The translations under genes were made by a program, and so were the position numbers. From Leucosporidium creatinivorum (Eukaryota; Basidiomycota; Microbotryomycetes; Leucosporidiales; Leucosporidiaceae), in contig BCKL01000017.1 in the NCBI GenBank assembly GCA_001600635.1, forward strand, positions 62,001 to 126,000: a stretch of DNA of 64,000 nucleotides, in the 5' to 3' direction. Below are positions 1 through 64,000 of the stretch, piece after piece; positions within the stretch are counted from its first letter, which is position 1; every line of letters begins with the position of its first letter. The notes under the pieces are model-generated. The model did not search any database, was not told the DNA's origin, and was given only the letters and a program-made list of their open reading frames with translations.

Positions 1-342
1 GGAGTATTCGTGTTTCGCTCTGTTTAGGTCTGATTGTCTTAATATTGATTCTGGGGTTTTACATCCGTGCTTCGAGTGCTGCTGGGTCGGGAGAGCAGAG
101 GCGAGGAGTGAGCTCGGCGCCGGACAGTCCAGAGCGAGGCTCGCTGCCTCTGCGACTCGCTAGCTTGGAGCACTTGGGTGCAGTGGTGATATGAGCGTTC
201 GTGTGATCTGTGCTATCTAGTACAACAAGGTCTTGACTGCTTCTAAACCTCCGAGCCCTTTCTCTGCTCGGCGCTGGATCGCTCCCTCCCTCCTGCTTCC
301 ACCTGCTCTCTATCCGACCAGCCCTCCATCTTCTCCTCATCA
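1..342. other. Intergenic, left edge
   Basis: No convincing coding exon is visible here. It lies downstream of the Emi1-like gene and probably carries its 3' UTR and that of a neighbour beyond the left edge. Short open frames lack splice signals or recognisable domains. Confidence 0.5.
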
Positions 343-964
343 CTACTCCTCCCTCGCCTTCTCCCTTTCCCTCTCCGCCTCCTCAAACCCCACCTGCCCC
401 TCATAAACCCCCCTCCTCGCCTCCCACACATCCTCACTACTCCTCTCCAACCTTCTCCTCGCCCACCATTCCGCCCTCCTCTTGATCCACACCTCCTCCC
501 GCCGTTCCGGGGACAGTCCTTTGATGGACATGCAGAACTTGAAGGAGGCGAATTTGGGAGTACAGTCCCGCGCGTGGCCGTGCCGGTAGAGGGAGCGGGC
601 TTGCGTGCCGAGGGCTATTCAGTGTGCGAGCGGAGCGGAGCGAGGGCCATTGCGTTGGACGGGAGGGTCAGAGGGAGCAGAGGGTGGGCAGCAGCGAGCG
701 AGCGAGGGAGACGGTCAGCGTCCTCCCAGCCAGCCAGAGAAGAGCGAAAGACGTACAGAAACAACTGAAGAAATCATCAAACAAGTTCATACACGTAGGA
801 GCTCCTCCTTCCATGGCTACAGAAGCGCGTTGGATGGGAATCTCCTCCTCGACGAGCTGGTCGAAAGTGCGCCGTCGCAGCGCTGTTGGTGGTGTTGGTT
901 CGGGGGCTGTGAAGGGTGCTGGTGCTGCTGCTGGTGCGGATGGGGTGGATTGAGAGGAGCCCAT
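343..964 (-). CDS. Emi1-like twin-CX9C protein (DUF3128)
   Basis: Two exons, 757-964 and 343-599, give 154 residues. A proline/alanine-rich start (MGSSQSTPSAP) is followed by a first CX9C (CMNLFDDFFSC), then an aromatic/basic linker read across the intron (RSLYRHGHARD), a second CX9C (CTPKFASFKFC) and a charged tail rich in Arg and Glu. This matches the DUF3128 family that includes yeast Emi1, small soluble proteins with twin CX9C motifs often linked to mitochondria. The intron (600-756) starts GTACGT and falls between the two CX9C motifs, which supports the splice. Molecular function is not known; an intermembrane-space location is inferred from the CX9C pattern only. The start at 964 is the first ATG that keeps the frame. 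Confidence 0.8.
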
Positions 965-1527
965 GCTGACGAGTTGAGAGAGGGGGAAGAAGGAGAGAGA
1001 GAGACGCAGGCCAGCGGATTCGAAGTCAAGGGGGAGAGGGTAGGAGAGGGTCCGGGAGTGACATGTGCTACAGACGTCTCGCTGACTTGACTTTGAGCTC
1101 GAGTCCTCTTCTCCTGCCTCGCTGTACCCTTTGAACTCGTTGCTCCGACCAGCGAGCGGTCTGCGAAGCGCCGAAGGGAACCGCAAGCTGCTGAGGTACA
1201 GAAGATAGCTCCGAGGAGCTCAGCAGTAGTGTCGGATGGTTTTGGGCTGCTCGCGAGAGATTGAAGCTTGCTCTCGCGCTGCGTCGAGCTGTAGACCCCG
1301 CGAACACCATCGCCGAGCTCGCTTCTCGTTCGCTGCGCTTCTTCCTTTGCTCTACAAATCCACTGTGTTGCGTTGCAGCACATGTTGCATATCGGACTGA
1401 GTCCCAAGCTGCTTGACTCGTGGTCTCCTGCCAGTGCGAAGCCGTCAGCTATCGTGTCGGCGTTCGAGGGCTCGGCGAAGGCAAGGCATGCGCGAGCGAG
1501 CAGAGAACGTACCACGTCGCTAAGGCT
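965..1527. other. Intergenic: Emi1-like promoter and F-box 3' flank
   Basis: About 560 bp between two minus-strand genes. I see no coding exon with family similarity. It should hold the Emi1-like promoter and the 3' UTR of the F-box gene. Long minus-strand open frames here have low-complexity composition and no splice support. Confidence 0.5.
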
Positions 1528-2703
1528 TCAGTCTGCGAATTTGTGCAGACATTAGCTCGGGGGTAGACGCTGGAAGGGGAAGGTGCGGGAGCGACTCACC
1601 CGTGTAGTAGCGCTCCTCGCCTCGAGGCTCAATCCCGCGATCTCGACACGCCGTGGCCCATGCCTCCCATCCTTCATTCCTAGATGCCTTGCCGTCCCAC
1701 GGCTCGTCGATCAGCCTCCACCGTCGAACAGCAGCCATGCTTGGCAGCGCTAATGCGCTGAGCAACGCCGTTGGATCGGGGTCGCCGCCTACATCGGCGA
1801 AGAGCTTCGTAAGAAGAAGGGCGAGGCGGGAAGGGAGAAGGGCGAGAATGGAGAGGATTGGTGTAGAGCTACTCGAGAGCTGGAGCGAGACGAGATAGGT
1901 TGCGACGCGGAGGAAGGCCTCGAGTTCTGGGATCGGCGGGAGTACAGGGATCTGGGTGGAGGAGGGCACGACGGGGAGTTCGACAAGAGAGAGGTGTCGA
2001 ATGCGTGGTGCGAGCTGTTCCCACAGCTTGGAGTCGCTGGAGGCTAGGTCTTGCCGCCCCATGCCGAGCTCTAGACGAGTGAGGTGAGGCGCGCCGAGAA
2101 GGAAGGAGGAGATGGCGTTGCCTAGGGAGGTCGGCCTCAGGAAGAGGGTCGCCGCTTTGAGTTGTATGGGGCTGTCCTGTGGTATGTTTAGCTCGCCAGT
2201 GACCGTCACGCCTAGCTTGAGCGTGTTGAGCCCTGTGAAGCGAGTTTGTCAACTTGGAGTCTTGGACCAACCGAGGTTTGCCGTTTGCAACGCTCACCCG
2301 CGAGAAGATGGGGGTCAAGACGATCCACCGAGCAAGCTCCAATACCGGTGAGATCAAGCGCCAGGACCCTGACCCTCTCACCCCCGAGCAACGGCAGCAG
2401 CTCGACCGCTTGATGGCACTTTGCAATGGGGCCAAGCCCGCCGTGGGTAAGCATGACCTCCCGCACTACTGGCGAGGCTCCGAACGCCCCGGTAACGCTC
2501 AGCAGGGCTAGCTGCCATTCCGGTGTCAGTCTCGGGACGGTGAACTGGAGAAGCTGCTGAGCGGGCGCTCTCCAGTCCTGAGCGACGAGCGAGAGCTGGC
2601 GAAAGTCGAGCAAAGTCTCAAATCTGTTGTCCTTCGGCGACTTGGACCCGAGCTCGAGGATATGGCGGAGCAGCTCGGGCGGGAGGTCTTGGATGACGGC
2701 CAT
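1528..2703 (-). CDS. F-box protein 1
   Basis: Exons 2298-2703, 1600-2232 and 1528-1532 encode about 347 residues. The N-terminus has an F-box (VIQDLPPELLRHILEL, then LRQLSLVAQDW), followed by leucine-rich, LRR-like sequence. F-box proteins recruit substrates to SCF ubiquitin ligases through Skp1; the substrate is unknown. The ATG at 2703 sits in a good context (CGCCATGG). The last coding exon would be only 5 nt: a GTGAGT donor, a GAGCTAAT branch site and a GCAG acceptor leave AC plus TGA. If that intron is retained, the frame runs 21 codons further to a stop at about 1520. A 5' UTR intron precedes the gene. It is of the same general kind as the F-box genes at 7.4-11 kb but is not part of their tandem duplication. 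Confidence 0.75.
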
Positions 2704-2745
2704 GGCGAGGGGCGGGCGAGAGGAAGGGGAGCTTCGGTGATGGAG

Positions 2746-2941
2746 CTGCAAGTGATGAGACGGGGCGTCAGCTTCTGCACTGCTCGGCAGCAGCTCTATT
2801 GGTAGCTTTGACTATCCTGCTCCCTCTCAGCAAGCTTCGTCCCCCGCTCGACCCTCTCGTCGTCTGCTCCGACTCTCCCTCGCAGTTACACGGGTACACG
2901 CCTACACAGGGATCCAACTTCACGAGCATACGTGGACTCAC
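2746..2941 (-). other. Probable 5' UTR intron of F-box gene 1
   Basis: On the minus strand AAG is followed by GTGAGT. A GCTGAC branch site and a CACTTGCAG acceptor follow, ending 42 nt upstream of the ATG. The signals match those of the coding introns in this window. Confidence 0.55.
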
Positions 2942-3427
2942 CTTGTGCTCTTGAGATACACTCGAAGCAGCGACCTTGGCAGCAGGGACCTCAGCACAGC
3001 GTCTCCCGTCCGTTTGAGCTTTCGAGTCCTCCTTCCTGAGCGAGCGAGCGATGAAGAGGGCGCAGTGGTGGAAGGAGGAGGGCAGTTGTCGTCCTAGTAG
3101 AGCTGCTGTATCCCTTCGAGCTGTCGTGAGATGCGAGATCCGAGCAAGTTGTGGCGGGAGGGAAAGCAACAGACGCTCGCTCCCTCGGCCTGTCGTCTCT
3201 TGAGCTCGGGCCGCTGACTGCGCTAGGGGTTATGTCGAGTCGAGCTGGTCTGATACAGCGAAGCATGGGTGCGAGGGCTGTGGATACCGTCTCGAGCAAG
3301 CTGCAGCATTCGTCGCCTCCGCTACGGCTTGCTGGCTCGCTGAGCCCCTCGCCGAGCTCGCACTTCAGTGGCGTATCCCAAGCATGTACAACACGAAAAG
3401 CATGCACAACAAAGAAGAAAGTCCGTA
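2942..3427. other. Intergenic: F-box 1 promoter, BRCT gene 3' flank
   Basis: Roughly 490 bp with no supported coding exon on either strand; presumably the upstream promoter of the F-box gene and the 3' UTR of the BRCT gene. Confidence 0.45.
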
Positions 3428-5186
3428 TCACTCTCTCGCACACCTCTGACCACTCGGAGGCATGCCCCATTCGTCCAGCTCTCCCTCACTGCCCCCCTCC
3501 TCGCTTTCCTCCTCCTCGTCGCTCCCCTTCCCCGTGACCGTTACCTGACTCAATCTCCCCGCTGCAACCTCCAAGGGCGACGAGTCCTGCAGCACGATGA
3601 CCTCCGGTGTCGGCGGCGGTGGGAGCTTCTTGCTCCTCCTGCTCTCCTTCGGCGAAGGCGAGGGAGGGAGGGAAGCGCGAACCTTGCGAGGCTGGGAGGA
3701 GGCGCGGGGTGATGGGTGAAGGGGAGGAGGAGATCGTGGTCGAGATTTGATGAGGACGGGACGAGGTGGTGTAGGAGGGATGTCGGCTGCGGTTTCGTAG
3801 GCGGCAGGGTGGAGGGTGCGGACGTCGTGGGCGGTACCGTAAACGGCGTTGATGGAGACTTGGGTCTGCGCGTGGGTATCAAGGTCAGCTACAGCTCGAA
3901 TAGATCAGCCAGGGACACAGACGAACCTCGCTGAAGACTGGCGAAGCGTAGTTGGCCTCGCTGAGCCTTCGGCCGGCTTTCGCACTGTCGATGGCCCAGG
4001 CGGGGTAGACGTAGCGGGTCTTGTTGGTCCTGCACTTGAGGAACTTTTCGATTTTGGAGGCGGAGAGGTTCTGGTGGACGAAGATGTGGGTGCACTGGCC
4101 GGAGGGCATGGTCCTGCGCGAAGGGAGGTCAGTTCTCGGCGCTACTTCACTCTCCAAGCCAGCCATCCAAGGCTCACTTGACGCGCCCTCCATTCTCTTC
4201 CACAATATCCTTGAGCTGCTCGTTACTCAGCTCCTTTCCCACGTATCCGTTGACGTACACCGCACAGCCCGCGAGGATGCTCGACTTCTTCGGCGCCGCC
4301 TGTAACGTAAGCTTGGCGTTGCGGTGCAGCGCCCAGGTTCTTGCCTTGGGTCCTTCTCCACTCTGATGGCCTGTCGCGCAGCTCTGTAGCGGTTGAGGGC
4401 GAAGAGGAGATGTCAAAGAAAGGAGAAAGGAGAAGACGCGATGTCAGCTGCTGTGTGCGTCGGAAGGGCGCTGTAGGACGTCGGAGCACCAGCCTGAGCT
4501 CTCAGACTCACCTGAATGAACATGCTGCGCTCCCCCGTCTTCGAGCGAGTGATGGCAGAGTCCTCCTTCCTCAGGTTCGCTCCCAAGATCGCCTTGTTGG
4601 CTAATTTGATGCCGCCATTGATGGGCTGCAAGCTGGCAGCGGATGGAAGAGATTTGCTGGTGGAAGCCTTGCTGTTGCTGGTGGTGCTGGCGGTGCTGCC
4701 GAAGCGAACGCAGTCAGACGAGGTGATGAGAGCGCGACGGGCTCGTGCTGGCTGGGACTTACGAGGGTTTGGTAGCAGTAGTAGAAGCCCCGAGATGGGG
4801 CTTCGTCGTAGAAAGGTACCCCTCCACCGTGAGCTGCTGACGAGTAGAAGACGAGGTAATGGCACGGAGGAGAGAGACGAAGTTGAGCGACGAGCGCGAG
4901 GTGGCAGAGCGGCTATCAATTTGGCAAGTGATGAGCTACAGCTTCCCTAAAGTCGCCGAAAGTGCTCTGGGGCAGATGACAACACTCCGAGACCAGTACA
5001 GAGTCACTAAAACTATCGCCGAGCTTTCGCCAGGGGGTCGCCGAAGGTCTCGCAAAGGACCTACAGCTCTGCTAAATAGCTTCAGCGGACTTTCTGAACT
5101 TCTGTACTCTGTTACATCGAATTCACTTTGTTTTTGAAAAGGCTCGAACTCTCGCGCCGCGCATCACCTCGCTTGGATCCTGCCAT
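3428..5186 (-). CDS. BRCT-domain protein (REV1-type BRCT)
   Basis: Exons proposed: 5127-5186, 4763-4935, 4512-4695, 4178-4383, 3927-4113, 3428-3865 (about 415 residues, all phases consistent). A single BRCT domain covers AGCAVYVNGYVGKELS, then CTHIFVHQNLSASKIEKF, then VYPAWAIDSAKAGRRLSE. The arrangement most resembles the BRCT domain of Rev1, but no polymerase domain follows. The C-terminus is a Pro/Ser/acidic-rich tail. Upstream, QQLTVEGYL is weakly PCNA-box-like. The second exon has no in-frame ATG, so the start is an inference from a phase-matched first exon encoding MAGSKRGDARRESSS; that exon and its roughly 190-nt intron are the least certain part. A role in DNA damage tolerance is likely from the domain, not shown. 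Confidence 0.6.
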
Positions 5187-5289
5187 CACCTCGTCGTCGT
5201 CTCGTCTTTCGCTGCCAGCTCTCGTCTACAACTCTACAGCACATCTTCAAGCAGGCTCCTCACCCTAACAACCCTCGTCGCCGCCCGCC
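5187..5289. promoter_or_regulatory. Short divergent promoter (BRCT / SUR7-type genes)
   Basis: Only about 103 bp separates the proposed start of the minus-strand BRCT gene from the plus-strand ATG at 5290. If the BRCT start is right, the two genes share a compact bidirectional promoter. Confidence 0.4.
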
Positions 5290-6912
5290 ATGCCTCAAGC
5301 CGGACCCATCTCCTGGCTCCGCCTCAACAACTCGTACGCTCGGTTTGAAGCGATACAGCTCACGGAGAGTAGCTGACTCTGTTGCATTACAGGCCTCGTG
5401 TTCCTTCCTTCTCGGGTCAGTCGTCACAGCTCGCTACAAAGCTGCAGGGGAGCAGCAACAGCCCGTCAAGGGGATTCGAAGCGCGAGGCCTGGGCGGGGC
5501 GTGTCGTTCGTCTCGCAAAAGTGCAGCTGGTGGATTGGGGAGCTGCTGGAGGTACTCAGCTATCTGCAGCAGCACAGCACACGCCTCGACTGTGCTGCAG
5601 AAGAGCAGCTCGGCTTGGCTCAGGCAGCGGGATCGAAAACCGCATCCTCCGCGCGCGTGTAGCCACACTGAAGCAGCCACGAAGCAGCGTCTAACCCCGA
5701 GCTGCACCTCAGCAGCACAGCGGGCTGACTCATATCCCCACCACTCTACAGGACCTTGCGCACTGGCAGCAGCCCTCCTCTGCGTCTGTCTCTTCTCCGA
5801 GCCGTTTTGGCAAAACTTCTACATCGTCAAGGCCGATAGCCTCAATGTGACTATGAAGGCCGGAGCTTGGGGTGTTTGCAACCGCCTGCGGGTGAGTGCT
5901 GTCTCGTCGCGTTCGCTGCAAGACTCGGAAAGCTGACCGGAGGCGGTGTTTGTTTCGTTTCTCCTTCGCGCGGCTCTCTGCTGCAGAACAACACTGGCGT
6001 CGTTGGACCTAGCACCTGGGTGAGTGTTGCCCTGCATTCCGTTCCTCGAGCGAAGGAGCGGGTGTCGTCGACGACGTCGAACGAAAGATCGGTGTTCGCA
6101 TCGGCGCTCGCGCCCTCGGCTGTCGTCCTTCCGACCTCGCAGCTAACAGGATCGCTTACAATACACAGTGCACCTCCAAGATGTCTGGCTACAACCTCAA
6201 CTTCATCCTCAACTCGACCGGCATCAACCAGTTCGTACGTCTGCACGCTCGGCCTTCTCGCCCGAGCTGAGCTGACCATACTTCGTACTCGACAGCCCAC
6301 TGGAGCCGGAGACTCTACCATTCTCGGCACCACCGGTACCGATGGCATCAGCATCCTCACTGCCAGCACCACTGGCCTCGTCTGGGTCCACGTTATTGGT
6401 TTGTCGCGAATCTCGGTCGTCGCTCTGCTCCCGAGCTAACTTTATACCCTCCAACAGCCGCCATCGCCTCGGTCCTTACCGTCGTCTCCCTCCTCCTCCC
6501 TCCCTCCTACCTTGGCTCGCCCGAATCCCGCCTCTTCGCTTTCCAAAAGTCCGGACTCGCGCCCGTCCTTCTCGCCATGCTCTCCTCCCTTCTCGCCTTC
6601 ATCGCCTTCATCCTCTACCTCGTCATGATCCTGCCCGCCAAGAACCGACTGAACGAGATTGACGGCATCTCGGCGTCGATGGTGAGTCTTTCTTTTCGAG
6701 CGGTTCGGCGCTGGGACTTCGATCTTTCGAGCTAACCATCTACACGCACAGGGTAACGCGCTTTGGTTCGTTCTACCATCGTCGCTGCTATACCTTCCCG
6801 CTCTCTTCTCTGTCGTAGGTTCTCCACTTCCCTCTCATCGCGGCGCTCGCTGACCCTCTTCCCCTTCTCGCAGCTCATGAGGGCCTCGCGCAACGAGTAC
6901 GCCGACCTGTAA
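5290..6912 (+). CDS. SUR7/PalI (Rim9) family membrane protein
   Basis: Nine exons: 5290-5333, 5393-5415, 5752-5891, 5987-6019, 6169-6234, 6296-6398, 6458-6681, 6752-6765, 6819-6912 (246 residues). The protein has a first membrane helix (ALAAALLCVCLFSEPFW), an extracellular loop with N-glycosylation sites and two cysteines (WGVCNRL, then WCTSKM), and at least two further helices (AAIASVLTVVSLLLP; VLLAMLSSLLAFIAFILYL). This is the layout of the SUR7/PalI family, which acts at eisosomes, in cell-wall stress and in pH sensing. Two exons are tiny (23 and 14 nt). Intron 2 (5416-5751, 336 nt) is several times longer than the others. The last small intron lacks a clear CTGAC branch site, so the final 35 residues are less certain. 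Confidence 0.75.
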
Positions 6913-7397
6913 ACCACCCACCGCTCACCAACAATACACGTATGCTCGGATCGACGGCCTCGTCGGAGCTGAGCTTCCTCACAACACCCCTGCCGATACG
7001 ATAACGAACGACGACGGGCGCTTTCTCTCTCTTCCTTGGACACTAGTAATCTCTCTCCACACCTCGCTCTTTCACTCTCCCTCTCCTCCTCATTTGCACC
7101 CTCCCCCCTATGGACCCATTTCCCTTTACGATAGAGCAATGTGCATAACGAAGCGTTTCCTCATTCTTGGGTGGACCGAGTCGCGAAGGAGAGCGTCGAG
7201 ACTACCCTGCAGGTGGATCCGGCTCAACAGAAGCTACAGCGGTCAGTTGGGACATACTTGTGTGGAAGCGAACGCCGACCGTTCGCCGTACAATTCGCTG
7301 CTCTTCGCTCTTCGACGACTTGAGCGGTCGATCGTCTCGTGGGCCACGCAACAGAACCAGACAGCTCGACTAGCTTCATACTTCACAGAAAAAAGAT
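6913..7397. other. Convergent 3' flanks
   Basis: About 485 bp between the ends of two convergent genes. No coding exon is supported; presumably the two 3' UTRs. Confidence 0.55.
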
Positions 7398-8860
7398 CTA
7401 AGCTTGCTGATCTATCGCCATCTGCCTGAGCTCGCGCAGCGTGTTCATCGCCTCCATCATCTCTGCGAGCACGAACTCATTCCTCACGCCGACGCATCCC
7501 TCCACTCGCCGCTGAGCCCACTCTAACAACTCAAGGGTCTCATTCCGAGCGTTCGATACCACCTCGTCCGTCACCTCAGGTTCGAGAGCCTGATCGTCGA
7601 AGTAGAGGAGGGAGGGGCGCGTTCGGGCGAAGTGTCGAAGTACGCGGGATTCCTCGCTCGAAAGATGGCTCGGCGCGTTGATATCAGGTACCTCCAATGG
7701 TAGGGGAGCATACCTCACCATGAGGTGACGAAGGGTATCCATCCAGAAGAGCTGTTGGAGCATTTGCGGATGCGAAGGAGGAAGGCGAAGGTCGGTGAGG
7801 ATGAGAGTAAGGTGGGTGAGGGGGCTTTCCGAGAGGTGTTCAGTGATTGGAGCGAGCTGCGTCAAGCTTCCGGTGAGGCGGAGTCGGTTAAGGTTGGAGA
7901 ACGTCTTCGACATGTCCGGCGAAACGTCTTCGTCCGAATCGTCGTCGCTGTCGTCCGACATGGCGCCCGAAGCTGCCGAAAAGTCGAGCTCGAGTGACGT
8001 GAGAGCTCCTCTGGCGCCAACCTCCTCCACGAAGCGCCATTGTGAAGCTGTGAGGCCGGCGGAAGCGAGACTGAGATGCTGGAGCCGTTCGAGGCTATCC
8101 AGGATCAACTTCTGATCGTACTCGAAGTCCCAAGCTGCCTCCCAGTCCCAGTCCGGGTTGGCCATCTTGATCTCTGGCCAGGAGTCGCTCTTGAGGGAGA
8201 CGAGCACCGGAAGGTCGTCGACGGCGTACTGAACTTCGTCGGCGGGGTAGCCGATCAACTCGAGGTGGGTCACTCGCGACATGACCTCGGTGAAGTGTCG
8301 GCTGAGAGTGATCTCTTCCTCCTGGTTCAGCTCGATCCGTCGTTGCGCCGAGCTCGTAGCCCGCTCGGTGCTCGTCCACTTGATCTCATCCAAGTCTTGA
8401 AAGAGCTGAGTCGCAGCGTTCCAGTGGAAGAGTAGCTGGGTAAGATTGGGAAGTAGGGCCATACGGGAGATGGTGCTTCGTATGCAGTAGACGCTCGAGG
8501 AGTCGACTTCGACCCGTTTGATGAGCGAATAGTAGCGGCCGAGCTTCCAGAGATGGCGAGGCGTGACAGTCTGGTAAGGTCAAATATGAGCAGGGATGTA
8601 GCAAGGTATTGGACGTGTAGACAGCTCACCTCGAAGACGAGGGGTAAAGCGAGGTCGTGCAGCTCCCGACTGCAGCACGAGAGCATGCTGAGGTCGCTCG
8701 GCGGGTGACAGGCCCCGGTTGATCGAGAGCCGACGTGTGGTGGACGAGGTTCGCTCGACTCCTGGACCATTTGGACGATCATGACTTTGATTTCGGTCGG
8801 TAGGGTCGAGAAGGAGGCGCCGTCGCAGGGGAGGTCGGCGGGAGGGGACGGGGATGTCAT
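7398..8860 (-). CDS. F-box protein 2
   Basis: Exons 8630-8860 and 7398-8570 encode 467 residues. The N-terminal F-box reads FSTLPTEIKVMIVQMV, then LSMLSCCSRELHDLALPLVFE. The rest is LRR-like with an acidic Asp/Ser stretch (SDDSDDDSDEDV) in the middle. It is probably a Skp1-binding SCF substrate adaptor; the target is unknown. The intron has a GTGAGC donor and a TTTGACCTTACCAG 3' end, phase 0. The protein starts MTSPSPPADLP, the same start as the decayed copy at 9466-10962, and both genes share a duplicated 5' flank, so the two arose by tandem duplication. This is the intact member. Confidence 0.8.
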
Positions 8861-9357
8861 GTTGGAGGAGAAGGTGATAGCAGTGGTCTGTTGTACAGGA
8901 GGGTCGAAGGGAAGTCAGCATCTCTGTAATAGCTAGCTTAAGAGCTGAGAAGGGCAGACGGTAGCGTTGAGGGCAGCGGGCTGCTGCTATACAGACTCCA
9001 GCCGCCCCTGCAGCACCGAGATCTCCACCAGACCATCTCGTTCCATCGCCTACAGCGTCCAGCTCCATGCAAGCCGACAGCAAGCCCATCCTCTCCGTCG
9101 TCGCATTCGAGCTTCGAACGGCACTCACCTTTCAGCAGCGGCTCGTGTCGCCCTACGTCAGCAACGAGAGCTTCCTAACGATCCAGCAGAGCTTCCTTTG
9201 TCCTACAGGTGCGTCTGGAGGTGATGTGACGAGATCAAGCAATGTTGCAGGAGCGAGAGCCTGTTCGAGCCCGAATCGGCTGAGTCCTTTCGAAGCGCTC
9301 CGTTCGACGCGCCCACCGCCTTTGCCAGCCGATCTCTTACTTTCTGCCCACTCTGCC
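8857..9357 (-). repeat. Duplicated 5' flank, copy 1 (F-box gene 2 promoter/5' UTR)
   Basis: About 500 bp upstream of F-box gene 2 is clearly similar to 10959-11445 upstream of the decayed F-box gene. It contains a predicted 5' UTR intron on the minus strand, 8888-9128 (GTGAGT donor, TGCTGAC branch site, TACAACAG acceptor). The intron is 241 nt in both copies. This block is the promoter part of the tandem duplication. Confidence 0.8.
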
Positions 9358-9465
9358 TTGCGCGAAGATGAGCCTCGGCAGAGCTAGAGTCCTGCTCGCC
9401 GCACCACTCCTCTCGCTGGCGGGAGAAAGTAACACGACATACTACCATACAATTAAGGTACCCTT

Positions 9466-10962
9466 TTAGTCCCTCTCCGACAACTGTAGCTCCCGCAAGC
9501 CGTCCATCGCCTCAAGTATCTCGGCGAGACCCGCCTCATCCTCCTCCTTCACACACCGCTGCTTCCGCTGCTGCACCCATTTAAGCAAGTCATCAATCCA
9601 CTTCTCGGAATCCCCCAAGTCTGGATCAATCTGCTGGAAGACGTCGGTAGGGCTGAGGGCGGCGTCGTCGAAATGTCGGAGGGAGGGATGGGAGTCGGCC
9701 AGGTCGCGAAGGGTCGAGGAGAATTCGGGGGAGAAGGTGTCGGAGGCATCGATGGAGTCTCTCCCATCGAGGCCTTCGGAGACCTCGTAACGAATAGCGA
9801 GATAGTGAAGGGTGGGGATGTCGAAAACGGCGCGAAGGGAGTCGAAGGAGGGATCGTCGAAGGTGTCGAGACGGGTGAAGGTGAGGGTGAGGTCGGTGAG
9901 TGGGGATAGTGAAAGATGAGGGAGGATGGGAAAGATGGCCTGTGGTGTCCCCACGAGGCTCAGCTTTCTGAGAGAGGGGAAGGCCGCCGAGAAGGATGGG
10001 GGATCCGCAGGCGGTGCTTTCTCGTCGTCGGCGTCGCTGTGGTCGTACCATGAGCTGTCGTCCGAATGATAGCCATCGCCATCTACATGGACCTCCTCGT
10101 TGCGACGTATGAAGCGAACTTCCAGCGACTCGAGGATGCCAGCCTTGGCGACGTTCTCGAGGGCGCGCCAACTCGGCCGATCGAAGCGACCGAGGATCGG
10201 TAGGCTGAGCTCGGAGAGTCGGGAGAGATGGGCGGTGGTCGTCTCCGTGGTTGATCAGTTCCGTGAATCCGCCTTGAAGGAGGTGAGGGCCGGGAATTGG
10301 ACGAAGACTTCAGCGACGTCCTCTGCCGAGAAGCCCTTAAGCTCGAGCGTGGCGATGCGCGAGGCGAGCCGTTTCCATACGGTGTTGATGGTCTGCTGGG
10401 AGGTGTCGCTGCTGCCCCGAGCAGAGTAATAACGGCTCCCGCGACTGCCTCGCCGCTTCTTTGCCGCCTTGGCCCACTCGGGGAGGAGGTCGCTTGCCGA
10501 AGCCCAATCCAGAACGAGGTGCGAGAGGTGGGGGAGGGTATCAACGACATGGAATTGTCGTCGGTCGTCGATGCCCTTTGCCTCCAGTCGCTTAAAGTGC
10601 GCGGCGTAGCGCTCGCAGTCGTATGTGAACAGGCGGTCGGCGCGAATACACTGATGAACGAATGGGTCAGCAATACACCAGACGGCATCCACACAACAAG
10701 AGCTCACGTTGTACATGAACGGCTCGGCCAGCGCGTGTAGCTCGCGAGAGCACAAGCGAGGGCACGAAGCGAGCTCAGAACCTTGACTTGCACTCCGTAC
10801 TCATTGAACTCCTTTGGAAACGCCTGGTCGCGGAGTCGAGCGATTCGAGCTGTGTCCTGCTTCTTGGCCATTCGAATAATGTGGATCTTGAGCTCGGGTT
10901 GGGAGGTCGGAGAAGGAGGCGGCGTCGGAGGGGAGGTCGGCGGGAGGGGAGGGGGATGTCAT
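9466..10962 (-). pseudogene. Decayed tandem copy of F-box gene
   Basis: A close relative of F-box gene 2 in the same orientation. It starts with the same MTSPSPPADLP and keeps recognisable F-box sequence (PELKIHIIRMAKKQ; CSRELHALAEPFMYN), an intron with GTGAGC donor and CTGACCC branch site (about 10651-10709), and the LRR-like C-terminus ending LRELQLSERD. The first exon needs two frame changes: one extra base at about 10899, after FSDLP, and a second shift at about 10754-10760 before CSREL. Without them the frame hits TGA at about 10803-10805. A further in-frame TGA lies at 10255-10257 after SFKADSRN, and the same frame stays open for another 260 codons. With three separate lesions a pseudogene is more likely than sequencing error, but the long intact remainder suggests recent inactivation. 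Confidence 0.75.
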
Positions 10963-11445
10963 GTTATAGGAGAAGGTGATAGCAGTGGTCTGTTGTACAA
11001 GAGGGTCGAAGGGAAGTCAGCATCTCTGTGATAGCCAGCTTGAGAGCTGAGAAGGGCAGGCGGTAGCGTTAAGGCCAGCGAGCTGCTGCTTTACAGCTTT
11101 CGGACGCTCCTCCAGCACCGAGATCAACACCAGACCATATCGTTCCATCGCTCACAGCGCCCCGGCTTCACGCTGAGCTTGAACAGCCCTTGGCCCACCC
11201 GTCCGCTTTCGAACTCGAACCGGCGCTCACCTTTCAGCAGCGGTTCGTATCGCCCTACAGCAGTAGCGAGAGCTTCCTAACGATCCAGCAAAGCTTGATG
11301 TGTCCTACAGGTGCGGCTGGAGGTGATGTGACGAGATTCGAGCGATGTCGCAGGAGCGAGAGCTTGTGCTCCTTCGAAATCGAAACCCCTTCGAAGCGCC
11401 CACCTCCGTTACCAGCCGTTCTCTCGCTTTCTGCACTCGGTTTTG
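10959..11445 (-). repeat. Duplicated 5' flank, copy 2 (F-box pseudogene)
   Basis: The partner of 8857-9357. The predicted 5' UTR intron is 10990-11230, again exactly 241 nt, with the same donor, branch site and acceptor. Copies differ by scattered substitutions and small indels. Confidence 0.8.
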
Positions 11446-12087
11446 GCCAGCATGTGTGATGTAGCAAAACATCGATTGCCAGGTCTAGCAAGATCTTCAT
11501 GGCCTCGTTCTCGGATCCCAACTTGCTCCCCCCCTGCAAAGCTTCCGCTCCTCAGCCACTCTCCACCGAAGTGACCGCTCTCGCCTGCTCAAAGCACCGA
11601 GAGCATCTACAAGTGAATGTCCCTCCCTCAGAATGGAGCCCGCCCTGCCTTGCGCGACAGAGCGAGCATTTTTCCCCAAACGAGAGAGGTGTTGATCTTC
11701 CTTAGCCGCCCGCGACTAGCACCGAATGGTCGTTGGAGACGTCCATCCAGCGAACTCAGGTCACCCGGTTGTTGTAACGGCGTTTAGTTTGATGAAGAGA
11801 AGCTCAGCATGCGAGGCGTCGCGACATTTTGTAGGCGCTCGTCGAACTCCCTTCTCGGGTTCCAGCGCCGAGGCGGCTGTTGACCCTTCTGTAGCGATTC
11901 TTCGAAGCCGTGAATGTCAGTTGTACGTCGGTCGGGATACTGGGAAGGTGCAGACCGCCTCAACACTCGACTGACCGCTTCGCCGAACCTTCACCGCATG
12001 CACTTTGACCTCGGCCGAGCTCATCACCGCAGGCCGTCCCTTGCAGCACGCTGCTCATCTCTAACTACCTACACGTCCTCCTCACTC
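11446..12087. other. Intergenic, nothing recognised
   Basis: About 640 bp between the duplicated F-box flank and the end of the acyltransferase gene. Open frames are short and unlike any family I recognise. Confidence 0.5.
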
Positions 12088-13757
12088 TTATTGCTTCCAC
12101 CTCATCCAACCCTCCATCCTATCCCTCTGCACCTCTTCCAACACCCTCTCCCTCAACCCTCGCCTCACATCAAACGTCCACTCGGCACCCTGCACCTCAG
12201 CGCCGGGATTCGTCCTGAAGACCCTCAAAAAGTTCTTGATAGAAAAGGCAGTATGATGGCTCGTCTGCGAGGGATCAAAGCCAAAGTGGACGTTCCAGTC
12301 GTAGCTGCAAGCCAAGGGGAAAGGTCAGCGCCAAGCAGCCAGAGAGAGCGAGAAGACGAACCGCCAGTTGGAGTTGACGATACACTCGCCAGTGGAGGGC
12401 ACCATCACTTGCATCTCCCTCTTTTCTGCCGCTTGCTGCATCCTGTAAGCTCTACAGCTGAGCCACTCCAGCGCCGTCTGTGGATCCGAGCGGAGGGAAG
12501 TGAGGGAGGCGCGGATGGCGAGGGCGATCGGGGAGAGGGAGAGGGTCTCGGACGAGGGGAGGGGGGAGGAATACATCTGAGCGACGTTGGCGACGAGGTT
12601 GGGAAGAGTGGGAGGAAAGGCGAAGTGAGTGGGGAAGAAGGAGCGGTACTGTTCGGCGTGGGAGAAGCGGGTCAGCTTCTTTGATCGTCGGGAGGAAAGG
12701 ATCGAAGCAAGAGCTTACGTTAACCGAGTTGCACACCGACTCGATCTCCTCTCCGCACAAGCGCAACAGATTGACAAAGTACGAGCTCATCGCATCCTGC
12801 TCCGAGACCCACTCGTTCTCGCCGGAGCCAGAGGCGAGCGACTTGAGCAGCTTGATCTCGGCGTGGGAGAATACCAGCTGAACTACCTCGGTCTCGTTTG
12901 CCGAGGCGGTGTCTGTTCCGAGTCACCAGGGGAGGAGTTAGCTTTCCTTCGGCGCAGGCGGCGCTTGGCGAAATCGAACACACTCACACTTCCCCCACCC
13001 CTCTTCCACCGAGTAGCTCGGCCACAGAACACCCGTCTCCCATTTTTTCAAGATCTCCGCCCCAGGATCCCCAATCAGCCTCACATGCGGCCCGAAATTC
13101 GGCTTCCCCTTCTCCGAGTCCCCCTCCTCAACGACTCCATCGCACTCATAAGCCCTCCCCAACGCCCTTGTGAACTCCAGAAAGGCATTCCCATCACCCA
13201 ATACATGTCCCCAAGTAATCCCGACTGCAGTGCGCTCCCCGCCGATGTGGTGCGGGAGGTAGGTGATCTTGAAAGCGAGGAGAGCGCCGAGCGGCACGGA
13301 TGAGGGGGCGTTGAGCTGCGTGGGGTCGAGGGAGGGAGAGTAAGGGGCGAGGGAGGGTTGGATGACGGAGGTGGTGCCGAAGGCGGTGACGGAGGTGCTG
13401 GTCGAGAGGGTGAGAGGGATGGCAGCTTCGGGCGAGATTTCGATCTGCTCGGCGCATAGGTTCAGTCAGTCCTGCTCTCTCGTATACAGAGTGAGATAAT
13501 ATACATACCCACCACTCCCCTTTCTCCCTCTCATCCCATCTCAGCCTTCCGCCGACAACGGGGTACAGCCTCGCGACCGCGTGGACTGCTCTTACAAACC
13601 GCTGGAGGTCAAGCCGACCGGGCAAGATGTGCACCGAGGGGATGGTACCGATTGGCCAGAGGGTGATTGGCGAGAGCGGGAGCTTGGTGGGCGTCGAGGA
13701 GGGGAAAGAGAGGGAGATGGGGCGCTGCTCATCCGGTGCAGCTGGCGGGGTGGACAT
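12088..13757 (-). CDS. BAHD-like acyltransferase (transferase family)
   Basis: Five exons: 13509-13757, 12988-13444, 12719-12912, 12362-12648, 12088-12304 (467 residues). The key motif HxxxD is present as WGHVLGDGN (His163, Asp167), in the place expected for the catalytic base of the PF02458 transferase family (plant BAHD, fungal trichothecene acetyltransferase-like). The N-terminal half has the typical LYPVVGGRL segment. The C-terminal half contains YDWNVHFGFDPSQ in the region where plant enzymes have DFGWG; the exact DFGWG is not there. Such enzymes move an acyl group from acyl-CoA to an alcohol or amine; the substrate cannot be read from sequence. An in-frame ATG at 13880 would add a hydrophobic N-terminus, but the ATG at 13757 is preferred because it starts the conserved part. 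Confidence 0.75.
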
Positions 13758-14090
13758 CTGGCGTTGCTGTAGCAAGATACTAGAGGCAAGGAGAAGTGAT
13801 GAGGAGCAGAATGAAAGACGAGCAGCGAGAGGTCGAAGGAAAGGAGCAAGTCGAAGCTCGAAGCCGACCCATCGACTCATTGGGCCGGTGAGTGCATGCG
13901 AGTCATTCAAGTACCCTGCAGAGTTCCCACCCTCGCCCACGACAGCAAAGCGCAGCTCCAAGATCAGTAACAAGCAGCTCAGTCCTCGCCGAACCCCTTT
14001 CTCGGCGCATCTCTCTTGCTCTCTCGCTCCCCTTCTCGCATCGAAAAGGGCGACAAATCGGAACATCAATTCCCTCTCCTGTACACTATA
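13758..14090. other. Intergenic: acyltransferase promoter, VPS27 3' flank
   Basis: About 330 bp with no supported exon beyond the possible N-terminal extension of the acyltransferase. Confidence 0.45.
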
Positions 14091-16380
14091 CTAAAGTTCA
14101 ATCAACTCCCCCACCCTCGCCTGTTCCTGCTCCTCCCGCTCCCTCTCCTTCTGCTCTCTCTCCCACGGCTGAGCGTTCGGAACACTAGGGAACTGATTCG
14201 GGTTGGGCAAAGGAGCGTTAGGGACGGAGGGGAAGGAAGAGGGGTAGTAGATCCCTGCTGGCTGCTGTTGTTGCTGTGGAGGGGCGTGTTGCTGCTGAGG
14301 GACGGCCGAGGGCGAGGGAAGAGGTGGAGGAGCCTGAGACTGAGCTTGAGCTTGAGCGAAGAAGGGGAGTGGTTGCCCGTGCTCTACCTGAGGCTGAGGC
14401 GCGGGCTGGAAGAAAGGAAGTGGGCGTCCGTACTCTGCTTGAGGGGGAGCGTAGGCGTACTGCTGTTGCTGGGGAGCGGTCGAGTAGGCTTGAGCGTGTT
14501 GCTGCTGGTGTAGCTGCTGGTAGGGAGCGGGAGGGTTGGGGGTAGGGTAGTAGGAGGCTTCTCGAGGTTGCTGTTGGGCGTAGGAGTGGGCGGGGTAGGC
14601 TGCGAGGGGGAAGTGAGGGAGAGCGGTCGAGGAAGGCGTTTACGACGAACAGGGAGGCGAGGCGAGGGAGACAAACAGGAGGGAAAGAAAGAGTCAGCTC
14701 CTTGTTCAGCATAAGACGGCCTGACAGCGCCTCCGCGAGCCTCAACGCTCACGCTTGCTCGGCGCAGCGCTACCCTGAGGTAAGTAGAACTCACCCTGCC
14801 TCCCCTCCAACAGCCCCCTATAAATCCTCGCCGCCTCTCCCAACTTGCCCTCCATCTCTCTCAAGATCTCCGCCCTCCTCTCCGCATCCTCGAGCCCTCT
14901 CTCCAATCTCGGTCCAGCCGCTCTGGCCTCCTCATACAGCCTCCTCTCCTTCTCGCCCAAACCGTGCGGAGGGGGATGCGAGAGCGTAGAGGAGAAGGAT
15001 TGAAGGGTGTGCGATTCCGAAGGGGTGAGGTCGTAGGAGGGGAGATGCAGGCGGGCTGAGGAGGGAGTGGGGGCGGGGGCGTAGGAGGGGTTCTGCGGAG
15101 GAGGAGAGTGGTAGAGAGAGGCGTAGGTGGCTGCTGGGCCTTCGTCGTTGTAAGTCGGTGCAGAAGGGGGAGGAGCAACGTCTCGAAGGGAAGCGGCGAT
15201 AGCGGCGGCGAGGTCGGGGTCGTCCTCCTCCTCAGCGACGGCGGAGGTGGGAGTCGATTTGGCAGGAGCGGCAGGTGCAGAGGAGGTGTAGGAAGGGTTG
15301 TACGCCGCTGAGGCGTTAGGCTTGCGCAGCTCGAACGCCGGACCCTCGACCGCCGAGCCGTTGACCTCGCGCAACGAGGCCTCGATCGCGCGCTGGAGGT
15401 CCTCATCCTCCTTGCTGGACGAAGCGCCCGACTTGCTCTTCCTATCCCCACTTCCATAACTGACCGTACTCCTCCTCCCCGGCATCTCGGGCCTGCCACT
15501 CCCTCCAGCACCCAAGCTCGAGCTCCTCTTGACCCCGGTAGCTCCCTTGCCCTCTTTGATCTTCTTGACGCAATCGTCGCACACTCGTACTGGTTCGGTG
15601 ATGCCGTAGTGAGGGAGAGGGGAAGTCTGGGAGGAGCATTGCTGATCAAAGACGGAGCCACAGTTGCGGCAGTGGTGCTTGCGATTGAAGGTGCTGAAAT
15701 CGGTCCGGCAGCGGGTGCAGTACGAGGCGTCGGTCCATTCGGGAGCCTGTGTAAGCGAGCGTTAGCGAGCTGAAGAGAGAAGGCCAAGCTCGACATCCGA
15801 ACTGACCGAGAGCGAGTCGACCATGGCGGCTGTGGCGGTAGGGTCCTTGGGAGGGAAGGGCAAACCCTCGCTCCTCATCCTCTGGTAGGCCGATACGAGG
15901 CTACTACTCCTCAAGCTCTCCTTCTGCTCAAACGCCGTGGCCCAATCCTGCAACTTGGCCAGGACGCGCTCCTTGACCTCACGATTGACCGTCGCTCCTC
16001 CTCTTCCCAACGACTCGAGATCCTTGGGCATCTCATCGTTAGCTACGACTTGAAGGAAAGGGGTCCCGCCGTTCTTGATGGCAATGTCGAGGCAGGATAA
16101 GGTGAGGAGTTGGACGTTTGGGTTGTCGTTGCGGAGGCGGCGAAGGAGGGATTTCGAGGCTTGTTGTGGGGGTAAAGCCGAGGAGCGGATCAAGTCGGCT
16201 AGGTGTAAGGAAGAGAGCAAGTCGGGAGGAGTAGAGGATGGTAAGAGGTCCGAGGTGGTCTTGTCTGTTTCGAGTGGGGGCGGGTCAGCTCTAGTCGAGG
16301 CTGTAGAGGGTACAGAGGTACATACCGAGTAGAGCATCAAATTCAGCTTGACCTGCTGAGGGTCCCCATAGAAACGACAT
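14091..16380 (-). CDS. VPS27: Vps27, ESCRT-0 subunit
   Basis: Exons 16326-16380, 15807-16264, 14795-15746, 14091-14599 encode 657 residues. Domains in order: VHS domain (about 10-165; LHLADLIRSS, LSCLDIAIKNGGTPF); FYVE zinc finger (about 172-235) with four CXXC-type pairs and the PI3P-binding basic motif RKHHCRNCG; two ubiquitin-interacting motifs (DEDLQRAIEASLRE and DDPDLAAAIAASLRD); a coiled-coil stretch (EKERRLYEEARAAG to EILREMEGKLGEAARI); and a Gln/Pro/Tyr-rich tail ending in a charged helix. This is the layout of Vps27/Hrs, which binds PI3P and ubiquitinated cargo on endosomes and recruits ESCRT-I. The last intron (14600-14794) is longer than average. It diverges from RAD7. Confidence 0.92.
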
Positions 16381-16850
16381 GGTACAGAGTTGGGCAGACC
16401 GAGCGAGGCGGGAGAGAAGGACGAGACGGTGACGACGCTGCTGGTCGGTTCGAGCTGGGAGAAAGGTGGCGAGTGGTGCAGAGTAGGCTGTAGGTGTAAG
16501 TTGTTGGTCGATGTAAAGAGCTACAGAAGAGCGAGACGAAGAAGCCGAGCAAAGAGTGGCGAGCAAGAGAGAGAGAGAGAGAGGGAGGGGAGCCCGAGAG
16601 CTCTCACGGCCAAGTCGTCTTTCAAGCGGTCCGAGCTCATTTTGGCAGAGGGAGAGCGCGTTCAATTCGACTCGCGTTTTGACATCTCTTGCCCTCCGCC
16701 TTGCCTCTTCTGTACCTCTTCAGCCATTGACGGACAGGAAAGCCTACAGCTTTCGACTCTCAGCTTCATCCCCGTCGAGCCTCCTTCACCGCTTCGACCC
16801 TCTCTCGTCTCTCTCTCTCCGTCTTCTCGCTCTCGCTGTCTCTCCCCAAG
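16381..16850. promoter_or_regulatory. Divergent promoter region VPS27 / RAD7
   Basis: 470 bp between two divergent ATGs. It has pyrimidine-rich stretches before the RAD7 start but no motif I can name. Both genes must be driven from here. Confidence 0.5.
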
Positions 16851-19578
16851 ATGCCTCCCCGCCGTCGTACTTCCCAACAGCAGCAGCAGCAGCAGGATAG
16901 TAATGGTACACCCGTCATCAACGGTCCTCGCTCTGCTTTGACTTCCTTCTTGCACGTACGTAGTCCGCCACTGAGCTCTCAGCGCGAGAACGAAGCCAGT
17001 GCTGACCCACTCCGTTACAGGAGCAAGGTATCACTGGACCCAATTCCATCCCCAACTACTCGCGTCGTCCTTCTACTCTAGCCACCAGTACTACAGCTTC
17101 CACCTCTGCCGCTCCTTCCTCCCCCGCCGGCAGCGGTAGCGGCAGCACCTCCGATTCCGAGCAGCAGCAACCAGTCGCTTCTACCTCGACTCTCACCACC
17201 ACTACTACTACCACCACCACCTCCGTCACTGTCAAACGTAAAGCTTCTACCTCTTCATCGGCAGCCGCTTTGAAGAAGAAGAAGCTCGACGCCGAGCAGG
17301 AGCATCAATTGGAGCTTAAGATTGCTGGGAAGCCAGAGGGACCAGTGGGCAAGAAGGGAAGGTATGAGAATAGGACGCCTGGAGCTATCAGCGTCTGCTC
17401 GGATTGTGGCAAGAGGTTCACGGTGACCAAGGTTCGTCTCCCTCCCGTTCTCTCTCTCGGCTCGGCGCAAGCTAACCCTCATTTCCCCACGGCTTCAATA
17501 GTACACCGCCACCAACCCCTCTGGTCCCGGCCTTCTCTGCTCCCCCTGCACCACCGAATCGATCGAAGACCTCGCTTCAGGAGGGGCGTTCAAAGCCCCC
17601 AAAGCGAAAGCCAAGGTCGTCAAGAAGAAGGCGGCCAAAGCGGTGGAGGCTACTAGTGGGGGAAGGACGATTAGGACGTTGCAGCAGATTTGCATCTCGG
17701 TGCGTTAGTCTCTCCCCTCCCCCTGCTTCTCGACGTCCCTCCCCGCTCGGCTCGGCGCTGACCCTTGCCTCTCCCTCCTCCATCCCCTCTGCGCTCATCT
17801 CGTCCCGTAACACAGGTCATCGGCACCCAAATCAACAACGTCGAAGCCCTCGGCGACATTGGCCCCAAGAACCTCGACCGCGTGGCTCAGATCGTGTGCA
17901 AGAACCGCGCGCTCACGCCTGAGAATTTGAGCTTGTTCTTGGAGGTGGGACATACCGAGTTGAGGTTGTATGATTGTACTAGTGAGTCGTCGCTCTCTAT
18001 CTCGCGTTTGGGAGAGGTGAGGAGGGCAAGGCGCAGGAAAGCAAGGTCGGGGAAGCAGCGGCGCCGGCCTCGACTCGCCGTCTCTGCTGCTCTACTGACC
18101 TCTTGGCTCCCTCTCTTCCACCCACTCTCCCATCTACCTCCCCCTCCCAGACCTCAACGACACCGCCCTCTCCACCCTCGCGACCTTCTGCCCCCGCCTC
18201 GAGCGCCTCACTCTCAACCTCTGCGGCCGACTGGACGATGATGTGCTCAAGGCGTGGGGCAAGGGGTTCAAGCAGCTCAAGTACTTGTCGCTCTATGGTG
18301 CGTCGCGCTTTCTCCCGCTACTCGGCGAAGCAGGAGGGTGTCGAGAGGGAGCGCCGAGGAGGGCGAAGAGGGACGAAAGCTGACGACCGATGCGACGGCC
18401 TGCAGCTCCCTACCTCGTCACCTTTGGTCAGTGGAAAGAGTATCTTGCCACCTTTGGAGGCGATCACCAGCTCGAGGGATTCGGTCTTCGTCAATCGGCC
18501 CGTAAGCTCGTTAGGGCTGGTCTCTCATCGTGGAGCCCTCGCTGACCTTTTTCGCTCTTCTCCCTCTTCTCCTTCCGCCTCACCCCTTCCCTCAACGCGC
18601 CCGCACATCTGTCAGGCTTCGACGATGACTGCCTCCGCCTCCTCGTCGACAACAACCCTGGGCTCTACAACCTCCAACTCAGCGAGATCGGCAAACTCTC
18701 AGACGTCTCGCTCGGATTGATGCACCCGCTCAAGAATCTGACGACGCTGGATATCTCGAGGGCGGGAGTTGATCAGGGTGAGTTTGGCGATGAGGAGGGA
18801 CGAGGCGGACGAGAGAGATGCTGACTAGTGAGGATGAACAGGAAACGTATTGACGGATGATGGAGTCGTTGCTCTTATTGAGGCTGTTGGGGAGAACTTG
18901 GTCGAGTTGGTGCTGGACCGTGAGTCGCTTCGGCGCTCCCCCCTTTCGCTAGGCGCTGACCTCTGCATTCCCCCCTACTCTCTCCCCTCTCCTCTCTTCC
19001 ACACCGAACAGAGAACTACCTCCTCACCGACCGAGTCCTCCTCGAAGGCATCAAAGTCAACTGCCCCTCCCTCCTACGACTCTCTCTCCACTCCCTCTCC
19101 CACCTCCAATCGACCGGTCTTCAATCCCTCTTCACCTCCTGGGTTTGCCCGGGCCTCACCCACCTGACCCTCCACCGCGTTCTCGAAACGGACAACACCT
19201 CCCTCTCGGCCATTGTCTCCCACTCGGGCCACAGTCTGAGGCAGTTGGATCTCCATTCGTGCGATAATGTCGAGGAGGAAGGGTTGATGGAGATGGCGGG
19301 TGGATTTCCCCGACTTGAGGAGCTCGATTTGAGCTTTGTGAGGATGACGGATAATTTCGTGATCAAGAAGCTGGGCGAGGAGTGCGAGGCGTTGAGTAAG
19401 GTGTTTGTGCATGGGTGCTCGAGGGTTACGGATGATTGTGTGCAGAGGGTGAGTCTGGGATCTTCTCGCGCTGGGACTGGGAGGGGTAGGGCAGCAGCTG
19501 ATCTCGATTTCGACCTCCGCCGAGCAGAAGGGAGTGTCGATCCGTGGCTTGGAGAACTGCGTGGCGGTGGAGCTCTGA
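16851..19578 (+). CDS. RAD7: Rad7-like nucleotide excision repair protein
   Basis: Ten exons: 16851-16955, 17021-17431, 17502-17699, 17816-17981, 18151-18297, 18406-18501, 18616-18777, 18842-18919, 19012-19448, 19528-19578 (616 residues, all phases consistent). The N-terminus has a polyglutamine run and a Ser/Thr-rich low-complexity region with basic clusters. A zinc-binding-like pair follows (VCSDCGKRF, then LLCSPC). The C-terminal two thirds is a chain of leucine-rich repeats (LERLTLNLCGRLDDD; LTTLDISRAGV; LEELDLSFVRMTD). This is the architecture of Rad7, the partner of Rad16 in global-genome nucleotide excision repair and part of a Cul3-type ubiquitin ligase in yeast. Confidence 0.85.
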
Positions 19579-19901
19579 GGCGCTGGCTTGGACTTATGAT
19601 ACCGACTCTTTCTCTCTTTCTTTTCGTACCCCCCGCTCCGTTGCTTGCTTGCTATACAACGTCGACTTGTCCGTTGCTCGGCGTTCGGTTCGGCGAAACT
19701 CGAGACGTTGGTCTGAGCTCACCTACTAGGCCTTCACACAAGTCGTTGCTTACAAGCTTTCACAGGTCGAGCTAATAATCTACAGTACAGCTCTCTCCGC
19801 TCCCCGCGGCTCAACGTCCCACTGAATCGCCCAGCCCAGCGCAAGCGGGCCGTTCCACCGCCTCGCCTCTCTCGCTCCTCCCACAACCTCCCAGCAGCAG
19901 C
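19579..19901. other. Intergenic: RAD7 3' flank, epimerase promoter
   Basis: About 320 bp; no exon supported. Carries a pyrimidine-rich tract just before the downstream ATG. Confidence 0.5.
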
Positions 19902-21443
19902 ATGTTGTTCCCACCTCTCCCACCTCTCCCTTCTCACCTACGCAAGGTCCTGATCACCGGTGCAGGAGGCTACGTCGGTGCAGAAACGGCCAAGCTCCTC
20001 CTTCAGCTTTACCCCGATGTTGAACTCGTTCTGTGCGATTTGAACGAGCCGAAGAGCTTGGGGGCGAGGACTGAGACTAGGGCCGGAGATCTGTGTGATC
20101 CTAAGGTGGTAGCAGAGCTCGTGGATGAGAGCATTGATGCGGTGAGTTGAGCGAGAGCGGGGAGGGAGCCGGGGTCGGGGTGTGGGGGAGCGGAGAGCTG
20201 GGGATGTAGCAGAGCTGACGGACGCGCATGCTACAGATCATGGCCTTCCAAGGCATTATGTCGGGTCAATCCGAGGCGAACCATCAACTTGGATACGCCG
20301 TCAACATCGATAGCCACAAGAACCTGCTGGAGGCGGCTAAGAAGGTGTACGAGAAGTCAGGAAAGAGGATCACGTTTGTTCATATCTCGGGACTCGCTGT
20401 CTTTGGTGGAGACATGTGCAAGCCCGAGGCTTTCGTCGATCCGATGGTGAGTTGGAACGAACGCCGAAGTACTCTCCGAGCGCGAGGAGGAGGCTGACTG
20501 CGCCTAGGAATCGATAGCTGACATATTCTACTGCCCGACAGACCACCCCACTCTTCCCCGAAACCTCCTACGGAACCGCGAAGGTCTGTTCTGCCTTCCT
20601 CACTCGGCGCTGCTCAAGAGACTGACTGACGCCTTCTCTCGCACATAGGCCATTGCCGAGCTATACCTCAACGACTACTCGCGCAAGGGGTACGTTGATG
20701 GACGCACTCTCAGGCTGCCTACCGTCGCTATTCGAGCTGGAGCGCCAAGCTCGGCGGCTTCGAGCTTCATCTCGGGCATCATCAGGGAGCCTCTGCAGGG
20801 TAAGATGGCTTACCACTACCCCTTGTCACACTCCAACCTATTTCGACAGCTTCATCACTCCTCAATCGCTCTCCTCGCTCGTTTTCCTCCCCTTCAGTCT
20901 GCTCACCTTCTCGCTCTTCACCAGGTCTCCCCGCCGTCTGCCCCGTCGCCACCGGCCCCGACGACCCAGCGATGGACACAGTCCCCATTTACCTCTCACG
21001 GGCCTCGACCGTCTTCCGCAACATCGTCCACGCCCTCATCATGCCCGCCGAGAAGTTCCCTTCCTACTCGAGGACAGTGGGTGTGCCGGGCATCACGGTG
21101 ACGCCGAGGCAGATTGTGGATGCTTTGTGAGCTGAGTTTAACTCCTTCGAGGCTGAACTGGGAAGCTGATCCTTCTCGTCGCTCGCAGGGAGCAGGTCGG
21201 CGGTAAGGAAGCGCTCAAGCTCGTCACCTACGAGAAGGATCCCAAGGTGGTAAGTCTGGACTACCTTTATTCCTCTCGTCTCGGAACCTGCCTGACCGTC
21301 CCTTCTCGCAGATCCACATCATGTCGAGCTGGCCCGGAGCCTTCGACAACAGCGTTGCCCTCGGACTCGGCTTCGTGCAGGATGATCCCAAGATCGGTTT
21401 CATGCTCGCCGTTGAGGACTTCAAGACGAGTTTGGCCAAGTGA
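19902..21443 (+). CDS. D-erythronate dehydrogenase-like NAD-dependent epimerase/dehydratase
   Basis: Seven exons: 19902-20141, 20237-20446, 20542-20583, 20649-20799, 20925-21126, 21189-21249, 21312-21443 (345 residues). An extended short-chain dehydrogenase fold is shown by the nucleotide-binding loop VLITGAGGYVG near the start, the acidic cofactor selector after strand 2 (LVLCDLNE) and the catalytic YxxxK in SYGTAKAIAELYLNDYSR. The segment LRLPTVAIRAGAPSSAASSF, then ISGIIREPL, is typical of the DenD group, which oxidises D-erythronate to 2-oxo-tetronate in bacteria. The exact substrate in this fungus is not known. An HpcH/HpaI aldolase lies 6 kb away; a metabolic link is speculative. Confidence 0.75.
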
Positions 21444-21608
21444 GAGGCTTGTGGGAAGCTGTACGAGGGGCTGTGGGGAGTGGTATAGGATAGCGTTCGC
21501 CGACTCGGAGAACCCTCGAAACGCAGGAAGAGTCACAACAAGCAATGGTTACAAGCTACCGAGGCGCGAATTAGGTTTTAAACAAATATATCGTCAAAAG
21601 ATACCAGC

Positions 21609-22841
21609 TCAAACCACCCAAGCCCTCTCTGGCCTGCTCGGCGCTCGTTCGGCACGAGTCGTGGGCGAGGTAGGCGCCTCCTCCATCGCCTGCACGTGGC
21701 GGTCGTGCACCTCTCGACGATGATCTCGCACGGCGTCTTCTGATCCTAGGGCGATGCAAGCGACGATAGGGTTCATGCAGAGGCCGAGGAGGAAGCCTGT
21801 TGGGCGAGGAGGCGGTCAGCTTGGGTTCTGGCAAGGCGAGCAAGTTCGAGAGTCGACGCACCAAAGACGAGCTTGATGATCGGCGCCGTCCAACTGTGTG
21901 CCATGTTGAGCCCGCCCCATTTGGCTTTGAGAGACAAGAGTCAGCGATCGCCGAGCCGAGCGAAGAGTCGAAGGCTCACGAGCAACGCAGGCAATGGCGA
22001 TGGGCCAAAAGACGAGGAAGAAGAGAGCCGAGAGGGTGGCACCTGTTCGAACGTAAGCGGTAAGCGAGTCAGTGTTGTGCACCGGCAGCAGAAACGACTG
22101 AGAGCCTCACCCATCCACACGGACCAGAAGACACGCTCGATCCAGTCCCGGAACGACAGGTTCTTGAAGTCGAACAGGTCGTTCACCGCGCTCCCACTGA
22201 AGAGATGTAGCCCCCTTCCCAGTCCATGGCGCTGGTGGAACATCCTCCATAGCTTTCCTCGCTTCGTCCGAGCCTGCTCGGGGGGAGCAAAGTCGACGAC
22301 GGCAAAGCGAGTGTCGGGCCATGGGTAGGGGAAGGCTGCGATCTTGCCGTTGCGCATGTCGACATGAACCATGGAGGAGGCGATGAGGAAGGTGAGAACG
22401 CCCTGCGCGAAGACCGAGAAAGGCGAAGGTCAGCGAAGGCGACTCTCTGCTGGTTCAGCTCGTTACTCACCTGGATAAATACAGTCACACCTAAATCTCC
22501 TGCTACAGTATTCTCACTAAGCTTCCACATCGTCACAGAGTTCGTGCCGGTTCGGTACATCGCGTAGCTGTTGGGCGAGCCTTGATCAGCTCTGCCTGCA
22601 CCTCCTCCCCTGCAGGGCAGACTCACGCAATACCAAAGTTGGCTCCTCCATCAATGCACGCTGCTCCCACTCCTTGTACGACGAAGATGTAGAACAGCTG
22701 CCGCGTGCTGAGCGGCGCAGGCAAGCCCAGGGGATTTCTCAGCGAAGGCTTCCTAGGCCATCCTTCCCTGCAGGTATCAGCTACAGAAGGTTTCCTCCGT
22801 AGTTCCCGAAAGTCAGTGCTCTTTTCCCCGAGCTGAGCCAT
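21609..22841 (-). CDS. DUF2456 family membrane protein
   Basis: Six exons: 22627-22841, 22471-22567, 22111-22402, 21980-22042, 21862-21924, 21609-21796 (305 residues). Hydrophobic segments: FYIFVVQGVGAACIDGGANF, VFIQGVLTFLIASSMV, ATLSALFFLVFWPIAIACVA and TGFLLGLCMNPIVACIAL-like sequence. Between them is a cytosolic-looking basic region with many aromatic residues (FPYPWPDTRFAVVDFAP). The pattern RNPLGLPAPLSTRQL, then SGGANF-like turns, fits the fungal DUF2456 family, for which no function is established. The start at 22841 is a true ATG. It converges with the epimerase gene, with about 165 bp between stops. Confidence 0.7.
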
Positions 22842-23251
22842 GAGACGACGAGGACGTAGAAGGGAGAGAAAGAGCGGGGACTGTGCGTGCGAAGGCTATT
22901 GTTGAGTTCGGTTTCTACTCGGTATTGTGGCGTACAGGGCTGCAGGGCTCTCACTCGGCTCTCGTTCAACTTCTCGCGAGACTGAGTACACTGAACGAGA
23001 AACAGAGACTTCATCATTATGCGAAAAGGGGGGCAGGGTTCGGAGCCGTCGAGGCGTGTGTCTAACGAGCATGCGAAATAAAACGAGGAAGAGGGGTGGA
23101 GAGGGGAGCTTTGGTCCAGCAAGAACGAAGGGAGGGGCAGAGATAAAGAAGTCGAGATCCAATGCGAGCGAGCGAGCGTCCATTTCGTCTAAAGCATCCA
23201 CCACCGAGGCGAGCGCCGAGCGTGTTGTCCTGCAGCGCCAACCAGACCCGC
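22842..23251. other. Intergenic: DUF2456 promoter, glycoprotein gene 3' flank
   Basis: About 410 bp between two minus-strand genes with no supported exon. Confidence 0.5.
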
Positions 23252-24933
23252 TTAGGCGAGGATGGCAGCAGCTCCAGCGACAAGGGCGAGGAAGCCCGAG
23301 CCGACAGCGAGCGAGCCGGCGCCACTGCTGGGCTTAGCGGTCGCCGAAGCTCCAGCGGCCGCTGACGAGCCGGCGGAGGAAGCTCCACTGACTCCAGCGC
23401 TGGCCTTTCCGGCAGCGGCTGAGGCTCCACTGGTAGCGCTAGGAGCGGCGGAGGAGGTGGCGACCTGTCAAGAGCGCGAAGTTAGCGTAAGCTCGCTCGA
23501 ACGGGTGAAGCGAGTGAGAGGCAACTCACGCCGAGGATCTCGGTCGACTGGTAGGTCTTGCAGTTGGAGGAGGCGGGGATGCGAGGAGTGTAGGGGAGGG
23601 TCGAACTGGGGTCGAGCGAGCGGCCCTGCTGCCAGGTCGAGGTCTTGCCGTCGGCGCCGGTGTAGAGTCCGACGACGTCCTGCACGTCTCCATCACACTC
23701 GTTAAAGACCTTGTCCTCGTAGGCGGCGGGCATGTTGTAGTTGCAGCCGATCAGGTCATAGACGTTCTGGCAGTAGAAGGGGTCGGTGATGGAGGGGTCG
23801 CAGATCTTAAGGCAGGCGCGGTTTCCGTCGCTGTGAAGAGAGAGGGTCAGCCCAAGCCGACGAGAGAAAAGAGCAGAACTCACATGAACATGTTCCACTC
23901 GACAGCCTGCACGAGAGTCTTGTTGTCACCAGTGGGGAGGCCATTCGAGTAGACGAGGCCACCTGGAGAAGGGCCGACGGTTAGCGATCTCGTCTCGGCG
24001 CTGCCATCACGCGCTCGGCTCATCGGTCAAGACGAGCCTTCGTAGGTCTGTATTGCGCCCACTTACCGAGAGGGTTTCCGAGAAGATCAGCTCCGTGGGG
24101 GTCGAGCTCTCCTCCGGTATCATCGGCGGCAAAGTTGAGCTTGGTGATGTCGAGGGTCATGGTGTATTGAATGTACGCGGGCGTGTGCATGAGCTGGAGA
24201 CCAGTGATGGTTCCGGGAGGGATGGTCCTCGATCCCCACTTCTCTCCATCTACACACCAAGCGACGGTCGCCGCCTCCATGTCGCCGAGCGACTGATCCT
24301 TCTCGTCTCCGGCGGGTCCCCAGATGCAGAAGTCGGAGATCGAGTTGGCGATGAGTGTTTGACACCTAGAGGCGTCTCCAGCGGTAGTCGAGTTGCCTGT
24401 GAAGCGAGGAGGTGGCAACCGAGATCAGCTTCGGCGATTCGAGGGGCGCCCGTGGCTCGGTGTAGGTGAACATCCAACGTACAGACGTTGTAGCCCGACT
24501 GAGGTCCACGGTACTCGGGGTCGTTCGAGAAGTAGGGGTTGACCTGCGCGAAGGACGGGGATGGTCAGCTCGGTTCGAGACCGATGGCCTGTGCGAAGAG
24601 ACGCGGGCCGCTTTTCGCTGAAAAGGAGGGCGATGCGCCGCTGTGGGACGGCAGACTCACCATGTAAGGGATAGCATCGTGAGCGTAGGTGTAGCCGGTC
24701 AAAGGGAGGGCGCTGGCGCTAGCAGCTGCTGCCTTGGGCGCGGGTTTCGTTGTGATGGTTGCCGAAGCAGCGGCGGCCTCCTTGACGGTAACCGATGCCT
24801 TGTGAGCAGCCGTAGAGACGGTATCAGCCTCGGGAGCCGCGCGCACACCCCAGCGGTGGTCTGCTCCAGCGTGGTCGAGCGCAAGGACGGTTGACGCGGA
24901 GAGGGCGAGAGCGATGAAGGAGAGCTTGGCCAT
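23252..24933 (-). CDS. GPI-anchored macrofage-activating glycoprotein homologue
   Basis: Six exons: 24661-24933, 24483-24543, 24067-24396, 23884-23962, 23530-23830, 23252-23464 (418 residues). The protein has a signal peptide (MAKLSFIALALSASTVLA), an Ala/Thr-rich linker, and a cysteine-rich ectodomain with the conserved blocks SDFCIWGP, VAWCVDGEKWGSRTIPPG, GGELDPHGADLLGNPLGG and CNYNMPAAYEDKVFNECDGD. A Ser/Ala-rich stalk and a C-terminal hydrophobic tail (GSLAVGSGFLALVAGAAAIL), typical of GPI attachment, follow. The ectodomain matches the basidiomycete family annotated as macrofage activating glycoprotein. A cell-surface location is well supported by the signal and tail; the biochemical role is not established. 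N-glycosylation sites (NST, NKT) are present. Confidence 0.8.
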
Positions 24934-25304
24934 CGTGTTGTAGAGGTGCAAACGAAAGAGAAAGAGAATGTAAGGGTACAGGTGCTGTTACGCCTGCTTT
25001 GCTGGAAGAGAAACTGAAGGAGGACGAGAAACGAGGGCGATGAGGTAAAGCGAGAAGGACGTTGCTGTTAGTCGCTCGAAGCGCAGGAGCGTTTGTCTCC
25101 CAATCCGTCTCCAACGCGCGCGAGACGCGTCGTTTCTGTAGGTCTGTAACCTCCTTGCTCGTTCGCTGCTCCTCTCCCTCTGCATCTCTCCAACCCCCAG
25201 CCCTTCCCGGTTCGCTGGGTCCCCTCCCTCAAATAGCAGCCAACCAGACGTCGCCATCGAATATTTGCTGCGCGACATCAATTCACCCGCGAAATGCAAT
25301 TCGA
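24934..25304. other. Intergenic: glycoprotein promoter
   Basis: About 370 bp; holds the promoter of the glycoprotein gene and the 3' flank of the FHA gene. No exon supported. Confidence 0.5.
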
Positions 25305-26702
25305 CTACATTTCTCGAAACCTTTTCCTGTTGGCCTCGCGGACGTCGTCCCTCCAACCTCGCTTCTCGCCGCCAGCTCCCATCGCCGAGGTCTCCTCTCC
25401 TCCACCGACTACAGTCAATGGCCTGCTCCCCAAGCCTGGACGCTCCTCTTGATTTCCTCCGGTGAAAGATTTGGGCTGGATCAGAGTGCCGAGTCCGCTT
25501 TGGGAGTTGGATGTCGAAGGCGACGTCGAACTACCTCCGCCGAGCTTGGAGAGGAGGACTGCTCCTTTGGAGGTGGCGCCGAAGGGATCGGAAGATGGTG
25601 CGGATGGCGTAGAGGAGTAGTCGGCTGTACTTTGGCTTCCAGGGACGGCGAAGAAGGGTGATGAGGAGGAAGAGGTGTTGGAGGAGGAGCTGGAGGGGGG
25701 TTTGGCCGGGGCTCCCGTGCGAGACCGTCGAGCAGCAGCTCGGTCGACGAAGGCGGGTTTGGCCGAGCTTGAAGCGCCATTGTTGGATGTCGGATCGGGA
25801 GGGGCAGCCTTCGCCAAAGCGGGCTTGAGGAACTGCTCCTTCAACCCTCGCATCTTGTCCCTGCGCTCCTGCTCCTTCTGCGCCTTGGTCTTGGTCACGT
25901 AGGCGTCTGGCGCAGCTTCCCTTGGCGCAGCGACAGGTTCGGTAGCGAGGAGGGGGATGAGGTTGGAGGAATCGGTCGCGACGGAGCACTCGGCGCAGGC
26001 GAGGGAGGCGTGGACGTGGACGTTGAAGATGGTGGAGCCCACGCGTAGGGTACTGCAATACCGGCAGGTTAGCTTGAAGCTTCTAGAGCTGTGGGAAGTC
26101 ACTCACTCGTGATGCCTGAGCTCGAAAGCCGAAGAAGCGACCTTGGACTCGCTCAATCGCTTCTCCCTGACCTCTCTGCCGTGCTCCACTCTGCCCAGGA
26201 ATGTTCCATGGGTACTCGCACTGTCCACCACGCCCCAGTACCCCTCACTCCTCCCCTCCCGCACGCTCTCCTCGATCCAAGCGAGCGTCGCATGCGATTT
26301 CGACACGGCGAGCTCCTTCAGTCGGATCCGAGGGGTGTAGCTCTTGTCTCGACCTAGCGAGACTGGCTCTGTTGGATCGACGAGGGCGACAGCTTGAGGC
26401 GAGGGGATGAGCGACGAGGGTCGAGCGAGAACGAGGCGGAGCAGCGGTGTCTTGGCGTGTAGGTCCTGTAGCGAGGGCTCCTCCTCGTCTGGCCAGACTT
26501 GCTCTTGCGGTAGCGCTGTAGGCTCGTCGATATCGCTGTAGCTGGTGGCTTGGCGAGGTGCGAGTGCGGCCGACGAGGAGGGAGGGTCGCTGTACTTCCA
26601 TGTGCCGTCGGGCTGCGGTGAGGCCCAGATCTGCGTCGCTGGATTGTAGTAGAGAGCATGCTGAGAGTCCCAGAGCCACGCCGAGGTCGAGGAAGGCGGC
26701 AT
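25305..26702 (-). CDS. FHA-domain protein with OCRE-like start (AGGF1-like)
   Basis: Exons 26107-26702 and 25305-26052 encode 447 residues. The N-terminus has an OCRE-like aromatic segment (WLWDSQHALYYNPATQIW, then GTWKYSD). An FHA domain follows (about 125-215) with the phosphothreonine-binding elements VSLGRDK, VSKSHATLAWIEE and DSASTHGTFLGR. Next comes a basic coiled stretch (QKEQERRDKMRGLKEQF), a Ser-rich linker and a glycine-containing end (LLSKLGGGSS, then GLGTLIQPKS, then GLGSRPL) that resembles a degenerate G-patch. This order matches AGGF1-like proteins (OCRE-FHA-G-patch), which are connected with RNA processing. The G-patch assignment is weak; FHA is clear. Confidence 0.75.
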
Positions 26703-27017
26703 CGAGAAACGCGAAGATGAAGGCAGGAGGCAAGAGTGCCCGCGCCGGTTTCGCAAAAGCTCTGACAAGATGTACTGCTATAAGTTGCCTTCAGGCCGCT
26801 CATCAGATGTGGGAGCGTGGTGTTGAGTCGCTTGCAGGTGTGCAAGAGCACCATGCAAGGTCTGGAAATGCCAGCGAGCCTTCGCCGAGCGCATCGCCGA
26901 ACCCTCTCCAGCGGGTGTGTTGCACTGATTCGGGTTGCTCGAGTCTCAAGGGAATTGTGCTGGACCATCCCCCCCTTCCCCACCATCCGCCCTCTTCACC
27001 CGCTACGCGTTCTCTCC
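26703..27017. other. Intergenic: FHA gene promoter, aldolase 3' flank
   Basis: About 315 bp without a supported exon. Confidence 0.5.
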
Positions 27018-28397
27018 TCAGTTCTTGCCGGCGACCCCCTTCTCGGCGACCTCCTTCTCGAACGCCTCGACGACGGCGCGAGTCTCCAACAAGGGTCCCG
27101 TCTGGCCTATAACGAGCGCCATGACGTCGGCGGACATCATCAACAATTGCCATCCGCGCTCGAGGCGATTGGTAACCATCTGGCCTCCGAGTGCGAAGCC
27201 GAGAATGGGGAGCTGCGAAGCGTGGGAGGCAGGAGCAGAGATGAAGGCGCGGGAAGTTGTATGAGATGGAATACGTGCGAGGATGTAGGTGAGGGCTCAC
27301 GTTGTTCTTACGAGCAGCAGCCTCAATGGTGGCGAGAGCCTCCTGAAACACGGGCTCGGGGCCGTCAACGCCGCTGCGAAGAGGAAGAGCAAACGATCAG
27401 CGAGCGTCGAGCGGTTGTTTGCCATCGAGACACTGAGTTGCAAAGGCTTCCACGAGTGCGAAAGGCGAGGGAGAGAACTCGGCTCTGAGAGGTCGGGCTT
27501 CGAGGCTCAACTCACATGCTCAGACCCAGACTCATGCGCAAATCCCCTGTACCTATCATGATGGCATCAATACCCTCGACAGCGCAGATGGCCTCGGCGT
27601 TCTTGACTGCCTCGGCGCTCTCGACTTGAAGGATGATGGCCGCGTTCTCGTTGTAGACGTCGAGGATGGTCATGCCCTCGCGAGGGGTTCCGTCGGTGTG
27701 TCCAGGAATGGTAGCGAAAGGAGGGTAGGAGCGGTGCCCGAGAGGAGCGAAGCGGCAGTTGGCGACGACAGCCTTGGCTTGCTCGGCGGTCTCGGTGTGA
27801 GGAAAGACGACACCAGAGGCGGATCCATCGAGAGCCCACGATGACCACTCGGCTCCGTGCGTAGGGAGGCGAACGATGGTTAGGGTCGCGCCTTCCGAGT
27901 TGTAGTTGAGTGTCTTGATCATATCTTGGAGGAGGGTTGGCGAAAAGGGCGTATGCTCGGCGTCCAAGAAGATGAAGTCGCTGGAGACGTGGGAGACGTG
28001 GGGTAGAGACGTGTAGTAGTTTGATGATGTAGTAGTATAGTGTTGCGTTAGAACAAGATCAGCTACACGCTGTGGAAGAGGTAGGGACGTCTCAAGACTG
28101 ACTAGTTGAGCGTCGCCGAAACTCGAGCGACTTCGAGGGAGGGAAGCGAGACGCAGGTGCCCAAGATGGCCTTCTTGGACTTGGAAATGTCTTTGAGGAG
28201 TTGAAGGAACCTGAAAGGCTGGTTGAGCGAGTCTGCAGGAAGCCAGACGGGTCAGCGATTCGGTTCAAGCGCCGAGCCGGTCGCCGAAAGTCCGACTCAC
28301 TAGGCCTGTAGTCCATGACGTTCACTCCACCAAGAGGAGCGCGAGGGATGCCCATCATCTGAGCCACAAAGTCGCTACCGCGAGACGAGAGAGCCAT
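27018..28397 (-). CDS. HpcH/HpaI-family aldolase/citrate lyase
   Basis: Five exons: 28301-28397, 28103-28232, 27516-27980, 27301-27373, 27018-27212 (319 residues). Conserved blocks of the class II pyruvate aldolase family are present: GTCVSLPSLEVARVSA, NYDFIFLDAEHTPFSP (phosphoenolpyruvate/pyruvate-binding barrel), ASGVVFPHTETAEQA, the metal-binding glutamate in ILQVESAEAV and aspartate in IMIGTGDLRMSLGL. Bacterial members (HpaI, GarL) split 4-hydroxy-2-oxo acids to pyruvate and an aldehyde; the substrate here is unknown. The intron between the second and third exons (27981-28102) is unusually A/T- and C-rich with repeated CACGTCTC/CTACTAC units. Confidence 0.8.
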
Positions 28398-28798
28398 AAT
28401 GAGATGCAGAGAAGGCCGAACGGGAGAAAAAAGGGGGTTGGAGAGTTGTTGAAGGCGGTTTGGGTGAGCGCGTGTAAGGCAGTGGTTCGAAGCTGTAGTC
28501 GAGTCGGCCTGAAAGACGAGTGTGTGGAAGGAAGCCAAAAGGTGAAGTCGAAGTCGGGCAAGGACTCACGATCAAGTCAGCACTGCACGGTGGACGAAGG
28601 ACAAAGGAAGAAGCAGTGTGGAGGGCGGTGGAAACGTACGTAAGCGCTTCGGCGGTGTGTGTTCGAGTTCGGTCTGTATGAGAGGTCGATAAGATTGCAC
28701 TACAGAAACAACAATGCTATACAAATATGCTGTTGTGCTACAAGACGGTCTAAATAAGCTTCGTGTACGCGCTCTCCCGCCAAACCGCCCGAGCGGTT
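28398..28798. other. Intergenic: aldolase promoter, kinase 1 3' flank
   Basis: About 400 bp; no exon supported. Includes an A/T-richer stretch before the kinase stop, probably its 3' UTR. Confidence 0.5.
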
Positions 28799-31700
28799 TC
28801 AGTCGCCGCCGCCTGCCCCTTCGGCGATGAGGAGCTGCTCCCAAATCTTGAGGTCGAGATCTCGCGCTCGGACAGGTTCTTGAGGCGAGCAAGGATAGTC
28901 AGCGAGCTGCTCGACCGAGGTTAAAAGTCAGAGAAGAACCGACTCACTCGACAAGTAAGAATCCATCCCGCTGGCGATGCATCTCTCTCGGTCGCCGACG
29001 ATGGCCGAGGCAGTGAGAGCGACGATGCGAATCTTGCGCTTGATGGGATCGTCGAGTAGGCGAATCTGCTTGGTCGCCTCGTAGCCATCGCACTTCGGCA
29101 TTTGGCCCTGCGATGAGAGAAGCGGGTCAGCTTTTGGCTCGCGCTGTGCAAGGGACCGAAAAGCTTACATCCATCAAGATGAGGTCGTAGTCTTTCGACT
29201 TGAGCGCCGCGACGGCAGCATTGCCGTCCGCAACAACCTCGACTTGATAGGTCAACTTGGTGAGGGTCCGAGTGACGATCTCGCGAATGAGCTCGTTGTC
29301 TGCAGCAAAGGTCGACGTGAGCTTTCTGTTACTGCTGATGAAGAGACGGGCGCCAGCTTACCTTCAGCCACTAGGATCCTCACGTCCTTTGACCTCCTTC
29401 TCCTCTCCGACTCCTCCAACAGCTCGACGACTTCTTCATTCGCCGACGCTTCCTTGCTAGTCTGATTCCGCTTCAGCAGAGGTGGAGCACTGTGTCGTAG
29501 ACCTGGTGCATCGGCGAAGGCGGTAGAAGCTGCGTTGAGCAGATGAGTCTGGGCTCGGCCGAGCAGAGGATCCTCGAGGGGCGCCTTAGCGAAGGGAACT
29601 TTGATGGTCATGGTCGTGCCGACGTCAAGAGCAGAGCTGAGGTTGATTGTGCCGCCCATGAGCTCGACGAGCTGCAGGGTCGAGTTCGGCAGACGATGGG
29701 AAGGGAACGGAGGAGAAAGGAGGAGATCAGCTCAAGGCTGGAGGTCGAGGCAGCGATGTAGAGTTCACCCTTCTCGTGATAACGAGGCCGAGTCCTGTTC
29801 CTCCGTACTCGCGAGCGGTCGAAGAGTCGGCTTGTCTGCAGTACGAGAGGACAAAGGTCAACGAGAGCGCCGAGCTAATGCAAGCGCCGAACGTACCGGA
29901 AGGGCTGGAAGAGGTTGGGAAGCACGGCAGGGTCGATTCCGCATCCAGTATCCTCGATCACGAAGGAGATGACCACCTCGTCTTCAGTCTCGGACTCTTG
30001 CCGAACGCGGAAGACGACCGACCCTTCTTTCTGCGAGAGGGGAGTAGAGCAAGGCGGGCAGCGAAGGCGCCAATAAGGAGAACGGTGTGCAGACTCACCG
30101 AGAACTTGATCGCGTTGGAGATGCCGTTGCTGACGCTCTGCCTCAGCCGAAGTAGGTCGCCGAAGAGAGGACCATCATACCAATCGCCGAGATCCTCGAC
30201 GAACTCGACGCGATTCTTAGTCGCCAAGGTCGAGTAGAGTCGTACATCGTCTACTACGGTGGCGAGCTTGAACTCCTTGCGCTCGAGAGTGAGCTCGTCG
30301 GCTTCGATCTTGGCGAGGTCGAGGACCTGCGGTAGGGGAGGCGGTCAGCGAAGGCTCATCAGCTACAGAGCTCAACAGGACTCACCAGTCCGATAAGCTC
30401 GAGGAGAATCTCGCCTGCTCGTTGGATCTTGGTGACGATCTCGCGATGCTCGGTCTGAAGTGTCGAGTCCTCCACGAGTAGCTCGGCGAGTCCGAGGATG
30501 CCGGCCACAGGGGTGCGAAGCTCATGCGACATGTTGCTGACAAAGACGGTCTTGACCCTTGAAGCCTCCTGCGCTGCATGCTCGGAAGCTTGCAGTCTAG
30601 CTTGCTCGAGATGCGAATACCGGAGGGCCTCCTCGCTCGTCCTGCTGGCCGTGACATCGCAGCCGACGAGGATCACTCCAGTCGTCTTGCCTCTTGGACC
30701 GACGAGGGGGCAGAGCGTGTACTTGTAGATGCGATCCTCCGGGGTTCGGCACTCGACGTCAAGGGTGTCCTGCGAAAGAGGATCAAGGTGAGCTTTCCCG
30801 TCGCTGGCAGTCTCGGACCGGTCTCAACACTCACCACATCGTCCTTGAAAATTCGTCTGCATCCCTCGGCGAGATGTTGGTCGGCGCAGACAGTCTGGAT
30901 GGGAAGGCCGACCATCTCGTCGTCTCGGCGCTCATGATCGAGCTCTCCTTCGTCGGGGGTGAGGGGCCGGACCGAGTGGCAAGTGCCGGAGAAGAAGGTG
31001 ATGATCTTGTCCTCGTCGACGCAGAAGAGGACGGTATCTATGTCGAGTGAACGAATGTCAGCGGCTGAGCAATGGCGCCGGCAGAGGGCGAGGTTCATCA
31101 GATTCAGGAGTGATACGCACGAGCAGAGCGCATAATAGCGTCGAGGTATTTCCTACTCTGCAGCGCCTCCTCCTTGGCCTGTACGAGGTTCTCGACGTTG
31201 GTGACCGTCGCAATCCATCGGCCGACCTCTCCGTCGGCATCGAGGAGAGGACGAGCTTCACTGTACGGCGGGGACGAGGTCAGCGAGATCGCATAGCTTC
31301 GATCAGACCTTGCCAAACTCACCACAGATGCCAGCGGTAGATGCCGTCCTTGCCTCGGACGCGATAGTCGTAGCTGACCGGCTCTTTCAACCTGGTTTGG
31401 CGTATCCAATGAGCGATGGCACCTAGGCGGTCTCGCAGGGTCAGTACCAGAAGGTGGCTAAGCTTAATCAGGCGCAAGAGAGCAGAGCTCACCTGGTACG
31501 TCGTCGGGGTGGAACGCCGAGATCCAAGTCGCCGGGTCGGCGCCGAGGCCCGTGTAGTCGAACCACATCTTGTTCCAGTACTCGGTCGATCCTGAAGCGT
31601 TTGCAACGTAGCAGATCTGTGGCAGCTCCTCGAGTAACCTGATGAGCTCGTTCTCGGGCAGGTCGAGTCCTCCTCCGAGCCGAGCGGTCTCGGCGGTCTT

Positions 31701-32351
31701 CTCCTCGACGCGCTGGAAGATGGTCTTGTACGTTGACGGGATGTTCTCCTCCTTGATTGGATCCGCATCGCGCTTGGGATGCGACGGTCTGACCTTGCGA
31801 GCAGAGCTGGCGGCCGACGAGCCCGAGGAGAGAGCGGGCGAGGAAAGAGGAGTCGAGGTCGAGGTGGAGGAAGGCTCAGGTGTAGCGCCCGAGGGAAACA
31901 AGTACGCCGCTGATGCCGAACGGAGGAAGAGGAGGGAGTAGCTGGCATCGCGCGAGCACGGGTTGGAAAGATCGTCCTCCGAAGGCCTCGACAAAATGCA
32001 GGCGACCTCTGCGATGTGGACGCTGCGCTGTCCTGGCGGTCCCGTCCAGTACTGCAGCAGAGCGCCTTTGCCAAAGTTGTCCTGTGTATCCTCCCGCTGC
32101 TTGTAGTCCTGTAACACGGCCTGCAATTGCTTCTCAGCGTCGCAATGTCGATCGGCGTTCTCCGAGAGGAAGTCGGCCGCTGTAGTCGTGTTGGACGCGT
32201 TGGGCGCAAGGCAGAGCAAACGTGCTGCTGCTGCGTTGCAGTAGGTGACGCGCAGATCGCTGGCGGAGAGCGAAAGCGTTGGAAGGGCGAATGCATCGAG
32301 CGAAGGCGGAGGCGAGGGAGGCGAAGCGGGTACATCGAGCGAGGGGCCCAT
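28799..32351 (-). CDS. Hybrid histidine kinase 1 (PAS-PAS-HisKA-HATPase-REC)
   Basis: Twelve exons: 31493-32351, 31323-31422, 31121-31260, 30835-31037, 30386-30769, 30099-30326, 29897-30030, 29769-29835, 29362-29671, 29169-29299, 28948-29107, 28799-28878 (931 residues, all phases consistent). Order: N-terminal weak PAS (about 20-70); PAS/PAC (about 255-375; ICYVANASGSTEYWN, YRVRGKDGIYRWHLC); another PAS (about 385-480); dimerisation/phosphoacceptor domain with H-box SNMSHELRTPVAG (His516); ATPase domain with N-box NGISNAIKFS, G1 DTGCGID and G2 GTGLGLVI; receiver with LVAEDNELI, phospho-Asp at LILMD (Asp852), Thr/Ala in VALTAS and Lys in KPVRARD. It is a soluble cytoplasmic sensor kinase expected to feed a Ypd1-type phosphorelay. 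The signal sensed by the PAS domains is unknown. Confidence 0.88.
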
Positions 32352-32755
32352 CCTAGCCGACTTGTTCCCTGCCAGCAAGCTATGCAAGCAGGCGAGTGGT
32401 GCACTGTTCAGACTAACGAGAAGGGGAGGAGCACAAGCAAGGATCGCGTTGCCCTTCGCCCGAGACCGTCGAGGGCCGAGGCCGTGGATCCCCTTTCTCG
32501 ACGTCTCGACTTCGGTGCAGAGCACGGTGAACAGCAGGTGCAGCTGACCGATACGGATGTATCTTCTGCGTACCCAACATGCTCTCGAGATGCCTTGTCC
32601 TGTCAATTCGCCTGCTCGGCCGCTCGCTCAGCTCTCCTCACGTCACGAAACCTTTTGACGACGGAAATGCAAAACAACAGTAGACCCAACCGATACCATC
32701 TCTATAAACAATCCCCTGTAGCCCGCGGGCTTCCCTCGCACACCCTTCTTCAAAT
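32352..32755. other. Intergenic between the tandem kinases (promoter of kinase 1)
   Basis: About 400 bp. The minus-strand frame remains open upstream of the chosen ATG, so a longer N-terminus with a non-ATG start cannot be excluded, but no in-frame ATG is present upstream. Confidence 0.45.
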
Positions 32756-35700
32756 CTACGCCGAGACTCGTTCGGCGCCTCTGGCGGCCCGTTCGGCGAT
32801 GAGGAGCTGCTCCCAAATCTTGAGGTCGAGATCTCGTGCTCGGACAGGTTCTTTGAGTGAGGAAGGATGGTCAGCGAGGTCCTCGACCGAGCTCAAAGTT
32901 GGAGAAACCCGGCTCACTCGACAAGTAAGAATCCATCCCGCTGGCGATGCACCTCTCGCGGTCGCCGACGATGGCCGAGGCTGTGAGAGCGACGATGCGA
33001 ATCTTGCGCTTGATGGGATCGTCGAGTAGGCGGATCTGCTTGGTCGCCTCGTAGCCGTCGCACTTCGGCATTTGACCCTGCGAGAAGGACCGGTCAGCTC
33101 TCAGCCTGCGGATAGCGAGGAGGCGAGAAAGCTCACATCCATAAGAATAAGGTCGTAATCCTTCAGGCTGATAGCCTCGACTGCTGCGGCTCCATCGGGG
33201 ACGGCTTCGACTTGGAAGGAGAGCTTCCTCAGGGTGCGAATGACGATCTCGCGGATAAGCTCGTTGTCTATCAAAGCACAGTAGGTCAGCGCCGTAGCCT
33301 CGTCCGGTACTGCAGCTCTGACTCACCCTCAGCCAACAGAATCCGCACATCCTTCGACCGCTTCCTCCTCTCCGGCTCCTCGAGCAACTCGGCAATCTCT
33401 CCGTTCGTCGCCGCCTGACTCGATACCTTCCCATGCTTGCTAGCCGAGGTAGCGCTGTGCCGTAGACCGGGCGAGTCGGCAAAGGCAGTAGCTGGCGTGA
33501 CCAGCTCGGTCGGTGTAGCTGCTTCGGAGGTAAGGAGGCAGCCGTCGCTGGGTGCTTTGTTGAAGGGGACGGTGATGGTCATGGTGGTTCCGGAGCCGAA
33601 GGTGGAGGTCAGGCTAATTTGACCGCCCATGAGCTCGACGAGCTGTAGGATCGAGGAGGGACGGCGGAGGGAGGGAAAGAGAGGAGGAGTGGCCGGTCAG
33701 CTCTATCGGCCAGAAGGATGAGGGAACCAGGCAGTACCCACCCTTCTCGTGATGACAAGCCCAAGCCCTGTTCCACCGTACTTGCGAGCAGTCGAAGAGT
33801 CCGCTTGCCTGTGAGAGGAGGGGACGAGGGTTAGCTAGAGCGCCGAGCTACTAAGGCAAGCGCCGAACGTACCGGAAAGGCTGGAAGAGGTTGGGAAGCA
33901 CGGCAGGGTCGATTCCGCATCCAGTATCCTCGATCACAAAGGAGATGACCACCTCGCCTTCCGTCTCAGACTCTTGTCGAACGCGGAAGACGACCGAGCC
34001 TTCTTTCTGCGAGAGGGGAGTAGAGTAAGAGGGTCAGCGAGAGTGACTGCGACGGGGCTAGAGTGAGGAACGCACCGAGAACTTGATTGCGTTGGAGATA
34101 CCGTTGCTGACACTCTGCCTCAGCCGAAGTAGGTCGCCGAAGAGAGGTCCATCATACCACTCGCCGAGATCCTCGACAAACTCGACACGGTTCTTGGTAG
34201 CGAGGATTGAAAAGAGCCGAACGTCGTCCACGACGGTGGCGACCTTGAACTCTTTGCGCTCGAGAGTGAGCTCGTCGGCTTCGATCTTGGCGAGGTCGAG
34301 GACCTGCACAACAAAGAGATATCAGCGAAAGCTCGTCAGCTACAGAGCTTAGCGACACTCACCAGCCCAATCAGCTCGAGAAGGATCTCCCCCGCCCGTT
34401 GAATCTTGGTGACGATCTCGCGATGCTCGGCCCCCAGCGTCGGATCCTCGACCAGCAGCTCCGCCAGCCCCAAAATCCCAGCCACGGGCGTCCTAATCTC
34501 ATGCTACATATTGCTGACAAACACAGTCTTGACCCTCGAGGCCTCCTGCGCGGCATGCTCCGACGCCTGCAGCTTTGCCTGCTCGAGCTGGGAGCGCCGA
34601 AGAGCTTCCTCGCTCGTTCGGCTGGCGGTGACGTCCGAGCCGACGAGGATGACGCCGGTGGTCTTCTCCTCTATGCTGGCGAGAGGGCAGAGCGTGTACT
34701 TGAAGATGCGGTCCTCGGGCGTTGAGCATTCGACGTCGAGCGTGTCCTGCGAAGGCAAGCCGAGTTCAGCCTGCTACCTCGACTCTTCGAAGTGAAACTC
34801 TCACCAAGCCCTCCTGCAGAATTCTTCTACATCCTTCGGCGAGATGTTGAGCGGCGCAGACCGTCTGCATTGGCAGGCCCACCATCTCGTCGTCGCGACG
34901 CTCGCGATCGTGGATTCCTTCTCCAGCGTTAGGCGGCCGAAGGGAGTGCGAGGTGCCGGAGAAGAAGGTGATAATGTGGTTCTCGTCGATGCAGAAGAGG
35001 ACGGCGTCTGTGGCAAGAGGAAACAGTTTAGTGCTCGCCGACAGCGGCGGCGGGATGAGCAGAAGAAGCGAGACGTACGAGCAGACCGCATGATGGCGTC
35101 GAGGTACTCTCCACTCCTCAAAGCTTCCACCTTGGCCTGCACGAGGTCCTCGACGTTGGTGACGGTAGCAATCCAGCGAGTAATCTCTCCCTCGGCGTCG
35201 AAGATGGGTCGACCCTCGCTGTTGTGTAAGACGGGCGTCATCCGAATCCCTAGGCGAAGCACCTGTACTCTTAAACGCACCAGAGATGCCAGCGGTAGAC
35301 CCCATCCTTCCCCCGTACTCGGTACTGGTAGCTGACGAGCTCCTTCGAGACGACTTGACCTTCCCAATATGCGATGGCGCCTATGAGAAGTGTCAAATTA
35401 ACAATCAGAATCTCAGGGATATTCTTGCAGTAGACGCAACTCACCTGGCAGGTCATCGGGGTGGAAAGCCGAGATCCAGGTCTGAGGATCCGGTCCACAG
35501 CCCGTGTACTCGAACCACATGCGATTCCAGTACTCGGTCGATCCCTCGGGAGTAGCGACGAAGCAGATCTGCGGCAGCTCGTCTAACAGCCTCACGAGCT
35601 CGGTCTCGGGCAAGTTGAGCCCGCCTCCCTGCTGAGCCGTCTCGGCGGTCTTCTCCTCTACGCGCTGGAAGATGGTCTTGTAGTGCAGGCTGACGTCGTT

Positions 35701-35776
35701 CTCCTTGGGGAAGAGATGTCGGATCTTGGAGCGAGGGATGCCGTACTCCTCGGCAGCGTCTACGGCGGAGTAGCAC
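32756..35776 (-). pseudogene. Hybrid histidine kinase 2, tandem copy with stop codon at the H-box
   Basis: Twelve exons parallel kinase 1: 35445-35776, 35281-35380, 35079-35218, 34805-35007, 34363-34746, 34076-34303, 33873-34006, 33742-33808, 33327-33642, 33137-33267, 32918-33077, 32756-32850. Exons 2-8, 10 and 11 have the same lengths as in kinase 1; all junction phases match. PAS domains, ATPase motifs and receiver are present (ends KPVRARDLDLKIWEQL). Codon 34504-34506 is TAG where kinase 1 has TCG (Ser), directly before the catalytic His (SNM-stop-HEIRTPVAG). Translation would give only a PAS protein. The 5' end is unclear: the first exon has no start ATG and lacks the N-terminal PAS of kinase 1, beginning instead with AVDAAEEYGIPRSKIRHLF. 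No other lesion was seen, so the stop may be recent, an error, or read through. Confidence 0.8.
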
Positions 35777-36665
35777 CTTCAACACGATTTAACGATTATC
35801 ACGACCCTTACAGCGCTTCCCCTCCAATCTCGTTGAAGCCGTTCACGACGCGAGGCGGGAGATGTAGCTGAATTGGGCGGCCTGCCGTACATTTCGATGA
35901 GCTGATAAAAACTACAAGTTGATAAAACTATACGGAGGGCCAGTGAAACCTGCCCCTGCAGGGAAACTGTCCGCCCCGTGGTCAACGAGAGTAGCCGAGA
36001 CGAGAAGGGGAGCGAGACTGAGAAGGGGAGATGAGACCGAGCCAAGGGAGAGAGAGCCGAGAGGCGAAGGAAGTGTGAGATAAAGAGAGAAAAGAAGGGA
36101 AGGAGGGTGGGAAGTCAAAAACCGGCTCGATCTGAGAGATGGCGAGCGATTAGAGACGGTACAACAGGCCTAGGAGAATGAGCTGCGCGCACCTGAGAGA
36201 TGGCGAGCGAATACGAGTCCTTGATCAGGCTCGTGAGAGTCGACGGGCGACGATCTGCGACGAGGGAAAGGAAGTCGTGTGAGCTGGGCTCGGCTCGACT
36301 GAGAGGCTAGGAGCGCGCTGAAAGCTCACCTTTGCACTGTTGTGAAGGCGCGAAACAGGCAGAAAGAAAGTGCAGCGACCGAAACCAACGAGCGAGAGCT
36401 GTGGCGAAGGAGAGGGCGTCTAAGGTCAGCTCGAGCTCGCTCGGAGGCGGGCAAGAGGAGACGTACCTTGTCAAGGCAACTAGACTAGCTGCAGGATCCG
36501 ACGATGTCGACGAGAGGAGACGACGATGCGGACGGAGCTCAAAAGCTGTCGAGGGACGAGTTCGACTTGAGCTCCTCAACCTTGGCTCTCGGAGAACAAA
36601 GAACTCACTCGACACAAAGGCGCCGGCCTTGCGAGGGAACTTGTCTGAGAGGGAAGGTGGCGATC
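35777..36665. other. Unresolved region upstream of kinase 2
   Basis: About 890 bp. Minus-strand sequence has several convincing splice-like signals: GTGAGT at about 36605, CTGACCTTAG with a CCACAG end near 36400, and GTGCGC at about 36193. It also has an open stretch ending GRPIQLHLPPRVVNGFNEI at 35810-35913. These could be N-terminal exons of kinase 2 or a separate small gene. No combination gave a recognisable domain with a start codon, so I leave it unannotated. Confidence 0.35.
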
Positions 36666-38811
36666 ATGGCCGAGAGGCTGACTGATGTGATCGACTTGAT
36701 GAGGTACAGGCTGCAAAGGCAATGGCGCTGTCTTAGCTCGGAAGCCGGATGCGAGACGGGCTCGGCGATGGGAGAAGAAAGGGAAAAACCCGCCGGACTC
36801 GGAAGTCTCGCGGCGCGGGGGGAGAGAGGATGTAGGAGAGTAAAGCTCACTGAGTGCGATTGAACTCCTGCGCCAATTCCCTCGTGCCTCCTCCAAAGGC
36901 GAAGCCGATCACGTCCTTCCTACGACTCTTACGACCATTCCTCACGCTCAGGCGCACGAACCTCTAACGACAACGAACGACGACTCTCACAGCATCCCTA
37001 CGAGTACGAGCAGCACTATCAGCAAGCAGGATACCCCGACTCCCCTCCCATCGCCGCTTCTCGCTCCCTTTCCCCGCCGCGCTCGGGTTCGGCGCGCGAT
37101 TCGAACGCCCTGCCGGCCTTCTCTCGCTGGTCTCCTACATGGCAGTCGGGAGGATACAGCGGTGATGGGTGAGGTGTGTTCTGCGGACTAGTCAAGTACA
37201 CGAGCTGACCCGCGTCGACCTGAACAGCAAGGGCTACACAACCCACCGACCACCTCCCTCGGCGCTCGAAATGGAACCTCGCGATGCTCCTCCTCCGCAC
37301 CTCTACCCTCACCGTGCCGGCTCCGACGGGGGGCCTTCACATTCGACCGACGCAGACGACGAAGACGGCTCAGGCGGATGGGTGCCCGAAGCTCCCATCC
37401 GAAGCGAATGGCACGCAGCCGGCGGCGAGTATCGACATGGAGTAGGATACGACTCGCAGAAGGGTTCAACGAAGAGTGGGAAATGGTCGGAAGCCAAGAT
37501 TGCGGAGCGGATTAGGAAGCTGGAGAGGGAGTTCGGGAGCAGAGGAGCCGGAGAGGGAGATGGGCCGAACCGCTCGATTAAAAAACAACTCATCGCGGCC
37601 AAGGAGGAGAGGAGGAGGGAGAAGCATGAGCTGAGAGAGAGGAGCGGGGTTGATGGGAAGGGGAGGTTGGTGGTAATGGGTGCGAAGAAGCGAGCCGCGT
37701 TGAGATGGGCGCAAGGGCTCGGCGCGGTGATCGTTGGCGCTGCGAGTATCGGAGCGAGCTTTGTGAGTCGGCTGGTCTTTGAAAGAACCCTTCTCCATGC
37801 AATCCGCTTTTGCCGAGATGACAAAAGCTGACGTCCCTCTCCCTCTCCCTCTAGCTCACCAAACCCCTCACCGACCCACCGCCGAAAGGCTCGATCCCGA
37901 TCTACCTCCTCTACCTCCTTCCCTTCCTCTCCCTCTCTCTCACGCTCTACCTCTTCGCCATCCGACCCTGCCTCCAATCCCGCCGCGCCGCCGCCACCGG
38001 TTCGGCTCCTCCCAACCAATTCGTCGTCCCTCTCATCCAAGGCGGCCCAGGTCATCCCGGCGCAGGAGGAGGAGGGTGCTGCTGTTTTGGTAGTCGGAAG
38101 GATCCTCGACGACCGAGAGGAAAGGGAGGGAAGCACTACCAGCCAGGCGGAGGAGGGACGACCGTCAACCTTCTTGTCGACCCTTCCAACTTTCCTGCCC
38201 TCTTCCAACAGCAGCCTACACCTCTCAACGGATCGGCAAGAGAACAAGAGAAGCGGAGGAAACAGCGTCGGCGCAAGAGGGGGCGTCAGAAGCTATTGGA
38301 GAAGGAGGGCCGCGTAGACGGCGAGGGCGAGGGCGAGCAAGGGCTCATCTCCTCCTCTTCTTCCACATCTTCCTCCGACTCGGGATCCTCGGACGCATGG
38401 TCAGCGGGGGGAGGCCCTCGCTCCAACGCTCGGAAAGGGATCCTCTCGGCGGTAGCGCTGGAAGGCAGGTGGAGGGAAGCGAGGAGTTGGTTGCGCAAAG
38501 TCGCTTGGTGGGATGCTGGAGCTGGAGGACTGTGGTTGGCGGTTGGTGTGTATGCAGTCGGATGGGGCAAGAAGTGTAGCCCAGGAGGCTATCAGGGATT
38601 TTGGTGAGTTCGCCCATCTCGGGGCCGAGCTCAGGCAGGCCTCCCCTTCTCAGTGCTACAGTACTGACGCTTGACCAACAGCAACTTCTACAACACTTCA
38701 CTCGCTTTTGCTATCCTCCTCTCCGTCTCCTTCCTCCTCTCCCTCACTTTCGACATCCTCGACCTTCGCCGAACCCGAGCTCCTCCTCGACTTCGGCAGC
38801 AGCGGGTGTGA
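36666..38811 (+). CDS. Unknown four-helix membrane protein
   Basis: Exons proposed: 36666-36703, 36899-37168, 37228-37762, 37855-38603, 38682-38811 (573 residues). The last four exons are well supported by phases and splice signals; the first exon is only phase-compatible. The N-terminal 240 residues are polar and disordered (SYDSYDHSSRSGARTSNDNE, later basic KLEREFGSRG and KKQLIAAKEERRREKHE). Then come a hydrophobic pair (GLGAVIVGAASIGASF; YLLYLLPFLSLSLTLYLFAI), a long Gly/Arg/Ser-rich loop with CCCFG, and a second pair (GGLWLAVGVYAVGW; SLAFAILLSVSFLLSLTFDI) before a short basic tail. I do not recognise a family. It is probably an integral membrane protein with both ends on the same side. 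Confidence 0.6.
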
Positions 38812-39251
38812 AGGAGGAGAGAGCTCGGACCGTCGTGGACAGTGTGATTTATATTGTGTGTTGCCTACCTTGATACACCCTCACGCTCTTTAAGCTTTGC
38901 CATGATTTGCGAGCGAATCGGGAGAAGGCGCCGTCTGCGAAGCGAGTAAGAATAGGAGAGCAAGGGTTGTATCGAGTTCCGACTGTGCTCCGAGCACCTT
39001 AAAAGTATCGCTGAGGGTCCCCCTGCTCTGCTACACGCTCTTGTCGCCTTCTTCAACAGCTCGCTTTTGCGGACTTCGACTCAGCGAAGCCCCGCCCTTC
39101 CTTTGCTTCCTCGATCTCACTCGACTTTCCTCAATTCGACTCGCCGATCTAGGAAACAGCAGCAAGTGACAGCTATCGACTACAGCACCCTCTGCAACTT
39201 TCCCGCTCCTCTGCACCTCGTCAATTAAGCCCGAGAGCCGTCTCAGCTAAG
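38812..39251. other. Intergenic: promoter of the Zn2Cys6 factor
   Basis: About 440 bp; no supported exon. It includes the 3' flank of the membrane protein gene and the promoter of the transcription factor. Confidence 0.5.
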
Positions 39252-42200
39252 ATGGAGCCAGCTTCAGGCAAGGCTCGGCCAGGTAGGAGTCGTGCTGCTT
39301 GTTCTCAGTGTCGGGCGGTCAAGCAGGTAAGCTGAATTCTCTGCTGTGTATTCTCTTGTCTACTTGTTGGTGTGAAAGAGATGAGTTGGTCGCCATCGGC
39401 TGTTGATTGCTCGGGCGTGAAAGGGAGCGAGTCTCGTCGGTCTTGCAGGATAGCAGAGATCGGTTCGGGCTTGCCGAGCTGTACGGTTGAACCACCGACG
39501 ACGAATGGTGTCCAAGCTCCTCCCATACAGCTCGCAGCGACCCGCCCTCTTGCTTAGCTGACCTCTGCGCTCTCCTCCTAGAAATGCGACGGTTCGACTC
39601 GCGGCGGGGACTGCAAGCGCTGCCAGATCTACGGACTCGCATGTGACTTTGAAGGAGTCGCTACTCAGCCACCTCGCTCGCATCCGTCGCCTGCCCCCGC
39701 CAACGCCGCTCCCTCCACCTCCGCCGCGCCTGCAGCTCCAGTCTCGGCGCCCAGCAGGCCTAGCAACTTTATACCACCTACTCTCAAGCAGACGGATCCG
39801 AGCGTAGCTGCAGCGTGAGCTTTATTCCTCTGTTGCCGCGGCCCAGCCGTCTTCGTCGAGTGCTGACTTATTCGCTCCCTATTTGCAGACTACGAGAGAT
39901 CACCGAGCGTCTCAGGCAGATCGAGACAGGCCTGGAAGCAGATCGTCGCCGCGTTGGCAGTCATCAACACTACACCTCGACCGGCCAACCTCAGCACTCC
40001 TTCCCTTCCGCCGAATCCTCCTCCCCCGGCTTCCGCTCCACCGCCGATGCCTACCGCTCGTTCTCTCAAAGCAACGCCTCCAACAATCACCACGTCGAGA
40101 TGCCCGCCGAGTCCAACCCTCTGCAAGTCCTCGAGGCGACGATTGAGAAGATTGAGGCGATGGGAGTCGGCGAGAGTCCGCCGGATTGGAGGGGCGAAGG
40201 GGAGGGTCAAGATGGCCAGGAATCCAAAGAGAAGGAGCCTGCTGGTCCTGCGCCGCCAGATGCTATCATACGCAACCTGGTCTCGTTCGCCGACTGCGAG
40301 GCGGCGTTCGCTTTGTGAGTCGGCTGTCTGCTGACTGCTGACCGCGCCTCAGGTCTGAGTGCGCCACACGAACTGAACGCTGACTCTCCGTTACTGCTAC
40401 AGCTTTCACGAGCGTATCCAGCCGTGGATCTCGATCATGGGCAATCCCGACGACCGAGTACCGCTCCTCGTCCAAGCTCGCTCTCCCTTCCTCTTCCACT
40501 GCATCCTCCTCGTCACCAACTACTACAACACCTCGACCTCAGATCGAGCACGGGAGGTGTACCGCGGCCTCACCGAGATCGTCAACACGCTGCTCGCATG
40601 GCAGATCCTTGCGCCCGACCCAGCGCAGACGACGACTGATCTGGTGAGGGGATTGGTCCTCCTGCTCTACTACAAGCCAGTGCAGCATACCGCTCTGCAG
40701 GCCCGCGGCATCATCGAGCCAGGCCGAGTCGTCCATCTCTCCAAGGTCAACGCCCTCTCGTCGATGATGCTCCACGGTTCGTCACTTTCGCCTGCTAACT
40801 GGCGGCGCTGGCTGACGTCCCACTCTTCTGTAGGCCTCATCCACCGCACTGCCGAGCTCGTCGGTCTCCCTCGCGCCCCCGACAACTTCCTCGCCGCCGT
40901 GACTTCGCCTACCCCTCCGACAACCCAGATCCTCTCCGACCTCCGCGTCCACTACTGGCTCTGCATCGCCGACATCCATGGCTCCCTGCAGTCTGGTCGC
41001 GCCTCCGCGACCGACCCTACGCCAGCCCTGCAGACGACCAGGCTCTTCTCTTCGCTCAAGCAGCAGCTCTCGGATCCGAGGAGAGCGGCGATGCTGGAAC
41101 TGTACGCCATCGTGCGCACGCCCAAGGGCGCCAAGAACGCGACCAAGATCCGTTTGGACAACTTGGTCAAGATCAATGAGGAGCTTGATGCGTGGGAGGA
41201 GTACTGGACGCCGATTCTTGCAGGTGAGCTCGGCGTAGGTTGACGTGCAGCGGACGGAGCTGACTCGGCCTCGCTTACAGAGTCGCAAGTCAACGGAGAT
41301 CCTCTGGCGTACAGCGTCGTTTCCAACTTCCTTCAATTTGTCGTAAGTCGTCGACGCGGATCGTCGTTGCCGAGCCTCCCTGACCAGAGACTTTGCTCTC
41401 CGCAGACCTTCACCGTCAACTCTTCGGTCTTCACAAGATGGACGATCGAGCGTCAGAAGTCCCTCGACGAAGGTGGAATCGGACGACCGAAGCTGAGCGA
41501 GCAGGACTGGACTCGTGCGTATCGCGCCCTCTCTGTCGCCGAGCCGGAACTCACCACGCACATCTTCCACCAGACCTCCAACGAGCGATTGACGCCGCGC
41601 AAAAGACCATTTTCGCCGTCTCAGTGGAATCAACAGCCGACCAGACGCCGTTGCGAGGGACGAGGTGGCCCGAGAACGTCACTCCCTACAACCGCCCGCC
41701 GCTCACGCTCGACATGAAGACCGTCGAGGACTACCGCACAGCGCTCGACACTATGACGTGCATCGTGCGTTCAGAGGTTAGCTGCTTTCGGTCGAGCGTA
41801 CCGCTAATCCGCCTCCCTATGCAGAGCTTCATCTCAGCCCTCATCTTCCTCGTTCGCACTACTTCAGCAGGCATCTCCTCCTGCGAGATCCAATGCAAGA
41901 GGATTGACTACGAGTCTGGAGCCGGCATCCACGTCCCTGCACCTCTCCGCGACGGTAGCAAGCTCCCTCGCCTTCTCGAGCTCGGCGCTCAGTTTCTCTT
42001 CGCCGTTGCGCCGAATCGCCACCACCCCGCTCGCAAGCACTCAGTCCTGCTGCAGATGATTCGCGAGGCTGGATTGGGAGCCGAGACTCCTCACTCTGGC
42101 GGGTCGGGCACCACTCCCTCCACCGTGGACCTCACCTCCGCCGCTCCTCGCCTTCCTCCCGCGTCGGCTCCCCTGCCGCCGCTTCCCACGCTCCCATCCC

Positions 42201-42579
42201 AGTCTCAAACGGTTCCTCGTCGTCAAGATTCGAATGGAGATGGTTCTCCCGGCGACTCGTGGATGTGGAGTGCCGGAGCAGGGCTGCCCGTTTCGCTCGA
42301 CGGCGGCTCGTTGCTCATCCCTTCGGCGCCGGAGGGTCAAAATGGCGAGCAAGGGACCTCTTCCATGGCAAGCGTCCTCTCTTCGGGTGACAATCCCTTC
42401 TTCGGCAACTTCTGTGAGTGATTTGCGACTCGTTTCGGCGACCGACTTGAGCTGATCCGCTCCCGCTTGCTCCAGACTCAACGCAAGCGAGCGAGATTCC
42501 TGGATTGACGGACGACTTGGGCTTCTCGGCGATGTTGGATCCGATGGACTGGGGCATGGAGTCGGGAACAGTTTGGTGA
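39252..42579 (+). CDS. Zn2Cys6 transcription factor with fungal-specific domain (one apparent frameshift)
   Basis: Nine exons: 39252-39326, 39582-39814, 39889-40314, 40403-40776, 40834-41223, 41281-41342, 41406-41764, 41825-42413, 42476-42579 (about 870 residues if read in frame). The binuclear zinc cluster is split by the 255-nt first intron: CSQCRAVKQ then KCDG, followed by DCKRCQIYGLACDF. A short coiled coil follows (REITERLRQIETGLE). The middle homology region contains FHERIQPWISIMG, FLFHCILLVTNYY and LRVHYWLCIADIHGSL. Exon 7 is 359 nt and needs one more base: sequence reads HIFHQTSNE in one frame up to about 41585, then AIDAAQKTIFAVSVES in another. Other exons are intact, so error and recent mutation are both possible. 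The stop is TGA at 42577-42579; splicing at the overlapping GTGAGT donor would also make TGA. Probable nuclear regulator of unknown targets. Confidence 0.8.
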
Positions 42580-42944
42580 GTTCGCGCGCGACCTCGTCTT
42601 CGGCGCTCCCCAGCTGACTAACCTTCTCTTGCTTCCTACCAGAGATCGGCAGCTGATGACCTGTGGGCTGTTGTAACCCTCCCCGCGCAATTATCTAGCC
42701 TCAGAGCGTACACATAGAATCGTGCAGCCACTTCCGAAGCAGCCACTTCGTTCTGCTCGTCCGCGCCGAGCGCCCAGCACCGGTGCTTCTTGCTCCTTCG
42801 AGGAGACCTGCGACCCTCAAGACTCCGTTCGGATGCCCAAGAACTGTCTCTTGGTACCCACCAGCACTCTTTACGAAGCTATATCACACAACGCCCCATG
42901 CTTCTCGCGCCGAGCTCAGCAATCATGTTCGCCGAAGAACCGCC
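42580..42944. other. Intergenic, 3' flank of the Zn2Cys6 gene
   Basis: About 365 bp with a possible 3' UTR intron (CTGACTAACC branch, CTACCAG acceptor at 42642). No coding function recognised. Confidence 0.45.
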
Positions 42945-43157
42945 TTCGTTCGCTGGCTCTCGTGCTCAACAAAGTCGATGAGGTGCATGGACACGTTGCA
43001 GAGCACCTAATGGTGTGATGAATTGTCGCTCTCCTACTATCAACCATTGATTATCGGACTGTACCCGTCTCCGGAGCCCTACGAGTGATAGCGAAAGGAG
43101 GGCGTAAAGCCCGCTATTCGCCGCCTTAATGGTCGCCCTACGCGTAGGGGCATTCCT
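42945..43157 (+). repeat. Inverted dispersed repeat, copy A
   Basis: This about 210-bp block reappears in reverse complement at 59923-60143. The most conserved part (about 43031-43155) includes CTCCGGAGCCCTACGAG, a GAAAGGAGGGCGT(A/G)AAGC segment and the near-palindrome GCCCTACGCGTAGGGGC. Its ends contain CCCTACG/CGTAGGG as an inverted pair. An open stretch (LALVLNKVDEVHGHVAEHLM) is shared in related form with copy B. It does not match a transposon family I know. Confidence 0.7.
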
Positions 43158-43647
43158 GTACATCTAGAGTACCCCTTCCGAGCTCCCTATCTCCATAGCA
43201 CCGTCAAACTCGCTGCTTCCTCTCCCCTTCGGCGTTCGCCCAGCTCCCCTCTGAACGCTCTACTGGACGTCGACACGTCTCTCAGGCTTGGCTAAACGCC
43301 GCATCTATCTCCTCAGGAGCCCTTTAGATCAGCCTGGAGGTCCATCCCACCACAGAAAGCTCGGCTTCGGCTGCCGCTCCGAGCCTGGCAAAGAAAGGAG
43401 GCTGCGCTCGTCGCTGCTCTAGGTAGAGCAGGTGGACTCGGATACTATCTACAGAATGTCTGGAAATGCTCTGAACGCACGCTCACGACCTCGAGAGGCT
43501 GAGCGGGCCAGCGAGGGTGGGGGAGCGACGGCGCGCTTGCCGACCCGCCTCTCTCGCTCCTCCCACAACCTCGTCGTCTCTCGCCAAAGCAGCAGAAGGC
43601 CACCACCGATCCTTCACAACTACTGCACCCTTCCCGGAACATCCAAA
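43158..43647. other. Intergenic: promoter of 2-hydroxyacid dehydrogenase
   Basis: About 490 bp. Upstream in-frame sequence exists from 43456 (ATG) to the chosen start but looks low-complexity. Confidence 0.45.
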
Positions 43648-44831
43648 ATGACCGCCAACGGCAGCAGCAAGAAGCAGCTCGTGATCCTAGAGCTCGAGGG
43701 GCTTTCCCCGGACGACACGGTGGAGCAACGCATCTGGGACCAAGCGCCGCACGACTACGACATCAAGTTCATCCGTGCCAACCTCTCTCCCGGCGGAGAC
43801 GGCGAGACGAAACCCATCTCGAGCCTCAGCGACGAGCTGTGCGCTTCCGTCGACGGCCTCATGATCTTCCGCCATTATCTTACCAAGGAGGATATCGTAC
43901 GCTTTCCCAAGCTCAAGGTCTGCGTTCGCATGGGAGTCGGCTACGATCGCCTGGACCGAGCAGCGCTCGCCGAGCGCAATGTCGTCGTCGCGAATGTGCC
44001 AGACTACGGTACAAACGAGTGAGTAGCCCTGTGAGAACGTTTAAACATCGTACTGATCCCGCTGCTATCCCCAGAATCGCCGACCACGCCCTCGCGCTCG
44101 CTTTGTCCCTCAGAAGAGGGATCCTCCTTCATCACGAGCTGCAACGGGCCTCCCCTCCCGCACCCTGGCAGCCTGCCTACTCGCCTCTGGTCGCTCGTAT
44201 TCAAGGAGCTACCTTTGGGATCCTCGGACTCGGTCGTATCGGCATGGCTGTAGCCCTGCGAGCGAAAGCTTTCGGATGGTGAGCTCGGCGCTCGGTGTTG
44301 TCCTTTCTAGGGCTTTACTGACGCTCTACCTGCAGGAACGTCATCTTCTTCGACCCCTACACCCCGAATGGAGTAGACAAGGCTCTCCAAATCACTCGAG
44401 TGCGCTCTGTAGAGCAGCTCTTCTGCGAGTCGACCATCCTCTCGATTCATTGTCCGAATTCGAAGTCGACGCGCAACATGGTCTCCTCCTCCCTCCTCGA
44501 CCTCCTCCCTCCCGGCGCCATCCTGGTCAATACGGCGCGAGGAGAGATCGTCGACCTCGATGCAGTTGAGCAGGCTCTTAAAAGCGGAAAGCTCGCAGGA
44601 GCAGGCCTCGACGTCCTTCCCCTGGAGCCCATTCCCGAGCCAGCGCCGAGTCTCATAGAGGCGTACAGGAAGAAGGAGGCTTGGTTGGAGGGCAGGGTCG
44701 TCATTACTCCCCACAACGCCTTTTTCTCGCCTTCGAGCTTCGAGGACATCCGGACCAACTCGGCGCAGACGATGAGGGACGTGTTAATTGATGGGCTCAG
44801 GACAAATGTGATTCACCCGGATGACGAGTAG
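43648..44831 (+). CDS. D-isomer-specific 2-hydroxyacid dehydrogenase (CtBP-like)
   Basis: Three exons: 43648-44018, 44075-44278, 44336-44831 (356 residues). The Rossmann cofactor loop GILGLGRIGMAVALRAKAFG is followed by the acidic cofactor selector in NVIFFDPY. Catalytic residues are in the usual places: Arg in NTARGEIVD, Glu in LDVLPLEPIPE and His in VVITPHNAFFS. The N-terminal catalytic half contains VDGLMIFRHYLTKEDI and VRMGVGYDRLDRAAL. The overall layout is closest to the CtBP/C-terminal-binding-protein branch. It should use NAD(H) with a small 2-oxo/2-hydroxy acid; the substrate is unknown. An in-frame ATG at 43456 would add 64 low-complexity residues and is judged less likely. Confidence 0.82.
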
Positions 44832-44986
44832 TCGTTGTACTAGTGCAAGAAACCGATATGATGCACCTCGAGCTGAGAAGAAGGAGCGTCGAGCTCGGTG
44901 CTCATCTCTTTGCCGAACGCGCTCAACTCTCGCTCGGCCTCCGAAATAGCTTAACGACGTCTCCTTGTACCTCATCACACAGCATC

Positions 44987-47900
44987 CTACGACCTCAGCG
45001 TCGCCCTCTTCCTCTTCTTCATACCAGCCTCGATCTTGGCCCTGATGGCCTCCTCATCGGCCATGCCTCCGTCCTGCTCGTAGAAGTCGGCTGTACGAGC
45101 AGCCTCGTGCTGGCGGTGCAGGTACTTGAGTGCGGCGAGGTTGTAGCCGATGGTGTCCTGTGCGCGGTGGGATTGAGGAGATGTGAAAGGAGAAGGAGAG
45201 AGACAGCAAGGAGGAAAGAGGAAAGAGGAAAGAGGAAAGGAAGTCAGCGCGAGAGGCTCGGAAGGCGGAAAGCGAGGAAGGGAGCGCACCTTCTGCCTCT
45301 TGAGAGCGTCGCGAAGGTGGCCACGGAGCGACATCATGGTCTGACGGAGAGCGCGGGTGGCGACGATCTGAGAGTGGTGGGTGCGGAGGAGGAAAAAGAG
45401 GACCCGGGAGGTAAGGGTGATCTGCCACTCCTGTTGAATGGAAAGAGATGTCAGCTTAGAGTCTCACAAGCGAAGTCGACGAGAAACGAACCTTGTGAGC
45501 CCAGTAATCGAGGTGCTCAATGAGCTGGGTGACCTTGCCGAAGGGCAGAACAAGGAGAGCATCGTGCAGGCTCGCCGCCGGGATCTGCCTCGTGACCTTG
45601 AGGACGTACTCCTCGGGTCCGACACCTCCATACATCTGGAAGACGGCGTTCCGACTCGGTGCAGCAATCTTGGCCGCCATCTTGGGATCCAATCCGCGAA
45701 TCTCCTCCTCGTAGGCAGTGGTGAGAGCTCGGTCGTGAGCTGACAGGTCGAGGGCCTCCATGATGCGCTCTCCAGCCATGAGCGTCTCGGTGGTGGACTT
45801 GCTGACCTCCGTCGACTCGATGCCGCCGGCCTCGCCATCGACGCCGCCGTTCGAGGTGACCTTCATCTCATCGCGATCGCCTCGGCCGTTGGTGTTGGTG
45901 TCGTAGAGCTCCTCAATCTCGCGCTCGCGCTCCTCTTCCAAGAAAAGCTGGTAAAGAGGGAAGGGGTCAGCGCTGAGCAGGAGAGGGCGAGTTGAGGTCG
46001 ACATACAGGCTCGTCCGTCTTCTCCCAGATGCGAATCGACTTGTCGTGCGAACCGGTGACGACAAAGTTGCCGCGATGGGAGACGGCGAGGGCCCAAACC
46101 TCTCCCGAGTGGCCGGCGAGCTTCTGAATGCACTCGAACTTCGAAAGCGGGTGAAGTTGGTCAGCTCTACTCGGCGCAGAGGCTCTTGTTGAAGCGCGAC
46201 TCACCTTGTCTCCATCCCAGTACTTGACCATCTTGTCCTTGCCGACACTCCAGAAGAAGTGGGTTCCCTTCTCGAAGGCGACGCCCATGATGCTCTCCTC
46301 GTGAGCGAAGAGGGATCGGTGGCAATCTCCGAAGTCGAGACCCCAGATCTTGATGTTCTTGTCGGCCGAGCAGGTGATGATGAGCTTGTTGTCGTCCGAG
46401 ATGTCGAGCGCGAGGACGGGGAGCTGTTCGGCGGAGGGTCAGCCGGGGCGCAGCGGCGACTACTGAGGAGATCAGAAAACGCACCTTGTGACCGTAAAGT
46501 GAAAGGAAGAACTTGAGGGTATCGGAGTAGAAGACCTTAACGGTCGAGTCGAGGAGCGAGACGGCGAGCAGCTTGCCATCGGGCGAGTACTTGACGGCGA
46601 GGACATCGTCGGTCATCTTGAGCGTCTTGGTGTGCGCAACGGTCAGGACCTTGTTGACGGGCCCACCCTCGACCTCGGCGGCAATCTCTCGGACCTCGAA
46701 GTCCCAGAACTTGACATCCTTGTCGGCGGAACCGGTGACGAGACCTCGACCGTCGGGGCGGACGTGGAGCGACCAAAGAGGCCCGGTGTGGGCGGGGATG
46801 GTCTCAAGGAGGGCGGAGGAGGAGAGATCGTAGAGAAGGAGAGCGCCGGACTTGGTGCCGACGACGATCTGCGAGTCAAGGAGAGGTCAGCTGGAGCCCG
46901 GTAGTGAGACGAAGCTGAAGAGCTTACATGACGATCACCGGGTAGGAAGGTGCTGCAGATAGCATAGCCGCACTCCATCGTCCTCACGCACTTGGTCGTC
47001 TTCCTGTTCCAGATCTTGAGCGTGCCCTGGGCGGCCGAAGCGACGAGCTCGTCGTCGGATGAGACAGCGAGAGTGCGCACGTCTGAGCGATGACCGGGGA
47101 TGTCGAGAGTGTACTGCTTGATAGGTTCGATGGCGGGAGATTTGGATGAAGGAGGTGGGGGAAGAGAGTAGACTTCGAGCGAGTTGTTGGAGAGGGCGGC
47201 GAGGATCTGAGAACGAGCAGAGATGTCAGTGAGCGAAACGGGAGACGAAGCGACAGACAATGCGCTCACCTGAACATCTCCCTTGGTCTTCAGGGTCTCC
47301 GGCGCGAACGAGAACGACCGAATCTTGCCGCCGGCCCTCAGCACCGACCAAACGGCCAATCGATCCCTCCACTCTGGCTCTCCATCCTCGCCAACCGTAA
47401 TGGCCTCATCATCATCCTCATCCTCCTCGGTCGCCTTGCCCTTGCCCTTGCCATCCTTCTTCTTCTCCCTCTCCCTTCGCCGCCTCCTCGCCAGCTTCTT
47501 CCTCAACTCCTCCTCGGTCCTCAGGCGGAAGACATCGATGGTCTTCTCTCCCGAGTGGATGGCGAGGACAGGGAGGGTAGGGTGGAGGGTGACTTGGGTG
47601 ATGTTGTGGGTGTGGGAGGTGTTGGGGAGGGCGAGGGCGGCGATGGGAGAGATGGCTCGGCGGAGCTTGCCCTTGCTGGCCTCATCCGAGAGGACACCCT
47701 TGCGGAGGACCTCCTGATCGACCTTCCAGCATTTGACCTCGCCTTCTCCACCACCGGAGATGAGAACGCCCGACTGGTGGTCGTAGGCGAAGGACCAGGC
47801 CTCGCCGCGGTGGCCGACGACTGTCTCGATGCAGTGCTGGGTGGTGAGGTTGAAGAGCTTGATGAAGGTGTCTTTGGAGGAGGTAATCAGGTGGGTGGAG

Positions 47901-48512
47901 GGCTTCTTGGCCGCTTCTTCCTCGGCCGCCGAGGTAGTCGCCTCGTCCTCGTCGTCTTCTCCAGCGACGGCGTTCCCGCTGACAAACTCCAAGCCGGTGA
48001 TCTGGTCCCGGTGACCCCTCAATCTGAACATGCCGACCTCTCCAATCACGTCCCACACGATCACGTCGGTATCCTTGCTTCCGCTGGCGAGCCGAGTACC
48101 GTCCTTGTCCCAGCAGAGGGCGGTAACGGCGCTCTTGTGACCATTGAAGGTGACGACGACGGTTTGAGTGGGGGCGGACCAGAGGCGAATGGAGCCATCG
48201 GCGTAGCCTACAGCGAAGGCGTCCCAGTCGGTCGGGGAACGAGAGATGCAGGTCACGAGCGAGCGTAGGCCAGTCTCGTGCCACATGGCGTGCTGTAGGA
48301 GCACAGCCGATCGTCAGCTACATGCTCCTGCTTTGCGCTGGTATTCTCGTGGAGTTCACACTCACCTGCTCTCCCTTCTTGACATCCCAGACGAGGACGT
48401 CTTCGAGCGCCGGGACGTAGGCCTTCTTGCCGTCGTAGACCGAGTTGGAGGAAGCAGAAGCGACTACTCCGAAAGATTCTGTAGGTCCATGGCGCAGGTA
48501 GCTCTTGACCAT
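44987..48512 (-). CDS. UTP12: Utp12 (Dip2, WDR3), small-subunit processome WD40 protein
   Basis: Nine exons: 48366-48512, 47270-48292, 46928-47206, 46485-46868, 46205-46423, 46007-46138, 45492-45947, 45290-45430, 44987-45157 (983 residues, every intron phase 0). The start [20 protein letters not shown] is characteristic of Utp12. Two tandem WD40 propellers follow ([63 protein letters not shown]), separated by a charged Lys/Arg/Glu region ([17 protein letters not shown]). The C-terminal Utp12 domain (about 800-950; [29 protein letters not shown]) precedes a basic nuclear tail. Utp12 is part of the UtpB complex binding the 5' region of pre-rRNA with U3 snoRNP. Confidence 0.92.
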
Positions 48513-48721
48513 GTTGCTAGAGAGCGAAAGCGACGAGCGACTCTGCGCAGAAAACGCAAAGGGTCGACTTTTGGTGAAGGGGGAGAGGGTCGAGAGGCGG
48601 GTTAAGGCTGTAGGGTAGTAGGCCTAGTTGTTCTTGAACGTCCCGCTGTAGTCGAATCGAGAGTCGAGGTATAAGTGAGAAGGCAAGGAGCGATTTCGCG
48701 GCTCTGCCTCCCGCCGCGACG
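48513..48721. promoter_or_regulatory. Divergent promoter UTP12 / LCMT
   Basis: 209 bp between divergent ATGs; compact bidirectional promoter. No named element seen. Confidence 0.45.
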
Positions 48722-49988
48722 ATGGCTTCGAGCTCTGCACCTCAATCGGCCGACGCCGCTACCCGCTCGACCGACACGGACGCTCTCGTATCTCGTAGCT
48801 CAGCTGCTGCTCTCGGATACCTCTCGGACCCCTACGCTGCCCTCTTCCTCTCGCCCGCCCTCCGTCGTTCAACCGAGAAGCGGCCGCCTCTCATCAATCT
48901 CGGCACACACGCGCGTACATGGGCTGTAGATGAGCTCGTTCGACAGTTCCTGCTGGCTGGAGAAGCGACGGGAAGTAAGGGCAAGCAGGTGCTGAGCTTG
49001 GGAGCCGGCACGGATACGAGGTTCTGGAGGTTCAGAGACGAGTGGGAGAAGGCTGGAAAGGAGTGGGGATGCACCAAGTGGGTAGAAGTCGACTTTGAGG
49101 AAGCTACGGCGGGCAAGGCGAGGACGATTAGCGGCAAATCGGCGTTGAAGGGCAAGCTCGGCGGCGAGGTCAAGATTGGTGAGCTGCCTTGCGCTCCTTC
49201 GGGCTCTTCTGCGCTCAAGTTGACCGAACGACCCATTCAACAGCGCTCGGCGGAACATCACTTCTCTCCCCACTCTACTCTCTCCTACCAGGCGACCTCC
49301 GCGACCTTCACTCCCTCTCCTCCGCCCTGCTCCCTACCTCAAATCCTATCCTCGACCCAACACTCCCCACCCTACTTCTCGCCGAATGTGTGCTCGTCTA
49401 CCTCCCACCGGCCGCCACCTCCGAGCTCCTCAGCTGGTTCGCAAGCACGTTCGAGAAGCAGGGCTCGGCGGCGGTCAGCTACGATCCGTTCGGGCTGCAG
49501 GACAGCTTCGGACAAGTCATGGTTCGCAATTTGGCTGTACGTCTATCGGGCTCCATCAGGCGCCTCGTATCGATAGCAGCTAAACCCTGCTTCCCACTTT
49601 TGCCGCTCGCAGACTCGAAACCTCTCCCTCCCCGCCGCTGCCTCAACGCCTTCCCTCGACTCCCTTTCTACTCGCCTCACCTCCGCCGGCTTCTCATCCG
49701 CCAACTCGTACAGCATCGCTCAGATTCGCGAGTCGGTCTTGCCAAAGCAGGAAGCTGCTCGGTTCGTCCTTCCTTTCGCTCCAGTGCTGCTCCACTGCAG
49801 AGACTGCGAGGGCTGCGACGTCTTGTGGATCCAAAGTGATACTGAACCCCCTTCCTTCTACCTGCAGGGTGGCCAAGATTGAGCAGATCGACGAAGTGGA
49901 GGAGCTCAACCTCGTTCTCGCCCACTACGCCGTCACATGGGGAAGCTTAGGTGGAGGGGAGGAAGTCGTACGGCTGGAGATGCGATAA
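48722..49988 (+). CDS. PPM1: Leucine carboxyl methyltransferase 1 (PPM1-like)
   Basis: Four exons: 48722-49178, 49292-49536, 49613-49761, 49868-49988 (323 residues). Family signatures: YLSDPYAALFL near the start, LINLGTHARTWAVDELVRQF, the SAM-binding loop VLSLGAGTDTRFWRFRDE, the acidic WVEVDFEEA, LLAECVLVYLPPAATSELL, and SYDPFGLQDSFGQVMVRNL. The end (EVEELNLVLAHYAVTWG) is also typical. The enzyme methylates the C-terminal leucine of the PP2A catalytic subunit, controlling assembly with B-type subunits. Length fits the family. The start ATG at 48722 directly precedes a Ser/Ala-rich leader common in fungal members. Confidence 0.88.
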
Positions 49989-50372
49989 TACACGATCTCG
50001 AAGCACCTACCGACACCTGAAAGGCTCTCTTGCACATCCGAGCCTCCCTGATTAGGACTCGGCGAAACGAGCTTAAGCCGAAGCCTGTGATCGCCGTTTG
50101 CTGCTCGTCTCTGTCGTCGTGGAGCGTATCCCCACGATGTACAATCTTCGGCATCAGACTCGACTCCTTCTGTCGCCAGGTTTCGCAGATTCGACCCTTC
50201 CTTCTTTTCTCCGCTCCCAGGGACTCCCGGCATTTGAGCCAGAGCCGTGAATAGCGACGGACACACGGGAGTAGCTTGAGCCTTCTGTGAGGGCGAATGG
50301 TCTCCTTCTCCTCCTTCTTCTGCACCTCGTCGACGACGACACCTTGCTACAGCTTTCCTCCTCGCGGAAACC
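49989..50372. other. Intergenic: arrestin-like gene promoter
   Basis: About 385 bp between two plus-strand genes. It has a pyrimidine- and CGAC-repeat-rich patch just before the ATG. No exon supported. Confidence 0.5.
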
Positions 50373-51839
50373 ATGTTCAGGTCATCGCCGAAGCTCTCGG
50401 TCCAACTGGAATCGGTGAGCTTCGCCCGTCTCTGCAGTGCACGTCGTCCACGCTCGAGCGACGATGCTGACAGCTAGCTGGACTACAGACCCAGCTCTAC
50501 CTCTTCCCTACACCCGACGCCTCCCATCCCGCATCGGACGTTTTCGTTCGCGGCCACCTCTCGCTGAACCTCCCTCGTCCGCGCTCAGGCTTCACCCTTC
50601 TGCGCGTGACTCTCATAGGAGAGACTACCTACCACATCGGAGGATGCTCCAGTGATGGACGTCGCGGCCAAGTCTCGGAACGAACCCTTTCGCGCACCGT
50701 CGATCTTCGGCTCGAGCCTCAGACGATGTTCGAGCGAGGGGAGCATCTCTTCCAGTTCTCTTTCCGCCTCCCCGCCTCTTCTCCGCCATCTCACAAGTCT
50801 GAGCGCGGGAGCACAACCTATCGAGGTTAGTTTCAAACGCTTGGGAGGCGAGAGCGCTCAGCTGATCGTGCTCGGCGTTCGCAGTCGTCGGCCATCTCGA
50901 GGGTGGCGGGGGTGCGGGACTCGGTCGTAAGCAGAGGTACACAAGCAAGGACTCTCCTCTCCATCTCACTCCCAATCCGACACCTATCGGCGACGTACCA
51001 GCAGGCCTCTGTGCTTCAGTGTCGACTCGGCGAGATGGAACCCTCGGCGTTCGTCTCATCTCGCTCTTCGTCTACTCACCGGTGCGCTAATGCTTGATGT
51101 ACTTCATGATAGGATGTGCACATCACCGCCTCTTCGAGCTACCTTTCCATCTCCTCCCTCATCCTACTCTCGGCCAGCATCCCTTCCGCCGAGGCTCCCC
51201 TTCTCATCCTCTCCATCTCCGGCTTCCTCCAAGAAACCCTCAACGTCATCCCAGCAGTATTTAGCTCCACCCATATCGAGCTTCACCCCACTACTCGACG
51301 CCATCTCCTCTTCCATTCCTCTGCACCGAAGGAGAAGGGAGGTTTGGCGAGGGTGGGCAAAGGCGACCGGTGGGACTTCCAGCGCTTTGCCCGACTGCCG
51401 AACCACGAGCAGCTGAGCTTCAGTACCCCCACCTACTCTTCGCCGAGTATTCGTGTCAAGCATCACGTTGTCGTCGAGATCAAGTACCTGCTGGACGGGG
51501 CGCCGAAGGAGCATACCTTGACGATGGGTGTGAGGGTCAGCGTGGCTTCGGTGAGCGCAGGAAAGGGTCTGAGATCCTCGCCATCAACTCACCTTCTTGC
51601 TATGGCAGTGCCGATGTCCTCGAGACTCCCTCCTTCCTCCCTCCTACTCAGCCGAGCCGCCGAACCATCCTCCGACGGGCGCCGAGGCTTGCCTATGCTC
51701 GGTCCCTCTGGCTCAGCTCGTCGAAGAGGAACAGAAGGAATCGCTCCGCCTTTCGTCTTATTCCAGCTTGAGCAGCAGCTGTCCCTGTTCGGCGAAGAGC
51801 CCGGCCTTGGCGACGATGGGAGCGGTCGGTCGAGCTTGA
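50373..51839 (+). CDS. Arrestin-like protein, copy 1
   Basis: Five exons: 50373-50414, 50489-50825, 50885-51081, 51113-51550, 51609-51839 (414 residues). The N-terminal half has arrestin-like beta-strand sequence (LSVQLES; VFVRGHLSLNLPRPRSGFTL; LRVTLIGETTYHIGG; FERGEHLFQFSFRLPAS). The second half continues with SLFVYSP, FLQETLNVIPAVF, WDFQRFARLPNHEQLSFST and HHVVVEIKYLLDG. A Cys/Pro/Ser-rich tail contains PPSYSAEPP, a PPxY-like site that in alpha-arrestins recruits Rsp5-type ubiquitin ligases. Role as a cargo adaptor for endocytosis is inferred. A second copy with identical exon 2 length (337 nt) lies inverted at 60460-61911. The third intron (51082-51112) is only 31 nt, so the splice there is less certain. 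Confidence 0.68.
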
Positions 51840-52263
51840 ACGTAGAAGAAGTGGATAGGTGATGCTGTGGTGCAGTAGAAAGGTAGTTGTTAATGCTGAA
51901 GCAGCTTCTGTGCTCTTGAGCTCGATCCTGAGCAAAGCCGGCGAGAACTGAGGAAGTCGGCGAGCAGTTCCGAGCCCGGTCCGTCGTCCTCTCTTCCCCC
52001 CGAGACGGTCGGTTGGGAACTTCAAGATAGGATGGGTGATATGGTGTTACAACAGATACTGGCGAGTCATCCTCCTTGCAGCTCAAGGGGAAGGTCGATC
52101 GCTCTTCGGCCTTGCCGTCGATCGGCGGGATTCCTGGGCGTCTGCGAGCAGTCAGAAGTCAGCATTAGCCTCCAGACACCGATGATAACCTTTCTTCAGC
52201 GAGCAGAGCAGCTCACCTCCATCTTCGCACGCCGGCCACTCCCTTCTTCGCGCTCGCCCCGGC
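51840..52263. other. Convergent 3' flanks (arrestin-like 1 / CMC2)
   Basis: About 425 bp between convergent genes; no exon supported. Confidence 0.5.
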
Positions 52264-52655
52264 TCAAGCCTCCGCCTCAATCGCCTTCCACTTCTCCTCG
52301 ACCTCCTTGCGCTTGGCCTTGGCCTTTTCGTGGTTTCCTACAGCCCTGCCTTGTCGCTGTTGTAGGGGATAGAGAGGGGAGAAAGTCAGCCGGGGAGGAT
52401 TCGCGTCTCGAAGCGAAGGAGCGAGCAGCTGTAGCTTTAACGTACCTCTGTTCGCAAGCACATGTTGAGCGCCGTCTTTTGATCGTTACAGACTCCCAAG
52501 AACTTGAGGTAAGGGTTGTTGGCGTGGCATTCTTTGATCGCCTTCATGACCTCGGAGCATTCTGGCGAGCGAAAGACGGGGTCAGCTCGCGTTCTGTAGG
52601 GCTGGACGAGGTGCGGCTCACGAGTATGCGCATGCTCAGCGAGAGGAGGGTGCAT
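52264..52655 (-). CDS. CMC2: Cmc2, cytochrome c oxidase biogenesis twin-CX9C protein
   Basis: Three exons: 52622-52655, 52446-52561, 52264-52356 (80 residues). It begins MHPPLAEHAH, as Cmc2 proteins do, and has two CX9C motifs: CSEVMKAIKEC and CNDQKTALNMC, spaced by HANNPYLKFLGV. A charged helical end follows (KAKAKRKEVEEKWKAIEAEA). The family resides in the mitochondrial intermembrane space and is needed for cytochrome c oxidase assembly. The first exon has only 34 nt. Size and motif spacing fit the family closely. Confidence 0.88.
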
Positions 52656-52912
52656 GTTGGCCGACGAGTGAGAAGCAAGACGACAAGAAGCGAATTGCTC
52701 GATTCGCCCTTTCCCCTTCGGCCATTTCGTCGAGCTTCGCCAGCAGTCTCTATACCCCTACAGCTTCGCTACTACCGCGTTCGCTGCTAATCTACGAGCG
52801 CTCAACCGCTTTTACTCAAACTCCCTGACTACACCACCGCCATCTCAACTCGGCCGCTCGCCCCTCTCGTCCTTTTCCGGCGCTCAGCTCGTCTTCTTCG
52901 CTCAAGAGTAGC

Positions 52913-55900
52913 ATGTGCGGCATCTGCTTCGGCATTCGTACCAGGTGAGTACTCTTCTACAGCATCTGCACCGCATTAGCACCCTGCTCACCGCTGTGGC
53001 TGCTCCGCTCCCGCATCTTCCGCCAAACGCTCCGCAGCGCATCCTACGCATCCTCGGGCGCCTCACCTACAGACGAACCTTTGCCCACATCTCCGGCATC
53101 AGCTGCTTCCCCCTCCTCCAGCAGCACACACGAGCACGACCCCGACTTTGGCTTGACCTTTCCTGATGGCTCGAAGCCCGACTTGGGCTCTTACCTCGAC
53201 GCCAACGAGTGCTGGCGGACTCTGTGTGATGCAGTGAGGCCTCGAGGTGCGCTATGTTTTCCTCCAGCGCCCAGCTGCTCCGCTCGCTTGTCGGCTAATG
53301 CCTTCTTGTCTCGGCTTTGCCGCAGGCCCCGACGCGTCCAACTCGCTGATACGACATGTTCAAGTACGGCCAAAGCAACCTCATTGGGAGATGCGCTTCC
53401 ACGCGTCGATCCTGCACATGCGCGGAAAGCAGGTGACCGTGCAGCCCTTCACGGCGCCGAATGGAGACGTCTTCCTGTGGAACGGCGAGATCTTTGATGG
53501 AGTGGAGGTGAGTAGAACGTTTCTGATCACTCACGAAGCTTTATGATGCTTATCCTCGTACCTGCAGGTCGCTCCAACCGAGAACGACGGAGCCGCTCTC
53601 TTCGCTCTCCTCCTCCGAGAAGGGCCCTCCAACTTCTTCGCCGCGATCCGAAACGTCGAGGGGCCTTACGCCTTCATATACTATCAGGCTTTGAACCACC
53701 GCGTCTACTTTGCCCGGGACCCTCTCGGTCGCCGCTCCCTCCTCATGCACCGCCCGACGCCCGTGTCGCCGAGCCTCTTCCTCACGAGCAACGCGCCAAG
53801 CGTGAACCACCCGCTGAACGACTGGGAGGAGGTACCATGCGATTCCATCTTTGCGTACCATCTCTTGGATCTCAAGGGCAAGAACTGGGGGGTGAGCCGA
53901 TTCGCCGCTGAGACGTCGAACCGAGAGCGTTCGCTGATGCTGCTATATTGCTTCTCGCGCTTCGCAGGTGGATGGTCGACGAGGTGAGTGCCCAAGGTAG
54001 CGTTCTCTGCGTCGTTGACTTCTGACTGATCCCGTCGCCTTTCTCGCAGGTCTCTCCGCCTACCCTCGCTATCCCAAGTCGATGGGTCTGAGTCAAGACA
54101 TCCTCGTTCGCTTCGAATCCCCTCTCAAGCGCACCTCCCGGTTTGCTGACCTCTATCCCTGCAGATCTACCCCTTCGACCGCCTGCTCTCCACCCTGCCC
54201 CTCCCCGCCAATCTCCTCCCCATCGACAAAGCCGCCAGCCCACCCGCTCCCATCATCACCGCCCAGCTCCATCTCACCATCCAAGCCCTCCACCGCGAGC
54301 TCGAAGCGTCCCTCCGCAAACGCATCCTCACCGTCCCCGCCGTTCCACCACCACCGCAAGCTCGCATCGCCATCCTTTTCTCCGGCGGACTCGACTGCAC
54401 TACGCTCGCACTCATGGTCGACCGCATCCTGCCTGGCGCAGAGAGGATCGACCTCATCAACGTGGCTTTCGAGAACCCGAGGGTGGTGGAGGGCAAGGCG
54501 AGGGATGCAGCGGCGAAGGCTAAGGGAGGCAAGAAGAAGGCGCCGAAGGGAAAGAAGGGCAAGGGAAAGGAGCGCGAGGAGAATGGTATGGAGGTAGATG
54601 GAGGCGAAGCAGCGGCAGAGGAGGACGTGGCGATGGAAGATGGGGAGGGGCAAGGCGTTGGCGACGAGGCGACGACCGCCGACAACACGGACGCCGAGCC
54701 CGAGACCGAGTCTGAGGGCTTCTCGAAGGAAGCATCACCGGTCGCCGAGGCGCCACCGTCACCGACAGCCGAACCCGCCTGGCCAGATGCGGCTACTCAG
54801 CCTTCCTCGCCGATGGGCTCCAGCCCATCTTCGACGCCGGTGGACCCTACAGTCTACGAGGTACCGGATAGGCTGACGGGAAAGAAGTCGTGGCAGGAGT
54901 TGAGGAAGCTACGGCCGGCACGGACTTGGAACTTTGTCGGTGAGTAGACTCGGTCCCTTTGAGTATCGAGCCCCAAGCTAACTCCAAATTACTCGCAGAG
55001 GTCAACGTGCCGTACGAAGAGATGCTCGAGCACCGACCGAAGGTCATCGACCTAATGCGGTAGGTTCTGCGCTTCTCGGCTTCGGCTTTGGGAGCTTGCG
55101 CTGACCTCCTGCTTCCGATCGCAGGCCTCAAAAGACCGTGATGGACCTCGTGAGGCTTATCCTCCCCCGTATCTCTCACCTCGCTCGACATCTGACCCCG
55201 TCTGACCCTACAGTCCATCTCGATTGCCTTCTATTTTGCTGCTCGCGGCCAAGGACAGCTCGCTCCTATACCCTCCCCCTCCGCGACATCATTCACCGCA
55301 TCAGCACCAACACCCTACCACTCGCAGGCTCGCGTGCTCCTCTCTGGTCTCGGCGCCGACGAGCTTCTCGGAGGCTACGCTCGACACCGTCGCGCCTTCT
55401 TCGCCCCTCGGATTCCCGCTCCTGCTACCGCTAAACCTCCACCAACTGCAAGCTACTCCTTTGTCCACGGCACCACTGGCGCCGGTCCTCCCCCTCCCGC
55501 CGAAGGCAACAGCAACCCCCGAGCGCCGAACGGCAACGGCCTTCCTCCGTCAGGCGGCAACTGGTCTGCTCTCCTCGCTGAGCTGCAAATGGATCTTGAT
55601 CGCCTACCAGTGCGCAACTTGGGCCGAGACGACCGCATCATCTCGTATTGGGGCAAGGAGGTTCGCTACCCCTTCCTCGCTGGGCATGTCATCGACTTTA
55701 TCGCTCGGACGCCCGTGTGGATGAAGATGGACTTTAGGTTCGAAGAGGGTGTGGGAGATAAGATGCTGCTGCGCTTGCTGGCCAAGAGGTTGGGATTGGA
55801 GGTGGCGAGCTCGGAGAAGAAGCGGGCGATTCATTTTGGTGAGCATTCTCGTCCGGTTCGAAGATTGAGGGCGGTTGCTGACTCTCGGCTCCTCCGTTTC

Positions 55901-56067
55901 CCTTCGCTCAACCTGATTCTGCGTCTTGCTCTTCTTCCTCGCCCCTCCTCGCCCGTCCCTCGCCCTTTCCTCCGCTTCCTCACCTGCTCTCCCTCGTCGC
56001 AGGCGCTCGAACGGCGAAGATGGAGCTCGGCAGCGGACGAGACAAGGGAGAGATGATGCTCGAGTAG
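52913..56067 (+). CDS. Asparagine synthetase domain protein (ASNSD1-like)
   Basis: Eleven exons: 52913-52944, 53038-53246, 53326-53507, 53568-53891, 53968-53983, 54050-54105, 54165-54939, 54999-55059, 55125-55149, 55214-55838, 56003-56067 (789 residues). It begins with MCGICFG, so the glutaminase nucleophile Cys2 is exposed after Met removal. Glutaminase strands follow (FLWNGEIFDGVE; ARDPLGRRSL). The synthetase half has the ATP-binding PP-loop ILFSGGLDCTTLA, then a large charged insertion of about 120 residues (Lys-rich, then Glu/Ala/Pro-rich) before VNVPYEEMLEHRPKV. It then has LLSGLGADELLGGYARHRR and DLDRLPVRNLGRDDR, and ends GKEVRYPFL to KMELGSGRDKGE. This is the ASNSD1 layout rather than bacterial AsnB. 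Whether it makes asparagine is not known. Confidence 0.82.
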
Positions 56068-56336
56068 TGTTAGAGTAGTACACAGTGTTGTAAGCTGACT
56101 ATTGGAGCGGCTGAACCCGACGAGGGGACAGAGAGCCTGGACGACCGAACAATCAACGGCGCGAGAGGACCTGCTGAGCTACATCAATGACAGCAAGTCA
56201 GGCCGACTCCCAAGCTTGCACTCGATCGAGTATCGAGCTACAGCAAGAAGCTCGTTGAACTTGTGCGCAGTTCGAGTCGACCTCCCCATACGAACTCCTC
56301 ATCGCTCCTTGCCCTCTCGCCACATCTCGCTCTTCA

Positions 56337-58020
56337 ATGGAGCTCGTCGGTATCTGCCTCGACCCCTTCCGGTTCTGTATGGAAGCGCAGGGTCCATCTG
56401 AAGAGCAGCAGCACTCGCCTACAGAGCGCACTCCATTGCTGTCTCCAGCGGTCGAGGGCGAGATGACGAGGGAGAGGGAGGTCAAAGCGTTGGCGGTGCT
56501 GTTACTGGATGCTGATGGAGATATGGTGAGTAGCAGCAGGGGTCAGAAGGAGCTCAGCTGACCGTTCTGCTCCACTACAGTTCAACCTCGATTCGGTGGC
56601 GAGCGGCTTCGAAGGAGGGCTCGAAACGGCTAGGTCGCTTCACAACAAGATGCTCGAGTACCTCTGCACCAACGAGGAGCTCGCTTTAACTCATGATCTA
56701 CTCTGCTACATGATTCTGTGAGCTTCACTTGTCTCTCCCGAAGTCTCGGTCGGACGGGGCTGACCTTCGCCCTCGCCTGTGGCTCAGCAACCCCACGGGA
56801 AGGCTAGCTACAATGCTCAAAGCGTGCGATATGCAAAAGAGCCTCAAAAGGTTCATCGAAGGCTTCAACTCGTCGCCTCACCTCGTCTTCATCATCGAGT
56901 CGGCCAACGCCGAGGGAAAGCTGCTCGGTGAGCTTCGCGCGATTGCCGTCTCGCGTACTGGCTAATACCCTCTTCCATACACAAAGGCCTTCTCAACCAC
57001 TACTCCGACGTCCCCTCCTGCGACTCGATCCTCTTCGGCGGCCTTCATCTCGCTTCTCGCGCCGCCGCTCTCCGCGCTCTCGACGCCTCGGCGCAGAAGA
57101 AGATCACGCTCGTTCACACGGTCACCCACGCCTCCATCTACGACTTACTCGACTTTCCGATGACTCGCGCTTTCGAAGGCTTGTTTGGCGAGTTGAAGCT
57201 GGAGGCTGTGAGGGTCGAGAGCTCGGGAAGGCAGAACGGCGCTGAGAACGGCAAGGAGGAGACGAGGTCCGAGGCGCCTTCGACGCCCGAGTGGAGGGAG
57301 AGCAAGCCATCTAGAAGGGAGAAGAAGAGGGCCAAGGCGTGGGAGGGACTGCTTATACCGTCGTCGGTGAGGTTGGTCGAGGAGTCCGAAGCCAACCCGG
57401 CGGCGGAAGGTAGCAGGGAGGTGAGTCTTTCTCTCGCTCGAGATGGGAAGAAAACACAAGCTGACTACTGTGCTTCAGATCAACGGATGCACCCCCAAGA
57501 GCATCTCGCCAAGCCGCAAGAAGAGTAAGGAGCCGGAGAGCGCTGCGCCGAACTTTCGTCCCGCCTCGCCTGCTCAACCTGAGATGCGCCGCTCAACCTC
57601 CTCATCAGTAAAAACGCTTACTGATCCCTCCTACTCCTCACAGCCCACCCGCGTCCCCTCCATCCAGTTCTCGCACCCTCACCCCTGCAACGAGTACTTC
57701 CTCTCGCCGAACGGCTGCAGGAAGTACGACTGCGAGTACTCCCACGAGTACAACTTCTCGGATCAAGAGTGGCGCGACTACCCTGCCGTTATCAAGACCA
57801 AGGTCTGCAGGAATGTCAAATCTGGAGGCGGCGCCGAGAGTTGCAAGTTCGGCCCGAGGTGCTACTACGGTCATTTCTGCCCCTACACTGTGAGTCTAGC
57901 GCTCTACAGAAGGTGTAACTTGCTGACTTTCCTGCTCCCTTACAGTGGGATGAGTGCCCTTACGGCGAGCGATGCTTCTTCGCTCAAGCCGGATTGCCTC
58001 CTGCGGATGGGAGGATCTAG
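56337..58020 (+). CDS. CCCH zinc-finger protein with N-terminal conserved domain
   Basis: Six exons: 56337-56525, 56581-56717, 56788-56927, 56987-57420, 57479-57889, 57946-58020 (461 residues). The first 200 residues form a folded-looking domain (VKALAVLLLDADGDMFNLDS; LKRFIEGFNSSPHLVFIIES; KKITLVHTVTHASIYDLLDF) of the type found with CCCH fingers in basidiomycetes. A charged linker follows. The C-terminal third has CCCH-like fingers: CNEYFLSPNGCRKYDCEYSH, CRNVKSGGGAESCKFGPRCY ending in YGH, then CPYTWDECPYGERC. RNA binding is likely from the fingers; the target is unknown. In spacing it resembles fungal proteins annotated only as C3H1-type. Confidence 0.75.
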
Positions 58021-58173
58021 GAAGGGCGAATGAGGTGCATAGTGCTTAGGTAGTGTCTGCTTGAGATAGTCGATGTAAGATAGTAGCCCTTGAGCCTCTC
58101 GACCTCAGCGAGTTTCTAGGGAAGCAGCCAACTCGGCCCAAATCGACCTTCGAACGCTCTCGCTCCCGCCAGC

Positions 58174-59267
58174 ATGTCGCTTTCGCAGGCGGCGATTCAC
58201 CACCCTCTCACGAAGCCGCCTACAGCACCTTGGGCGCAAGGAGTCGAAAAGTATCGCCTACAGCCCCACTTCTCTCTACGACACGCCCACCTCTTGCGCC
58301 TGCACGACATCCTCCACCACCTCCTCTCGCTCCCGCCTTCCTACGCCAACTCGGTGCAATCGCTGCGCGCCTGGCGAGCACTAGCCAAATGTAAGGAGAT
58401 CGATCTGCGTGCACTATTTCAGACGGGCGCCAAGATCCTCGAGCGAACGAGGGAGCTGGACGACGACGACGAGGAGCAGGACGGCGCGGAAGAGGAGCAG
58501 TGGAGACAAGGTCGGCGGGCAGAGTGGCTCAAATGGAATCAAGAAGGGAAATGGGATAAAGTGGAAAAGATGATCGAGTACATCTTGGCCCTCGCCGCTG
58601 CTGGACGAGCTCGACACGCTCTCGACGAACTCGACAGGTGAGCTTCAAAACGCGCCGACCTGGCTTGCTTTCCTACCTCTCACTGACCCTTCTCCGCTTC
58701 TGCTTGCTTTCGACCTACAGCTTCCTTCCGGCTCATCCTTACCATGATTCCATCACCCTCAACACTCTCGCCGGCCTGCTCGCCCTCTTGATCGCTCAGC
58801 CTGCCAGCAACAAATCTTCCTCGTCGTCGTCGTCCAGCTCCGACAACGGCGACTCGGACTCCTCTACCAAGCCTACCACTCGCAAGCGGAAAGCTGCCGA
58901 CCCGCCATCTGCTGAGCTGCAAGCCGAGGACGAGCCGAATCGAGGTGCGTTTTGCTTTGGAAGCTTTTCTGCTGGACATTTCGGCTGACATTGTTGCCTT
59001 CGCAGACTTCACCTTCTGGCTTCGTGACCTATCGTCTTACTCGTCGGCGCAACTCGACAAGGCGCGCGAGCACTTTCGTCGAGGAGCGCGATTGGAGCGC
59101 AAGAACGACCTCTCGTCCGGCGAGGCGAGCAGGTGGTTGGCTATCGTGAGTTGCGCTGTGCTTTGCTTGATGAACGACATAGCTGACTCGACCACATCGT
59201 ACAGCTCGACACTGGCGCTGCCAAACGCGCTCGCTCCGATTCCCTCTCGCCCGAGCCTGAGGACTGA
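58174..59267 (+). CDS. Rrn11-like RNA polymerase I initiation factor (candidate)
   Basis: Four exons: 58174-58637, 58721-58944, 59006-59145, 59205-59267 (296 residues). The core HLLRLHDILHHLLSLPPSYA, then RAWRALAKCKEIDLRALFQ and TGAKILERTREL, looks like the helical repeat of Rrn11/TAF1A proteins, in which a run of alpha-helices ends in an (I)DLR.L...G..IL pattern. A long acidic/Gln segment and a Ser-rich linker with a nuclear-type basic patch (TRKRKAADPP) follow. A final helical part (REHFRRGARLERKNDL) and a second basic patch (AAKRARSDS) end the protein. Rrn11 is a subunit of the core factor recruiting RNA polymerase I to rDNA. The assignment rests on pattern memory, so moderate confidence. 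Confidence 0.6.
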
Positions 59268-59922
59268 ACTCGGCTTTCTGTATCCGTTCCCGACCTGTTG
59301 TCGTACTACTTAACATCGGCTTGCTATCCGCCTAGCTTCTGATGTAACTCGTGAGTACTGGCTCCCTCTCCCTCAGTCGTTCCCCTCTCCCCTACCCATC
59401 CCTACCTCCGGGCCTCATCGAAGCCCTTCCCTACGATACTCTCCTTTACATCCGCTTTCGCACGTCGATTGTTGGACTAGGATGACTGCTGTCTATTCAG
59501 GTGAAGGGTCAAAATGGGGCCAAAAGCAACTCATAGAGAACGCTCGCGCTAAGTCGAAGCCCCCGCGCGATGCGGTCGGGGTCCCTTCATACCCGCGCAC
59601 GCAACACCCCAATCACAACACCCCTCCTTCTTTGACGCACGAACGAAAAGAGACGGAAAGCTGACACCTCGGCCTCCAACTCGCAGTGCTCTACGTTTCT
59701 CCCCCTGCGCCGAGTCGTCTATTCGAGAGACGGCGAGCTACAGGATGGCTACTCGGCGACTACTGGTCGGCAGCAAGAGCTACGGTCGCTCGGCTGCTTT
59801 TGGCGCTCAACTCGGACGACCCCCCTTCCTTCCTCCTCATCCCCTCCCCGTCCCTCGGTCAGTCGTTGTCATCAACACAGAGCCAGGGGATACCACCACG
59901 CCTCCTCTTATCTCCTCCTCGC
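59268..59922. other. Intergenic with an unassigned small open frame
   Basis: About 655 bp. A plus-strand frame from 59482 encodes MTAVYSGEGSKWGQKQLIEN and onward for 60 residues, and intron-like signals (CTGACACC branch, CTCGCAG end at 59686) could splice it to downstream sequence. Neither continuation frame matches a family I know. A real short gene is possible but unsupported. Confidence 0.3.
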
Positions 59923-60143
59923 TAGAATGCCCCTACGCGCAGGGCGGCCATTAAGGAGGCGAATAGCGGGCTTCACGCCCTCCTTTCGCTATCACTCGTA
60001 GGGCTCCGGAGACGGGTACAAAGCCCGATGATCATTCGTTAGATAGTAGGAGTTGCGACATTACACCACACTACTAGCTTCTCTGCAACACGTACCTTTC
60101 CCTCGTGAATTTTGTCGAGCACGAGAGCTGACGAACGAAACGT
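59923..60143 (-). repeat. Inverted dispersed repeat, copy B
   Basis: The reverse-complement partner of 42945-43157. The best conserved stretch is 59925-60052, about 90% alike by eye, and contains GCCCCTACGCGCAGGGC and ATCACTCGTAGGGCTCCGGAG. Similarity continues to about 60143 through CTCTGCAACACGT and TTTTGTCGAGCACGAGAGC with more differences. The minus-strand frame reads SALVLDKIHEGKVRVAEKLV, related to the peptide in copy A. Confidence 0.7.
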
Positions 60144-60459
60144 TAACGAAGAGCGAACTGACTCGGCGGTACGAGCTCCGCGCAAAGAGCATGGTGGGCT
60201 AAGGATGATGAGGGGCCGCGCCAAGCGGGGGCTAGAGAGTAGACAGCGGCTTGGATGTCGAAGAGGAGTCTTGAGGGTCGAAAGGCGTTCTCCTCGAACG
60301 AGTAAGAAACGGCGGCCTTCGGCTCGGCGCAGACGAGCAGGACAAGCTCGCTGGCCGCTGGAAGCGGCTACAGGCTTGCCAGCAACTGCAAATGCTCGAA
60401 CTACAATAGCAGGCACCAGACCGAGCCTGCAACACTACATCGCTCTTCGAAATTCTCCT
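60144..60459. other. Intergenic: 3' flank of arrestin-like gene 2
   Basis: About 315 bp with no supported exon. Confidence 0.45.
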
Positions 60460-61911
60460 TCAAAGCCAGCCGAACCCCCAATGCTCCATCGCCCGACTCT
60501 TTTCAGCGAGCGAAGAAGCGCCACTGCTCTTGCTCGATTGCGGTGTGAGCTGCAGTGCATCATCTCGCTGCTCGGCGACGAGGTCTCGAAGTGAGACGGA
60601 GCACAGGCAGCTCTCTTTCGCGGGGGGAGGAGCCGGAGTGGGAGGACGTCGGGCGACGTAAGGAGGAGGGAGGAAGGAGTCTCGTGGGCAGCGGCACTGC
60701 AGAGAGGAAGCGAGTGTTAATGAGACTCTCTGAGACGTACACTTGCCGACGCACCGAGGCAATCGTGATCTTCTTTCCCATCCTCAGAATGAGATCCGTC
60801 TTTTCTCCCTCCAGACAGTACTTGATCTCAACGCCGAGCTGGTGACGCACTCTCAGTCCCGTCTCCGAGCCCTCGAGCGTGCTGCAGCTCAATTTGCCGT
60901 CATGTGGCAGGCGAGCGAGGTGCTGAATATGCCAGTGGTCTCCCTTCTTCAGCTTGGCGAGCCCTTGAGGCTGTTGGAGATGGAAGAGAGGGTGCTTTGT
61001 CGGCTCTGGTGACATGTTGACGGGTGCCGAGTTGGTTGAGTAGGTCAACCAGAACGTCTCGGTGAGGAAACCAGCGACCGAAACGACGGTGACTGCGCCG
61101 AGGACCGAGGGGAGCGACACAGAGAATAGGACGAGGGAGGATACTTGGAGGAAGGATGAGGAGAAGTTGAAGTCGACGATCTGTGGAAGGCCAACCGGTC
61201 AACGAGGGTGCAGCGAGCCCGACGAAAGGCAAAGACGAACGCCGAGGGGATCGGTCTCGGTGCTGACGACCTCGTTCGTTTCCTCCGAAGACTCGCCCTC
61301 CCTGATACTAGTCGCTACGAAGTGTACAGGAATATTGAAGCTTTTGAGCGACTGCTTGAAGCCGCAGTTCGACTCGCTCAGACTGTCGAGCTGAGCGACC
61401 ACTGCCGAACGCCGAGGGTCAGTTCAACACTTCACAGCGCTAACAGCTGCTGCTCACCCCAGTGTTTAGTCGACCCATACTCCGATAGATGATGTGGCTC
61501 AGAAGACGCGGGGAGTCGGAACGAGAACTGCCAGTGATGAGCGCCCTTCTCGAAAGTGAGCCGAGGGTCGAGTTCGATTTCGATCTCCTCCTTCCGCACT
61601 TCCTCTCGAGTCGCCCCGTGTCGTCCTTTGCCTAGTCGACCGCCAGGCTTGTAGATAGTCTCGCCGACCAACTTGACGCGTAGCTTGCTGAACCCTGCGC
61701 GTGGGCGAGGGAGCGAAACGGAGAGGCAACCGCGGACGAATGAGTCGGGCGCGGGAAGCGATGAGGTTGTGGGAGGGAAGAGGTAAACCGTGCTCTGCGG
61801 TTGCGTTTAGCTTCAGCTTCCAGGTGTTGATGCGCGTTCCCGTCTAGTTTGCCGCTGCAGAATGAAGCTCACCTGTTCGAGCCGAACCCCCAACTTCGGC
61901 GAAGCGAACGT
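60460..61911 (-). CDS. Arrestin-like protein, copy 2 (start codon lost)
   Basis: Five exons match copy 1: 61873-61911, 61458-61794, 61241-61401, 60755-61180, 60460-60696 (about 399 residues). Parallel segments include DSFVRGCLSVSLPRPRAGFS, LRVKLVGETIYKPGG, FEKGAHHWQFSFRLPASSE, HQLGVEIKYCLEGEKTDLIL and a Cys/Pro-rich tail with CRCPRDSFLPPPYVARRPP (PPxY-like site kept). Exon 2 has the same 337-nt length as copy 1. Where copy 1 starts ATG TTC, copy 2 has ACG TTC (61909-61911), with an in-frame TGA nine codons upstream and no ATG between. The exon 3/4 junction differs: a GTTCGT donor inside the conserved LGVRL segment is the only one that keeps phase, which drops about 10 residues. It is either a young pseudogene or starts at ACG. 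Confidence 0.65.
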
Positions 61912-62584
61912 GGAGTGCTGAGGGTGCTGGAGGAGTCTTCAGGGAGCTACACGAGACGATGGGCAGTTTCGTACTCGTACGCGAGTGTGTGGAAGAGGAG
62001 AAGGCGTCTTTCAGCCTCAGTGAAGGAGCTTCGCGCTCCCCCGAGCAACGCCGAGCGTTTCTGCGACGGATGGAGGACTGCCGGAGCAACATCCGCTCGG
62101 CACGTGCTAATCAATACCGTCATGGAAGCACCGGGAGCGACAAGCCGAGCACGAGAAGCCAGGGTTGTTGGCTTGAAAGAAAAGGATCGCCGACCGAGCT
62201 TCCGTTTCGGGGCGGTGAGGTTGGAACCTTCCGCGCTGGTCGCAGAGCAAACGATCTCCTTTGGCTTCAGCTGGGTTAGCTCTCTGCTAAAGTGGCGCTA
62301 GCTGATGTAAGGTGTTAGCTTGGCCGTATCCTCGCTTCGGCGGCGGGGGTGCGCGCTTGCTTCGGCGTTGCAGCTATTCCTCCTGTTCACCGAGATACAC
62401 GGGCGTTCAGACAGTAGAGGCCGCTGAATTGTGCTCCTCAGGGACTGTGACGAGCAGCTCTCACTCTGCGACCCCACCGCATTCGCGACCGCTCGTGACT
62501 TCCTGGCTCGCCGAACTTCGACGGGAAGAGCAAGAACGGTGGGAACGGATGCTCTATAAACAGCTTCCACCTTCTCACTTCCGT
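61912..62584. other. Intergenic: arrestin 2 promoter, epoxide hydrolase 3' flank
   Basis: About 670 bp. Long frames exist on the plus strand but are compositionally odd, without splice logic or family similarity. Nothing else recognised. Confidence 0.45.
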
Positions 62585-64000
62585 CTACTCCTTCCATTCC
62601 TGAGTGAGAAACTCCTCGATGTCTGCCAGCAGCACCGAAGGCTTCTCGAGCGCGGCGAAGTGTCCTCCCTGCGAGCGAAGGGCTCTTCAGCTCTTCGAGC
62701 CATCGCGACGGAAAGCAAAGTAGGGCGACTCACTTCCATGTGCGACCTGAAGATACGAAGGTCGCCGCTGGTCGCTACCCACGCTTGCGGGACGGGCGCC
62801 AGATCTTTGGCGAACCACGAGTAGCCGAAGGGCGTGTTTGTGAGCTGGTACCGAGGATCCTCGGCGGTGTCGATCTTTCCTTCAGCAGCCACCTATTGGG
62901 GAGGAGGCGACGTCAGCCTGAGTTGGCGAACAAGATGCCCCTCGAGAAGAAGAGACGGGAGAACTCGCCTGTCGGTATGGATAGATGGAGGTCGAAATGG
63001 AGTCGGTAAACCACCATAGCGAGATAAGAGTCAAAGAGGTGTCGATCGGTAGGTCCTCGTCCGACCAAGCGAGTAGCTTCTCGCCGACCCTGATAACGAG
63101 AAATCAGCTCAACGTCGCCGAGTCTGGCTCGACGAGACTCACCACGCAAGAAGGCTCAGAGGGTTGCTGCTGAGCGCAAAGCCAAGCGTTGAAGGTCTTG
63201 TGGCTTGCATGTGAGCGTAGGCGGCTCCCACGCGCAGAAACTCGTCGGCGCGCTCGCGGCCAATCCTTTCGGCTTCGGTAAGAGCTGACCGGTCGACGTT
63301 CTTCGGCTCCTGCATGAAGCTATCGTTGAGGTGTACCACTATCGACGGAAGAGAGTCAGCAACGGGGCGAGTTCATCCTCGGCTTTCCAACTCACCTCGA
63401 CAAGCTTCCTGAGTAGCGCCGAGAATCCTCGTAACTTTGGCTCCGATGTCTCCTCCTTGGGCAGCGTAACTCGAGAAGCCGAGGCCGAGCATGAAGCGAT
63501 GGAACAGCTCGGCCATGTCCTCGCAGCCGAAGTCTCGGTCCAGGGGCGGCGGCGAGGAGAAGAAGTAGCCGGGGAGCGAAGGGACGATGAGGTGGTAGGG
63601 CAGAGTACGAGGCGTGTACTTCTCCTTCAAGAGATTCAGCATCGGGAGGAATTCAAGGAAGCTTCCTGCGAGTCGAAGAGCCCGTCAGCATCCCCACTGA
63701 GTCTCGCAGCGAAGGACCGAGCTCACCTGGCCAGCCGTGCAAGAGTAGGAGAGGGATGGCATCCTTCTTCTCGCTCCAAAGCGCGGCAAAATGGATCGTG
63801 TAGCCGTCTACTTTCGCTTCGTACTGAGGGAAGCTGTTGATGTAGCACTCTTGCTTGCGCCTGACGAAGTGGGGGAGCTGAGGTAAGCTCGACAAGGCCT
63901 GACGACGAGAGAGCGGGCTACTCACCAGTCAAAGGCGTTTGCCCAGTAATCCCTGGTGCTGCTCATCCACTCTCTAGTGACTCCGAACTGTCCCTCTTGC
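62585..64000 (-). CDS. Epoxide hydrolase (EPHX1-like), 5' end outside window
   Basis: Seven exons: from beyond 64000 to 63926, then 63727-63860, 63396-63665, 63143-63338, 62969-63089, 62734-62892, 62585-62668. The N-terminal part carries the EHN-type GVTREWMSSTRDYWANAFDW. The alpha/beta-hydrolase core has the oxyanion motif LLLLHGWPG, the nucleophile Asp in AAQGGDIGAKV, the lid region (VHLNDSFMQEP), a late acidic residue region (PQAWVATSGDLRIF) and the catalytic His in GGHFAALEKPS. The enzyme opens epoxides with water to vicinal diols, for example in detoxification. The intron 62893-62968 has a GC donor (CAG followed by GCGAGT) and ends CCAATAG; the reading frame only works with this GC-AG splice. 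Confidence 0.85.

What the first reader, a model, noticed from the sequence alone, without database searches (positions are those of the whole stretch)
34504..34506. Stop codon exactly at the H-box of the second hybrid histidine kinase
In kinase 1 the phospho-acceptor helix reads SNMSHELRTPVAG. In kinase 2 the codon before the catalytic His is TAG, so it reads SNM-stop-HEIRTPVAG. I saw no other lesion in the remaining eleven exons, whose lengths and phases parallel kinase 1. A TCG to TAG change at the most critical site of an otherwise clean gene suggests very recent loss, selection for a PAS-only product, stop readthrough, or an assembly error.
Basis: partly seen in the sequence, partly recalled or inferred. 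Interest (0 to 1): 0.75.

Follow-up and report, generated by a model that had tools for sequence, protein, structure and literature searches.

The report
Recently broken duplicate fungal sensor kinase
One of two neighbouring copies of a fungal sensor-kinase gene has an early stop signal right beside the residue it needs to work; it looks like an ordinary duplicate gene that was lost very recently, although a reading error or a leaky stop has not been ruled out.

Summary
The stop is present in this assembly: minus-strand codon 34506-34504 is TAG, directly before the H-box His codon in exon 5 of kinase 2 (K2). All 13 other distinct H-boxes readable in this genome have serine there. K2's eleven other matching exons are open. 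But K2 is not otherwise clean: it lacks the N-terminal region (roughly 150-200 residues) that K1 shares with paralogs K3 and K4, and its start is unresolved. K1/K2 dN/dS is the same before (0.159) and after (0.166) the stop. Polarised by paralogs, the part after the stop changed no faster in K2 than in K1 (8 vs 12 changes, 11 unresolved). Under a simple neutral model that part was free of constraint for at most about 10% of K2's history. Best reading: very recent nonsense inactivation of a tandem duplicate. A selected PAS-only product is poorly supported. Base-call error or low-level readthrough cannot be excluded without reads, RNA or other strains. Interest is low to moderate.

The parts
34504..34506 (-). 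in-frame TAG stop directly before the H-box His codon of K2
34501..34503 (-). CAT codon of the phospho-acceptor His of K2
34363..34746 (-). K2 exon 5 (384 nt, phase 0 at both ends), carrying the stop as its 81st codon
32756..35776 (-). K2, hybrid histidine kinase: the part that can be modelled (12 exons; PAS before the stop; HisKA from the His on, HATPase_c and Response_reg after it)
35445..35776 (-). K2 first modelled exon; homologous only to the end of K1 exon 1; its 5' border and the start codon are not resolved
35779..35781 (-). in-frame TGA just upstream of K2's first modelled exon
28799..32351 (-). K1, intact tandem paralog (931 aa, 12 exons)
30524..30529 (-). Ser-His codons of the K1 H-box (TCG CAT)
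33809..34303 (-). K2 exons 6-7 and intron 7, unusually similar to K1 (exons 90% and 95%, intron 7 80%): likely homogenised
32918..33077 (-). K2 exon 11, 96% identical to K1: likely homogenised

Best explanation
K2 is a tandem duplicate of the intact hybrid histidine kinase K1. It lost or replaced its N-terminal region, was kept under purifying selection as a shorter kinase, and very recently acquired a nonsense codon next to its phospho-acceptor His. Shown: the stop, open frames downstream, serine in the other readable copies, no detectable relaxation downstream. Inferred: that translation ends there, that the mRNA (seven introns downstream) is probably degraded by nonsense-mediated decay (recalled), and that any product is a kinase-dead PAS fragment. 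The position beside the catalytic His is most likely coincidence.
For: Stop at 34504-34506 in an otherwise open series of exons. Serine at this position in 13 of 13 other distinct H-boxes (8 TCG, 3 AGC, 1 AGT, 1 TCC), read from 17 of 23 Pfam match rows; 6 rows showed no motif. dN/dS 0.159 before and 0.166 after the stop. After the stop 12 K1-derived, 8 K2-derived, 11 unresolved changes; at outgroup-invariant sites 7 vs 3. Neutral-model bound: a neutral spell of 10% of the K2 branch gives P = 0.016 (all exons) or 0.022 (exons 5, 8, 9, 10 only). The 5' difference fits a copy that was already modified.
Against: No reads, RNA or second strain, so an error in the assembly is not excluded. Absence of relaxation is equally expected if the downstream part is still translated. 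The smallest subset (exon 5 after the stop plus exon 6) bounds the neutral spell only at about 15%. K2's unresolved start makes even the upstream model uncertain, though an ATG at 35892 joined through an AAG acceptor remains possible, and intron 11 of both genes does end in AAG.
Confidence: 0.7

Rival explanations
1. Sequencing or consensus error: the true codon is sense and K2 is an ordinary second kinase.
For: A single base in an otherwise open series of exons; no relaxation downstream; K1 and K2 are very similar in places, which can mislead assemblers.
Against: Around the stop K1 and K2 differ at many synonymous sites (pS 0.69 and 0.65 in the windows at K1 residues 487-526 and 507-546), so mixing of the two copies is unlikely just there. 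K2 also differs at its 5' end.
Confidence: 0.14
2. Functional stop readthrough: most ribosomes stop, a minority insert a residue at UAG and make a low dose of full-length kinase.
For: Constraint after the stop equals that before it. The base after the stop is C, which recalled work links with leakiness. A zebrafish case of readthrough at a premature UAG is in print, and its abstract calls UAG the least efficient of the three stops (PMC5484112, listing with start of abstract).
Against: UAG-CAU is not the fungal UGA-CU motif; [quoted passage not shown] Seven downstream introns should trigger decay (recalled). Ser is the residue in 13 of 13 other readable H-boxes and in the best 80 of 560 bacterial relatives, so another residue there is untested in this family.
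Confidence: 0.05
3. A truncated PAS-only product was selected, for example as a sensor decoy or dimerisation partner.
For: The stop leaves the Pfam PAS region and ends the protein just before the catalytic His.
Against: There is no relaxation after the stop, and the part before it is if anything the faster one in K2. Start codon unresolved. Decay of the mRNA is expected (recalled).
Confidence: 0.05
4. RNA processing removes the stop: exon 5 skipping (in frame), use of the TAG as a 3' splice site, or A-to-I editing of UAG.
For: Exon 5 is 384 nt with phase 0 ends, so skipping keeps the frame; from the exon start to the end of TAG is 243 nt, also in frame. Premature-stop-correcting editing exists in ascomycetes (PMC7306014, passages).
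Against: Skipping removes the H-box itself. No branch-like CTRAY lies in the 91 bases ending at the TAG, whereas 15 of 22 K1/K2 introns hold one; 7 of 22 lack it, so this is weak. Editing would give Trp, found in none of 13 other H-boxes, and the 2020 review says such editing was not reported in basidiomycetes.
Confidence: 0.03

Closest known systems
Fungal hybrid histidine kinases (16 groups, PMC4965123, passages seen)
   Same: Sensor region with PAS, HisKA, HATPase_c and a C-terminal receiver; the review says large sets arise mainly by gene duplication.
   Different: K2 has a stop inside the H-box and lacks the N-terminal region of K1, K3 and K4. I did not assign K1/K2 to a numbered group.
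Recently inactivated duplicate genes (nonsense alleles, young pseudogenes; general knowledge)
   Same: Single disabling codon, intact tandem partner, conserved remainder.
   Different: Old pseudogenes show relaxed constraint and many lesions; not seen here after the stop.
DivL, a repurposed bacterial histidine kinase (PMC4211667, listing and start of abstract; PDB 4q20 among the matches)
   Same: A kinase scaffold that no longer works as a conventional histidine kinase.
   Different: DivL is full length with a substituted residue (recalled: Tyr for His); K2 would stop before the His.

Membership tests
Hybrid histidine kinase | HisKA, HATPase_c and receiver domain in one gene | tested here: met
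   In K1 whole, and in K2's DNA as two pieces split by the stop
Hybrid histidine kinase | one open reading frame through the H-box | tested here: not met
   TAG before His in K2; so K2 as read is not a working member
Pseudogene | disabling mutation | tested here: met
   TAG; also missing N-terminal region and unresolved start
Pseudogene | relaxed constraint after inactivation | tested here: not met
   leaves room only for a very young pseudogene
Pseudogene | no functional product | not testable with these tools
   no expression data held
Readthrough gene | coding constraint continuing past the stop | tested here: met
   equally expected of a very recent stop
Readthrough gene | known leaky stop context in fungi (UGA-CU) | tested here: not met
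   UAG-CAU; motif from PMC4207609 passages
Readthrough gene | stop conserved between species | not testable with these tools
Premature-stop-correcting A-to-I editing | edited residue (Trp) fits the family | tested here: not met
   Ser in 13 of 13 other readable H-boxes
UAG reassignment or suppressor tRNA | tRNA with anticodon CTA | tested here: inconclusive
   pattern search 0 hits, but my CAT-anticodon control also gave 0

The most novel reading that the evidence does not exclude
K2 is a dosage-limited kinase: the stop beside the His is a translational valve, so that mostly a PAS fragment and, by regulated readthrough, a little full-length kinase is made, which would explain why everything after the stop stays conserved.
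Probability: 0.04. Interest if true: 0.65.

Novelty: new member of a known kind. Interest (0 to 1): 0.2.

Why it matters
If real and recent, it is a clear case of a tandem sensor-kinase duplicate caught at the start of its loss. If the stop proved fixed across species with the downstream part still conserved, it would point to readthrough of a signalling enzyme at its catalytic motif, which would be surprising.

Tried and rejected
Mixing of K1 and K2 reads: thought unlikely at this spot because synonymous divergence there is high. TAG as a 3' splice site: no branch-like motif upstream, a weak test because 7 of 22 true introns lack it too. Suppressor tRNA search: inconclusive, because the positive control failed. 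K2 N-terminal remnant: a profile of K1, K3 and K4 found nothing in six unspliced frames of 35300-37200 (best E 0.13); a tblastn match to K1 residues 86-120 at E 0.13 was read as chance. K5's N-terminus did not align with K1's better than shuffles (56 of 500 reached the score), so it was not counted as sharing the region. The K3 and K4 N-terminal stretches were picked by eye from three-frame translations. Enumeration of a K2 start (donors GTRNG, introns 45-130 nt): five candidates, all from one ATG at 35892 with donor GTAAGG and GAG or AAG acceptors, none YAG. Since intron 11 of both genes ends in AAG, this start is not excluded. My first neutral simulation used a wrong observed count (24, which included changes shared with K1) and is replaced. 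Independent copies in prokaryotic genome contigs: only bacterial relatives returned. Literature searches for fungal hybrid kinases with premature stops (3 papers) or with tandem duplication and pseudogenes (213 papers with at least 3 terms, 10 listed) showed nothing on this gene in the listings; one listed paper concerns spontaneous mutation of an osmosensor histidine kinase in a fungus (PMC5732519, listing only). The organism was not identified; a search for red-yeast kinases gave 2 unrelated papers. Passages of PMC8510515 were seen: atypical receivers are about 3% in fungi; it did not bear on the stop.

Full report
What is there. The window lies in a 27.7-Mb, 63-contig genome. Short introns (58-99 nt in K1 and K2) and many hybrid-kinase matches point to a fungus; basidiomycete is my inference, not a test. 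On the minus strand sit two tandem kinases: K1 (32351-28799, 931 aa) and K2 (modelled 35776-32756), about 400 bases apart. Pfam finds PAS, HisKA, HATPase_c and Response_reg in K1. The K2 piece before the stop has PAS; the piece after it has HisKA from the His on, HATPase_c and Response_reg. At 34506-34504 K2 has TAG directly before the His codon.

Is it the only lesion? In the eleven exons that parallel K1, every intron has GT..AG ends and the frame stays open apart from this codon. The first exon differs. K1's first 150 residues resemble the N-termini of K3 and K4 (0 of 500 shuffles reach either score); K5 did not pass this test (56 of 500). K2 shows no trace of that region upstream in unspliced frames, and the pairwise alignment of K2 to K1 begins only towards the end of K1's exon 1. 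An in-frame TGA precedes K2's first exon. Within introns of 45-130 nt the only start found is an ATG at 35892, joined through GAG or AAG acceptors; AAG is used by intron 11 of both genes, so this start is possible but unproved. K2 is therefore not otherwise clean.

Family context. A 44-residue query found K2, K1, K3 and K4 (a second tandem pair on the same contig), K5 on another contig, and two weaker matches. A Pfam HisKA search gave 23 rows; in 17 an H-box motif could be read, which I take as 14 distinct sites because three pairs of rows show the same peptide at neighbouring places. One is K2; the other 13 all have Ser before His (8 TCG, 3 AGC, 1 AGT, 1 TCC). Six rows showed no motif. The best 80 of 560 bacterial relatives all have Ser too; these were the best matches, not a random sample.

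Age of the stop. K1 against K2: dN/dS is 0.159 over 308 codons before the stop and 0.166 over 415 after it (Nei-Gojobori, stop codon left out). With K3-K5 as outgroups (sites where at least two could be aligned), derived residues before the stop are K1 4, K2 10, unresolved 15, and after it K1 12, K2 8, unresolved 11. With at least one outgroup, before: 5 vs 16, 28 unresolved (p = 0.027); after: 13 vs 14, 26 unresolved (p = 1.0). So K2 may be the faster copy before the stop but not after it. At 140 informative codons after the stop K2 has 3 changes (the mirror count for K1 is 7 of 144). A neutral spell of 10% of the K2 branch would give 9.4 (P = 0.016). For exons 5, 8, 9 and 10 only it is 2 changes against 7.4 expected (P = 0.022). 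For exon 5 after the stop plus exon 6 the bound is weaker, about 15%. These are Poisson approximations that take half of dS as the K2 branch.

Homogenisation. Exons 7 and 11 are 95-96% identical, exon 6 is 90% and intron 7 is 80%, while introns 1-4 are 45-59%. This suggests gene conversion between K1 and K2, but not around the stop, where synonymous divergence is among the highest in the gene.

Mechanism. Translation should end after the PAS part. With seven introns downstream the mRNA is expected to be degraded (recalled knowledge of nonsense-mediated decay). The first in-frame ATG after the stop lies near the end of the HATPase domain (ELMGG), so re-initiation would not give a kinase. The simplest account is a young nonsense mutation in a duplicate backed by K1. 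Readthrough would need an unusual context: the fungal motif is UGA-CU, and UAG or UAA reduced readthrough there (PMC4207609, passages), although another abstract calls UAG the least efficient stop (PMC5484112, listing). Editing would give Trp, and premature-stop editing was not reported in basidiomycetes in a 2020 review (PMC7306014, passages). A selected PAS-only product does not fit the retained constraint downstream.

Verdict. Observation confirmed, interpretation partly supported. Most likely a very recent loss, with base error as the main rival that I could not test.

Noticed in passing
K2 33809-34303 and 32918-33077 vs K1: Exons 6-7 and 11 (and intron 7) are far more alike between K1 and K2 than the rest, as if by gene conversion.
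   Followed up: partly
G000:C17:393942-401181 (L004, L006, L009, L010): A second tandem pair of related kinases (K3, K4) lies about 300 kb away on the same contig.
   Followed up: partly
L010, about 1979-3142 (K4): K4's receiver region reads AEGDSTS where K1 has AEDNEL; could be an intron border or a degenerate receiver.
   Followed up: no
window, about 39250-39660, + strand: Cys-rich coding stretch interrupted by an apparent intron that looks like a fungal zinc-cluster transcription factor; read by eye, not searched.
   Followed up: no
window 14745-15761 -, 27515-28264 -, 46646-48313 -, 55196-56053 +: Neighbouring genes by Pfam (10 of 131 listed frames scanned): FYVE with ubiquitin-interaction motif, HpcH/HpaI aldolase, WDR3-like beta-propeller, asparagine synthase.
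   Followed up: no
window 34363-34746: K1/K2 synonymous divergence is highest around the H-box (pS 0.69) while replacement divergence is low there.
   Followed up: no
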